Assembly (NCBI GenBank): GCA_951799425.1
Contig: OX637395.1
Coordinates: 15,920,951-15,984,950 of the forward strand
Direction of reading: 5' to 3'
DNA from: Ilex aquifolium
Lineage: Eukaryota > Streptophyta > Magnoliopsida > Aquifoliales > Aquifoliaceae
Length of the DNA: 64,000 nucleotides
Part shown: positions 1-64,000 of the stretch, one piece after another
How the letters are laid out: every line of letters starts with the position of its first letter
Numbering within the stretch: the stretch's first letter is position 1
Translations under genes and position numbers: made by a program
The notes under the pieces: generated by a model
What the model was told of the DNA's origin: nothing
Databases searched by the model: none
What the model saw: only the letters and a program-made list of their open reading frames with translations

Positions 1-1587
1 ATCACGTAAAAATCTGTGTGTCTTGTTCTTTTCTTGTTTCTAATGATTTTTTGTTCTTGGTTTGTTCTTGGATTGTGTGCGTTTGTCTGTGGGTTTAAAG
101 CAACTTAATCCCAACACGTTACACTTGGGTTATGATGGACTTATTGTTAAAGACAATTAATATTTATCAGTGTGTGCAATGAAAGCAATTAGTTTACCAA
201 CTATGAATTTCAAGCACAATTTTTTTTTTTAAAGAGGGTAGATTGTAATATCCCAACCCAAAGTAATAATAATTAGTGTTAAATTCCTATTGGGCGTTAC
301 ATTCTCTTCTCTCTCTGTCCTTCGTCCTCCTCTCTAAATATTGTATTTTTAAATTGTGACCAGCTCTTGTATTTCACTCTATAGCCCTTTAATTACAACA
401 CCAAACCATTCACTCAATCAAACCTCAAATCACGGCAACCCAAAAGGCCCAAGAAACGCAGAAGTATTTTTCATAGATGCTACTGACATCCCCAGACCAG
501 CCACCAAGAGCTCTTTTCCCTTGCTTTATTACAACTCTGTAGTCCCTTGCCCTTTTTAAACCATACACTTTACCAAGCCTTTCTGCCACAAAACAATCTT
601 TAGCAGCCCCTAAAAGAAGTTTTTGCTCTGCAGGCCATTATCAAGTCTAATATCAAAACTTTTAGGCTTTTAGGCAACTGTTTCCATTCTTCTCCAGTAC
701 AGTTTGGCATCAGATCTAAACAATCCTCCTTAGAAGTCCTTTCCATTTTCTCTTCCACAATGGTGCTCCTAATAAAACCCAGGTTATGTGGCCTAAAATA
801 TGATCCTTATATAACAATTGTCAAAATATGATCCTAAATAATCTAAAATATTCCTAGCATCCAAATTTCCTAGTTTTAAGTCAGTCCTAGTAAAACAAGG
901 AGAACACTACATCCTACAAATGTAAGTGTAACCTTTCTATTCACATTCAAATATCATATTATGAAGAACTGCAATTGAGAGCTTAAACCCCTTACGAGGG
1001 TGTAACACACCACTTCTTCTGTCTCGCTCTTCTTCTTCTTCTTTTATCAACTTGTGCACTTTCATGACGTTATTAAGTATTATTTCACAAATATTAACCT
1101 TATCTTGTAGTGCCCAAGCACTCCATCCGTCCAACTTTAAGTCCACTAATTGTCAAATTTTCACATCAAAACTTGCCGGCAAGTGTTCCCCACACTTCTC
1201 CTGCATCACTTAGTTAAGATATAAACTAACCGAAAAGCCTAAAGAGCAATTTTAGGGAAGAAAAAGTCTTAAAAAATGAAAAAAAGACCAGTCAAACATT
1301 GATCAGAAAATGAAAAATTTATACTGTATACCCAACAAGGGAACTCATTCAAATTATTGATGCACCCGAGAATTTTTATACGAAGAGGACTAGGGAAAAG
1401 AAAAGCAGCAAAGCAAACAAGAGAATTTGAATCTGAGAGACAAATCAGTCTCATTGACAGAGGAGAAGCCACCAACCTAAGAATATATAATGTTACCTCC
1501 AAGGAGATCGACTCTATTTTGTGCAAAACATAATGCAAGGAAACCAATTTAATTTCTATTTTTTAATTCGCTTTAGGGGTATGATTT
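1..1587. other. Non-coding flank, no gene seen
   Basis: AT-rich sequence with short CT-rich runs near 300-335 and no ORF with recognisable protein similarity. The short ORFs here have no domain, plausible start context or splice structure. A phrase resembling the start of a Ty3-type LTR (TGTAATATCCCAACCC) occurs near 245, but I found no partner end or target duplication, so no element is called. Confidence 0.5.
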
Positions 1588-1625
1588 AATACTGTAACAC
1601 CCCGAATTTTCTTTTATATGTTTAT

Positions 1626-1665
<40 letters not shown>

Positions 1666-2120
1666 AATAAAAATTGTAAAGATGTAGATATATGTAGTGA
1701 CATAAGAATAAACCGTAAGAATAAATGCTATGGAGACAATTTGATTAGGAAGTTACGTGTCGAAGATGTTTAAACTTGGAAAGGGTGATTAGACAAGTTT
1801 CTAAAATTTGTAGGTCAAAATACTGATTCCATTGAATCCGGAAGGTCGAAAAACATTGGGAGTGGTAATATGGATGTATTGGAAGTTAGGAAGTGTCTCG
1901 GAGTTAAAATACACTTTAGAGAGAATTTGGGTAAAAATGGGTATTGAAAACTACTTAGTGTTTTGGCCATAACTTTTTATATTTAAGTCCAATTGATCTG
2001 AAATTTTTACAGTAGATAGTATACATCTAGGGCTACAAAAGTATGTCTCATGAAAATTTTCCAATTCGACCTCTAAATGGGTCAAAAACTACATTGGAAG
2101 TTGAAACAAAAATCTGGCAG

Positions 2121-2250
2121 TCAAACCGTACCGGTACGCGTACCGGTACGCCGAACTCCAGTAGCTCAACCGTACCGGTACGTGTACCGGTACGCTGGAC
2201 TCCAGAAGCTAAACCGTACCGGTACGCGTACCGGTACGCCCGATAAAACC
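2121..2250. repeat. Three 44-bp tandem repeats with a 22-bp palindrome
   Basis: Three units start at about 2125, 2169 and 2213 with an exact 44-bp period. Each carries two copies of GTACCGGTAC separated by GC or GT. With the GC spacer (units 1 and 3) the 22 bases are a perfect palindrome. The array ends about 40 bp upstream of the TATA box of the surrounding LTR, that is, in its U3 promoter region. Confidence 0.85.
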
Positions 2251-2289
2251 AGCCCGATCCGACTGCGGGTCTTTCTCCATTTCTTCCAC

Positions 2290-2297
2290 TATAAATA
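2290..2297 (+). promoter_or_regulatory. TATA box of the solo LTR
   Basis: TATAAATA in the context CACTATAAATACTTAAGG, inside the solo LTR and just downstream of the palindromic repeat array. Transcription would start near 2320-2330. Confidence 0.55.
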
Positions 2298-3556
2298 CTT
2301 AAGGCCGACTATTTGAGCCCCATTTCAGCCTTCTAAACCCTAGGCACCTTTAGAGAGAAAGAGAGGGAGAGAAGAACATCAAAGATAAGGAGAGATACAC
2401 CATTTTAGAAGATTAAAACCCTAGATTTCTAAGATTTCACTTCTCTACTCATTCTCTTTTCTTCCATTCTTCACCCACTCTCACCCAAATCTTTTGAAAA
2501 CCCTAGGGAGGGGGAATTAAAAAGGAAAAGAAAGGAAAGCAAGAAGGTCTTGAAGCTTGGGTATTTGGCTAAAACTCTTGAGTATTGAGGTAGGGGTTTT
2601 CTCCTTTTCTCTTACATTGAGGTTAGGGTTTATATTTATGTATGTTTTGCTTCCAAATCTTATATGTATGTTATGGAATCTCTATTTCTTGTTACTCTTG
2701 AAATCCCTTACCATATCATGAACGAAATTAGGGCTTGATAGCCATAAATCCCTTGTATGCCTTTGAAACCCCAAATTTTCAAGGAGATTGTGTTTTCTTT
2801 TGATTTCTCCTTTTCTCTTGACTTCTAACTGTAAATATTACATGTTCTAAACTATGTTGTGCTTGGGTAATCGCTAAATCTCTTGGTGTGCCTTCGAAAC
2901 TCTAATTGCAAGGAAATTGGGTCCCTCTTGATTTCCCCCTTGTTCATGAGGTCTAATCTTAATGTTTGTTGTTATAAATGACAAAACTTGATTGTTCCTT
3001 CACTTTTGGATTCCCAAGCTTGATATTTGTTGCTATGGATGTCAAGGCTTGATCGTTCTTTTGTCATTGATGACCCACCTTGTTATTCCTTTATTCTTAA
3101 TTTCAAGACCTTGCGTTTAATTGTTCTTGACATCAAGCTTTATATCCATTGGCCCTTGATATCCTAACCCAACATTCACATGTCCTCACTTCAAAACTCT
3201 ATTTCTTCATGAAGTGTGGATTCTCCTTGGATATTCTTTTGCCTTGTTTTAAAAAGAAATTTAGTGTTTTGTGTTGAGTAATAAAATGATATTCGATGAT
3301 CTCACGTGTTTTTATTAAATTGTTTTATTGAAATGTTACATGCGAAGTGGGATGGAAAAATTGGGGATTATGGAATTGTTGGTTAATCGTGGAATGAAAC
3401 CTTGAGGGTGAGAGGTTCCTTGTAAGGATGCACATTCCGAAAAGGTAAAATTGGAGAAAATGGTGATGAAATGGTTGAATATTTTTGAAAAGAGGGGGTA
3501 TTTTATTTCTTGCGTGGTTGTACGATACGAACATGGATTACTACGGGTATCATGTA

Positions 3557-3935
3557 GTGGGTAGACGTCTTTGTATGCCACACGGGTATGAACTTTTCCT
3601 ACCACATGGAGTGGGTAGACGTCTTTGTACGCCGTGTGGGTACGAACTTTTCCTATCACTAATGATCACGGATTAGTAACGTGGGTTGTGTCGGACATAC
3701 GGTGTGGGTTATTGTGCATTGTATCAGAAATGGTTTCGACAAGAGTTTCCGGAAGTATGGGATTCCGCGAGAACTTGTTGGAAACGGTTTATGGTGGAAT
3801 GGATTATCTATTGTATATTGGTTATTGTTCATTTTACTATAGACGGTTTCTACAAGAGTCTTGGGGAAGTATGGGATTCCGCAAGAACTTGTGGAAACAG
3901 TGTATGGTGGATTGGATTATATTTGGATATGGTTT
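3557..3935. repeat. Two tandem duplications within the solo LTR
   Basis: A 54-bp unit (GTGGGTAGACGTCTTTGTA...) is present twice starting at 3557 and 3611. Just after it a unit of about 112 bp (CAAGAG...GAAGTATGGGATTCCGC) is present twice starting near 3739 and 3851. The copies have diverged at several sites. Confidence 0.7.
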
Positions 3936-4716
3936 GTTAACTGTATAGTGGTTCCACTTATTCAGTCAATTACTGTTGTTCCTTAAACTTGAGATCTATT
4001 AAATGTCCTTGTTTTACTTCAAAAGTATATATGATATTTGTGAAATGAGACCGACTTGTTTTACATGTTTTCTAAACCTTGTTTGAGTTTGGGAGGATTT
4101 TCCTACAGAGCTTAGTGCTCACCCCCTACAAACCAACACATTTTTCAGGTGATGCTGTAAAAGAGGATTAGTTAGAAGACGAGGAGGGAGATCCGGAGGG
4201 GGATATCTCGACAGTCCTTCGTTGTATTAGATTGAAGGGTTATTTTGGAATCATGTAAAATATAATCTTTTGTTATTCCGCTGCTAAGTTATGTTTAATG
4301 CTTTTGGGATGTAATTGCCATGAATTGGCTTATTCCTTTGGGATAATGTTATGGATATAAAATATGATGAATGAAATTTCCTTATTGATGGAATTTATTT
4401 AGTCGCTCTCATGTTGTGAATGGTCTTAGATAGTAATGCCGTCCAGGGTGTGTTTTGGGTCGTTACAAATACCTCAACACATATTATACTATGTCTAGAA
4501 AGCAACGCGTGGCAGGAATTTGCCAACTACCAAACTAACCGCAACCAAAAGGAGCCCCAGACATACGATACATCATCTAATGATAACAACTTTTAGCCTG
4601 TCACTTCACACCATGTTAAACTGAATTCATACATTTGTAACTGGTGGGGAATAAAGATGAAAACTCATATCCTCCCTCCCTCCCTGTCTCTCTCTCTCTC
4701 TCTCTTGAATATAAGT

Positions 4717-6487
4717 TGTTGGGATAAATTACCACAGTACAACTCGCAATCCAGCATAGTTTATACAAGTTCTCAAAATCATTCACCAGGCGTGTAAATC
4801 TAAATTGAAGCCTTTGAAAGGAATCATATAATAAACGCAGCGGAATTTAAAATAATTTGATTCCACATACCAAGATCTATTCATGTTTAATACAAACCGA
4901 GAAACCTTAGATCTATAGAGAAGATTAATGGTTACCTCTTGAAGCATGCTTTTAGCAATCTTCAATCATTCTCAAGTAATCTTCAAGCATTCTTAAATCT
5001 TCAAATCTGAATTTGATCTTTACCCCAAGCCTCGCAAATGTTTGGCCTCTATCGGTATCCACACGAATTGACAAACTTGAAGGATCTACTTTAGCCATTA
5101 TAAAACTAGTAGAGAGAGAGAATGAGGAGTGGTTCTTCTTGTGCTAGCAAGAGAGTTATTATATCTTATCTTATCCACATCCTACATAAAAGGTATTTAT
5201 AGAGCTTTAAAGGCTCTAATCCTAATTTGGGTCAAGTTGCAATTATCTCATAATTACATATAACCCCTTTATTAACATTAATTGTAATAAAGTCCCTAAT
5301 TAACTCTTAATTAGGTTTTCACCCCAATTAACTCTTAATTGGTTGTCTCTCTTTTATCCTTTAGTTTCCAATCAATTCTATTATGTGTGACCCTATAGGT
5401 TCAAGCATACCTGGTTGTAGGCATTCGATACTAACTACAAGTAGCATCTCAAATTAGAACTCTTTCTAATTTAGCTTGAATTAGAACTCTTCTAATTCTC
5501 CCTTTATGAAGAACAATTAATATATTTATATTAATTTCATTCTTCGAGCTTCTACTCATCATGAGTGACACCTAGCAGCATATCATGATCAACCTCCGGA
5601 TAGTACGAAGTAGGTAAAGAACCCATTCAGTCTATAGTTACCATGCAATTCAATCCTTCTATCACACAATGCCCCAATTGAATTACTAGGGTGTGGAATT
5701 ACTGTCAAACCCCTAATTCAATCTTATGTGTTCGATCTTAGGACTATAACTCTTAATGATCAATTATAAACTCTTTTCTAATTGTCATTCTGCCTTGGCC
5801 AAGGACTCTTTGAGTCATATCCCAGAAGATCACATAGGACATTCTCCCTTTAATTACTAAGGATGATAGATTCTATTTTGTACACTCATAAGTCTTCATG
5901 CATGCCTAACTATGTCCAACAATACATATCCAAGTTACATAGTTATATATGAATATGTTGTATAGTTAAAGCATAGAAGTCCATGCACAAGACAACCATG
6001 GTGTCTCAAGTCTAAGGATCAGTTGCATAACTATAACTTTAGGATTTAACATTGACAGGCATGTAAAACTCCATATGAAAAATTCTATGTTAGTTAACGG
6101 TCACGTTCAGTGTACTTGTTCTCTAACAAGCACCCACACACCTGCTTCAGTGTCCCTACACTAGTGACTTGGACGAGTCACCTCATATCAAATATGAGTA
6201 AACATAGTGTGCGCTAGTCTATCCGGATTACGTATTGCCCACATAATAATCCTATGACTAGGAACATTTAAGAGTTAAGTACTAAGAAGTATATGTCTCC
6301 TCTTCTCAACATCTTGAGAAACTATCTTCTTAACTTATACTCTATGGACTATATCATGTATATTAAAATGAAATAAAGTAGAAACATGATAAATAAACTT
6401 GCCCTTTGATATAATTAAGTAATGAATGTTGCTAGTACAACTCTAAAACATCATCTATATGATTGGTCTTAGAGCATACTACTAACA
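4717..6487 (-). mobile_element. Probable solo LTR or LTR-only derivative, copia-like
   Basis: Read on the minus strand the block starts TGTTAGTAGTATGCTCTAAGACC and ends TTATCCCAACA, so it has TG...CA ends about 1.77 kb apart. It has no coding capacity. It includes the phrase AACGCAGCGGAATTTA near the end, which I associate with plant copia-type LTRs. No matching target duplication is visible (TAAGT against GCCTT), so it is either old or the edges are slightly wrong. Family assignment is inference. Confidence 0.5.
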
Positions 6488-7224
6488 GCCTTACCAATCA
6501 AAGATTAACTTCTACATCAAACAAAGATGGGTATAACATTTGAGAAGGAAGACAAAGGAACAGGCTTAACTACACACACTGACAACAATCCAGTCCTCAT
6601 GCTAAAGTTTTCATATATAACAATGTTATATAAAGAAGCGAAATTATACAGGAAGGAAAAACAAAGGACAAAAAGATACACTAGAAAACAATTAGAGACA
6701 ATTGCACTAATTTTGGGAAAATTTGCTTGATTAATACAACAAAAGAAGCAAAAAATCCCAATCTGTCTCTGGTTTAACAGCTAAGAAGTAAAAATTTTAT
6801 TATTAGGTGACTGAGGCTCAGGCCACCAGCAACATCCAATGCATCCATCATCTACCTCTCACTGATAAGCCTCTCCAACTCTCAAATCTCGTTTCAAAAA
6901 TACATTCTCACCCATCATGTCTTCCTAATGCCAAAGTATTTCTCCTCACTTAACATCATTGTTCAGTTAGATGCAAACTCTAACATAGAAAAGTTGTTTA
7001 GACATAAACAGAACAGAGTTTCATTCATATCAACATTGATGCATACATAGGACAAACTTTATTGCAACATATACATATGCATAAAAACAACAGAACTGAC
7101 AAAAATAATACAAAAGTTCATAGCCAAACCGAAAAGCACCATAGCGGAGGCGAAATACCACAAGTTTTTTGAATGTTTAAAGGTGGTGTCACAACATACT
7201 TGCAATTTCACACAGACCCACAAC
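6488..7224. other. 3' flank of the DRT102 gene
   Basis: AT-rich DNA without a recognisable gene. The part next to 7224 should hold the 3' UTR of the minus-strand gene. A small plus-strand ORF at 6527-6730 has no recognisable domain. Confidence 0.45.
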
Positions 7225-8160
7225 TCAAATCTCTTTCTCAATCGCAGCATTGGCAGTAGCAAGATCCTCATCCAAGAGCAAATCCCAATGCCCATCCCAC
7301 TTGATGAAAAACTCCGTTTCTTCAAAATACTTCACTCTATGAACATCCCCAACAGGAGTAAACAAGTAATCCCCCACACCTAGATCATACTTCTCCCCTT
7401 TGCTCAAATTCCACACCCTCTTGCTCCCCTTCAACACCACCAAATCATGCCCAAACGTATGATGATGCGCCGGTTCAACACTCCCAGCCTCAAACCTCAC
7501 AATTGCTGAGGTGGGTGTCTCTCTAATCACCTTCATATGCCCACCAGACATGATTTTGATTGGAGTGAACTGTCTATTTTTCGCCAAACAATAGAGAAAA
7601 CAAGGGTCAATAGAATTCTCTTCATTCTTCTCATTTTCTTTGTGACTTTCTACTCCAATTTTTGACATTTCATGGATTGAATTGTCCAAGAAATCGTTGA
7701 TTTCTGGGGGCCAAGGTTTGGAACCTGAAGCGGGGCAAGGGGATTTGAAGGGGGTGTTGAGCCAGGTGTCGAGAATTTCGATGGCGAAGTCCGGCGAGGT
7801 GGACATACCGGAGACGGCGAGGACGTTGCAGTTGCTGATGGATCGAGCATTGAGGGCATCAGAGGGGGTGAGGCAGGTGGCGGCGTAAACGTCGGGGAAC
7901 TTGTTGGTGAACATGCCAACGCCGACTCCGGTGCCGCAGGCCACAAGGCCTCGGATCTCGACGGAGGAGTTGGTGTTAGCGGTGGAGCTGACACGGCGTC
8001 CGACTTCTTCACCGGCGGTGTAATATTTGTCGGTGCGGAGGTCTTCGACGTCGATGTTGAGGGAACGGAGGTGGGCAACGAGGGTGTCTTTGAGGGCACA
8101 GCCGAAGGAGTCGGCTCCGGCTATGATTTTGAGGTGGCGAGAGGTGTCTTCGGTGGCCAT
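7225..8160 (-). CDS. DRT102: DRT102-like protein: RpiB-type sugar isomerase plus cupin
   Basis: A single uninterrupted 311-residue frame. Residues about 9-150 are an RpiB/LacAB sugar-phosphate isomerase fold. It has the IIAGADSFG start, the CGTGVGVG loop at Cys75 where RpiB enzymes keep a catalytic cysteine, and the NARSISNCNVLAVSG segment. Residues about 200-305 are a cupin barrel with the metal-site cluster HHHTFGH (232-238) and a second motif GDYLFTPVGDVHR with His274. This domain order and length match the plant protein named DNA-damage repair/toleration protein DRT102 (Arabidopsis At3g04880). The name comes from a complementation screen; the true substrate is not settled, and RpiB homology suggests aldose-ketose phosphate isomerisation. 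No transit peptide is evident. The Met at 8160 is chosen because the conserved domain begins nine residues later. The DUF2358 gene is the next host gene, divergently oriented. Confidence 0.95.
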   Translation of the reverse strand: MATEDTSRHLKIIAGADSFGCALKDTLVAHLRSLNIDVEDLRTDKYYTAGEEVGRRVSSTANTNSSVEIRGLVACGTGVGVGMFTNKFPDVYAATCLTPSDALNARSISNCNVLAVSGMSTSPDFAIEILDTWLNTPFKSPCPASGSKPWPPEINDFLDNSIHEMSKIGVESHKENEKNEENSIDPCFLYCLAKNRQFTPIKIMSGGHMKVIRETPTSAIVRFEAGSVEPAHHHTFGHDLVVLKGSKRVWNLSKGEKYDLGVGDYLFTPVGDVHRVKYFEETEFFIKWDGHWDLLLDEDLATANAAIEKEI

Positions 8161-8310
8161 GGAAGGGTGGTGGCGGCGGTGATGCGAGAGTGAAGGTTGG
8201 GACTGAGACTTGAGGAAAGGATATGGGATACAACAAACGACCCGACGAGAAAGGACTAGAAACTAAAACGTCATACAGGTGCTATTTAGAGCATATCCCT
8301 CAAACAGAAT

Positions 8311-8320
8311 CTATTTATAC
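8311..8320 (-). promoter_or_regulatory. Candidate TATA box for DRT102
   Basis: The minus strand reads GTATAAATAG about 150 bp upstream of the start codon, a reasonable plant TATA position giving a 5' UTR of roughly 120 nt. Position and sequence are the only evidence. Confidence 0.35.
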
Positions 8321-9214
8321 TAACAAGATAGAGCGTATTTTGAATCTATTTTTACTTCAAAATTTAATTTAATTTTAATTCAATTGAGAAAACACAAAAA
8401 TGGTTTAGATTTAATTTACTTTTAATTCAATGGTCTAAATTTCATCTCAATTCTTCCAACTTAATTCAAGGGCTCACAATACATCTCACGCCATCCCATA
8501 ACACGCAACCCACACACACACCAACAGTAACATCTCTCTTTCTCTGTCTCTCCTCTCTCTCTCTCATCTGTCATGGCTAAACGAGCAACACAACCTTCCT
8601 TTGCAATAGCTCCCTCTCTCTGCACAATCTTCATTGCCCAGATATACCTTTCTTTCTCTATCTCTCTCTCTCTCTCTCTTTCGATACACACAGTCGAACC
8701 CACAACACAACCCCATTTTACAATAGCAGCGATGCTGACCAAGCTAGTAAAGACGCCATCAGTGATGCCTTTATTCCGAGGCTCTCCAGGTATCTATTTC
8801 TCCCCTTCTCTTTTCTCACACTCGAACCCCATCTGTCACAGCCACACATAAAACACATTCTATCTATAACACACACATACATAACACACACCCACACCCA
8901 CATGCTCGATTCGTTGAGACACACACAAACCCATTCACCCCACCCCATCCACAGCCTTCCTTTCTCTCTCTTTTTCTCTGTCGCACTCTCTCTCTCAAAA
9001 GGGCATTATCGATGATGGCCTATAAACTGTTTGACAAAATTCCCCAAAAGATCTTGACTTAGCCTCCCTCTCTTCCATACACATAAATCTACAAGAGCTT
9101 AATGATATGGTTTTGTTATAATTCTATTTGATAATTAGGGATTGGGTTTGATAATGATTGTGTGATTTTGATAAATTAGATTTTGAGTAGATGAGGTTTC
9201 GAACCTAAGAGTGT
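8321..9214. repeat. Intergenic DNA rich in CT and CA microsatellites
   Basis: Runs of CT dominate 8535-8570, 8650-8680 and 8955-8995, and CA-rich sequence fills about 8845-8945. ORFs crossing these runs translate to Ser/Leu or Arg/Glu repeats and are not genes. No other feature is seen. Confidence 0.6.
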
Positions 9215-9358
9215 TGGTTGTCGGCCGCTCTAGGGGGTGGACGTGAATGACATCGATCACTTTGTTGCGGATATCGGCGTGGTCAATGGCGCCGATGGCT
9301 TCCCTCAGAGTTTCCTTATCGATATACTCTTGGAGGTGTCCCTATTGGACCAACTTCT

Positions 9359-10250
9359 CTAGGAAGGCTTTGTATACTCGACAGTCCCCCTAAGATGCCC
9401 CACATCTTTGTGGTAGGAGCACCTAACGTTTTGGTTCCTAGAGGAGGGATCACCCTGCATCTTGGACGGCCATTTAAAAAAAGTCTCCTTCTTAATCTTG
9501 TGCAACATCTTGTGAAGGGGCTCTTCGAACAAGGTATGGACCCATCGGAAGGGGTCTCTTGTTGTTAAAGTCAAACCCTTTTTAGGTGGGACCCAGTCTT
9601 TCTCCTTGTCTTTTTTCTTCGGAGCTGAACTCTTCTGTCGGTTTCCTACCAACTCATCTTCCACCTTTGAGTACTTGTTGATACGAGCCATCAAATCGCC
9701 CATGTCCGTCGGTGTCTGTTTTATCAAGGATTTGTATAGGTCAGTGTCTTGGGACAACCCAAGTCAAAAAGAAGCGGCCACCATTACTTTGGAGCACCCC
9801 TCTACCTCGTTGACCTCCTCCTAGTAGCGGGTGGCGTATTGGTGGAGCATTTTGCCTTCTCTCCGCTGGAGGGTCAATAAGGACCCCACATCTTTGGGGC
9901 ATAAACTGCACGACAAACTGTCTGGTAAGCTCCTTCCAGGATCCAATGTTGTCTGGTGGAAGGCCCTCGTACCATTTCATCACTATGTCGCTAAGGCTCA
10001 TCAAGAACAGTCGACACAACAGTCTATGATCTGAGCAATACAGTAACATCAACTATTTATACTGTCGAAGGTGTGCCTCCAGGTCAGAGCTTCCATCGTA
10101 AACCTTGAACCGCGGGATGACGAACTTTTTTCGCACTTCCACTTTCCTGATGCTCCTAATGAATGGTGACTGGATGGCTTCATCGTTGGTATCTATGTCG
10201 CAGTCACAAATGAACTTCTCCATTCTCTTAGAGTCTAGTTTAGACCTCAA
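9359..10250 (-). pseudogene. Gypsy gag remnant
   Basis: Blocks typical of the plant retrotransposon gag family are present: FVIPRFKVYDGSSDLEAHL near the N-terminal side, then MKWYEGLPPDNIGSWKELT, then a zinc-knuckle-like CSYHKDVGH segment near the end. The order is right for gag read on the minus strand, but the region is not one open frame. Fossil coding sequence of the element at 9215-12002. Confidence 0.8.
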
Positions 10251-10910
10251 GTCTTCCTCGTCCTATAGTGTTTTTTCTAACCCGGGTCACAGCGTGCTGT
10301 ATGTTGCTTAGCACTTACATCCTTTACAGAAAGGGTTGACTCGTCATCAGGCTCCTCTTCACCCCTTTGCCTGGACAGTCACCGACAAAAGTTGTTCTAA
10401 GCCAAGGGTTTGACCTTTTCGGTTGGAACCTCCGGGTTTTTTCCATTGGCCCTCGGGCATTTTGGAGTCTTGGAACCTCCTACTCCGTTGCCAAGGCGGC
10501 TCCTCAAGTCGCTATGCCCCACCTCTTCGACAGAGTATTCTTTAGATGGTTGTATGCTCCGAGAAACCCCGTCGAAGAGAGCAAACTTATCGAGTCTATT
10601 GAGAACATTCACGTTGTTCTCCTCGATCTACTTCAGACGGCTCCCCTACCGTTCCTCGATGAGGTCGACAAGCTGGCGGGATAGGGGTCCTTCCCTCTCA
10701 CCTCTAAGACTTGGTTCAGTCTGGTGGGTCTTTTCTCCAAAGCGACTTGGATGCTTCTTGTTGACATTTTCGACCTGGTCCTCCATCCTTGACATGGATG
10801 GAACCGGAAAATCTGTATTTCTTTGCTGGGGACCCTTTCTTTTCAAATGCGTGCTCACTATGGTCACTATCACGAGAAAGCTTGGTTGCTTTCCACAAAC
10901 GGCACCAAAT

Positions 10911-12002
10911 TGTGCGGGATGATTTCTGCACAATAAATGAGATGATAGATCTCTCCCTTGGTGAGCTCGCGTTTGCCTGGAACGTCACCTAAATGAAACC
11001 CCTTATGTGCTTCCTACGGTGAACAACTATGGAGCTGTGAACAGGACCTTAAGGAAGGTGGGTAGTGAACATTAGTGGAACTCTCCTCTGAAAACAATCA
11101 ACTCATAGAAACGCCCTTAACAATGACTTGTCACTCAAGAAAGAAGATTTAGAAGGGCGCCAGATTGTTCTCCGGCGTGACCCCTCCGGCGCTCAAGTTA
11201 GTATTCGAGAGAGGGTTTGAGAACACTGTTGTATTGCTTTGACAAGGGGTTACACACCTTTGCTTTGAGCTCGAGTGTGCTATTTATACCTTCTAGGAGT
11301 TAACTGAGGCAGACAGCTAGGTCCCCTTGGTGTGAAAGCTCTTGGTTGGTTTGTACAGGGGACAACATAAGGTGCACATACCTCGATCAAAATGTTTGTT
11401 TTTCTTTGCATCAGGTGTTTTTGCAAGTTCGCACTCGGGACCCCAAGCACTTAATGTACCCTTCTCGACTTCGTCGAGCAGTGAATGTGTCTCTTGTTTT
11501 TGTTGAATTATTTAATGCGCCCTGTGCATTACCGTGTATGCGCAGGGGCATTTTTGCCAATCTCCCCTTCGAGGGGTTAGGAATTAGTTGTTCTGTATAC
11601 TGTACGCCTCTATCATTTGTCATCAAATTACTTTTCTGATCATTCTAATTGTCTTGGAGAGGGGGGCCAATAACTGAGAGTCAACCCTGCCCCAAGTCGT
11701 GATACTCAGAGGTTGCTTTTATCTCGACCACGGGCATGTGTGACCTTAGTCAATCATCTCTATCTTCAAAATTAAAGCTTATCCTCTTGCATGGTGGTAG
11801 ACGCCAAGGTGAGTCATCACTAGATGCCCAAAGTGTCATGGAGTTGCCGACATATAGATGAGGTATTATGCCTAGGAAAATCTCTCATGCCGAGGACCTA
11901 ATGAACACCGAGGTGAGGTATTATGTTGAGGTGGGTTCCAACACCGAGGGCTGAACTGGCGACGCATGTCGCTCACTCACTGGTTGCTAAAATGTCCCAT
12001 CA
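10911..12002 (-). repeat. LTR of the broken gypsy fragment
   Basis: On the minus strand the block runs from TGATGGGACATTTTAG to CCGCACA. It is followed directly by TTTGGTGCCGTTTGTGG (10910-10894), which has the look of a gypsy primer-binding site. A TATA box on the minus strand (GGTATAAATA, about 11281-11290) fits an LTR promoter. There is no second copy in the window, so the outer edge at 12002 rests on the TG end alone. Confidence 0.6.
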
Positions 12003-12508
12003 CTTATTTTATACTGAAAGGCTTAATAATCCCAATTTCGTTTCAATCATCAAGTAAAAGCAAACAAAACATCACAAAATTATAGAAAAAGAGAAACAAA
12101 ATACCTGTGGAATAAGAATGACAGTGGCAACGGGAGAGGAATCGAGTAGAAGAAAAATGCAGAAGTTGGTAAACAACACGGATGAGTCTGAATTATATAG
12201 GTCCCCATTTGTAACTAATATAGCCATAATCTAGAGGAAGAGAACAAAATAGATCTTCAACCAAAAGAGAAGGAGATGAAGGGGTACGTGCATTAACATC
12301 TAATGACACAAAGAGATGAAGAGGCAGGGGTGCGTGCGTTAACATTTGATGACATACAGAGATGAAGAGGCGGTGGCAATAAAGTTAAATATTCTAACCT
12401 AATTAAGGGAGATGAAGATAAATATGACATAGTTGTATTATTTAGGGGCAAAGATGGAAAAAAAAGTTTTCAAGTATTATAATATTTTAAGTAGTAGTAT
12501 AGATAGTG
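12003..12508. other. Intergenic, no gene seen
   Basis: AT-rich sequence. Two similar phrases about 60 bp apart (near 12285-12310 and 12328-12365, sharing GATGAAG and GCGTTAACAT-like text) suggest a small local duplication. Nothing else is recognised. Confidence 0.4.
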
Positions 12509-12516
12509 TATAATAT

Positions 12517-12706
12517 GAGCAATGTTATTGAGATATAATTTAAGGACATAATTTAGGGACATAATGAATTGTCACCAATGATATGATAATGAATTCATTT
12601 AATATTACAATGTGACCCATCATTAAATCACTAATGCTTATCATTGGTGACAACTCATTATGTCCCCAAATTATGTCCCTCAATTATGTTCCAATAGTAT
12701 TAGTGA
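12517..12706. mobile_element. MITE, GAGCAATGTTATTG family, copy A
   Basis: Long imperfect terminal inverted repeats of about 65 bp: GAGCAATGTTATTGAG...GGGACATAATGAATTGTC on the left and their complement on the right. The flanks are TATAATAT at 12509-12516 and 12707-12714, a perfect 8-bp direct repeat, though AT-rich. No coding capacity. Three related elements lie at 58.3, 60.7 and 60.9 kb. Confidence 0.75.
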
Positions 12707-12932
12707 TATAATATAGATATAGATATACATTATGTTTCTCTTAAAAAAAAAAAAAAAGCTTTTGTGAGACTTGAATTTGATTCCTAGCTAAGTTAACTAT
12801 TAGAAAACGGAATAATGTAAAGTGAATTTGGAGGAAATCACATTGAAGTTAAAAGAGTGATTAATCCTTTTTAGTCTGTTGTGATTAATCCTTGCTAGTT
12901 TGCTGTTAAAGCACTCCAAAAGTCATTACAAT

Positions 12933-13519
12933 TAGGGGTATTAAATTTTCGATTATTTTCAAATTCCTATTTTATCCTATCTTACCTGACCTTACTGATT
13001 GACTATCCGAAAGAATTGGGTAGGCCAACCGAAGATCTTTTAATATTTTACAAAAAATCAAGTAGGAATATGGAATGCCTAAATTTTTTTTGTATTCCTA
13101 CCTTACCCTATATATATATATATATATATATAAATTAATCCCTAAAAATTAAAATCTAAATCTAGAAACCCTAATGTTTTATTGATGTTAATGACTTTCT
13201 TATTGTGTTTTATTATAATTATTTATGTATAATCGAATTTATTGTGTTTTCTTTACTGTTATTTGTTTATTGTGTTAGTTAATTAGTGCAGGTTGCAGAA
13301 TTAAATTGTTAAAATGATTCAAAGATTAATAATTAAAAAAATATGTATTCATCTGATTTCTACCCTGACTTCTTACCTGATTGTCTTGTACAGAATTGGG
13401 GTAGGAATAGTACACTTGATCGGATAAGGTAGGCCAAGAAAATTTTTTTTGCCACAAAATATTATATAAGAAGATGAAATATCATAATTCTTATCTCTAT
13501 GATAGGGTGAACACCTCTA
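12933..13519. mobile_element. Non-autonomous hAT-type element, copy 1
   Basis: Ends TAGGGGTATTAAA and (complement of the right end) TAGAGGTGTTCACC, flanked by a perfect 8-bp target duplication ATTACAAT at 12925-12932 and 13520-13527. Those are hAT hallmarks. The 587-bp interior is AT-rich, holds a TA microsatellite at about 13110-13131 and has no transposase. A second copy in opposite orientation is at 55580-56156. Confidence 0.85.
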
Positions 13520-13527
13520 ATTACAAT

Positions 13528-13950
13528 GTCATAGTAATTTGAAAAGCCGTGGTAGATAGTTAAAATTGGAGTTAATTACCTATTGGGCACTTAACCTATA
13601 TTATTTGTATTAATAACTACGTTTTAAGTCAATTTAGTCTCTTAATTCGACTTAACGTGGGCTTATCTTGTCACTCTAAATTCACTTTTAACTTTGACAA
13701 AAATTCTTACGTGTACATAGATTAGGGTATAATTCAAGAGCCATGTACACACGAGGATTTAACAAGAATTTGGATGAAAGGGTTACGTCAAATTTCATAA
13801 TTCTGGACTTAATTAACAGAACATAGCTTAGGAGTTTGATTAACACAACTATAATATAGTCACTAGTTAACTTCTGAAATTGAGAGGTATGGGATATCAG
13901 GGACATACGGATAAACAGAAAGACAGGAAGAGAGACGGATATTGTATGAT
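13528..13950. other. 5' flank of the DUF2358 gene
   Basis: AT-rich DNA upstream of the start codon. No convincing TATA box; no ORF of note. It should include the promoter and 5' UTR. Confidence 0.4.
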
Positions 13951-16900
13951 ATGGCGGGAATCTGCTGCTATGCAGGACCATCATCAATCCTTCAAGCCCG
14001 GGTTAGTTCACTTTTTGAAATTCGAATCGATGAATTTTTCATTCTCTTTCCTCAGACATTTGATTTCGTGGGTTATCACTAACTGATGCTTTTCCAGAAA
14101 ATTAATGAATTCCGATGCAACTCCAGTGCACCCAATAATGTGAAGAAAGAAAAGCCCACGCCACAGCTCTTGAAAATCGCAGTTAGTGGAGTTACTGAGC
14201 TTCTAAGGCTTTTCTCCTCCAACAGCAAAAGCAGGTATAACTATATGTACATGTATTGTTCGTGTATATATACGTATAGATGTTTCTTGTGATTTCTTTT
14301 CATTGCTCAAACACAGCAATATTTTTTAGTGTTAGGTTATGTTTGATCATTTTTATCAAGTTTCAATTTCAATGTGATCTTAAATAATTTTGTACAGAGT
14401 TGAAGTTATTTCTGTTGTAATGCAGACTTATTTTGAACAAAATGACAGAACTATTACGTTTTCTGGTATTAGGAATGCTTGAACTTTCGTTGCTATCTCT
14501 AATTACCACTTCCACTCCTGATGCCCCAATTGAATTAAATGTTGCCCCATCAAAATTAACTTTAACAAAGCCCATGAGTGGAGGAGACCACCTGGGCTTT
14601 CCATGTTTTTGATGTAGTGAGGTCTCAAGAATGCTTGAACTTTGTGCACTAAAAAAGTTGTTGAATGAGGTAAACATAGGGATGCATAGCAAGCACAGCC
14701 AGGTTCTCACTTTACTTAACACGTTATTATCTGTTTCCTCTGCCACAATATGGCTGTTGTACCATTTGTTCTTGTCTGTCCCATAATATCCCTCTACTAC
14801 TAATAAGTTAACACAATAGTTTTCATCTTTCCCTGCTATCCCTTACTACAATAAGATAAACTTCTCTTTTCTGAAAGTTGAAACTATGTTAAAATGGTGA
14901 GAATGAGATGCCAATGCATTTATTGTCTGCTCTTAAACTTAAGCTTTTTCTATATAGAGTCTTAAGCTTTTTCTATATAGAGAGTCTTTTGGACTCAGGT
15001 AGTAGATGAAATATTAATGTAATATTTTTTTGACTTTAAAAAGGACTTCTTTTTGGAGATATTTTTTTTTTTCAATAAGAGGCGTCAATATTATTAATAA
15101 TAGAAATAAATAAGTGTTACAAGAACCAAAAAAAGTTGGACAAGTTGTCATATGATCCTTTTAAATGAAACTTCTTTTGTCTTCCCCCACCCCCCTGGGG
15201 GGACTTACTCTGGTGTTGTACTTGTGCTGACTTTTAATTGGCTATGGTCAGAATCATATGTGGGAAGATATGTAGTAAATGATACACCTTATTGGGAGGG
15301 AAATTCAATAACCAAGTTGGGGATGCCCATTTCTATCAAGTCTATGACACATAATTGGGATAAATACTCCTTTTACACAATATAAAAGGATCATATGGGA
15401 ACCCCAAATCCACAAAATGGCAATCGTCAATGGTCTGCCTATATACTTCTTAATTTGACACGGCGATTTTGGTGCCTCTCCCCATTTCTTTGACTTAGAA
15501 ATGATTTCAATAAAGTCGCTCCCGCAAATCCAAGGCTAAGAAATACGCACACGGACACCGGCAGGGACACGGATAGGACACGACACGAACACATACACTA
15601 AAAATAGGATACAGATACGTTAGGGGACTGGCTAAATATTTTATATACATATATATGTATATGATCATATGATAAAATAAATATATTTTAAGGATAATCA
15701 TCCAATTCATTCTTTTGTTAATTCTAACAATTCACATCATTATATCATCAAATAAAAAAAACGCTAGATATACCGATACACATTCATCATAAACATTCAT
15801 GATCCAACAATCAATGACTACCAAAATTTTTATTTTCAAAAATATTTCAATTCGTAATTCTAATTTTCATTCAATTTCAAAGAGCCCTAATTTCTTAATC
15901 CTATTTTTCATCAAATTACTTTCAATATAAAAAGTGTATTTCATTTGTATATAATTTCATAATCGTGTCCAAAATTGTATTTATATCGGTGTCCTATGTT
16001 CGTGTAGAGATTGTAACTCTTTTATTCTATATCTTTGACCCTTATCTCTTTATCATAAAAAAAAAACTCCTATTTATAAAGTTATTTGACAAGTTTTAAA
16101 AATTTTGAAAAAATAAACCTAAAACGTGTTCTTTGATGTGTTGGTTGCATATTCCCAATGTGTCCTAAGTGTGTCGGTGACGTATTCCCCAACGTGTATG
16201 AAAAAAATATAACAATAAAAAATCGAACACTCATTTTAGCGTATCGAATATGTGTCCGAAGCGAGTCTGTGTCCTAGACGTGTCCAACATCGACACTCTG
16301 ACCAAAATTAAGTGTCCGTTGGCCGCAACGAAGCCCAAGATTTATTCCTCTTTATAACTTTTGGAAACCTACAAACCTCCTCAGACTTTCAGTTCCTTCA
16401 TCTACAATTGCTTCTATGCGAAAGTTGGAGTAGCTTTTCACTTTGATTTGCAACCCCTCTTCTCCAAAATATGCCAAACCCTCTTATCTACCTATTGCAT
16501 CCACAATCAATCCTTGGGTCAAGCCTATCTTATGTTGTAATCTTTCAAATTCAACCCTTGATGACTTCGTTTCCATAAGAAAAACCAAGCTGTGGAATTT
16601 TCTCTTACCAAATCGTGAAGAGCCGTATGTGACGATGGATTCTCCGGCCCACGACAGTTTCAAATAAGGCCTATCATTGCTCTCGGTGGAATTGAATTTC
16701 TGTCACCGTCGATGCAAGAGGGGTAGAGGACCTACCTGAGATTATATCTTTCTTCAGATTTTCTTACTTCACTTGACTCGCGACTTGATGGATCCATCTC
16801 GCAGCTGCATCATTTTTCCTTATTGTCACCTCTAAGAATAATGGTTCAAAGTATCGGCCGATACCGATACGAGTCGGCCGAGTCGTATTCATCTCAGCAC

Positions 16901-19900
16901 ATTTGGAGACGATACCGTTACACAATATGTATAAACCCCGAGTCTCGCACAACTCATCTAAGTCGTCCGAGTCGTATCCGAGTTAATCCCGAGTAGCCTA
17001 AATATCGTCACCGAATTGGCCGATACGGTTCCACGACGCCGCAATATGACCTGAATTTCTCGTTATGGTTAACATTTTCTTTTAGATTGTATCCCCCGAT
17101 ACCGCACCGCGCCGTCGCGACCGATGTGTCTCAGAGCTCTACGAGTTGATGACCGATACCGCGACCTTGAACCATGAGATCTCCCAGTTTTCTGCCCTAG
17201 GTGGTGATTGTTTCTTGCGCACCCATTTGCCCTTCTCCTCTTTGGAAAAAGGTACTTTAGAACTCTCTGCATTGTCACTTCACTGGTAAAGAAGTGTTAT
17301 CGGAGCCTTTTTGTTTGACTTTATGTTTTTTTTTTCCCTATTTGGAATTATTGAAAATGTAGGATGTTACTAATAGTTTAAAATTTAGATTTTTGTATTT
17401 GATTGTTTTGTCATTTATTTCACCAGATTCACAAGTTAGTTTATTTGTATCTTAATGTATTGGTAAGACGCCCTTTTTTGGGACTAGCCATGACTTCTCT
17501 TCTTCTTCTTATATCTGGAATGGATTGAACATTTTGTTGTCTTGTTTTTATGGTTGTCATCGCCATCATTCTGTGTGCGTATGTGGACATCTGCATATGT
17601 TTCCATATGTATATATTCATTTCTTCCATCTTATTTAGATTGTGCTGCCCAATTTGAAGGTTATAAGTTGAAAGGATCATACACCCACTTGCATTGGGTT
17701 TGTTAACGTTTCTCCCTAGAAATATAACCATCATTAATGACTTTTATAGACAAGAAATTTGCCAAATAGAAAACTACACATTCTCAAAGAAAATAGTCAC
17801 AAGTATATAAAAGGAGAAGATGATAAAGATATTTCCCCTTGTCCATGTTTGTTCTATGTGTATACTATATGTATCATATATAAATTATGTTTGAGTGAGG
17901 TGAAATTAGTGGTTAGAAATGAATTCCATAACCCTCTGTACCACTGGCTAAATTACGACACAATATTATGTAACATGTGGCTCATTGAAATAAATGACAA
18001 ACCATCCAAAGTGAAAATTAAAATTCAAAAAATTCTTGAGTCGAATATTTGTAAATGAAAATATGGTGATACAATTGAAAGTTTGTGAAGATGCCAAACC
18101 AAGGGGGAATTTGATTCGACTCATTGGTGACCAAACTCCTATTGTGTTGTTACAATATTTTGGGATTGCTGAACTAGCCCACATATTTATTGTCTTCTTT
18201 TATAGTTTCAAATTAATATTTTGGGTTTAGACTGTACTATACTTCCATAATTTTTCATAAATATGTTGCTTAAATAAGCATTTCTCAACTTAGCTAATTA
18301 ATCTTTTGTGCTTTAGGATGACAAACAAAAGTTTTACTAAATGAAAAATTTTCCAAAACGATCTACTTTCAATCATGTGGATAGTATTCAAAGTGCCCTT
18401 TATGGTTTAATATTTTATGTAGTCTTGAATGATTAGGAAAGTATCATCCAAGAGAGCTTGTCTCCCACATCAAAAGATTAGGGCAACCCAAAATTGGTTC
18501 GTATGATTGAGAAGCCCCTTTATTGCTAAATTAGTTTGGGGTTGGATGCACCTATTATGATATCAGAGCTGGGTCTTAGATAATCAGTTGTCTTGGATAA
18601 TAAGTGGGCGAAGTGTTTGATTTGACCCATTTGCATTTTCCAATATACTTGTCTGTATATCTTGGTTTGATTTTTCAGCCCACGTCTGAACTCAAGTCGC
18701 ACGTGAGAGAAGATGCGAAGAGAGCTTGTAACCGAAATTGATATTAAAGCCACCCAAGGTTTGTCTACATGGTGGAGGAGCCTCTCTTGCCACTGTGAGT
18801 TGGGTTTTGGGTTGGGTGTGTCCTTAATAAAACCCAAGTCCTCACTTAGTCTTGTTAAAGAATGTTAATTTCCAACCAATACGAGGCGTGGGTTGGGTGA
18901 GAACGGGAAGTCCGGAAAAATTGTAGGATTATTTAGGTGAGGGGTTGCCTTTAGACTCAAACGAATTTTTTGCTTACCAACATGATAATATATCGTTGAA
19001 CTTAGCAATGACCTTTTTTAATCTCTCCTATAATTCCATTATTTTCTTTTAATTTTTTGATCACGCAAGTGAAGCTTACTACACCTTGTATCAAAATTTT
19101 CTAATGCCCTAACTCATGAAGTTCCTAATTGGTCAAGATAGTAGCATATTATATCCTTGTGTTTTCTTTCCTACATCAAATGCATTGCTTTTCCTCGGTT
19201 ATTGCTTCATTCTTTCATCTCATTGTTTTAAACTTCGATCAATTCTTAATTTTTGTTCATTTTGATTGCAAATAACTTCCAAATTATTTATGTTTAATTA
19301 TTTCATTATTTTGAAGTTAATCTTGGAAGTCTTGGCTTGAGATTTTGTTTTACTTCATACATTTTTTTCATAATTCTTATCTTCCAACAAAGTCAAGAAG
19401 AATGACATCTTTTTGTGTGACAAGAGTCTGTTATGCAATTTATAAGCATTAGACTGCTACTTGCAAAAGGGGAAGTAATGCACACAAGAGGAAAAATGTT
19501 GTGATGCCTATTGACGGTGACACTAGGGGCAAAGATAAAAATTAACATTGACTAGGATAGTAGAAAAAGATACATAGATTGTGGTTTAACAACATATGTG
19601 ACTGTTGGTAGAATAGAATGGCGGAACATCATTCACGTAGCAGACCTTCAATTGTTGTGCCAAGGCTTTGTTATGTTCCGACTATTAGTAAAAAAGTGGG
19701 CATGAATTACAATGTTGTTCCGTTTAGATGTTGTGAGACACATTTATGAATTTGTGAGAGGCAAGAAAGCTTCCTCTCTCGTCCCCTCACAGATGATCTA
19801 ACACAAATCCTAACTGTTAAACCATATATTTCAAAAGTTTAAACTATTGGAGAATGTACAATTTAAGTATTTATACTTTGACATGCCCATTCACGGCTAG

Positions 19901-22900
19901 ATTTTGGGCCTAGTACGTGGAAATCTTTTAATAATTAGGGTGGCGGCGAGATTTGAACATAGGACCTCCGGCTCTGATACCATGTTAAACAACCATCGAC
20001 TTTAAAAGTTTAAGCTGTTAGAGACAGGTGTAACATAAGTATTTATCTACTCCCCTTCACGTGTAGCCCTTCTTTGGGTGGTCCATCCACGTGATTGTTG
20101 TCATTTTTTTTTGGTAGAGATGAGGTCTGGTGAGTTTCGAACTCATGACCTCTAGGCTCTGATACTATGTTAAATAACCACTTATTCCAAAAGCTTAAGC
20201 TATTGGAAAGGGTATAACTTAAATATTTATACTTCAACACTAACATCTTATTTTTGGTGAGGACAACATTGTGTTTCTTAGAAGGACTTAGTTTTTGAAT
20301 TGATGTTTTGCATTCTAATTCTAAAATGTCACAGAAAACAGCAATCAAAGATATGTGCTCCTTCTCTGCCACTGTAAGAAGACAACATCTTGGATGGAAG
20401 TTACTTGCATCACATCTTCAATTGTACAAAGCATCGCACGTCTACCCCTTGTTATCTTCATTTTCTTAATTCATAATTTATTTGTTGCAGATCGAATACA
20501 TTGACTTGTGAACAGAAAGATGAACTTCTAGTTTCGGGTATAGATGATGTTTTAATGATTCTTAAATCAGATTATGAGAAAGCTTATTTTGTTACAGGTA
20601 CATTCTGGCATCTATTTCCATCTTCCATTTAATAATTCTGAAGTCACATTACGAGATCCTTGTATTGATCAAGAGGGACATAAAGGAGGTTTATAGATTC
20701 AGCAGATGATCAGAAGTAACTGCAAAAGTAAAGGAACTAATTTCTATACATAAACTACCATATGCTGCATTTTCACTGTTAGTAATTCTCCAAGTTGTTT
20801 TGGAGTTAATAAAAAAATTCATCAATTTTGTTAAATCTATTGGCCTACTGAGGTATTATGTTGTTTGATTAAGTGCAACAAACGGGAAAAAATAAGGAAA
20901 GAAAGAAAGAATAGTCGTACTCATTTGTGGAGGGACAGGTCACAGATTAGGGAACTTCTGAAACAGCAGTAATGGTGTCTAGTGATTCTCCAGAACAGCT
21001 CAAGAACTTCTACAATATTTAGGAAGGCAAATCTACAGTTTTTGTGTTCAATTAAGAAGCGTGATATGGATATGGGATATGGATAAGATACAACACGAAG
21101 ACGCCCCCATACAATGCACTAATTGTAAGATTTCATCTTGTATATGATCAGTCTAAGCTGGATTAGTTGATAAGAGGGAATCCGGAAAGACTAATCATCA
21201 AGCCCTATGTGGCAACGAATGGATTTAAGCAAAACAACATTCTTTGTCATCCTTTCTCAGTCATCTCTCTGTCTCTCTAAATCGTCCTAGGTTGTCTCTC
21301 TGCATCTTCCCCATTCTCTCATATGTGCAACATCTGTTCTTTCTCTTACTTTCTTGGTCATGTTCATGGTTAGTTAATGCCATGCTTCTAACATTGTCTT
21401 GGTTGTTGATCTTCCTGTTCTTCCTTGTCATTGTTGTCGATGCTATGCGCCTTTGATTCGTCTCACACCCTGCAAAATACTAAAAGAGTGAATTACTTCC
21501 TTAGATTGGTGAATTATTTTCTTTTCTTTTATTTACGGCGAATTAGTTTCAAAAGATTTGAAATGGCCACAAAGAACGTATTTGGACGTGTCCCAGTGCA
21601 TTAGGGGCATGTACAGATGTTCAAAACAAAGAAAAAAAGAAATTTGGACACATTTTTATTGTGTCATGTTAGATCATCCAACCCAAAACCAATTAACAAT
21701 GGTTGGAGTGGCTTTTCAAGTATATAAACCAACCTTAGCTGATCCTAATTATTCGATATGTGATACTAGCTCTCTTTACAGCCTTCCTCACGTGAGATTC
21801 AAACTTGCATGTGGGACTAACAAACAAACAACCAATCATGAATGTCGAGAAATTCAAATGGGTTAGAGACTTGACTCACTGATCACTCAAGGTCAGACTC
21901 TGAAACCATGCTCAACCATCCAATCCAAAATCAATCGGCAATGGGTGGAATGGTCCATCGAATATATAAACCAACTTTGGGTTGTCCTAATTATTCGATG
22001 TGAGATATAACCTCTCTTTACATGATAGACATATGTCAAGGGCATATCGGAGTGTCCTTGATATGGAGAACATAGATACATAAGCAAAACTAGAGTGTCT
22101 GTGCTTCATAGACTTTGAACATTGTGCATGTGATTGGTTTTGTTTTAGGTTGGATGGAAAAGTTTACGTGCTATACACTTCTTAAAGTTCTTGGCCATGC
22201 AAATAAATACATGTACCTTTGTTACCTTATATCTGATATACAACAGTTGATAATTTAATTGGGTATCGTCTAGATGTTCTGTGATATCTATTGATATAGA
22301 TAATGGTCTCAAACTTCACTTCTGAGTCATTTAAAGAAGATCATCATGTGTTTCAATGGTGTATTAAAAATGGAGGTAAAGGCATGTGGTAATTTTAAAA
22401 ATGTCATTTTGAATGCCATTCAGAATTACTATTAACATATTGAAATTAGAACAAATTCGAACATGTTCCAATGCATCTGGTGCATGTCCAAAAATTCAAA
22501 AGTTAAAGAAAAGAAATTGGACCCACTGTTATGGGTTTGATACGTGTTTGGGACATGTCGAAGCATCGCACTTGTGTTTCATACAGTTCTGACATTGCAA
22601 ATAAGATTAATTTTGATATAAGTTGGTTGGAAAAGTTTATATGCCTTACATACCTAATTTCTGAAGTTCTTTGCACGCAACTAAGTTTATGTAGCTTCGC
22701 TGCCTTATATGTGATATACAATTGTTGATAAGTTGAATGGGCATCATCTAGGTATTTAATAATATCTATTGATATAGATAACGGCCTCAAGCTTCACTTC
22801 GAAATAAGTAAAGAGGATCGTTTTGTGTGTTCACGGGTACTAGAAATGGTGGTAAAGACAAGCAACTTTATAAATGTCATGCTGAATATCATTCCTGTCA

Positions 22901-25900
22901 TTATATATGGATGTTAGTTCAATTTGTTAGGAATTGATCTCCCTAACCTAGGATCCGGCACGTGATAACATAAGAATAGAAAACAAAGATTCAAAAGAAT
23001 CACAATAAGAACACATAGATTTACATTGAAAAACCTGAGATTGGGAAAAAAACCACAAAGCCACAACAAATCCAATATGAAACGAAAAAAATACAGAGGG
23101 ATGAAGATGAGGCTGCCACACGTTATTATATAGCCTTAGAGCTATGAACTCTTGTGACAAAGTTATAATAGTATCAGCTTGGCCCGAGCTTCCTGTACTA
23201 CCAGGCTCAACACAGCCTTAGGACTTCAATACGTCATAGTTTTTGTCCTTAACAAAGATATGAGTTACAAAATAGTTAACTACAACATGTTCACTTGAAC
23301 AGCTCTGTGGGAAGCCTTTTTTTTTTTTTTTGGGGTGGGTGGGTAGGGTGCTAGCTTGCATGTGGGGACATGCCATTGATTGATTTTTTCTTATTACATT
23401 GGAGATCTATATTAACTCATGCTATTACTTTCCTTGGATTAAGGAATGTTCACTTCTGCAATATATGAGGAAGATTGCACCTTTGAAGATCCAACTATTA
23501 AATTTCGCGGTAAGAGGAATCATGTAGTTTTTTCATATTTAGCTTTTCACACTTGATGATAAATTATGTTGCATCCCTGTTTGTTGTACATGGGGTGCTC
23601 CAAGTACAAGTTATTGTTTGGCGATCTCATAAAAGAATATTTTCTATCCTTGACATAGAGTAGATGTGTATGAACTTCTTTTGAGTTAGTAATTTTACTA
23701 CTTGACATAGAGTAGATGTGTATGACCTTCTTTTGAGTTAGTATTAGTAATTTTACTACTAATTGTTTCTGCTCAGTAATGAGTAAAAAATAATGATAAA
23801 AGAAAAGAAAGCTCAAAAAAATTCTCTTAAAAGATTGGAAAGAAGCAAAAATTTAAAAGAAGCAAAACGCACATTGAAGATATATTGAAGGCATTTTAGT
23901 TGAATTTCTTAAGGTCACTTCATGGATCAAAATATCGATTGAGTCGTATCTGACTCGGTCACCACCAATTCGATAACGATACACGTTACACAAATATCCT
24001 GAGTTTCACCTTGGTGTTGACTTAGTAATAACTCAGTTGTATCGGTATAACTCGGAGTCGACTCGGTATGACTCGGACTTGTCAAATTGGAATCGGACCG
24101 ATGCGGTGTATATGGTGCAATCTTCTTCAAAATCCTCAAATTCTTAGACAAAAACAAAACCAAAAGCAAAAGAGAAAGGAAGAACAAAAGATGAAATCCA
24201 CATGAAATCTTTCGGTCAATTGTGCTAAAAAAGCAAAATATACAAATTTGGATAGGGAAAACGACAAAAATCAAAGATTTAGAAGCAAAAACCCACTTGA
24301 AAAGTAGTAATTTTTGAACCTTTAATTGACAAGGCATCCCAGTGAAATCTTCATCTTCCTCTTCGCGATCGCGTAACCCACAGTGGAGAATGAGAGCCAC
24401 CATCCCAGCGAAATTTTCATCTTCATCTTCCTCTTCGCAATCGCGTAACCCACAGTGGAGAATGAGAGCCACCGATCGTAGCCTTCTCATATTTTCTTTA
24501 TCTATAATTCCCCCCTTTTCTCTCTCTCTGTGTGTAGACAAAACGTCTGTTAGACACCAACAGTGTACTAGACTCCCAAGCATTGCTTTAAAGATAAAAT
24601 TTTCTTTTTTGACTTTTTGGGTAAGTTTTTATTAGTTACTTTTAGTTGTGTAAAAATATTGTGATAATTTATATTATAACTAATAAAATATTTTTGTGTT
24701 ATATAATTACAGTTATTTTCATTTTGAACTTAATCTAAAATTAAATGTTGACTTACATTAGATTTGGATGTAGATTTATAATTTATGGCTACATATTCAT
24801 ATGTTTTGTATTTTTAAACATCACAAAAAGTGACTGCTAAATACTAATGATGGTTAACATTTACATTTTTTGTATTTTTAAATATAAAAAATTTGAAAAC
24901 TAAATGTTAATGATGTTAAATATTTTCGGTAATGTTCTTATATTTCAATTTCACCAAATTTATTGTGTTAGATGACATATTTTGTGCATATGATGCTTGA
25001 ATGTTATTGTTTATATTTTGTAATAATTTTTTTTGGTCTTTTATCTAACATTTTTTTTTGCATATTCTATCTAGCATTTTTTGCGTATTGACCAATACTG
25101 TAACGCGACGCTGCGACTAATGTGTATCGGTATCCTTTGAGTCGACAATCGAGACCGCAACCTTGAACCATGGTAACCTACCAGGTCAACAAGCCGTGTT
25201 TGGCAAATCATTGCTTTTCATTCTTTTTGAGGAGGCATTTAGAATTTTGTTTACCTTGGTCGTTGTTATTGTTAATGGTGTTTGATCTTGTTCTTCATGT
25301 TATTGGTTTTTTTTCTTCATCATTGTGGGCTTTTGAGATGAGCATGTCAAATTACAAAGGTTTCTATTCTATTGCAAGTTAATAGACATTACAAATGTAG
25401 ACTGCTAAACTTAGCTTGTTCAAGCATTGGATGTTAAGACTTACCATCATAATGAATCTCGATGCTTTCATGGCATTTCGTCTAGCATCTTTCATAGCAT
25501 TCAAAGTGGTCTTGTTCTTTAATAGAAAATATGGGGAACACTAGCTCTTTACATATCATTTGATGTTATGATAGAATGTGTAATTAAGCGTAAGTAGGAA
25601 TAAGAGATCATTTGCACAAATTACTTTTGCAATGAAGCGCCCTAAGTTGACTCCTTGAAATTGAGTGAGTGAGTCAAGTGCTCTTGAGGTGAGGTGTTGA
25701 TTCTATCAAATTTTTGATCTCTAACCAACATCACAAGCAATTTGGTTAAGAAGAATTTGTGAAGATACTGGTCAAAAACAAGAAGTGGGTATAGAAATTT
25801 GTTGTGACAATATATCAGCTATTGTTATTGCAAAGAATCCAGTCAGCCATGACAGGAACAAATCACATTGCCATCAAGTACCATTTCATCGGAGAAGCAG

Positions 25901-28900
25901 TGGAGAATGGAAAGATACAATTGCGCTGCGTTTGGTACGCAGTTAGGTGAGAATGTAATGGACTTGGGAATAGGATGCACATTACCATTCCAATGTTTGT
26001 CAATTATTTGGGATTAAGTCTTGAAATGGAATGCACATTCTATTCCCACGTTTGAATAAAACAATTTTTAGTGGCATGGAAAGAAATTTGACCAAAATAA
26101 ATATCTCACATAATGTGGGCAACATAGTTCTTTAAAAAAATGCAACTTATAATTTTTGAAATTTGACAAATACGATAAAATGCACAATCAATTCATTCAT
26201 AAATAACCACATAACCTTTTTCATGGAAAACATAATTAAACTCAATAACAAGCATAATAGATAAAAGTAATACGAATACATAGTTTCAATGTCCTACATT
26301 GTTTAGTGTTCCATAGACAAGAAATCTAAAAATATGTTCGTTTACCATGCATCAGCTTATATAATATGAAGAAGTTCACCATCCAAACAAATATATCTCA
26401 GACATCACCCTTTAGTATAGAAATGAGGGAGAGGTAGAAAGTGATTGGGAGGCAAAGGGAGGAGGGTTGGAATGCCATGGGCATTGATGAGAGAAGAGGC
26501 TAATCGGGAAGAGATGAGAGTGTTGAGAGACAAGAGCGACCTATGAAGTGGTAAGAGGAATTGGGAAGCGAAAAAATGATCATGCCTTTTTTTGGATGGA
26601 TTTGGACTATTATTGTGTGGGTTGGGAATCAGAAATACTATAGTAGATTTGGTGATGCTTGATCCCATGAGTTATGGGATTATTCCTTAGGAATGAGAAT
26701 CAATTTTAATTCCCACCAACCAAACATAAGAATGAACATTACTAAGTAATGTATATTCCATTCTCAAGGCTCAATACCATGTCCCAAATGCGGTGTTAAA
26801 GTATTGCAAGTCTGAAGATCAATGGGCTGACATTCTCACCAAAGCATTGGCCAAAGAAAGATTATAATATCTTCGCAATTAGATCGGAGTAACACAGAAA
26901 ACGCATCAAGGGTGAGTGTTGACAATAATGCATTTTTGACAACTATGTAAGATTTGATCACATGCTTAAAAGCAAGAGCCAAGAATAAATCAAGAGCTGA
27001 GAATAAATCAAGAGTGTTTGTTCATTTCATTTCAATTCTATTTTATTTTGAGTTCCACAATAGTAACTCCATATATTCGATCTACTTTATTGTTTTTTCC
27101 TATTATTCGACCAAATACCCAACATAATCGGACCTAAAAATATCATATCCATTGTGATACCAAAATATGGCAACAACTAATGTCTCACAACCTATGACAC
27201 CGGTATTCATCGGTGAAATATGATTTTTGGAAAATCAAAAGAAAGACTTTGTTGATGTCCAAAAGTCTTTGAAATATTACCGAAATTGGTTATACGGAGT
27301 CTAAAAATGAAGCTGAATTCAATGACAAGCACAAAAGATGTTACTCTTCTACATTGAAGAAGTTGTAACTGAATTAATTTTTTCGCTAATCATTGAAGCC
27401 ACCAAAGCTAAAGAAGCATAGAAAATTCTGCAGAAAGAATTCCAAAGTAATACGAAGGTAATAAGCATCAAACTTGAATACTTGAGAAAACAACTAGAAA
27501 ATTTCAAGATGAAGGATTCGAAAAGAGATCTCTTGATACGGAAAGAGATCATCACTCCATATATTAAGTCTGGTGATCAGTTGAGCGACATTCTTACCAA
27601 GTCATTGGCTTAGTCTATCTGCTTTCAGTTGTTTATGTTCTAAGCTGGACATTTTTTATGTTTATGCTCCGACTTGTGGGGGAGTATTAGAGTTCTTATT
27701 TACTTTATTAGACATAAGTGAATTAGTGTAGGGTAATAATGTAATTAGTTTATTTATTACCTAGTTATAAATGAGAGAGTGTAGGGCAACTTAACCTACA
27801 CATTAGATTATTCTTTCCTCTCGTCTTCTCTTTCTCTCTTTCTCTTCTTCTTCTTCTTCCATCTTACAAACCCTAATACCACTATTTTAACTTTTACCAA
27901 TTGACCTAAACACAACACAAAGCCGAAAATGAAATGACCAGTTAACACGAGCAATAAATGGGCCATGTTGGTGTTAGACACGAGTAAGTCGTTTAAGTGG
28001 TACTATATGATGAAAAATGTGATTTTTTAATTTTTTTTTCATTTCTTGATTTAGTATTGTGTGAATTGTTTAAATTAGATGTCTTTTAATTTGGTTTTAT
28101 TTGGATCTGAATCAAATAGTTTTTAATTGTCGGAGACTCATGTTTGATTGGTTTGGTTGAGAGAGAAAAGGATACTAGTTTCTGGTTCACAATTTACATG
28201 CACACGACAAGGACCTAAAATGACATGATCCGGATAGGACATGACACGGCTCAATTGACACCCTTAGTTGGATTCTTCTTCTAAGTCGTGATATCCTCTT
28301 TTAAGGATTGACACTAGTAAGAATTTTTTTTATATTTACTTGCTGCATTATTGCCTGACTTCTGGCTTTCTTAAGGAGAAGGATTTCCAACCCTTTAGCA
28401 GACTGCTTCTGGATAACCAAGCTTAGCTACTCCTTATCCCATTTACATGCATGATGGAAATTTTTCGTCTAAACAGGAGTTGTCAGGATTAGTGTCATTT
28501 TTTGTAATGCTTTTGTGGACGTGTAGAACCTCCTAAATTCATTAATATTTGTAGTGGTGACTACATGAATTGGAAGAGTCCCGATATAAATCTGCGGCGG
28601 GCACGATCATAGGATTGGAGTTAGCCGCCACCATTGGAGTGGCATTCACATTCATTCCATGTTTCACCTAGTCAACCTTACTTGAGTAGAAGTGAAACAA
28701 CTTCTTGAAGATAGCCTTGCCAAATGTATTTTGGCAAACTTGGTAGCTGTTCCTTGAGCGGCTTTGTCACTTGTCTAGTCAGTTGCAGAAACTAAATATC
28801 TATATCAGTCATTAATCTTGTAATAATAAGAATGGCATTTTGAAGAGCCCTTTTTTTCTTCGTTGTATTTTGGTGGTCAATTGAGCTTGAAAGCAGTGCA

Positions 28901-31900
28901 GTAAGCCTCCTTCTTGACAATCTGCTTTCTTCAAACCACATTTCTGACCTTCTGTAGCATTGATAATGGCTGATTCCATGGAGATGAATAAAGGCTCTTG
29001 TACTTCAGAAAACAATGAAGTGTCATATATTAGGGGCCACTCACAACTATGCTAATTTATGTAAAATTTACATTTTAAGGTAAAGCTTACCTGTAATATT
29101 GCTTGATGGGTGTTATTTGTTATCACCACTGGATTCACTCTTCATAAAATAGGAGGTTAGGGTATCCCATATTTTGGCATCTTGTCTTCTACTTGTCATG
29201 CTCGAGAATGTCTGCCGGTTTCAGTAGTTCAATCATTTCTCTCATGTTTTTGGAACAGATGTGCAAAACTAACTAGAACTGTCTTTGCAATAAGACAGAG
29301 GTTCGAAATTCTAGTACACCTCTCTCTCTATTTCTCCCCGTGACTGTCATTCATCTGCGTGTCCGCTTGTGCATGTGTCGTCTAAAGAACTTGAACATAG
29401 AAACCTTCTTAACCAATAAATATGACGGGATCAACTAATTATGTGCTTTGGCATTCAGGTAAGGACTTGTATTCACGCAACCTGAAATTGCTCGGACCTT
29501 TCTTTGACTATCCGTCAATCGAGTTACGAATGATAGAGAAGGTACTCATTTGGTATAGAGTGCAGTTACAATTTTGATAAACTCAAACAGTTTACCTGTT
29601 TGCAGAAATCATAGCTCTTGTTGTTAAGGTTGGAATATATTGCCATGTATGCAGCTTTAATTGAGCTAGAGATTAAGAATATGTTTTCTTTGCCATTCCA
29701 GATGGACTATGTTAATCATCAACTCTAATATCCAAGAGTTATATTTCGTTGTCAAAAAAATTTATCATGTAGAATGTTCTAATACCTGGAATTTTCAGCA
29801 TTAGGTTTATTTATTTACTTACGTTTAGTTATATCTATTTTGTCACATATATGCATGCAACTGATGAATGTATACTAAAGAAGTGATACATTAAAAAGTT
29901 GTGGAGTACCAAGTGTTTCATGCATAAACAAACAATATAAATGCTTTATTTTCCGCTTCAACAAATGAGAGTTTTCGTTGGAACCAAGGATCAAAATATC
30001 GTTTCAAAATGGTCAAAACGTCCAAAATGTTTCCGTTTCCAAGGAGTTCGAAACGAAACAGTGATGAAATCGAAATTATGATATTTCGAGGTATTTCATA
30101 ATGTTTTTAAATGTATTATAATATTTCAATGCATTTGCACAATTATTTTAGAATGTTTCAAGGTATTTCAAGATACTTTGATATATTTCCATCAATATTT
30201 TAGAAAAATAATTCTTAAATTTTTTTATTTTTTTCATTATGTTTTCGAAACGGGTCGAAACGTTTTCGAAACACGTTGAACTGTTTCCGTTTTCTAGGTG
30301 ACCGAAACAATACACCGAAACGATAAATATCCTTTGGTTGGAACTGGTGAACACGCGAGCTTGTTAGATGGATGGGACACAGGGTTTGTAGTACCTCCTA
30401 TTGCAACTATGCAATGGAATGGAAGGAGCCTGAATCAACTCCCTTCTTTCGTAGTACTCCTTTGCATGACCCTACTCTCTATCGCACTCGTCCGGATATT
30501 TCTTATGTTGTTCATATTGTTAGTCAATTTGTTACCTCACCCACCATTGTTAACTGGACTGCTGCTCTTCGTATTCTTTGGTATTTTTGAGGTACTCTGC
30601 ATCAGAGTTTGTTATTTTCCTCTTCATCTTCTATGGAATTTAGGGCTTATTCTGATGTTGACTGGGGTGATGACTCTATGGACCGTAAGCCCACCACTGA
30701 CTTTTGCCTCTTTCTCAGTGATCCTCTTATTTCCTTGAAAAGTAAGAAGCAAATAACTATTGTTGCTTATTCCTATGCTACAACAGCTGAATATCATGCT
30801 ATGACATCTACGACAGCTAAGATAGTTTGGTTATGATGGATGCTTGCTGATCTTAGCATCTTGTTATCTACTCCGACTCCAATGCATTGTGACAATACCA
30901 GTGCTACTCAGATTACTCATACCTCAGTTTTTCATGAGTGGACAAAGTGTATTGAGATTGATTGTCACTTTGTGCGCCATTATCTTCAGTTGGGGACCAT
31001 CTCTCTTCCTTTTCTATCTGCAGTTAGCAGATTTCTTTATGAAATCTCATCCTATTGCCCCTTTTCACTTTGTTAAGTATTCAGTTGAAAGAATTAACAA
31101 AATATTAGAGAGAAACAGAGAGTGGTTAAAAACTTAACCTACCTCTCACAAACTACTTGTATTTATTGTTAACTTACAACAATAAGAAAGACATATACAC
31201 CCTCTTATATTTACACATAATACCCTACTACTCTTAACAATTTACACATAATACCCTAATACTCTTAACACTCTCCCTCAAGTTGGACTATATATATCAT
31301 ATAATCCAAGCTTGGAACAAATTGCTGTAAGACGTGTACGACTCAATGCTTTGGTAAACATATCTTCAAGCTAATTTTCAGATTTCACAAATGGAGTCGT
31401 AATTTTCCCAACTACTATCTTGTCTCGAATAAAGTGACAATTAACCTCAATATGTTTGATTCTCTCGTGAAACACTAGATTGACAGTGATATGATAACTG
31501 TCTATTTGTCACAGAATAACTGTAAAGAAGGTTGAACTGAAAATCCAATTTCCTGGAGGAAGTGTAGTAGTCAAGTTAACTCACTCGTCGTATGTGCCAT
31601 TGCCCTATACTCAGCCTCAGCATTGGATCTTGCTACTACAGGTTGTTTCTTACTTTTCCATGAGACAACGTTACCTCATAAGAAAGTACAATAACCAGTG
31701 ATTGATCTCCGATTAGAAGGAAAGTCAGCCTAATCAGCATCTGAGAAATCTTCCATTCTAAGATGTCCATTAGCTTGATATAACAATCCAAGGACAGGAG
31801 CACGTTTGAGATATCGCAGAATACAAGTAATTGCCTCCCAATGTGGTACTCTAGGACACCCCATAAACTTACTATATTGACTGCATAGGAAATATTCGGT

Positions 31901-34900
31901 CAAGTAATAGTGAGATAATTGAGCTTCCCAACCAATCTGCGATACCAACCCGGATTTTCAAATAGTGCACCATCATCCATCAACAGTTTTTGATTCGGAT
32001 CCATAGGAACATCAATCGGTCTGTCACCCAGCAAACCTGCTTCCTCTAGCATGTCAACTACATATTTTTTCTGAGATAAACAAATACCCAGTTTAGATCG
32101 AGCCACCTTAATACCCAAGAAATACATGAGTTTTTCCAAATCTTTAGTACGAAATTGATATTGCAGGAAGGTTTTTAACTTAGCAATTCCCTCAGAATCA
32201 TTTCCAGTAATCACAATATCATCTACATAGACCACCAAATCATCTACATAGACCACCAATAGAACATATTCGGCATCCGTCTGTCTATGAAACACAAAAT
32301 GGTCTATCTGATATCAAAGAAGACCAAACTCTAAAACTACATCTGAAAACTTACCAAACCTTGCCCTCGGTGGCTGCTTCAAACCATTCAAAGATTTTTT
32401 TAACCGACATACACTCTTACCGTACTCCCCCTAAGCAGTAAACTCAGGTGGTTGCTCCATGTATACCCTTTCAACCAAGTGACCATGTAGGAAGGCATTC
32501 TTGACATCCAACTGAAACAAGGGTCAATCAAGATTAGCAGCTAAAGAAATCAAGATACGACAGAGGAAATTTTGGCAACAGGAGAGAAAGTCTCCTCATA
32601 ATCAATACCATAGGTCTGAGTAAAGTCCTTTGCAACAAGCCGGGATTTGAGATGCTCCACAGAACCATCCGAATGAAATTTAACAGTATACACCCAACGA
32701 CAACCAACAGTTCGTTTACCAAGAGGTAAACGAACGAGATCCAAAGTCCCATTATGATGTAAAACATCCATCTCCTCCTCCATAGTTTTCCTCCATCTCG
32801 GATCAGATAACGCATCCTGTAAGTGCTTAGGAATAGAGATAGTAGATAATTGAGAGGTAAAACAAGAGAAAGAAGACAATGCATTATATGAAACAAAATG
32901 AGCAATGAGATGATTAGTAACACATAAACGAGTACCTTTTCGAAGAGCAATATGTAAAGAGTCTAAATTACCTGATGTACCAGGATCAGAAGGCGGTAAG
33001 GAAGATGGTATGGGCGCCTCAGTCGATGGGCGAGGACGACGAGAGTTTACACGAAAAGGTAAAGTAGATGGTAACACAGTAGGCAGCGGGATATCTGACT
33101 GTGAGGGAAGAGATAGTGGTCTAAGAGACGACCCAAAGTTCAGATCCAAAGGCTGAGCAGGTGCCAAAAAATATGGAACAGATTTCTCAAACGTGACATA
33201 GGCAATAGTAAAATATCGTCGCAGGGAAGGACTATAGCAACGATACCCCTTCTGTGTGCGGGAGTATCCAAGAAATACACATTTGGTAGCTCGAGGGTCA
33301 AGTTTATCAAACCCAGGGCCCAAGTTATGAATATAACAGACACATTTAAAAACCTTAGGAGTTAAGGAAAATAAGGGCTTACCAGGAAAAATGATAGAAT
33401 ATGGACTTTGCCCATTTAACACAGTGGATGACATACGATTAATAAGATGACAAGCAGTGAGAACAACATCACTCCAAAAAGATCGGGGAATATTCATCTG
33501 GAATAACAGTGCACGGGTGACTTCCAACAAATGATGGTTCTTGCGTTCAACAACACCATTCTGTGGAGATGGGTAAATACAGGAAGTCTGATGAATAATG
33601 CCAGTTTTATTAAGATAAGCTAAAAAAGGATTAGATTCATATTCCCGAGCATTATCAGAACGTAAAATACGTATACGGCAACCATACTGAGTTTTTATTT
33701 CCTTGCGAAAAGTCTCAAATATAGAGAATAATTCAGAACGAGCTTTCATCAGAAACAACCAAGTCACACAAGAATAATCATCCACAAATGACATAAAATA
33801 AGGATATTTATTAGATGAAATATTATTTATTGGACCCCATACATCAGAATGTACTAACTCAAATGGACTAGACACAAGATTATTGATTCTAGATTGAAAG
33901 GACACACGGTGATGCTTACTAAGTTGACAATCTTCACAAGACAAAGACGACAAATAACTAAGACTGGGAATTTGGCACTTCAGATTTTGGAGAGAGGAAT
34001 GTCCAAGACGACAATGCCATTGAAAATGAGACAACGAGGTCTATAGAGCCCGAGTAGGTGAATCAAAGTTAAAGTAATATAGGTCACCAGCTTCATGCCC
34101 CGTACCAATCTTCCTCTTCGTCTTGAGATCCTGAAATACACAATAAGAGGGATAAAAGGTTACCGAACAATTGAGAGAACGGATAATCTTGCTAATGGAA
34201 AGTAAACTAAAAGGAAACTGAAGAACAAATAACACAGAGGATTGGGACATATCAGGACTCAAGTTAGTCCCCAAACTTGAAACTTTAGAGCAAGTATCAT
34301 TAGCAAGAGTAACACTATGTGTGGAAGTAGCAGACTGATAAGTAGAAAAAACACCAGACGCACTGGTCATGTGGTCAGAAGCGCCAGAGTCTATGATACA
34401 GGGACTACGAGTGGAGGACAATAAATAAGTGGAAGCGGTACCTGACTGAGCAAAAGTAGTAGTAGAGGAAGATGGAACAGCCTGTTGGTGGGACAGGAAT
34501 TAAGCATACTCCTCTCGTGTAATAGTAACCGACCTAGAGTCTAGTAGAGCTGACCGAGGTATGGAAGCAACAACCGAGGTGTCATATTGATAGGAAACCT
34601 GATTAGCAGCACCATAAGGTTTTCCATGTAAATTCCAATAGAAATCAACAGTGTGCCATCCACGACCACAGTGAGTACAGGAACGAGGTCCACTACGACC
34701 TCCACGATCACCCGTACGACCTCCTGTACGACCTCCCCGACCACCACGATTAACATGTCCACCTTGATGACCATCATTGTGGCTACTAGGAACCATAAGA
34801 GCTGAGCGATTAGTGGAGACACCATGATCGATGCCTGAAGGAGTAGACAAAGTAGCACGTTGTAAACGAGAGAAAACCTCAAGTAGTGAGGGAAGACTAG

Positions 34901-36812
34901 AACCACCCAAAATCTGAGAATAAATAGCCTCATATTCAGGTTTCAATCCTACCAAAAATCTAACAACATTCAAATTCTCATGTTGCTTCTGCCAAACTGC
35001 TGCATTAGTAGTAAATGGACAGGCTGGGCTCGCTGAACCACTGAATGATGTAAAAACTGATTGAACCGGTCTGAATCGGTGCAAAACTAGCTGAACCGGA
35101 TTGCAGAAACTAGCTGGACCACTGAACCAGAGCAACAACTGAAGGAACCGGTCTAAACCGGTAAAAAGTTACCTGAACCGACTTAGAGTGGATCAAACCG
35201 GGGTTGAACCGGGACTGAGTCGGACTTGGACCGGTCTGGTTTGAAGGCTACTGTATCTGGGCTGAATCTCTTGGATCTGGACTTGATAATAGTTTATGCC
35301 CGTGGACTTGGATCCGTTACCCAAACCCGCAATCGACCCACTCAAACTGGGTCATCTTCTTCAATAATTAGGGTTTCAACCAATTAGTATTAGTGGTAGT
35401 TTAGTGATTCTCTTAAATTATGTTGTCCTATTATATAAGGGCCTCCATTGTGTATCTAATTAGTTATGTTTTGACAGATTAATGTAATCGTAATATATTT
35501 TTCCTTTTTCTTTCTTTTCTCTTCTTTGTTTGATCAATATTATGAATACCGACTTACAATGTGCTTCATTCACAGGGTATTGATTCTGAGACAGAATTTA
35601 TATTGGCATCATGGAAACTAAGGTGCTTAGTCTTGTCTAGTGTCTGTTTTGCAACTTCAGGTTGCTCTGTTTTATCTTATTTCCTCTTTATATACAGTCA
35701 ACGTGAGAATTTATTGTAAGATGATTTGTAGCTTTCTTTTCCTACACAAAGGATCTGCATCCCAAGTGTCTTAAGTTAAACATGCAAAATGTTCTCGAGG
35801 ACCACTGATGGGGCATTTTTGGATCTGCATCTAGTTAGATTTATGGTTTTATCTACGTTTAGACTTTCCATTAGTAACTCCCTAAATTCCTTCAGTTGAA
35901 ATAGCTGTTCTTCAGAACGCCATTTAAAGTATTAAATGCATAATTTCTTTATGAGATTAATCATACCTATTTTTGATGTAACGTGAAAATGATGGTGATG
36001 GTGAAGGTTTCCAGCTTGAGTTGTTCTTGATTCTAGTACCTGATTTATGGACATTCATTTGCAATAAAATCTGATCAGTGGTATCTAATGCCCAAATATC
36101 AAAGCCATGTGATATGCTTAGCACTGATGATGCATGAAGGAGTAGGAGTTGTGGTCAGTGAACACCTTTCTATCAATGAGATCATGTCCCAGCAATTGCT
36201 GCTGTATACGCAATTCAACTATACTATTATTTCACCAAAACTAGGTGCTTCACCTTTCTACCAATGAGATCATGTCCCAGCAATTGCTGCTGTATACACA
36301 ATTCGACTATACTATTATTTCACCAAAACTAGGTGTTCCATCTCTGAAGCAATATGTCCAAACAGTAACTACTATATTGGTCATCAGTTGATCTTTATTC
36401 ATTGGAAAGAATATTAAGCTCTTTGCAGATTTGCTAGAGAACATTAACTTAGATTATTTCTTCTGTAATATCCTTATTTATGACTAGCAATGGGTGTGTC
36501 CTATTTTTATATCTGAAATATGGTCCTATGTGAGTTGCAGGACCTACCTCAAACTTCCCTGGAGGCCTCTCATTTCCATTGATGGAAGTACGGTCTATGA
36601 TTTAAGCAATGAATTCAAAGTAAGAAAAATTGGAATTTCTTGTGGTCAGTTGTACAAATCCCAACATTTTCTGTGATTTTGAGATGCATATTCACTTCAC
36701 ATAACTTTTATCAATTCAACAGATTGTTAGGCATTCTGAGAGTTGGAACATTTCTGCGCTTGAAGCAGTTGGCCAGATATTTACACCCAGCTCTCGTAGG
36801 CCTGGAGGATGA
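13951..36812 (+). CDS. DUF2358 (NTF2-like) plastid-type protein, 8 exons
   Basis: Eight exons give one 219-residue protein: 13951-14001, 14098-14234, 20491-20597, 23444-23509, 29459-29541, 35576-35622, 36541-36619, 36723-36812. They sum to 660 nt with matching phases, and every intron is GT-AG. Introns measure 96, 6256, 2846, 5949, 6034, 918 and 103 bp. The N-terminus [17 protein letters not shown] and the Ser/Lys-rich following residues look like a chloroplast transit peptide. From about residue 70 the DUF2358 domain is clear: [75 protein letters not shown] and [20 protein letters not shown]. This is an NTF2-like fold of unknown biochemical role; one Arabidopsis member is At3g04890, adjacent to DRT102. 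The exons are open and conserved while the introns are full of transposons, so the gene is probably functional. The weakest splice site is the acceptor of exon 4 (GGATTAAG). Transcript evidence was not available. Confidence 0.88.
14235..15535. other. Intron 2, first part
   Basis: Non-coding intron sequence. A minus-strand ORF at 14369-14746 includes the phrase [14 protein letters not shown], which resembles the start of the RNase H-like domain of plant LINE-derived or reverse-transcriptase-related proteins, so a small decayed retroelement piece is possible. The remainder shows nothing recognisable. Confidence 0.4.
14480..14640 (-). pseudogene. Possible LINE-type RNase H fragment
   Basis: The minus strand encodes [19 protein letters not shown] followed by [13 protein letters not shown]. 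In plant non-LTR element RNase H domains the motif W.PP..G..K.N.DGA....G..G.G.V.RD is standard. Only this piece is present, inside intron 2 and antisense to the host gene. It is short, so the call is tentative. Confidence 0.5.
15536..16304. repeat. Dispersed repeat with GGACACG-rich ends
   Basis: The left end is full of ACACGGACACCGG and GGACACGACACG, and the right end carries the complementary GTGTCCGAAG, TGTGTCC and GACGTGTCC. This leaves subterminal repeats in inverted orientation around an AT-rich centre. The structure is that of a non-autonomous DNA transposon. Exact ends and a target duplication could not be fixed. Confidence 0.45.
16841..17175. mobile_element. MITE-like element with ATGGTTCAA ends, small copy
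   Basis: Starts ATGGTTCAAAGTATCGGCCGATACC and ends in the complement of ATGGTTCAAGGTCGCGGTATCGG, with many subterminal CGGCCGATAC and GAGTCG motifs. No coding capacity. No target duplication is visible. A larger relative lies at 23922-25171 in the same gene. Confidence 0.55.
17176..18429. other. Intron 2, middle part
   Basis: AT-rich intron DNA with no recognisable gene or repeat structure. Short ORFs at 17441-17734 and 17759-18058 have no domain. Confidence 0.4.
18430..18900 (+). repeat. LTR-retrotransposon-like fragment with primer-site phrase
   Basis: TTGTCTCCCACATCAAAAG and GGTTGGATGCACCTATTA precede TGATATCAGAGC at about 18557, close to the TGGTATCAGAGC primer-binding site of many plant copia and TRIM elements. 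The downstream text resembles an untranslated internal leader. Neither LTR edge is certain and there is no coding sequence. Confidence 0.35.
18901..19839. other. Intron 2, late part
   Basis: AT-rich intron DNA; no gene, repeat family or structural motif recognised. Confidence 0.35.
19840..20250 (-). repeat. Two tandem tRNA-like (SINE or primer-site type) repeats
   Basis: Two related units lie in a row, each containing on the minus strand AACATGGTATCAGAGCC followed by a GTTCGAA-like box (AGTTCGAAACTC in the second, degraded in the first) and, upstream, TTAAGCTATTGGA/TTTAAACTATTGGA. Together the boxes resemble a tRNA-Met-related head, as in some plant SINEs or in the leader of TRIM elements. 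The two units end in similar AAGTATTTATACTT text. Confidence 0.5.
20598..23443. other. Intron 3 with nested duplications
   Basis: Besides the duplication described separately, the intron holds AT-rich DNA, a short phrase ATATGGATATGGGATATGGATAAG near 21065 and a poly-T run at about 23319-23331. No coding sequence is recognised; short ORFs at 21244-21456 and 21558-21866 have no domain. Confidence 0.45.
21577..22900. repeat. Old segmental duplication interrupted by a repeat pair
   Basis: The segment 22449-22900 is a diverged copy of 21577-21660 plus 22085-22430: compare GGTTGGATGGAAAAGTTTA with GGTTGGAAAAGTTTA, and the shared TATCTATTGATATAGATAA. The first copy is split by about 420 bp that itself contains two related units, near 21675-21790 and 21903-22025 (CCAATCCAAAATCAAT, ATATATAAACCAACTTT, TTATTCGATGTGAGATA). 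Confidence 0.6.
23922..25171. mobile_element. Non-autonomous element with ATGGWTCAA ends, large copy
   Basis: Starts ATGGATCAAAATATCGATTGAGTCG and ends in the complement of ATGGTTCAAGGTTGCGGTCTC; subterminal GACTCGG and GTCGACTCGG motifs resemble those of 16841-17175. Flanks GGTCACTTC and GGTAACCTA are similar over 9 bp (6 of 9), which would suit a decayed Mutator-type target duplication. The interior has a minus-strand 218-residue ORF (24583-23927) with a duplicated acidic segment ([14 protein letters not shown] / [14 protein letters not shown]) arising from a ~69-bp tandem duplication at about 24340-24475. No transposase is recognisable. Confidence 0.55.
25740..27124 (+). mobile_element. 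Ty1/copia remnant: RNase H end and LTR, split by a MITE
   Basis: Before the inserted element the sequence encodes a copia RNase H segment ([18 protein letters not shown]). After it comes [18 protein letters not shown], the usual RNase H end. The next block, TGTTGACAATAATGC...AATACCCAACA (26917-27124), is an LTR with TG...CA ends. gag, protease, integrase and most of RT are absent. Broken fossil inside intron 4 of the DUF2358 gene. Confidence 0.75.
25928..26791. mobile_element. MITE-like element inserted in the copia RNase H remnant
   Basis: About 860 bp interrupts the copia coding sequence, so it is younger than that remnant. The ends are GCGTTTGGTACGCAG...GTGAGAATG and the complement of GCATTTGGGACATGG...TTGAGAATGGAAT, an imperfect inverted repeat of the common GTTTGG...GAATG plant type. 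The host direct repeat would be only TGC or TGCG. A minus-strand ORF at 26405-26668 has no recognised domain. Confidence 0.6.
27167..27890 (+). mobile_element. Second Ty1/copia deletion derivative
   Basis: Gag-like start [14 protein letters not shown] at 27167 and further gag-type text ([24 protein letters not shown]) run directly into an RNase H end ([15 protein letters not shown]), a purine tract GTGGGGGAG and an LTR-like tail of about 205 bp. That tail differs from the LTR at 26917-27124. The internal domains between gag and RNase H are missing. Fossil in intron 4; several breaks. Confidence 0.65.
27891..29458. other. Intron 4, last part
   Basis: AT-rich intron DNA. The right end of a hAT-like repeat may be present: the complement of TAAGGGTGTCAATTGAGCC at about 28247-28265 with GACACGGC/GACATG motifs inside, but the left partner is not convincing. 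No gene is recognised; the minus-strand ORF at 28812-29015 has no domain. Confidence 0.4.
29985..30336. mobile_element. Small DNA transposon with 8-bp target duplication
   Basis: Flanked by GTTGGAAC at 29977-29984 and 30337-30344. Ends are CAAGGATCAAAATATCGTTTC and the complement of CAAAGGATATTTATCGTTTCGG. GAAACG/CGTTTC motifs recur in both subterminal regions, and the centre repeats AATGTTT/CAAGGTATTT text. No coding capacity. It fits a hAT- or Mutator-like MITE and lies in intron 5. Confidence 0.7.
30370..31070 (+). mobile_element. Ty1/copia RT-RNase H fragment, plus strand
   Basis: Blocks of the copia C-terminal region appear in order: [52 protein letters not shown]...EYHAMTS and [17 protein letters not shown]. 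These are the end of RT and the RNase H domain. The rest of the element is absent. It ends where the opposite-strand copia element begins. Broken fossil in intron 5. Confidence 0.8.
31071..31270 (-). repeat. 3' LTR of the minus-strand copia element
   Basis: On the minus strand TGTTAAGAGTATTAGGG starts immediately after the purine tract TTGAGGGAGAG. The block includes two copies of AGGGTATTATGTGTAAAT in a row and ends ACTTAACA, so it has TG...CA ends about 200 bp apart. The left edge is less certain because the plus-strand copia fragment adjoins it. Confidence 0.6.
31730..32295 (-). pseudogene. Copia RT C-terminal part and RNase H start
   Basis: Contains the RT active-site YVDD motif ([13 protein letters not shown]), [27 protein letters not shown] and [11 protein letters not shown], followed by [15 protein letters not shown] and FSDAD of the RNase H start. 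Fossil coding region of the minus-strand copia element. Confidence 0.85.
32550..34034 (-). pseudogene. Copia integrase and RT N-terminal region
   Basis: A 494-residue open stretch. It starts with the integrase zinc-finger part ([17 protein letters not shown]), then the catalytic core ([10 protein letters not shown] with Asp, [12 protein letters not shown] with Asp, [10 protein letters not shown] with Glu), then the chromo-like GKR/FLGYS segment and the RT start ([27 protein letters not shown]). It is the best preserved piece of this element. Confidence 0.9.
34041..34421 (-). pseudogene. Copia protease region
   Basis: Contains the aspartic protease motif [11 protein letters not shown] near its start and the downstream SLLSISKI segment typical of copia polyproteins. 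Fossil part of the minus-strand element. Confidence 0.85.
34500..35138 (-). pseudogene. Copia gag region with zinc knuckle
   Basis: Contains [17 protein letters not shown], a Gly/Arg-rich basic stretch ([18 protein letters not shown]) and a CCHC-like knuckle [19 protein letters not shown]. The N-terminal third is replaced by sequence rich in CCGGTTCAG units, so the gag start is not recognisable. Confidence 0.75.
36163..36338. repeat. 88-bp tandem duplication in intron 6
   Basis: Two head-to-tail copies (36163-36250, 36251-36338) of a unit containing CCAGCAATTGCTGCTGTATA and CACCAAAACTAGGTG differ at only a few positions, so the duplication is recent compared with other intron repeats. It lies about 200 bp upstream of exon 7. 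Confidence 0.8.
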
Positions 36813-37157
36813 AGTTTAGATGTATATATTACACATTTCAAGCTTTTGGTGCTGACTTGATTTTTAAGTTAAACCACCCCATTTTTCGCAATTCGTTTGC
36901 CAGGCTATGGCATTTAGGTCTTTACTAATTTGCAACTACTGGAGATTGCAGGTCTGTCTCCCCTTCGGTCTTGTAATAATCAAATTCAATTGCTGAAACT
37001 CTTGTTGGTTGAGCAGATTGTTGGAATTGTGCAGGTGTTGTTTGTCTAATTATCTATATGATTTGCAGCATTTTTGTTTTAAAAGGAGATACAGAGAATG
37101 ACTTGGAAGGGGAGTTGGATTTGTTTCTCTTTGACGTACTTCCTCACTATGGCATCT

Positions 37158-37294
37158 ACAACTGCTACTTCTTCCTCTTCTCCACCACTACGAACTTGGG
37201 CAACTCCCTCCACCCATGTGGCCATAAGCCCTAACCCTAAAATCCATTGCCCTTGGGGTTTCTTCAGTGTTGGCTCCCAACCCATAGGTGCCTG
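37158..37294 (+). pseudogene. Possible transit-peptide-like exon fragment
   Basis: From an internal Met the plus strand reads MASTTATSSSSPPLRTWAT and continues HVAISPNPKIHCPWG, Ser/Thr-rich and acid-free like a chloroplast transit peptide. It then stops; a GT (CCCATAG/GTGCC) precedes the stop, so this could be a first exon or an exon fragment. No continuation was found downstream and I do not recognise the protein. Confidence 0.2.
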
Positions 37295-37466
37295 AAACTT
37301 TCACTTCTACCATCAAGGATGATAACAAAATTTATATTCCACTAAGGCAATTGCCCAGCTTTATTACGAGAGGAGACAATGTTTAGTCAAGAGTATATGC
37401 GGTGACCTAAAGACTTCAGTAAGAACCTTATAGATTTAGTCTATTTTTTGGTGCTATGGAAATGAC

Positions 37467-37859
37467 TCAATGTCGTCTTACAAAAGCTACACTGGCAAGG
37501 TCCATACTTGACACAGGTTTAAGAGCATTAGGATCCTCCAACATCACCAGGTCTTCATGTTGTTTCTTCCCCAAGTCAGCAAGACAAATATGCAGATTAA
37601 ATTTTCCTCCCTCAATGTGTTTTATCTTGCTGTCATTGCGCGCTTGATAAGGTGTTGACAGTTCTCTAGTTTCAGTGATCTGTATGGGTGACACTCCTCC
37701 ATTGGTTTTGGAGAAGGTTGTATGCCTCATAGGAATCTGTATCCAGTATGGCCTTGACCATTTTTTATCTTGAACTATCTCCGGATCAATGTAGATTTCC
37801 CAAAGTTCAGCTATGATGCTGGTGATGGGTTGATTTTCCCTAAGAATCCTGTGATCCAC
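37467..37859 (-). CDS. Unrecognised 130-residue ORF
   Basis: A minus-strand open frame of 130 residues with balanced composition (WEIYIDPEIVQDKKWSRPYW, GGKFNLHICLADLGKKQHED) unlike the low-complexity shadows elsewhere. No domain, signal peptide or membrane segment is recognised, and the frame ends without obvious continuation. It could be an exon or remnant of a gene or mobile element. Its only context is the gap between the DUF2358 gene and the gypsy element. Confidence 0.3.
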   Translation of the reverse strand: MDHRILRENQPITSIIAELWEIYIDPEIVQDKKWSRPYWIQIPMRHTTFSKTNGGVSPIQITETRELSTPYQARNDSKIKHIEGGKFNLHICLADLGKKQHEDLVMLEDPNALKPVSSMDLASVAFVRRH

Positions 37860-39074
37860 TAGTCTCTGTCATCCCTTTAAGACTACCAATTCCCGCTTAA
37901 ACATGATTTCCATTCAAGCATCCACCTGTATTCATTTTAAACCAACTTGCAGGTGGAAAAACAAGGTGAATTAGTTTTTTGTTTTCCGCTTACCCTCACT
38001 TGCATATTTAACTTCTGAAATGCTCTTGAAATTTCTTTTGCTAGGTTTGATGCAGTCTTTGCAACTAATATGATGGTGTGACAATACTATCAATGCACTC
38101 CCTATTTCAATCATTCCTATTACTCCAAGTGATGGATAGAATCATCTGAGGCCATGGCATCTCTCTCTATTTATCTTGGTTTTTTCCTTGCAGTTCCCTT
38201 TGGATCCAGTTTTGGAATGGCAGTCTTTGGTGAAGATATTTAATGGCTTTCAAGAAAGATGCTTTATTATAATCTCTCAGCCTTGTCTCAGTCCGTTAGT
38301 TAGATATGAAGTTTGTTTCATGTGGAACAAGATTGCAATACCTTATTTCTTTCAAACAAATCTCTTGTAACAATTTCTGTGATTACATTCAGTTAGTTTG
38401 TTGTTCGAGGCATATGCATTGTACAAATAAGGGTGCACAAGCATTGAATTGCTGGTTTCGAATGAGTGGGTCCATGGTGCCAAGCCAACATGGTGACGAA
38501 AGCGCTTGTTTTTATCTATGTATAATGCTCCCCATATCTGAAATCAATAACGTAGACGTGGATAGTGTTGTACAGATGATTTTAACGACGACCAAATTTG
38601 GCTTGCTTCGAATTATGGAGCAGAGCCTTAGCGCAGGATATGCAAAACCAAACTTAAGAGTCAAGTTTTAGCAAGAATCTAGAAGTATAACTGAGCTTGC
38701 GCTGAATTTGATCATGTTATAATTAGACTGAATCGAGCTTAAACAGCTACATATTTAGCTTGACTCGTCTTATTTTCACCATTAATCTTCAACCTCGAAT
38801 GTCAGGCTATATTACACTGTCAAAGCTGTCACATTTTGGCTATGTCCGACCAGTTCATTATTCTTGTAGGGAATTACAAATTTTGGTATGAAAATATATT
38901 TCTGCAATATTAAATTTGCTGCCATCCTTAAGATTTAGCAATTTTCGTGGTTAAAATTTTCACAGGTACTATGCCCATTAAATTTTTTATCAAGATTTGA
39001 ATTCTAAATCAATTCGAATCATAGGATCAGTGAGTCCTACAAATGTTAACTAACTATCCAATGACTATTAATAT

Positions 39075-39884
39075 TGATGGGGTCTCGGAAATAACGGCCC
39101 AAGCCCAGCCGATGATGTGCTAATGGGTTTTACGAGTTAGTTTGAAAGAGAAGTTAACCTATCGAAAGTGGAAGACACAGAATATAAGTGGTTCACCTTA
39201 GTCGATGGACTAAGGCTACGTCCACTATAATGGAGTCTCCTGCTCCTTGAGGTTGTATATTAATTCCAGGTGAGTACAAGCGAGTTACAAGCGCTGGGCC
39301 CGTATAAATGTGTATGCCTTGTTCTACTGAATACCCGTGAGTGGGGAATATAATGGGGAAGATGAAGATGGTGATCTAGAGAGGAAGCCCCTCAAGTTGC
39401 ATAGCACTGTTCTACTTATATGGGTCGTCCATCCTAGGGTTCCTGGTGGCTCCTTTTTGCCTTTTTCCTGATCTTGTGGGGACCTCCCGTCCTTGTCCTG
39501 CAAAAGCTTTTGTTAGCCGGCGCTCTTGTGCCCACGATCTCTGGATCGTTATGCACCACCTCCTCCTGTGTTCGGGAGGGTGTAACTGTCTTAGGTTTCA
39601 GAGATGGTCCTCTTGCCTCTTGGACACGTGGTGCGACGGGATCCTTTCCAGGGCAGGGGTGCGATTCCTCTTTCCCAGATTGCCCTTTGGCTGGTACAGG
39701 ATTGGGCCGGGACTGGACTACTGGTCATCCGGAGCCGTTGGGCTTAGTCTTTTAGCCATTTCCGCTCTCAACGTGGGCTAATTGGAGGCACTTTTCTTGG
39801 GCTAATAAGCCCAACTTTTGGGTTCTCAAGGTGTATTGGGCTCCGAGGCTATGGCAGCCCATGCCCAAAATTCTACCATTATCA
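39075..39884 (-). repeat. 3' LTR of the Tat-type gypsy element
   Basis: On the minus strand it runs from TGATAATGGTAGAATTTTGG to CCCCATCA, 810 bp with TG...CA ends, preceded by a purine-rich tract (GGGCTGGGGGGCAAC). It matches the 5' LTR over about 778 bp. Confidence 0.9.
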
Positions 39885-39900
39885 GTTGCCCCCCAGCCCG
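39885..39900 (-). other. Polypurine tract of the gypsy element
   Basis: The minus strand reads GGGCTGGGGGGCAAC directly before the TG start of the 3' LTR, where plus-strand DNA synthesis of LTR elements is primed. Confidence 0.65.
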
Positions 39901-40569
39901 TGGTCATGAGGATGACGTCATCTCTGACCTGGGGTTAGAAATGTCTTTTTCGAATTTTGACATTATCTCTCTATGTGGTGGAAATGTCTGGTGGTCGACA
40001 TTGCTCTGATTTGGGCTGAGTTGATATCTGCTGGTTATGATGAGATGGTTCGCACACGTGTCACCAACGGGTGAGCCCAATGGTACAGTTTCCTTGGCGT
40101 GTCCCTGTCATTTGCCTGTCACGGCTTTAAATATTGTGTACAAAAGGGGAAATCCCTTTGTCTTCCCTATTTTGTGCTTTTCGAAGACTCCTCCTTGCGT
40201 CTCCTTCTCTCCTTTTGGCTTTTGAGGCGTCTCGTTCCTAGCTCTTTGGGTGGCTTAGGATCCCTGCGTTCCCCGTTCCTTTCTGCTTCTAGCGTCTCAC
40301 TAGGTACGTCTCTCTTCCCTTCTTCTTTTTTGCTCGACTTGGATCCCCCCAACCCTCCCTGGTGGGGCTTTGGGTTCCGCTTTCTGATCTGGAGATTTAG
40401 CTACTTCAGGAGTCATTCCGATGACCTTTCCTCCCTTTCGTATTTTGTGGATCATTCTATTTTGCTAAGGGTATCCTTTCTTAGGGGTTGGTGTCTGAGA
40501 CCTCCATTTTTTACGGATTGCGCCTTACACCTGCCTTCCCTACACTCTAGTTTGCAACCTGAACCTTTG

Positions 40570-42670
40570 ATGGGGAAGTTTGTCGTTTCCTCTTCTGAGT
40601 CGGATTTCGAGGATCAAGTAGGTGAGGAGGTCGAGGAGAGTACCTCGGGTTCCTCGAGCGACCGCTCTTTTACCGTTGGTGAGGCGGCTTCTGGGTCTGC
40701 CCCTAGAGTTTCTGCTTCAGCTCCTTTAATAGAGGCTCGACCTCTTTCATCTTTGCCTCCTATCTCTCCTGTTCAGTCGAGGAAGAGGAAGTCCAAGTCG
40801 AATCCTCCCCCTGCTCCTAGGAAGAAAGTTCGTCGTGATCAAACCGACCTGACCTGTTGTGCGGAGGTGACTCCCAGTTGTCTCAAAGACGAGGATTTGG
40901 GTGAGCTGAGGCGGGAGTATCGTTTTCCTGACTCCGTTGTCTTACATTCTCCCGAGGATCATGAGAGGTGTAATTCTTCCATTCCTAGGCTGGTCTGTTT
41001 CTTCGAGTCTGCATTCCGGGCTGGTCTGCGGTTCCCTGTTCACCCCTTTATCCGGAATGTTCTCGGATTTTACAACGTCTACCCTGCCCGGCTCTCTCCA
41101 AACGGCTGGGGCCTTCTGACTGGGTTCCTTGCCCATTGGTTTATGAGTGGGAACGACTCTCACTCCACCATTAGGGAATTTGCCTCTCTCTTCCAGCTTA
41201 AGTCTTCTCCTTCCTTGGGTTTCCTGTATTTTGCGAAAAGGGTTAAGGCGAAGAACCTAATTTCTGGGCTTCCCTCTTCTAACAAGGGGTGGAAACCCAG
41301 GTTCTTCTTTGTTAGAGGCGACTCCTGGGAGCTGTCGGGGGAACCTGGCGATGTTCCCCGCATCCCCAGGTTTTGGGGGGTTCCAAGGAATACTCGTAAG
41401 GCTCTTCTATCGGCTGTGCTTTTCTTTTCTGTTTTCTCCTTACTGTCTTACTTAGCTTCTGATTTGGTTTGCAGACTTTTGTCCAACACTTGACGCTGAG
41501 GAGGCTACCAAAGTCGCCAGGGCCGAGGCTTTAGGGTTGTAATCCTTCTTCGACTTGGTGACTGACCATAATCTTGCTACGTACGAGCTCGGTCCTCCCG
41601 TTGATCAAGCTCTAGAGACTGCACTGTCGCTTGCCCCCCAGCCTGAGCCCATGAATCAAGATTTAATCATGGCGATGTTCTCGGATACCGAGAAGTCGAG
41701 GAAGAAAAGGAAGCTGGTGAAGGGCTTGCCGCCGTCATCCAAGGAGGCATCGGTATCCGAGCCCATGTCTGTCTCCTCGGGGCAGAAGAAAGAGGATCCT
41801 TCTTCCCATGAAGGTGTGGCTGCTCCCTCGTCGCCCCTTGAGACACCTGAGAGCAAATCTCCAACTGAGGGGGCTTCGAGGGGACAGCCGGGGTCTCTGA
41901 TGCCCTTCCTCAGCCTGTCTCACAGGAAGGCGGGAAGGTGGAAACCGTTCCTTCCACATCCAAGACGCAAGGGGGCGGCTTCCTTTGTGACCCCGAGGCC
42001 GCCGTTACTACTTTATCCGAGCTGATTTTTATATCGGATCCTAGGGTGGCCATGCAGGTTCCTTTCGAAAGGAAGGTCCACCGCTCCATCCGGGACCTGG
42101 CCGAGGTAATTTCTGCCTTTACCGTTGCCTTCTTTCTGGAGTCCTTTTCATGCAGTTCTCTTGGTCATCTCCTGCACTAACCCCTCTCCTTTTCAGTCGT
42201 TGCCTGCGTGAAGATGATAGACTTTCATCATGAGCAGGAGCTCCTGAAAGCCAAGGAATCTCTCGACGCCGTGACGGTGGGTAAAGGGGCCGCCGAGGAG
42301 AAGGTGAGGATTCTGTCAGCCGAGGCTATTGAACTGAAGAGGATTAATGACGAGATGGATGCCCGCCACCAAGATCTCATCAAGCTCAAGGATTCGGAGA
42401 TAAAAGACAATGAGGCTTAGCTCAAAGCCAAAGAAGCCGACCTGGCGGCCAAGGACTCTGAACTTAAAGCTAAAGATGCTGACCTGGTGGCCAAGGACTC
42501 TGAACTATCATCCCTACGGGCCCAGGTGTCAAAGCTTCTAAAAGAGAGCGTTTTTGCCTTTGTGAAAGGGTTCGTGAATCTCCAGTAACAGATCGAGGAG
42601 GCTTATCTTGATCTTGACCTGGACCCTTCATGCCACAGCTCGGATTTAAAAAGGCGGTTGCGGTAGCTGA
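40570..42670 (+). pseudogene. Antisense additional coding unit 1 of the gypsy element
   Basis: First of three related units on the strand opposite gag-pol. After an acidic/Ser-rich head (MGKFVVSSSESDFED) and a basic RKRKSKS segment comes the core: EYRFPDSVV, SAFRAGLRFPVHPFIRNVLG, LSPNGWGLLTGFL, then SGLPSSNKGWKPRFFFVRGD. This core resembles the family called putative gypsy type transposon (PF04195, by memory). Later blocks (41555-42025, 42208-42670) are a Ser/Pro-rich linker and a Glu/Lys-rich coiled coil with repeated KAKEADLAAKDSEL text, ending near FVKGFVNL and YLDLDLD. Splicing is known for such units; block boundaries are left open. Fossil. Confidence 0.75.
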
Positions 42671-43318
42671 AGAGGTTGAGGAGACATCTGTACCTGAGGC
42701 AGTTGCGACCGAGGAGCTCGGCGCCCCGGCGGAGGCTGCTAGAGGGGGAGTCGGTGGTGGTAATGAAACTGTTCTTTGAGGCTAGCTTGTGGTTATTCCT
42801 CTTTTTTTTTTGTAACTCTCTGATGACCTTTTGTCTTGTAGTGCTTCATTCTCCCCTCAATGATAATGTAACTTCTTGGTTGATGTACTCGTGTATTTTT
42901 TTCAATGAGGATACTATCGCTGGTTTTTCATTTCCTATGGATGATGTATCTTTTGTTATGCCCCTTCTTGGTAATTATGTTGTCTTTAGGTAATTGTGAC
43001 GAGTGAAAATAAGGCTTGTTTGAGCTGACCTCCTTATGCAGTCGAGCTGACTCAAATCAAGAACTTTCCCGAGCCTGTTCTTCTCCGGGTACTCAAGTTT
43101 GGGTTCCCTGGGGCTATTTTGGTCTTTTTCCAGTCCTTTCCGTGCACCCCAGACTTGACAGTTTCATCCGTTTTGAGAACGTGCACCGCCGGTGGGGTTA
43201 GTGGCCCCTCGATCGTGGCGCCCAGAAAGCCTCTACGATGCCACGTGTCCCCCCCTTAAATGCGAGGGACGTGCATTAACTGTGCCGGGCGAACGTGATG
43301 GGCGCATGCCTGATGGGC

Positions 43319-43328
43319 CTATAAATAG
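43319..43328 (+). promoter_or_regulatory. TATA box upstream of antisense unit 2
   Basis: CTATAAATAG about 110 bp upstream of the Met at 43437, oriented with the antisense units rather than with gag-pol. It suggests that unit 2 had its own promoter inside the element. Confidence 0.5.
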
Positions 43329-43436
43329 ATGCTCCTGAGGAATGATTGCCTCATTTTGGGCGCCAAAGTTTTCTGCTTCTCCTTACTTTTTTCTTCTCCG
43401 GTGTTTCAGAGGAAAACCCATTTGCTTTCTGTTCTC

Positions 43437-45454
43437 ATGGCCAGGACCCCTTCTTCTCCACGCGACGTTATGGAACGACTCTTCCCCGACGTCGAAGTTA
43501 GTGAAATCGACGAGGAAGGGGCTCAGTCCATGGCTAAGCACTTCGAGTTTCCTCCTGGAGTGGTTGTGCGCCATGCCAACTTGCGTTGGTTTCATTGCTT
43601 GGTCAGGGGCGAGGCTTGCTTCTTCGAGGCCTCTTTTCTATTAGGGTTCCGATTTCCACTTTCCTCCTTCATGCGAGAGGTTTTGCACTTCTTCAGTTTC
43701 TGTCCCGCCATGCTTCTCCCAGCAGCTTGGGCGGTCTTATTGGCTTTCACGGCGGCGTGGGGGAGGTTATTCCCCTAGTCTAGGGCCATTATGCCGGAGT
43801 TCCTTCATTTTTTCTGTCCCGAGGAGATGTCTGAGTTCTATCACTTCACCCCTAGGCAGGGAGTGGAAATTCCTATCCTGGACCTCCCTTCAGAGCCGAA
43901 AGAGTGGAGGAAGAGGTTCTTCTTCGTTTCTGGAGATGGATGGGAATATTGGGCCTACTTTCCGGCCTTAGTAAGGGTTCCCACGGAGTGGGGGCAGCGC
44001 AGGAATCTGGGTGAGTTTGCACATGTAGTAACGACTTCGTTATTTCTTTGGTCTTATATGTCTAATTTTTTTGTGTTCATAGGCGAGCTCCCACCTTTGT
44101 CTGGCGAGGAGTTGGCTCGAGTTAATCAAGTCCGAGCTCCCCGGCCCTTTTCATACACTGACTGATGTATCCTGAGCTGACCTCGGCGCCGAGCGATCGT
44201 GAGTATCGAACATTCTGCTCTTATTGTCCTGCTTTCGTTTTGTTTGGAAACTTATTCATTTTTCTGTTTTTCTTATGTAGTCCCTTCGTACTTGGTTACC
44301 CAGCGGAGGGTGATTATGGAGCAGGTGGGTCATAGGAGGCGAACCAGGAGCTGGGAGCTTGTGGAGAAGAGGGCCAGGCTGGGGGCAAGCAGCTCGGACT
44401 CGACTTTCGGTGCAGGTGCCGGCCCTGAGGCTCCCGGTGCTGGAGGTGAAGCCCTGACGACCTCGCTGACACCGAGCTCTTCTGCTGGGGTACTGACTTC
44501 CGAGCCCTTGCCTACGGCTGGGGAGGCGTCACTGTCTGTGCCTGTGCCCATCTCTACGGCGGGCACAGTTGTGGCCAGCCCGATAACAGGCCTGGTTCGG
44601 CGAGGTTCTGCACCAACTGGGGTTGCAGGTTCCAGCTTGGCACGTGTTCCACCTGCTCCGTTTGTCAACCTTGAGGGGAGTTTGCAGAGGGACGTGGGTC
44701 TAAGTAGCCGTGCACTGATGGACTTGACCCCCCAGGTTGACCTGAGACGCTCTGTAGATCTTCCTTTCTGAACTCGGAGTCAAGAGGCGCTTCATGCCCT
44801 TTTTGAGGCAAGTTCCGCCTTTCCTGGTGCTTCTCTTTGCTTTTAACTCTATCATTATGACCTTTATCTTCGTTTTCAGGCGGTGATGCAAGTCTGCGCA
44901 CTTGGAAATGAGGTTTTTGTCCTGAGAAATTCTATTCAGCGGAGGTTGGTTGTGCTTCAAGAGACACGCCAACGGAACTCCGAGCTCCTTAGCTGGGGTT
45001 TGGCCACCAAGAGGAGTTGGAACAAGTTCTCGATCAGCGGGCTCAGACCTTTAGGCAACTAATTGCCAGTACTTCCGTCGAGGTGTCTCTTCGGGATGAA
45101 TTAGCTCGGGCGAGGGAGGACTATGATGCTCAGATCGAGGACTTACTTAATTCTGCTATTACTCGGTCATTGCTGGTGGACCAGCTGAGGGAGTCCCGGG
45201 CTGAGATTGTTGAGCTGAGGAATTCTTTGGCTGTCGAGCGCCAGTTGGTCGAGGATCAACGGAAAGAGATCGAAAAGTCCAGGCTGGAGGCGGCCAGGGC
45301 CTTTGTGGATGGGTTCTTCAATTTTGCTGACCAGACGATTGAGAAATTCCATGACTTGGATCTCGAGCGATTTCAACTGCGGTTTGATGTCCCTCCAGGT
45401 GGTCCTCCAGCTTATGATGCCGCTCCTCCAGCTACTCCCTCTGATCAGTCTTGA
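43437..45454 (+). pseudogene. Antisense additional coding unit 2 of the gypsy element
   Basis: Second related unit. Head MARTPSSPRDVMERLFPDV, then the core HFEFPPGVVVRHAN, FLLGFRFPLSSFMREVLHFF, LLPAAWAVLLAF and further on PSEPKEWRKRFFFVSGDGWE. A Ser/Ala/Pro-rich linker follows (about 44350-44770), then a long coiled coil (45017-45330; LRDELARAREDYDAQIEDLL, LVDQLRESRAEIVELRNSL) and a tail ARAFVDGFFNFADQ...FHDLDLE that matches the tail of unit 1. TTGTAATGAAG downstream may serve for polyadenylation. Divided into exon-like blocks. Fossil. Confidence 0.75.
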
Positions 45455-45999
45455 AGACCAAACTCTTATTGTTCTCTCTTGTAACTACTCCTTTTTTTTT
45501 TTTGAATGCAACACTTGTAACTACTTTCTTTTTGTAATGAAGCTTTCTCTTAGCTACAAAGTTCTCTGATGATGTGTTGTCGATGCTTGTCGGTGCCATG
45601 TTCCCTTGGCCCCCTACTCCGAAGAGGCCTTGGTCTGTTTGAAGGGTGTTATTTGTGCTGCCCATTCCCCTGTCCTGCGCTCTATGGTCCGAGTAGCTTT
45701 TCCTTAGGTTAGGCTCCCTTAGCCATTAATCGCTGTGACCGTTCGTTTCTGGTGCAGTGTACGAAGTGGCTGTTCGTCTAAGTGAACCTTTAGACGACTC
45801 AACAACCTCCACCTACCTTGCGTCATTATCATTAATGCTATCATGATTGTAGAAACCCAACAGTCACATGTCATTGATGCATGCTATTTATTTCCAAGTG
45901 TTTGGAACTCCTTACATTCTCATTGTTCTTCGCATACCTTCTTGTTCCTCGCTTGCTCTTTTGCTACTTGCCTTCATTCCTTCCTCCCACCTTTGAAGT

Positions 46000-47130
46000 T
46001 CATGGTTTCCTCTCATTCTCCCCTTTTCAAACAGCGGGCTCGGGAAGCACTGGATGATTCCTAGTACTCTATTTTTTTCTCCCTCCTCTGTTCACCGCCG
46101 CTGATATGGGGGGGGGATAAGGAGGCAATACGACTTCCCGGAGGATCTCGTGGTCAGGGCCCCTACCCCGGATGAGCCTTGTAGTCTTTCTTCCCGTCGG
46201 GAAGTTTCATTTTTTGAGGGCTCATTCGAAATGGGCCTCTGCTTCCCCATTCATCAAGACTTCGCTTGGGTTCTTTCCTACTATGGGTTGTGCCTTTCTC
46301 GCCTTTTCCCTGAGGGGTGGGCTGCTCTGGTGAGTTTCTTCATTTTCTGGCGCCTCCAAGGCTTCGATGACTTCCTTACCGTTGGGTAATTCATTTACTT
46401 CTTCGAGCTTTCCTTCGATTTCCCTCCTATTTTCAGCACTTTCAATTGGAGGCTATTTTGCTACCCTCATCTGATCTCGGGCCTCCCCAGTTCCCCTGAA
46501 GGGTGGACTCGTCGCTTCTTCTTCATTTCTGGGGACACATAGGAGTCCACGGTGAGAGAAAATTATCATGTCCGGGTTCCCCGTACTTGGAGGAGCTTTC
46601 GTGACGAAGGTATGTATATGAAAAACCTATTGGTCTCCATTTAACTAGTCTTCGCTGGCAAATGTTGTGTTGACTTCGTTTGCATTGACATTGCGTTGTG
46701 CAGGTCGTCCTAGCCTTACCCCTGGAGAAGAGCTTGAGATCATTCTTGTGGAGCAGGCCGCGCCGGTCCCCTTTTTCGACCTCGTCACCCCTCTGAATCT
46801 CGTTTTGTTTAATATAGGGGGTAGTTCGAGCAGGATTATATTTGTGCCTTCCTCCTTCCCCGAATCTGATACTTCATCTTCCGAGTCTGATGAAGCCGTT
46901 CCCAGCTCCGAGCCTGATGAGGCCACTCCTAGCAGAAAGAGGTCAAGGGGCGGCTCAGAATCCCGTCGCTGCCTTCTCATGATGCTGTGGTGGAGATCCT
47001 CATGAGGCGGCTTGCTGATGTCGAGGCTGAGAGGAATGTTCTGAGGGAGGAGAATTTCCGCCTTCGGGCTGTTAATGCTGAACTAGAGAAGGGGAACTCT
47101 AAGTTGAAGGGGCCTGCCGGGGGCAGCTAG
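46000..47130 (+). pseudogene. Antisense additional coding unit 3 of the gypsy element
   Basis: Third, shortest related unit. Head MVSSHSPLFKQRAREALDD; core QYDFPEDLVVRAP, SFEMGLCFPIHQDFAWVLSY, LFPEGWAALVSFF and SSPEGWTRRFFFISGDT. An acidic Ser-rich linker follows (SDTSSSESDEAVPSSEPDEA), then a short coiled coil (ADVEAERNVLREENFRLRAV). The gag-like core is clearly homologous to units 1 and 2 but diverged. TTGTAATCC near 47155 may mark its 3' end. Divided into blocks. Fossil. Confidence 0.7.
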
Positions 47131-47397
47131 GGCGTTTCTTTTTTTTTGTTTTGCTTGTAATCCTTGAAAATTCTTGGTCTCTAAATGAAATGGTTCTCTG
47201 TGTTTGTCTTTGTTGAGTTGTTTTTGTGATTACCATAATCTTGTGGATGACTTGCTTTTAGCCACTTTCTCTCCACACCGAGTAATAGGCTGAAACACTC
47301 TGTTTTAAGGTTCTTAGCTTAGTGGATTGCCTAAGCGAAGCAGTTCTTAGCCGAAAATCTTTAGTCTGTTAACACGGCAGAACGGCTCGCGGCTTCT

Positions 47398-48033
47398 CCT
47401 GAGCTGAAAAGCCTAGTCGTCCCAAGTTTACGAGCTCTTAGGCTGAAAAGCCTAATAGATGCCCGAGCTTGCGAGCTTTTAGGCTGAAAAGTCTAGTAAA
47501 TTTTCGAGCTTACGAGCTCTTAGGCTAAAAAGCCTAGTAGATTCCCAAGCTTGCGAGCTCTTAGGCTGAAAAGCCTAGTAGACTCTCGATCTTGCGAGCT
47601 CTTAGGCTGAAAAGCCTAGTAGATTCCCGAGCTTACGAGCTCTTAGGTTGAAAAGCCTAGTTGATTTCTGAGCTTACGAGCTCTTAGGCTGAAAAGCCTA
47701 GTAGATTCCCGAGCTTGCGAGCTCTTAGGCTGAAAAGCCTAGTAGACTCCCAATCTTGCGATCTGTTAGGCTGAAAAGCCTAGTAGATTTCCGAGCTTAC
47801 GAGCTCTTAGGCTTAAAAGCCTAGTAGATTCCCGAGCTTGCGAGCTCTTAGGCTGAAAAGCCTAGTAGATTTCCGAGCCTACGAGCTCTTAGGCTGAAAA
47901 GCCTAGTAAATTTCTGAGCTTACGAGCTCTTAGGCTAAAAAACCTAGTAGACTCCCGAGCTTGCGAGCTCTTAGGCTGAAAAACCTGATAGATTCCGAGC
48001 TTACGAGCTCTTAGGCTGAAAAGTCTGGTTGTT
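47398..48033. repeat. 40-bp minisatellite, about 16 copies
   Basis: About 16 tandem units of 40 bp, consensus halves CCGAGCTTGCGAGCTCTTAG and GCTGAAAAGCCTAGTAGATT. Copies vary mostly at TTGCG/TTACG and GATTCCC/GATTTCT. In most units the plus strand contains TAGGCT-GAAA-AGCCTA, a 6-bp stem with a GAAA loop. The array lies between antisense unit 3 and the integrase end. Confidence 0.95.
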
Positions 48034-48147
48034 GCTCTGTCTGGAGTTTTCATAGGCATTGCTTAGTGCAAGTTTTTTCCTTCGCGTTGACCTTTGGAAC
48101 TTCATTGATTTCAAAAAATTTTTACAGTGACTCTCCTTCCTCTTAGT

Positions 48148-48530
48148 TAGGGGTGTCAAATGTGTCGGGTTGGGTCAGTTTCGTGTCGTGTCACTTTCGA
48201 TCGTGTTATTTTCGTGTCGTGTCATTTCGGTACGTGTCGGGTTCGTGTCAATATTCGTGTTAATAAAAAATTATTTAATTTGACAACAACTAATATAATA
48301 TTATTTAAAAAATTATACAAAATTATAAAAAAATTATAAAATTCTTATTTAAGAATATAATATTCGTTAAATAATTATTTTCTATCTACAGTACCCATTA
48401 ATCGTGTTATTCGTGTCGAACCTTAATTTGACCCATTTATTATAGTGTCAACTAATCGTATTTTTTTCGAGTTCGTGTCGGGTTCGGTTCGAGTCGGGTT
48501 CGTGTTTCGAGTAAAAAATTGACACCCCTA
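48148..48530. mobile_element. hAT-type MITE nested in the gypsy element
   Basis: Terminal inverted repeats TAGGGGTGTCAA and TTGACACCCCTA, flanked by a perfect 8-bp target duplication CTCTTAGT at 48140-48147 and 48531-48538. Subterminal regions carry many GTGTCGGGT and GTGTCGTGTC motifs; the centre is AT-rich and non-coding. It must be younger than the gypsy insertion that surrounds it. Confidence 0.92.
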
Positions 48531-48624
48531 CTCTTAGTATAATGGCTTTCGGGAGGTCCTACTGGTAGTAACGCTTCAAGTGATCCGCGTTCCATGAGTG
48601 CTGTAGGCCTCTTCCTTCCTTCGT

Positions 48625-49816
48625 CTATAGCTTGTGGTTACCTGGCCGGACAACCCTTTTTACAATGTATGGTCCTTCCCAGTTAGGTCCGAGCTTGCCA
48701 TGGGCGGGGTCCTTCCTGGCCGGGAGTAGCTTTTTCAGCACTAGGTCGCCTGGTTTGAAACTCCTTCTTTTCACCCGCTTATTGTAAAACCTTGTCGTGC
48801 TCCTCTGGTAGGAGAAGATCTGCTGCAGTGCTTCATTTCTCTTTTCGTCCAAGAGATCGAGGTTTACCAACAGGGACCTCTCGTTCTGCCCTGGATCAAA
48901 AAGTTCGGCTCTCGTAGAGGGCATGCCCACCTCGACTGGGGCCATCGCCTCCGTCCCATATGCCAAGCTAAATGGAGTCTCGTCGGTCGCAGTTCGGGTA
49001 GTTTTTCGGTATGCCCATAGTACTGCTAGGAGGTGGTCCACCCATTGAGGCTTAGACGCCATCAACCTGGTCTTGAGCGCCAGCTTGATGGTTCTCATGG
49101 ATACCTCGGCCTGTCCATTGGACTGCGGGTGAGCAGGTGCTGAGAAGTAATTTTTGATTCCTAGCTCGTCGCAAAAGCCGTGAACATCGGATTATCAAAC
49201 TGTTTCCCATTATCAGAAACCAGTGCCCTGGGGACACCGAAGCGGCAGATTATGGACTTCTAGACAAAGTTCTTGACTTTCTGCGCTTTGATCTTAGTCA
49301 GAGACTCGGTCTCAGCCCACTTGGTGAAGTAATCCACCGCGACCACGACGAATTTGCACTATCTGACCCCGACTGGTAGGGGCCCCAAGATATCCAAGCC
49401 CCACTGTTGAAAAGGCCGAGGGCTGACCACGAGGGTGAGCAGCTCGGGTGGGCAATGGGACAGGTTGCGTGGATCTGGCAAGCTTGGCATCGCTTCACTA
49501 TTTCCTTGGCATCCTTGGACATAGTTGGCCAAAAGTAACCCTACTGTAATGCCTTGCTTGCCAAAGTTTTTGTGCCAACATGGTTTCCGCACATGCCTTC
49601 GTGGATTTCTCTTAAAATATAATCTGCTTCCACTCCAGACACACATTTCATTAATGGAAAAGAAAAACCTCTTTTGTAAAGGTTACCTTGGACTATCGTG
49701 AATCTTGCCGCTTTGGCTCTCAGTTTGGATGCATCCTTCAGGTCGTCTGGCAGTACTCCGTCTCGTAAGAAGGATACGATAGGGTTCATCCACGAAGCGT
49801 TCTCCTCGACTGGCAT
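48625..49816 (-). pseudogene. Gypsy integrase region
   Basis: Contains the zinc-binding side (ILREIHEGMCGNHVGTKTLA, CQACQIHA), core pieces (PRPFQQWGLDILGPLPVG with Asp), the later core part PQWVDHLLAVLWAYRKT and TDETPFSLAYGTEA, and the C-terminal FKPGDLVLKK, LGPNWEGPYIVKRV. Order and motifs are standard for gypsy integrase. Broken in more than one place. Confidence 0.85.
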
Positions 49817-49849
49817 GGCTTGGTCTTCGTTGGTTTGTCCCTCATTGAG

Positions 49850-50740
49850 CTATATGCTGGGCTCGGCTAGGACCTCGACTGGCGCTAGTCCGGGCAAGCC
49901 GTGGTCGGAGGAAGCGGTGGTAGCGAGCCTGGCCAGGGCGTCGGCCAGGGCGTTGGCTTCTCGGGGGACTTGCACCAGCTCAGCCAAGACGAATTTTCCC
50001 AATAGGTTACGTACTTTCATCACGTAGAGTGCCATCTTTTCGTTTCTGGCGGCGTATTCCTCTTCGACCTGCCTTACCACCAGCTGCGAGTCACTATGGA
50101 TCACGATCTGTTGCGCATCCATTGACAAGGCAAGGTTTAAACCAGCTATCAAGGCCTCGTATTCCACCTCATTGTTGGATGCCTGAAAGTTAAATCTCAG
50201 GGCATATTCCAGGTCGTATCCCTCTGGTGAGGTCAGGACGAGTCCGGCCCCGCTTCCTTGGGCATTTGAAGCTCCATCCACATACAGTTTCCAGGTCGGC
50301 ACGTCGGGGATACTGTCTTGGTCTTCTGCGTTCTCTCCAGGTGGAGAGGTAAACTCGGCAAGGAAGTCTGTCAGGACCTGTCCCTTGATTGCAGTCCTGG
50401 GTTTGAACTTGATGTCGAACTCGCTAAGCTCCATTACCCATTTTACTAGTCTCCCGGAGGCTTCCGGCTTATGCAGGATCTGCCTCATCGATTGGTCGGT
50501 TGGAATCTCTATGGTGTGCACTTGAAAATAGGGCCTCAGCCTCCGAGCTGCCACTACGAGGGCTAGCACCAGCTTCTCCGTCTTTGGGTATCTCTCTTCG
50601 GCCCCCCGGAGGGCTTTGCTGCAGAAGTAGATTAGTTGTTGGACTTTCTCCCTATCCTTCACAAGGGCGGCACTGACTGAGAAGTCTGATATGGCCAGAT
50701 AAAGGGTCAGGACCTCTCCTTCCTGAGGACTCACCAACAC
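49850..50740 (-). pseudogene. Gypsy RNase H region, including a plant-type domain
   Basis: A 296-residue open stretch. The first half is the gypsy RT-linked RNase H (YLAISDFSVSAALVKDRE, YFCSKALRGAEERYPKTEK). The second half is another RNase H domain (WKLYVDGASNAQGSGAGLVL, NNEVEYEALIAGLNLAL, IHSDSQLVVRQV, PREANALADALARLA) with its acidic catalytic residues visible. A second RNase H domain of this kind is a known mark of the Tat lineage. Confidence 0.9.
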
Positions 50741-50814
50741 GGGTGGCGATGCTAAATAGGCTTTGAGGGCCTGGAAAGCTTTTTCGCATTTTTCATCCCA
50801 CTGGAAAGTCGCCT

Positions 50815-51611
50815 TTAGGACCTTGAAGAATGGCTGGCACTTGTCGCTGGAGCGCGTATTCTTCCGGTGAGGCGTTGTATCTCTCGGGTGCTGGTGGGGG
50901 GTTTCATTTCAAGAATAGCCTTCACCTTCTCGGGGTTCGCCACGATACCCCTGCTGTTGACTATAAATCCTAGGAATTTCCCTGCCGATACTCCAAAGGC
51001 ACACTTTGCCGGGTTTAGCTTCATCCGATACTTCCGCAGAATTTCGAACAACTCTCCGAGATGTTGAATATGGGACTCGGCTTTTAGCAATTTCACGAGC
51101 ATGTCGTCTATATATACTTCCATAGTCGAGTCGAGCTTTTCGCGGAACATTCTATTAACCAACCTCTGCTAGGTGGCCCTGACATTTTTCAATCCGAACG
51201 ACATCACCTGATAGCAGAAGATCCCTTGTTCTATGACGAACGAGGTTTTCTCCTGGTCGTTCGGATCCATTTTGATCTGGTTATACCTAGAGAAGGCGTC
51301 TATGAAGCTGAGGAGCTCATGGCCGACCGTGGCGTCGACTATTAGGTCGATCCGGGGCAATGGGAAACTATCCTTGGGGCATGCTCGGTTAAGGTCGGTG
51401 AAGTCGATGCAAAGTCGCCATTTGACGTTTACTTCTTCACGAGAACAACGTTCGCTATCCAGGTCAGGTAATCAACCTCCCTGATGGCTTTGGCTCGTAA
51501 CAGCTTGGCCACCTCCTCATTTATAGCTTTCTGCCTGTCGGGTGCGAAGCTTCTCCTCTTTTGTCTCACGGGTTTGCAGCCCGGGTCAACACTAAGCCGG
51601 TGTATGATCAC
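50815..51611 (-). pseudogene. Gypsy reverse transcriptase region
   Basis: Contains CKPVRQKRRSFAPDRQKAI, AKAIREVDY, LLSFIDAFSRYNQIKM, EKTSFVIEQGIFCYQVMSFG, the active-site motif VYIDDMLVK and LNPAKCAFGVSAGKFLGFIV. Order and motifs are those of gypsy RT. Fossil with several breaks. Confidence 0.9.
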
Positions 51612-52122
51612 GGCGGGGTATATTCCACCCCCACGAAGACATTGGCGTTCTCTTTCAGAAATGAGATGAGCTTCTCCTTAATGAGCGGGAGCAGCATGGA
51701 GCCCACAAAGACTACGTGCTCTGGGTCCTCGCCCAGCTGCATGGGTTCCAGCTGCTTCGTGGGGGTAGGCCGGGTTTCCATTTCATCTCTCATGTCTAAG
51801 TCCTCCAGTTGCACTGATTCTACCTCCCTTTGCCGCATTGATGCCACGTAGCACTCCCTAGCGAGGTGTTGGTCTCCCCTGACCGTATCGACACCATTCT
51901 CGGTGGGGAACTTCATCACCAAATGGTACGCCGATGGTATCGGCTTGATGGAATTAGGGACGGCCTTCCCAGGAGGACGTTGTAGGCAGAAGGGGCGTCC
52001 ACCACCAGGAAGTGGACGGTGGTCATAACTTGGCAGGGTTGGTCCCCTATGGTCAGGACGAGTGGGATAGAGCCAACCGGCAAGACTCTCTCACCCGAGA
52101 AGCCCAAAAGATGTGTCTTCAT
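51608..52122 (-). pseudogene. Gypsy protease region and linker to RT
   Basis: LTIGDQPCQVMTTVHFLVVD and SAYNVLLGRPSL are the conserved C-terminal part of gypsy aspartic proteases; the following acidic stretch links to RT. The N-terminal active-site side is expected around 52150-52240 but is less clear. Confidence 0.8.
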
Positions 52123-52372
52123 GGGTTCAAGCCTCGATCTCTCTATTCCGAGCTAGTCAAACGCTGACAAGAAAATGATGTCTGCTGAGCTCCCATTGTC
52201 AACCAGCACTCGATATATAGTTTTGTTTGTGATAATCACCTTTATGACTAGAGGGTCTTCATGCGAGTGCTGGCATCCCTCGAGGTCTGCATCAGAAAAA
52301 GTGATCTCCACTTCGAGGCGGGGTGCCTTCCGGACAGCCTGGACTTCGAGGAAATCTTTTGACTGGGCCTTC

Positions 52373-54055
52373 CTAGCATACGCCCTCCAGGCTGAGCTGG
52401 ACTCTCCCCCTCCAGCGAATCCTCCCGAGATGACTCGGATCTCGCCTATGGTTTGCTGGTGCTATTGTGGGGGCTGAGGCAGCTCGAGCACCTTGCCTCT
52501 GGTTATCCTGCTTTCTTCCTTCTCCTGCCACATACTGGCGTAGGTGACCCATTTGGATCAGGTACTCTATTTCCTTCTTGAGCTGGATACAATCGTTTGT
52601 CTCATGGCCAGTGTCTTTATGGAATTCACAGTACTTCACGGGATCCCTCATCCTCGGATCGGACTTCATCCGAGGTGGCCATCGGACGAATCTCTCATTT
52701 TGTACCTCATACAGGACTTGTGCAATAGAGGTGACCAAGGATGGGAGCCTTGCCGGGGCATATCGGGGTTGTAGTTCCTGTGGCGGGGGCCCCAGGCGAT
52801 CTCAGACGTTACCTCTCCTCTTAGGAGAAGGCTCTCTTCCTCTCCTCGGTGAGCAGTCTCTTCTCGGGGATCACTCATGTTTCCTCTCCTTCCTAAGACT
52901 GCGGTCCCTCCTTTTCTTTTCTCTTTCCGTCGGTGCCATGCCTTCTTTGAGGCGGAGGGCTTCTTCGCCGTTGATGTATTTTTTGGCTTTTGCCAAGACT
53001 TCGGCCATGGTAGCTTAAGGGTTTTTTGCTATCGAGAAAAGGAGGTCCTTAGACTATATTCCCAGCCCAGACATGAAAGTGGTCAGTGCAAACTTATCAT
53101 CCACACTTTCCACCTTCAGACACTCTTGATTGAAGCGTTGCACATAGCTTCGGAGGGATTTGTCAGGCCCCTGTTTGACACTCAGGAGGTGGTAGGACGG
53201 CTTCCTGTACGTCCTAGCTCCGATAAAATAGGATACAAATTGTATTGAGAGTTCTCGGAAGGATGAAATCGATGCAGGTTATAGCCTGTTAAACCAGGCT
53301 ATTGCCGACCCCTTAAGAGTGATGGCAAATGCCCTACAGCGAATTGGATCAGGGTATCCTTGGAGTTCCATTTGATTTTTATAGGAGTTCAAGTGACCAA
53401 CCGGGTCCTTGGTTCCGTCGAACGCCTCTACGGACGGCATCCGGAACTTCTGTGGGAGAGGGAAGTGGAGGACCTCGAGAACGAATGGTGATTCGGTCTG
53501 CTGGACTAGGGCGTCCATAGTATCGGGGGTCTTTCCCTTAGCTGCCTCTTTCATGTTACCCACCTCTCGTTGGAGCTCATAAAGTCTCCATTCCAACAGA
53601 CGATCCTCGGGATCCGACGAAGGGTGAGATCTGTCTTCTCGGAATTCGGCTCTAGCCCGACTGTGGGCTTCATCTTCGTCGCGTTCTTTGAGTTATCTCC
53701 TCCAGTGATTTTCCCCTGAGTGGTTGCGCTCATGGAGCTCAGTGACTCCATTTGGCTGAGCTTGGAGCTCCTGATGAGGGGCGTCATGTTCAGCTGGGGG
53801 TGGAGGGGGCTCCTGTCGAGCTGGTGGGAACCGAGGAAGCTGGTGTGTCTGTATCCACTCCATCAATTCTTGGTTCTGCTTTATCAGTTGTATCGTAGTT
53901 CGATGGTAGGTTTCCAGTTCATTGAGTGGGGGGAGGTTCGCCGCTGGGGGATGACCTTCGACGTCTTCTTTAGGGGTCGGAAAGTTCTCCGGTAGATTTT
54001 GGTGGACTTGGGGATTGGCAGGAGCTTTACTCATGTTCCGAGTTGAAACCATCAA
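52373..54055 (-). pseudogene. Gypsy gag region
   Basis: Reading leftward: MVSTRNMSKAPANPQVHQNL at the start, a Pro/Gln/His-rich stretch, the conserved KFRMPSVEAFDGTKDPVGHL and YPDPIRCRAFAITLKGSAIAW core, and a zinc-knuckle-like CEFHKDTGHETNDCIQL. These are hallmarks of Tat and Athila-type gag proteins. Broken in several places. Confidence 0.88.
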
Positions 54056-54091
54056 GTAGATAAAAACTCAAAGGAAAACGATGAAAATTAT

Positions 54092-54110
54092 TCCCACAGA
54101 CGGCGCCAAC
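54092..54110 (-). other. Primer-binding site of the gypsy element
   Basis: The minus strand reads TTGGCGCCGTCTGTGGGAA immediately inside the 5' LTR, at the position where minus-strand synthesis is primed by a host tRNA. The tRNA identity cannot be settled by eye. Confidence 0.7.
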
Positions 54111-54887
54111 TGATGGGGTCTCGGAAATAACGGTCCAAGCCCATCCGATGAGGTGCTAATGAGTTTTACGAGTTGGTTTGAAAGAGAATTTAACCTATCG
54201 AAAGTGGAAGGCACAAAAAATAAGTGGTTCACCTTAGTCGATGGACTAAGGCTATGTCCACTATAATGGAGTCTCCTGCTCCTTGAGGTTGTATATTAAT
54301 TCCAGGTGAGTACAAGCGAGTTACAGGTGCTGGGCCCGTATAAATGCGTATGCCTTATTCTACTGAATACCCATGAGTGGGGAATACAATGGGGAAGATG
54401 AAGATGGTGATCCAGAGAGGAAGCCCCTCAAGTTGCATATCACTGTTCTACTTATATGGGTCGTCCGTCCTAGGGTTCCTGGTGGCTCTTTATGCCTTTT
54501 TCCTAATCTTGTGGGGACCTCCCGTCCTTGTCCTGCAAAAGCTTCTACTAGTCAGCGCTCCTGTGCCCACGATCTCTGGATCGTTGTGCACCACCTCCTC
54601 CTGCGTTCGGGAGGGTGTAACTGTCTTAGGTTTCAGAGATGGTCTCCTTGCCTCTTGGACACGTGGTGCGACGGGATCCTTTCTAGGGCAGGAGTGCGAT
54701 TCCTCTTTCCCAGATTGCCCTTTGGCTGGTACAGGATTGGGCCGGGACTGGACTACTGGTCATCCAGAGCCGTTGGGCTTGGTCTTTTAGCCCTTTCCGC
54801 TCTCAACGTGGGCTAATTAGAGGCACTTCTCTTGGGCTAATAAGCCCAACTTCTGGGTTCTCAAGGTGTATTGGGCTCCGAGGCTAT
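54111..54887 (-). repeat. 5' LTR of the Tat-type gypsy element
   Basis: Aligns with the 3' LTR from its CCCCATCA inner end for 777 bp at about 95 percent identity by eye. At its outer end it runs directly into a TA repeat and the 5S-like sequence. Confidence 0.88.
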
Positions 54888-54902
54888 ATATATATATATA
54901 AA

Positions 54903-55019
54903 GGGTGCAACATGAGGACTTCCCAAGGGTCACTCATCCTAATACTACTCTCGTCCAAGCATGTTTAACTGCAGAGTTTTGATAAGATCCGGTACATTAG
55001 TGCTGATATGATCACATTC
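54903..55019 (-). pseudogene. 5S rRNA-like sequence (pseudogene or Cassandra-type LTR)
   Basis: The minus strand reads through a whole plant 5S rRNA: TGATCATATCAGCACTAATG, CCGGATC, the internal promoter region GCAGTTAAACATGCTTGG and GAGAGTAGTATTAGGATGAG, and the end GGGAAGTCCTCATGTTGCAC. About 117 of the expected ~120 bases are present. Most differences from the plant consensus that I remember are C-to-T or G-to-A, as expected from decay of methylated cytosines. It could be a dispersed 5S pseudogene or the 5S part of a Cassandra TRIM LTR, whose LTRs contain such a domain. A few TG/CA edges nearby are possible, but none is certain. Confidence 0.85.
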
Positions 55020-55571
55020 CCAATGACTATTTCACATCGTTTGGGATCTAAAATTTAATAAATTTTTTAATGGACACATCATTTTCCCTTGTTAATAAGC
55101 ATAGCAAAAACAAAAGAGCGAGAGGGAGAGATGGGGCAGCAATGAGAGCTCCAAATGCTGTGGTGCAGAAAGTCCATACTTTATGCAAAAGCCTACTAAC
55201 CTAATTAACTATTGTGTATTCAATAGTTATGGTGTTGAGAATCCAAGGTGGTAGTGCATGCGCGCTTGGTTTATTTTATTGTTTCGTTTCATGTTATTGT
55301 AATGATAGACATTCATGGGGTGGTTTGGTTTGATCCCTAGTCTCTCTCTACCATACAATAAAAATAAATAATGATGATGATACACAATGCAACCGTTGTG
55401 CTCTTGTGGGCCCCACACCTGCTTTTGAGTTTTTGTCATTATTATATTTTAAAAGGGATTTCGAGCCCCTAAATTTCAAAACTTTTCAAATTCGAGTACA
55501 GAATTTGTCACCCTTTTTGATTCCCAAACATTCTAAGAATAGCTCTCAAACCGTATACAAAACTTTTGTGG
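55020..55571. other. Intergenic, no gene seen
   Basis: AT-rich DNA. The first 70 bp (CCCAATGACTATTTCACATC, GTTTGGGATC) may still belong to a Cassandra-type LTR around the 5S-like sequence. The minus-strand ORF at 55227-55439 has no recognised domain. Confidence 0.4.
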
Positions 55572-55579
55572 ACTACATT

Positions 55580-56156
55580 TAGGGGTGGTTACTGTAACCT
55601 ATGGATAGGGATTATAGTATTTTATCTTCTTATCGGATACTTTGTGGAAGTATTTTTTTTTGTCTTACCCTATTCGATCAAGTGTACTATTCCTACCTGA
55701 ATTTTATCCAAAACAATCGGGTAGGAAGTCAGGTAGGAAATCGGGTGAACATATATTTTTTAATTATTAATTTTTAGATCATTTTAATAATTTAATTAAA
55801 TAACGTGTACGAATTAACTAATACAATAAACCAATAACATTAAAAAAAACACAATAAATTCAATAATACATAAACAATTACAATAAACCACAACAAAAAA
55901 ACCATAAACATCAATAAAATATTAGAGTTTATATATTTTTCGATTTTAATTTTTAGGGATTAACATATATATATATGCGGGTTGAGTAGGGTAAAAATAC
56001 ATAAATTTTATAGGTATTCCGCATTCCTACCCGTTTTTTTGCGGAATACCAAAAGATCTTTCGTAGGCCTATCCGATTCTTTCAGGTAGTCGATCAGAAA
56101 AGTTGAGTAGGGTAAGATTGAAATTTGCGAGTAATCGAAAATTTGAACACCCTCTA
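55580..56156. mobile_element. Non-autonomous hAT-type element, copy 2
   Basis: Starts TAGGGGTGGTTACTG and ends AACACCCTCTA, flanked by ACTACATT (55572-55579) and ACTACATC (56157-56164), an 8-bp target duplication with one difference. The 577-bp interior matches copy 1 (12933-13519) in inverse orientation throughout (for example AGGTAGGAAATCGGGT, TAATTTTTAGGGATTAA, AAAAGATCTTTCG). Confidence 0.88.
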
Positions 56157-56362
56157 ACTACATCCATTCCTTTGCCTAATACTCCTGATTTCTTGGTTGA
56201 GTTTTCTTCTCTTTTTTTTTTTTTTTTCCCACCAAATCATCTATACGTTAACCTCTCTTTTTTATCGAGAATGAATAATTCAAACTTGTGAGTCGATATC
56301 TAGGATTGTTTGATTAAGACATTTTTTTTATGAGGTGGGATTCTCACACATGATATCTTATG

Positions 56363-56849
56363 CAGTGTTATCAGAACCGGACCGGACCGGTTCAACCGTG
56401 ACCCGGGACCTCAACTGGTCCAGTTTCCTAGTTGGACCGCATAAGGAAGAGAACCGGATAAAAACCGGAAAACCGGCCGATTTTTGTAAAAAACCGTGAA
56501 CCGGACGATTTTTAGAAACCGGCCGGTTTGAAAATTTTGCCCAATTTTTGCCTTAAATCGCAGAAGGCACTACCAGCAAGCACCATCTTCATCATCATAC
56601 GGCTTAGCTCAGTCGAAGAGAAACACCCATCATCATCATCACAACCTCATTAATGGAGTTTTGGAAGAGGAAGATAATGTTATATATATAGATAGAAAGA
56701 TAGATATTTGCACAGAGAGAGAGAGATGGGTATGGAGAAAATATTCCGATCAACCGTGAAATCATCGGCCAGTGGACAGAGAGGGGCAGCCCCTTAGAAA
56801 CCATTGTCCATGACACTCACTCAGGTGGCACAACACTACTCTTCTCCTC

Positions 56850-56914
<65 letters not shown>

Positions 56915-57275
56915 GCGAAGAGTGAAGTGAACTGTGTGTGAACACATAAATGCACAATCAGTGCACTAACAAGGGTTATAAAGTCAATAATTATCAATCA
57001 CACCCCCAAATTTAATAAAATCTCTAAATTAGACATTTAGAACACTATTTTGTGGATTTTATTTTTATTGTAATTGTAGATTTTATGATTGGTATGAAAA
57101 ATTATATGTATTATGAACATATTTTATATTTTTTGGTTAAATTATTATATATTATAATTTTTTTATTATTTTTATTATATGACCGGTCTGACCAGTTGAA
57201 CCATCGGTTGAACCAATGAACCATTGACCCGGTCCCTCTGCCGGTTCAATGTCTGGTCCAGTTCTGATAACATTG
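56363..57275. mobile_element. Non-autonomous hAT-type element with ACCGG-rich ends
   Basis: Ends CAGTGTTATCAGAACCGGAC and the complement of CAATGTTATCAGAACTGGAC, flanked by a perfect 8-bp target duplication ATCTTATG at 56355-56362 and 57276-57283. Subterminal regions are crowded with GAACCGG, CCGGTT and GGTCCAG motifs, probable transposase-binding repeats. The centre holds a compound CT/TA/CA microsatellite (about 56845-56913) and no transposase. Small minus-strand ORFs are not convincing. Confidence 0.88.
56845..56913. repeat. Compound (CT)n(TA)n(CA)n microsatellite
   Basis: A CT run to about 56874, a TA run to about 56906 and a short CA run follow each other without interruption, inside the hAT-type element. 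Confidence 0.9.
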
Positions 57276-57283
57276 ATCTTATG

Positions 57284-58306
57284 TGATATCATTTGGTGCG
57301 GAATTTGGAAAGTCTATTGACAAATTGAGACGTATAAAGATGAATTCCGCATCAACACTGATATTAAAAATTTATGAAAATACCCCTAATAGTGAAATTG
57401 AACAGCAAAGTGGTTATAAGGTTGAAGTTTCAAATTCATTGCTTGTCACAGAAGTTTAAAACACCAAACTTCTTGTAACAAGAACAGGTCAGAGTACAAT
57501 TCAAACTTACTGCATTTCAAGGAAAGTATTGTGTCATGAATACATTTGGCTATAACATGGATTTTTATTTTTTTATTTTTATTTAACACTTTCAAAACCA
57601 GTTTTCTATAACTTATTATTCACAGTTCACCAAAAAAAAAAAAAAAATGATCTATCTAATATTACAATTAAAAAGTTAAATTAAAAACATAATAATTGAT
57701 TAAGATTGATATAATTTTCATCTACTTTAATATAATGATACAAAATTTGTCCCTAAATATTGCTTTCTGCTAAAAAACATCATTTTTTTTCTGCATGACC
57801 CTCGATATCAAATAATTCAACCAACACATTCCCTAATGTTAGATAAATCTATTCCTTCCTTTCTCTGCTCTCTCCCACCTACCTCTCTGTTATTTTTATT
57901 TTATTCACTTTAATTTTAAATTATATAATTAAATAAAAGAAAAAATTACTATTTAAAACGTAAATATTGCATAATCAATCATTTAATTTTTAGTATTACT
58001 TCAAATACGAAATTATTACTAGTTATTCTATACATTTTCTCAACCCAATCTAATGGGATCTAAAGCTTGACACTTTTTTACCCTCCAAAATCACGAAAGT
58101 AGGCCCAACAATTATACTCACAATCAGTCGTAGAAGTAGTGGATTGGGATTATAGAAAAGAGTAATCCTATTTGGATCTAAAAATAAATCTATAAAACTC
58201 ATTAACTACAGTACCACTTAATACCAACTCTAATTACTACTCTAGTCATGTCACCTATATAACTAAGAAGACTACAATGTGTAGAAGTCAATGCACAAAA
58301 ATATAT
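57284..58306. other. Intergenic, no gene seen
   Basis: Very AT-rich DNA with short homopolymer runs (A run near 57633-57647). No gene or structured repeat recognised. It ends at a MITE beside the 3' side of the DUF868 gene. Confidence 0.45.
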
Positions 58307-58470
58307 GAATAATGTTATTGAATTTAAAAAATTAAATTAATTTTTTAATCTAATATTGTGATAATAACATAATCCAATAATCTTATTATAATTATAACTA
58401 TTTAATTTCTTCGTTGAAACTATATCACTCAACAAATTATATCAATTATTTAATTTTCAATAACATTACT
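58307..58470. mobile_element. MITE, GAGCAATGTTATTG family, copy B
   Basis: Inverted ends GAATAATGTTATTGAA and GAGTAATGTTATTGAA around about 160 bp of AT-rich DNA. Flanks AAAATATA and AAGATATA differ at one position when the start is taken one base earlier. It lies about 120 bp beyond the stop codon of the DUF868 gene, perhaps in its 3' UTR. Confidence 0.6.
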
Positions 58471-58591
58471 CAAGATATACGGATGCAATTTGTACAACTC
58501 TTAGAAGGATTGATCCCCCAAACGACTTGTTTCCAGCATTTTAAAACCCACAAATCAAATTGCATAGAAATAAAATAATTCAATCCACATT

Positions 58592-59587
58592 TCAATCTTT
58601 CCTCCAAGCATACAACAACAAAGAAAACCCACCACCACTCCCACCAGACTTTGTAGACGATGAACATGAGCTTCTACCACCGTCACTGCTCTCCTCCGCC
58701 CATTGCAACACACTCGAGCACGAAAGAGATGGCGAAGATGAAATCGCCGGCATTGGAGCTGCCGCCGTCGCCGCTAATGACAGGCTCTTCCTCATTAGCC
58801 TCTTTTCTGGTCCCACCATCTCAGGCCACACCCCACCTTCACCTATTTGGAACACAAACACACCATGCCCATTACATTTATTTGTACCGATGTTACTATT
58901 GACCCAATTGAACACATCCCAATAAAATTCTACTTCCACACCACCAACAATAATTCTCTCATTACCTCTAAACTTCCATGCAAGTCTTTTCACCACAAGT
59001 TTTATCTCCCCATCCACTTTTACTTTGAGCACTCCACCACCACAGTCTATTCCAATTTCATGTTTGGATCCCATAAACATAGCCCTGGTTATATAATTCC
59101 TGCGCCCAAACACATGCTCTCTTCTAGATAACAAGGTTGCCTCAGCTGAGTAACGTGCCCCGACCAACCCGGACCGCCGAGTCAACTCGTTTAGGAGATC
59201 ACCCAGAAAGAATTCCAACCTGTTATTGCATGTAATAGCAATGTAGAAGGATGACTCGGGCTCTGCTGAGTTCTGAGAGAACTCAGCCCGAGTGAAGTCC
59301 CAGTAGAGCTTGATCTTCTGGAAATGGCGGTGAGTCAGGTATATGGATTTGTACCCTGGTCGAGCCCTGAAGAATGAGAAGGTTGCTGGGTTGAGAGAGA
59401 TGCTGATGGAGAAACAATCTGCGGCATGGATGGTTAGAGAGTGAGAGAAGAGAGTCTTGGACCAAGTGAGTGTGAGATAGGTTGGTGAGTTGCATAGTTT
59501 AGTTTGGTAAATGCATGTTATGAGGTTCTGTGGCATTTCTGAGCTGTTGGAGAGTGTGTTAGGGTTACTGAAACATGCAGGGATCAT
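58592..59587 (-). CDS. DUF868 family protein
   Basis: A single 331-residue open frame. The N-terminal MIPACFSNPNTL, LITCIYQTKLCNSPTYLTLT and TWSK segments, the central ARPGYKSIYLTHRHFQKIKLYWDFTRAEF and ESSFYIAITC stretch, RREHVFGRRNYITRA, IGIDCGGG and the tail FSLLLYAWRKD are the conserved blocks of the plant-specific DUF868 family, in order and at full length. The family has no established biochemical role. A Ser/Gly-rich low-complexity segment precedes the last conserved block. There is no signal peptide or membrane helix. The Met at 59587 is chosen because MIPACFSNP is the usual start of one DUF868 subgroup. It has no intron. Its neighbours are mobile elements only, so context says nothing about its job. 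Confidence 0.93.
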   Translation of the reverse strand: MIPACFSNPNTLSNSSEMPQNLITCIYQTKLCNSPTYLTLTWSKTLFSHSLTIHAADCFSISISLNPATFSFFRARPGYKSIYLTHRHFQKIKLYWDFTRAEFSQNSAEPESSFYIAITCNNRLEFFLGDLLNELTRRSGLVGARYSAEATLLSRREHVFGRRNYITRAMFMGSKHEIGIDCGGGVLKVKVDGEIKLVVKRLAWKFRGNERIIVGGVEVEFYWDVFNWVNSNIGTNKCNGHGVFVFQIGEGGVWPEMVGPEKRLMRKSLSLAATAAAPMPAISSSPSLSCSSVLQWAEESSDGGRSSCSSSTKSGGSGGGFSLLLYAWRKD

Positions 59588-59642
59588 GGCTAGCTCTCTT
59601 GTTTGCTAGCTTGTATTATATTTTTCCCCCACCATTCAGTCA

Positions 59643-59645
<3 letters not shown>

Positions 59646-59676
<31 letters not shown>
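59646..59676. repeat. (GA)n microsatellite in the probable DUF868 5' UTR
   Basis: About 15 GA dinucleotides on the plus strand, reading CT on the gene strand. CT-rich tracts close to the start site are common in plant 5' UTRs and core promoters. Confidence 0.85.
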
Positions 59677-59679
<3 letters not shown>

Positions 59680-59943
59680 GTAGGTGAATATGGAGGGGTT
59701 TGTTTATGGCTTTGGGTTGATGAATGAGTAGGAGACCGGAGTTTTGGGCTGCTTTTTAGCTGTTGGGGTGGTGGGTACTATGAATCTCGAAACAATGCAA
59801 TTTGTAAAGCTTCCATCACCACAATCATCACCAAGGATAGCCAAAAGCTTGTCTTATGAGTTGGATTCATGTTCTTGCTTGATTGGCGCCTCTGACAAAG
59901 GGGGAAAATGATTTCTCTCTCTCCCTAGGTCTACCTCTCTCTC

Positions 59944-59954
59944 ATTTTTATAAA
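59944..59954 (-). promoter_or_regulatory. Candidate TATA box for the DUF868 gene
   Basis: The minus strand reads ATTTATAAAAATG about 360 bp upstream of the start codon, followed by CT-rich sequence typical of a plant transcription start. Position and sequence only. Confidence 0.35.
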
Positions 59955-60693
59955 TAGGTGAGCTGGGGTGCACTGGCTCGCAAGACTTTGGTGAAGTCAC
60001 AATTGAAGGGAGTTGGATTTTCTTTGCGTCTTTTAATTTAAAGGATAACGCTGCGGACCAAACAAAAATGATACAGTAAAAAAATTATTATTTTTAATGA
60101 TTAAGTTATACTTTTTTTAAAAAATAATCGATCATATTTTTTATATTACATGAAAAAATTATAACTTTTAAAAAGGTCTGGTCCTTTTCTGTTTTATATC
60201 TTTTTTCTTTCTACAACGCCATCTCCAAAGGGTATGGACTATGGAGATGGAGATGGAGATGGAGCCTTGGGAAAAGGAGAGACCCCAACCACTTTTGTGG
60301 GGTTGCTTCAGTTAAGTGTCCAAGTGGGTTTGAAGTATAAGATTGACAAAACAGTTCATATGGACAAAGGCATCGCAAGGAGACAACTACTTCATGGAAT
60401 TAAAAATCCTAACAAAAATGCCTGCTGGTGTGGATTTTGATTTTGATTTTGATTTCTTAAAATTGTTTTGAATAATGATTGTTTTCCTTTTTTATTTTTT
60501 TTGTCCTTCTAAATTTACTCTTTTTCTCCAACCTTAATGCATGTCTAATTGTATTGTAGGACACTTTTGTCCAAGGATCAATATCGTGGCAATAGATTTG
60601 CATAAATTTATTTATTTATGATTTAATGTTTTTCTCTACCTCCCATTAGCATTCGACTTGAAAAAAAAAATCAAAGGGAACAATTTAAATTTA

Positions 60694-60873
60694 CAATAAT
60701 GTTATTGATACTTAAAAATCTGACATAATCTGTTGAACTAATGATGTGATTTTATTTTAATTGTTGGATTAACATCAAATTTCAAAATTTGATGGGACTC
60801 ACATTAATCCAAGTGTTATATTAAATTAGGTCAGCAAATTAAATCAATAAATTAGGTACTAATAACATTGCTC
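60694..60873. mobile_element. MITE, GAGCAATGTTATTG family, copy C
   Basis: Left end CAATAATGTTATTGATACTTAA; right end is the complement of GAGCAATGTTATTAGTACCTAA. Flanks TTAAATTTA (60685-60693) and TTAAGTTTA (60874-60882) match at 8 of 9 positions. AT-rich and non-coding. Confidence 0.7.
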
Positions 60874-60942
60874 TTAAGTTTATATAGGATACACTTTTTT
60901 TGAACTTAGGGCAAACAAACATGGATGGTGGGCGAGAAAAAA

Positions 60943-61098
60943 GAGCAATGCTGTTTGGATATAATTTATTGAACTAATCCGTTTACCTAATCATTAATAA
61001 CCATTAGAATGACAGTTGACCCAAGTATTTCTTGGGACCCTTAATCAATCTAATGTTGTGATGGATTAGGTCAAATTAAGTTCAAATAATATTATTGA
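60943..61098. mobile_element. MITE, GAGCAATGTTATTG family, copy D
   Basis: Left end GAGCAATGCTGTTTGGATATAATTT; right end is the complement of CAATAATATTATTTGAACTTAATTT; CTAATCC motifs lie inside both ends. No clear target duplication. It sits 70 bp from copy C. Confidence 0.6.
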
Positions 61099-61743
61099 AG
61101 AACAAATAGAGTCCTTTTTCTGCATGGGCAAAAGCAAACCTATCAATAAATTAGATTCTGGTTCAAATCTATATCCGAATAAATTCTTTTTTGGAAGGTC
61201 TAAATAATTTGATATGGATAAGTAGACTAGGGCGGATTCCAAAAAATTAATAGATTCGGACATGAATCAAATTTATAAAATTTATCAAATAATCGGATCC
61301 GATCAGATCGGATTAGATTAAGCTATAATCCGATTCCAATTGAGAAAGGCAAATGTGGGTCCTTTTCTAATAATTCAAATCTTTAGCAGTCTTTTTAACA
61401 ATGATAATATAAGCTGAAAGAATAATTTATGTTTCATTTACCTGCTAAATTACCGACTGGAGTTAGGTTCACCATCAACCTCAAACTAGTCTAGTCTTGG
61501 TTGTTATTGTATTCAAGATCCAAAAAGAAATAACCAAACCAGTGGGCTGGAAAGAATCTTACAACTCGAAGCCGATAATTTTAATATGAGGTTTGTTTTT
61601 ATGAATTAATTGTTTTGCTAAATCTGCTGCTGGCTCAAAAGCATATACTTTTAAAAAGTAATTTTGTTACTTTTTAAAAAAATTTAAAGACTTTTTAAAT
61701 TATTGTTTACTTTTGGGTTAATTTCATCCACTCCCCATGACAT
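61099..61743. other. Intergenic, no gene seen
   Basis: AT-rich DNA; TCGGATCCGATC-like text near 61295-61330 and the phrase ACTCCCCATGACATTTAG at about 61731, which partly repeats the left end of the next element. No gene recognised. Confidence 0.4.
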
Positions 61744-61752
61744 TTAGTTTTA

Positions 61753-62169
61753 GGGTAAATATCATTCACACCCCATGACATTTAGTTTTATGGAATTTAC
61801 ATTAATATATTGTTTAATAAACAAAAAATACTAATATTTAACTTGTTATTAGATAGATTATGAAATTCATCATTTAATTGGGAAATTTTTTAGTTTATAT
61901 ATGAAATATAAAATAGAGAATTGATAAATGAGAGATAGGATAAATTTTTGAGGTAAGAATAATATATATTTGGAGGGTATTTTTGGTATTTCAAGAATTA
62001 TTATTGATGATATCAATTTTGATCGTGAACCATTCTAACGTCTGCTAGTTGGAGGAGGTGTGGATGTTATAAGTTTCAAATGTCAAGGGGTATTAGTATA
62101 ATTTTTAAAACGTTAAGGGGTGTCCATGTAATAAAGTAAAATATCAAGGGGTGTGAGTGTGATTTACCC
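61753..62169. mobile_element. Mutator-like MITE with 9-bp target duplication
   Basis: Ends GGGTAAATATCATTCACACC and the complement of GGGTAAATCACACTCACACC, inverted over about 40 bp. A perfect 9-bp direct repeat TTAGTTTTA flanks it at 61744-61752 and 62170-62178, the size Mutator-like transposases leave. 417 bp, non-coding. Confidence 0.88.
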
Positions 62170-62178
62170 TTAGTTTTA

Positions 62179-62558
62179 TTATAAACACCCCTCACGTTTT
62201 AAAAATAACACTGAGACCCCTTGATATTTTAAAACTTGTAACAGTCACACCCCTTCAGCCTAACAGATGCGAAGAAGACTAACGGTCAAAGTTGGTCTTA
62301 TGAAAAAAATAATTAAAATACCAAAAATACCCTTCTATAGTAAACTTAACGCTTCAATGATAATATCACTCCCAAAAATATAATAGATAAAAAATGGAAC
62401 CAAACACAAGTTTGGATTGGATAGCTATTCTCTCACTCTTAATCTAGTGTCTTACCAAATTTTGGATTAAAGTAGGTAGTATTATTGTTCCCCATTTAAT
62501 CTTATATTTTATTGACTTACATGAAATTAGCATGGATTATCTAATACAATCATTTCTT
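62179..62558. other. Partial relative of the Mutator-like MITE, then AT-rich DNA
   Basis: Immediately after the MITE, text such as ACACCCCTCACGTTTTAAAA and GAGACCCCTTGATATTTTAAA resembles subterminal parts of the same family, so a second, damaged copy may lie here. Nothing else is recognised. Confidence 0.4.
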
Positions 62559-62846
62559 GGGTGAATTTCATAAATGCTCCTGAACTATGACATTTGTTTC
62601 AATTGTTCCAATTTTTCCCTTGAACTATGTAATCTGCTTCAATCAAATTATTATGTTAATACTAACTACCAAATGAGACAAATTAAAGATTAATTTTAAC
62701 AAGTTTTTTCTCATTTGATGGTGCATGTAATAAAACTTATTTTATTTATTGACTAATATTAATAGAATGGGTCGATTGAAACATATTACATAATTCAAAG
62801 GACAAATTGAAATAATTAAAGCGGTCAAGGAGCCTCATAAATTAAC
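62559..62846. mobile_element. MITE-like inverted repeat element
   Basis: Left end GGGTGAATTTCATAAATGCT followed by CCTGAAC and TTGAACTATGTAATCTGCTT; the right end carries the complement of TTAATTTATGAGGCTCCTTG and TTGAATTATGTAATATGTTT. Two arms of about 95 bp fold back on each other. No target duplication could be matched. Confidence 0.6.
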
Positions 62847-64000
62847 TAAACAGAGGGTTGGAAGGAACTATGAGTCTCTTTAGATATGTTTTCAAAAAAT
62901 AGTATTCAAAAAATATATTTTTGAGAACAATTTTAGAAAAGTGTATTTTGGGATCCCAAAACATATTTGGTTAAATGATCGTGAAAACAGTATTAAAAGA
63001 TAATATATATATACACATATATATTTGCATAGTGATCCACAAAATAATAAAAATATAGAACATACTTAGAATTGACTCTTTAGTAAAAAATTTCTGAAAA
63101 AGAGCATAAGGGTGACGACGGAGGTGGGTTGTGTTACTATAGTTTTCTTTATCAGCCAATATCATGTAACATATGGACGAACAAGATTTTCCAATACAAT
63201 TCTCAACATTGCATTACCTTATGCTAAAAATTAACCGACAAAATTTTTAAAAAAAGAAAAAGAAAACCCAAGGATAAAACACGTGTTGAATGTCCATGGA
63301 TAGATCTCAGTCAACTAAAAATTAGCTTACAAAATTGAATATGCAATAAAGATGTCATCCTTTCCCTCACTGTGAAGAATGACAAAATAAAGTCAATAAC
63401 GTAGAACCTAAATTTCTAGTTTGCGTAGGACTAGACTTAAGAATAAAGCTAATCTCAAGAAAATATATAAAATCAATCATCAAGAAAAAATAAAGCGCAT
63501 GGAAAGAGCATTCTTTAGGAGTTTTTTAGAAGCCGATCGAACCTCTTTTTGTCGGCTTGTGCCACTTGAAGGGTTGGAGTTTCGAACGAGACTGGACGAT
63601 TTGAAGGAATCGGTCGAGCTTGCTTGGAAGTAGAGGGAAAGACATTGATGAGAGAGATACACAATTTTCTTTTAAATAATACCTTTAAGTGCACAGTAGA
63701 TTGCATCATGTGTTCTAATTTTTTTTTTTTTCAAAATTGTTACAAAATTGATGAAAATATATTATTAATGTTTTATGAAATTATAACTTTTTTGTTCCCA
63801 ATTTTTGAAAAATTAGATATAAAATTATTCTGTCCAAACAACTTCTCCTCCATTTTTTGTATTCGAAAAGAGAAAAACTGTTTTGCACCTTTTTTTCAAA
63901 AATACATAGATAGGGCCGGGGGGAACTCAGATTTGGATTGATAAAGTCACCGGAAGTGCGGTTCCTCCGAACAAAACTGGCGGATGACATTGCTTTTTTT
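62847..64000. other. End of window, unassigned
   Basis: AT-rich DNA to about 63400, then a stretch of more balanced composition. On the plus strand 63421-63633 could encode a basic 70-residue peptide (RSFLEADRTSFCRLVPLEGL), and on the minus strand 63781-63990 reads SSASFVRRNRTSGDFINPNL. The latter type of text made me think of organelle DNA inserted in the nucleus, but I cannot name a gene. No firm feature is called. Confidence 0.3.

Follow-up and report, generated by a model that had tools for sequence, protein, structure and literature searches.

A decayed LTR retrotransposon in the analysed stretch of Ilex aquifolium DNA (64,000 nucleotides, hereafter the window) carries three related units, U1, U2 and U3, on the strand opposite its gag-pol. 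We consider it highly probable that these are three paralogous antisense TRP28 genes with their own transcription, splicing and nuclear products, broken in the present copy. Under this proposal, each unit would be transcribed from its own upstream region and then spliced, and the resulting nuclear protein would combine the TRP28 core with a basic linker resembling an NLS and a charged tail, the latter perhaps serving association.

The host of the three units is one decayed Tat-clade, Retand-like Ty3/gypsy LTR retrotransposon, the parts of which are as follows.

39075-39884, minus strand: 3' LTR with TG...CA ends, the last 32 bp placed by eye
about 39885-39900, just inside the 3' LTR: polypurine tract, by eye
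47403-48023, no strand assigned: 41-bp tandem array of 15.2 copies, near U3
48148-48530: MITE with an 8-bp duplication
48625-54067, minus strand: decayed gag-pol in many pieces, with RT and RNase H from Pfam and the rest by eye
54111-54887, minus strand: 5' LTR, outer ~32 bp missing, with a PBS-like TTGGCGCC... just inside

The LTRs (39075-39852 compared with 54111-54887) are identical at 738 of 778 positions, with a divergence K of 0.052, and a search for tRNA genes found none. The internal region measures 14.2 kb and the POL-3'LTR region about 8.7 kb, or 8.3 kb without the MITE. The copy at this locus is broken. As a reading of the sequence alone had proposed, the three units lie within this single element, between integrase (assigned by eye, like gag) and the 3' LTR, opposite the minus-strand gag-pol. 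Pfam recognises RT, a first RNase H and a second RNase H (RVT_3) in gag-pol, and a single ORF holds RT_RNaseH at 68-164 and RVT_3 at 211-328; we take this RVT_3 to be the archaeal-type RNase H. A second, archaeal-type RNase H behind the gypsy RNase H is described as a Tat feature (PMC5348765), and the element appears to have this arrangement. It also combines an antisense TRP28 gene with a long POL-3'LTR region, the pairing that characterises Retand elements in a recent survey (Vicient 2025, PMC11963269).

The layout of the units is given below.

about 40.57-42.8 kb, plus strand: U1
40570-41395, plus strand: U1 exon 1, with an acidic/Ser-rich N-terminus, a basic stretch and the TRP28 core (40888-41394), zero stops
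41396-41474, plus strand: U1 predicted intron 1, phase 1, 79 nt
41475-42640, plus strand: U1 downstream part, with a linker containing a basic cluster, a charged tail and FVKGFVNL...DLDL, interrupted by stops and one frame change
42106-42196, plus strand: second putative intron of U1
about 43.3-45.46 kb, plus strand: U2
43437-44010, plus strand: U2 exon 1, with the TRP28 core starting at 43503 and a single in-frame stop at 43776
44011-44082, plus strand: U2 predicted intron 1, phase 1, 72 nt
44083-45454, plus strand: U2 downstream part, with a Ser/Ala/Pro-rich linker containing a basic cluster, a charged tail and FVDGFFNF...DLDL, interrupted by stops
44808-44879, plus strand: putative U2 intron with a GC donor, its acceptor at 44879 ranking 1
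about 46.0-47.13 kb, plus strand: U3
46105-46609, plus strand: U3 exon 1, TRP28 core with two in-frame stops
46610-46703, plus strand: U3 predicted intron 1, phase 1, 94 nt
46704-47130, plus strand: U3 downstream part, with an FFDLVT block, an acidic linker with RKRSR and a short charged tail in another frame

An ATG at 46002, upstream of the U3 core, opens a short frame that is out of phase with the core. The tail that U1 and U2 had been said to share (FVKGFVNL or FVDGFFNF, then DLDL) is present in their translations, and no FVxGF tail was seen in the downstream translation of U3.

The cores, each of ~170 residues, are 32-38% identical in pairwise comparisons. Their Smith-Waterman scores are 234 for U1-U2, 287 for U1-U3 and 173 for U2-U3; shuffled cores averaged 31.7-33.5 and peaked at 57-61, and the observed score was reached by 0 of 1000 shuffles in every pair. 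The window, read on both strands, has 135 ORFs of at least 80 aa, including those of the units; among these, the highest scores of ORFs outside the cores were 53 for U1, 42 for U2 and 47 for U3, the ORF scoring 53 being another frame at 42667-42990. The sequence-only reading had staked its common core on the three units aligning better with one another than with unrelated sequence, and they do so by a wide margin against shuffles and non-core ORFs alike. The motifs that it quoted hold overall as approximations, but U3 has FPxxLV rather than FPxxVV and U2 has KEW rather than KGW; the G(L/F)xFP block of U3 contains one additional residue.

All three cores match the PF04195 profile (Transposase_28, or TRP28) that had been proposed for comparison, with E-values of 6.6e-11 for U1, 3.1e-6 for U3 and 1.8e-5 for U2. 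Relative to the Pfam gathering score of 26.2 bits, U1 (41.2-42.7 bits) and U3 (27.8 bits) lie above and U2 (24.1-25.3 bits) slightly below. Judged by sequence similarity, U1 and U3 thus belong to PF04195 by passing the threshold, and U2 can be assigned to it also through its core homology to both. The description of the units as gag-like was not borne out, since alignment of the cores with what is presumed to be this element's gag gives scores of 21-35, which is background, and the family is PF04195/TRP28. Likewise, there was no gag family among the Pfam matches of the unit pieces, a weak test given that the element's own presumed gag pieces match no gag profile at E 0.01. A role for the TRP28 proteins as structural or packaging factors working with Gag, which the earlier reading had suggested, therefore seems improbable to us: the cores lack gag similarity, and the basic clusters of the linkers, together with the nuclear location of Grande GENE23 (PMC7264820), point to the nucleus. 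A kinship with plant mobile-domain families, also raised earlier, found no support among the Pfam matches listed to E 10 for 14 pieces, a range in which HMMER filters discard most matches above E 0.1.

Comparison of the U1 core with PDB sequences returned 14 matches to E 10, the best being an entry named 'Cap' (E 0.026 over 44 residues), which could be read in favour of a packaging role but which we took as chance. Scans of viral and genome contig collections that are not plant-oriented confirmed zero core relatives, from 1 stretch with the U1 core and from 112 and 154 stretches with the three-row core alignment. Scans of the same collections with the RNase H piece gave 3 stretches, 0 confirmed, and 65 stretches with 1 locus; that locus, on a bacterial contig and 32% identical across the second RNase H, was rejected as a useful relative. 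An AlphaFold model of the U1 core was unusable (mean pLDDT 43.6) and so lends no structural weight to DNA binding; its input was an alignment of the U1 core with parts of the other two units, in which some fragments are misplaced and from which none of the counts was taken. The tails are 36-41% charged, and a simple heptad contrast, applied as a check on the coiled-coil tails named by the earlier reading, was not above shuffles (P 0.18, 0.62 and 0.55).

Between cores, identity is 0.45-0.50 at codon position 1, 0.47-0.58 at position 2 and 0.31-0.37 at position 3, compared with a permuted-codon background of 0.25-0.29; the third positions of U1-U3 are about 2 sd over this background. In-frame stops per ~170-codon core number 0 in U1, 1 in U2 and 2 in U3, where shuffles give 5.7-6.3, although for U3 the deficit is not clear-cut (P 0.06). 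With positions 1 and 2 conserved and position 3 near background, the split long predates insertion and coding constraint was kept, in agreement with the old divergence proposed earlier. On this sequence evidence, the three units are, by all indications, paralogues that diverged long before this element copy (LTR K 0.052) was inserted. The codon-position pattern, as protein-level constraint, also argues against a reading in which regulation of the element falls to the antisense RNAs as such, through pairing with the genomic RNA (dsRNA or small RNA), and protein function is secondary; RNA-level regulation has been raised as a possibility for such ORFs (PMC7264820), but we doubt that it is the main explanation here.

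The same divergence could be explained differently, the units having come from diverged Retand lineages, joined by template switching among genomic RNAs packaged together, and not from duplication within one lineage. We regard such a mosaic as rather unlikely, yet third codon positions near saturation, a unit-to-unit blastn comparison with nothing better than E 0.03 and promoters that do not align between units all fit it. The tail motifs and T-rich stretch common to U1 and U2 speak for duplication, but lineages of one family could also share them. That stretch belongs to one of two short imperfect direct-repeat pairs: 27 nt, 81% identical, at 42786 and 45478 (2,692 bp apart), flanking U2. Such a pair, and the MITE, which shows that nesting occurs here, would suit a history in which units 2 and 3 are nested later insertions of pieces of other elements. 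We consider this very improbable, as there are no inverted repeats of at least 18 bp around the units and no copies of the element's LTRs or of other window sequence within 40050-47260, and orientation and intron position are identical. Composition also resembles that of gag-pol (GC is 0.47-0.52 over 40-54 kb, compared with 0.29-0.47 in the rest of the window). In our reading, the 27-nt pair represents the corresponding 3' ends of these two units, U1 and U2. Within the window, then, no inverted repeat pair or piece of the element's own LTR brackets any unit, and these searches gave no sign of the separate insertions that the earlier reading had named as its undoing.

For the paralogous TRP28 genes that we favour, a phase-1 GT-AG intron is predicted in all three units, with its donor seven residues past an invariant W. 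Among 410 GT dinucleotides its donor ranks 34 in U1, 12 in U2 and 1 in U3, and among 432 AG dinucleotides its acceptor ranks 16, 3 and 31, respectively. The blocks following the intron align for U1-U3 (0 of 2000 shuffles) and U1-U2 (12 of 2000), while U2-U3 is not significant (158 of 2000). Because this predicted intron is common to the three units, they look like spliced antisense genes. Such introns would survive in the retroelement because the units are antisense to the genomic RNA, whose splicing leaves them untouched.

Putative promoters were located upstream of two units.

40055-40133, plus strand: U1 promoter-like stretch, CACGTGTC at 40055 and TTTAAATA at 40126
43242-43328, plus strand: U2 promoter-like stretch, CACGTGTC at 43242 and TATAAATA at 43320

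The latter site, TATAAATA, agrees with the TATA box previously noted at 43319. The four CACGTGTC sites on both strands of the window, compared with 0.54 expected (4 was reached in 0 of 100 shuffles), are an enrichment spotted post hoc in which the LTR pair counts as one occurrence; one precedes U1, one precedes U2, and each LTR has one on the gag-pol strand. None of the promoter regions aligned better than shuffles (208 of 1000 for U1-U2, 952 of 1000 for U1-U3 and 456 of 1000 for U2-U3).

Nearly all Retand elements carry TRP28 genes, which have no known function, and three long-diverged, constrained copies suggest that TRP28 proteins do divisible work for the element. We tentatively suggest, as a possibility falling a little short of even, that the products work in trans in the nucleus to regulate expression of their own element, acting on element DNA, with specialised copies. 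An antisense gene as such is no surprise, contrary to what the earlier reading implied: antisense TRP28 genes are a hallmark of Retand elements and were present in 61 of 63 Retand clusters in the survey (PMC11963269). Our own count from its Table 1 is 57 TRP28 ORFs of at least 600 bp per 56 clusters, which is about one per element, with a second at most rare (PMC11963269). Like those Retand elements, the present element has a long POL-3'LTR region, an antisense TRP28 gene and a tandem array beside pol; unlike them, it has three TRP28 paralogues, and its internal and POL-3'LTR regions both exceed the survey maxima of 12,869 bp and 6,566 bp. The predicted common intron is a further difference, no mention of introns being found in the available part of that survey (PMC11963269). 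Thus the antisense TRP28 gene was already known, while the three paralogues and the longer POL-3'LTR region look new and the trio looks uncommon. The gene23 of maize Grande, likewise an antisense accessory gene between pol and the 3' LTR, is reported to have its own promoter and a nuclear product; by description, Grande has one such gene where there are three here (PMC7264820). The common intron predicts spliced antisense mRNAs, a search for which was called for by a 2020 review. Moreover, the intron and the position of U2 below the Pfam cut-off suggest that TRP28 genes may be undercounted by surveys that depend on profile thresholds or on long ORFs without interruption.

HTLV-1 HBZ, which is spliced and has a coiled coil, is likewise a retroelement gene in antisense orientation that encodes a nuclear regulator; it is a single gene, and the likeness is an analogy, with no homology shown. 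The Retand survey also names it (PMC11963269). The VANC anti-silencing proteins of Arabidopsis VANDAL elements offer another possible parallel, an element-coded protein paired with element-specific tandem repeats, but VANDAL is a DNA transposon with other proteins (PMC5735166). It is a long shot that the three TRP28 proteins form a specialised, sequence-specific anti-silencing or trans-activating set, VANC-like but independently evolved, that would bind as dimers to the palindrome-bearing 41-bp array beside U3 and to its relatives in other copies, with antisense placement shielding the introns in replication and the CACGTGTC box coupling expression to gag-pol. The 41-bp consensus unit contains two inverted repeats, TAGGCT/AGCCTA and GAGCT/AGCTC. 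In 20,000 mononucleotide shuffles, a weak control because the arms were picked after inspection, P was 0.060 for one arm of at least 6, and 0.0045 for a pair of disjoint repeats whose arms reach at least 6 and at least 5.

The three antisense units, U1, U2 and U3 (~40.57-42.8, 43.3-45.46 and 46.0-47.13 kb), all on the plus strand, sit within the ~8.7 kb between the point where the last pol ORF ends (48625) and the 3' LTR of a decayed, Retand-like gypsy element, a 383-bp MITE included. The LTR pair shares 738 of 778 positions. Reverse transcriptase and two RNase H domains were found in pieces using Pfam, and the gag and integrase pieces were assigned by eye and position.

Features of the element
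39075-39884, minus strand: 3' LTR of the retrotransposon
39885-54110: internal region, 14,226 bp
47403-48023: tandem array, 41-bp unit repeated 15.2 times; the consensus unit carries a pair of short inverted repeats
48148-48530: MITE bounded by terminal repeats TAGGGGTGTCAA, nested in the interval from integrase to the 41-bp array
54111-54887, minus strand: 5' LTR, outer 32 bp absent

Copies of CTCTTAGT at 48140 and 48531, a duplication of 8 bp, flank the MITE, and from the length of this duplication we take it to be hAT-like.

The cores of the units (169, 170 and 168 residues for U1, U2 and U3) align from end to end, with identities of 35% for U1-U2, 38% for U1-U3 and 32% for U2-U3. The corresponding scores are 234, 287 and 173, compared with shuffled means of 31.7-33.5, and none of 1000 shuffles reached the observed score for any pair. 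The best scores outside the cores among 135 window ORFs of at least 80 aa (the units' own included) were 53, 42 and 47. The homology proposed in the sequence-only reading is thus confirmed. Every unit matches PF04195 (Transposase_28, TRP28; 'Putative gypsy type transposon') inside profile positions 1-48 of 69. Since the similarity extends far past this match, through LPS..(K/E)xW..RFFF..GD on to R(V/I)P..W, the real domain is probably ~150 residues long.

A phase-1 GT-AG intron is predicted in all three units seven residues past the same invariant W, the stretches that hold this W and run up to the predicted donor reading FWGVPRNT, EWGQRRNL and TWRSFRDE.

Predicted introns
41396-41474, plus strand: intron 1 of U1, GT-AG, phase 1
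42106-42196, plus strand: second likely intron of U1, ahead of the tail, donor rank 6
44011-44082, plus strand: intron 1 of U2, GT-AG, phase 1
44808-44879, plus strand: second likely intron of U2, ahead of the tail, GC donor, acceptor rank 1
46610-46703, plus strand: intron 1 of U3, GT-AG, phase 1

Simple consensus scoring with unfitted weights ranks the first-intron donors of U1, U2 and U3 34, 12 and 1 among 410 GT; their acceptors rank 16, 3 and 31 among 432 AG. Neither the first intron of U1 nor that of U3 has a length divisible by three, and the frames of these two units would join only by splicing; the second predicted intron of U1 does not cleanly restore the frame in the present sequence. 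The post-intron blocks of U1 align with those of U3 (0/2000 shuffles) and U2 (12/2000), and those of U2 and U3 show no significant alignment (158/2000). Basic clusters occur in the linkers of all three units. As had been claimed, the same tail motif closes both U1 and U2, and the T-rich stretch after it is also common to the two.

If the units had arrived as separate later insertions, the case that the sequence-only reading named against its proposal of duplication within the element lineage, traces of other elements might be expected around them. We found no inverted repeats of at least 18 bp in 39880-48150, and 40050-47260 has no match at E 1e-3 to the element's LTRs or to other window sequence. 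Of the direct repeats of this size, the 41-bp array set aside, one short T-rich pair flanks U2 (27 nt, 81%, at 42786 and 45478), and we read it as the matching 3' ends of U1 and U2. The base composition of the units is that of gag-pol. With repeats of 18 bp and longer covered, separate insertions appear unlikely.

Agreement between units was 0.45-0.50 at codon position 1, 0.47-0.58 at position 2 and 0.31-0.37 at position 3, with a background from permuted codons of 0.25-0.29; third-position agreement for U1-U3 is ~2 sd over its background, and less for the other pairs. With position 3 near background and positions 1 and 2 agreeing, silent sites are close to saturation and protein identity is kept. 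Because the LTRs diverge by only 5.0% (K 0.052), these comparisons indicate that the split of the units is far older than the insertion of this copy, from which we infer that the copies remained coding across many transposition rounds. In-frame core stops (written X) number none in U1, one in U2 and two in U3. Shuffled sequence holds more than U1 (P 0.003) and U2 (P 0.008) do, with U3 borderline (P 0.06). Simulation at the LTR divergence, assuming 80% transitions, gives 0.3-0.5 post-insertion stops per core, placing the two of U3 on the high side (P 0.05). Judging from the anatomy, opposite-strand introns would be untouched by splicing of the genomic RNA and hence kept through retrotransposition, and their presence would argue against copying by retroposition of antisense mRNA.

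In the parts of Vicient 2025 (PMC11963269) drawn on here, antisense TRP28 is reported in 61 of the 63 Retand clusters, and 57 of 104 antisense ORFs of at least 600 bp encode it. By our count of Table 1, TRP28 lies in an ORF of at least 600 bp in 56 clusters and in a shorter one in five more; with 57 ORFs for 56 clusters, a second copy is at most rare there, whereas three are present here. Likewise, the POL-3'LTR regions span 2,933-6,566 bp there and ~8.7 kb here. Those parts also report tandem arrays in about half of the surveyed clusters and predict DNA binding for TRP28, and their text makes no mention of multi-copy TRP28 elements or introns. In Vicient and Casacuberta 2020 (PMC7264820), maize Grande gene23 is reported to be nuclear and to have a promoter of its own; the authors call for a search for spliced antisense transcripts. 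Among the papers listed in searches on these elements, several TRP28 paralogues are described in no title or opening of an abstract. The feature is real, ordinary in kind and unusual in number: a single Retand-like element with three TRP28 genes. Their function would be nuclear regulation. The boldest reading, an anti-silencing set like the VANC proteins of Arabidopsis VANDAL transposons acting on the adjacent 41-bp array, with its two inverted repeats per unit, is a long shot.

The box CACGTGTC occurs four times in the window, both strands counted together (0.54 expected; 0/100 shuffles with four), a pattern spotted post hoc in which the two LTR copies are one event. It lies at 40055 (+), 71 bp upstream of the TTTAAATA of U1, and at 43242 (+), 78 bp upstream of the TATAAATA of U2. 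The other two copies, at 39623 and 54658 (-), fall one in each LTR and are oriented with gag-pol. Gag-pol, U1 and U2 are each preceded by it in the right orientation, and common regulation of the three is possible. Aside from this box, the upstream regions of the units do not align; for U3, inspection by eye gave no more than a weak TATA-like site.

Immediately beyond the 5' LTR, and joined to it by a TA-rich stretch, is a diverged full-length 5S rRNA copy at 54902-55019 (-) (Rfam RF00001, 62.5 bits, model 1-120). The same 12-mer, CCAATGACTATT, stands outside both element ends, at 39058 and 55020, which suggests that an older 5S-derived retroposon was already in place and that the element went into its tail, duplicating 12 bp of target. 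Elsewhere in the window are a Ty1/copia-type pol piece at 32550-34040 (-) with integrase core, SH3-like and RVT_2 matches, an 88-bp tandem duplication at 36163-36338, and a 345-aa open frame at 7225-8262 (-) with LacAB_rpiB and cupin domains that is probably a host gene. An open frame at 58592-59605 (-) matches DUF868 (E 2.8e-75), a plant family without assigned function.
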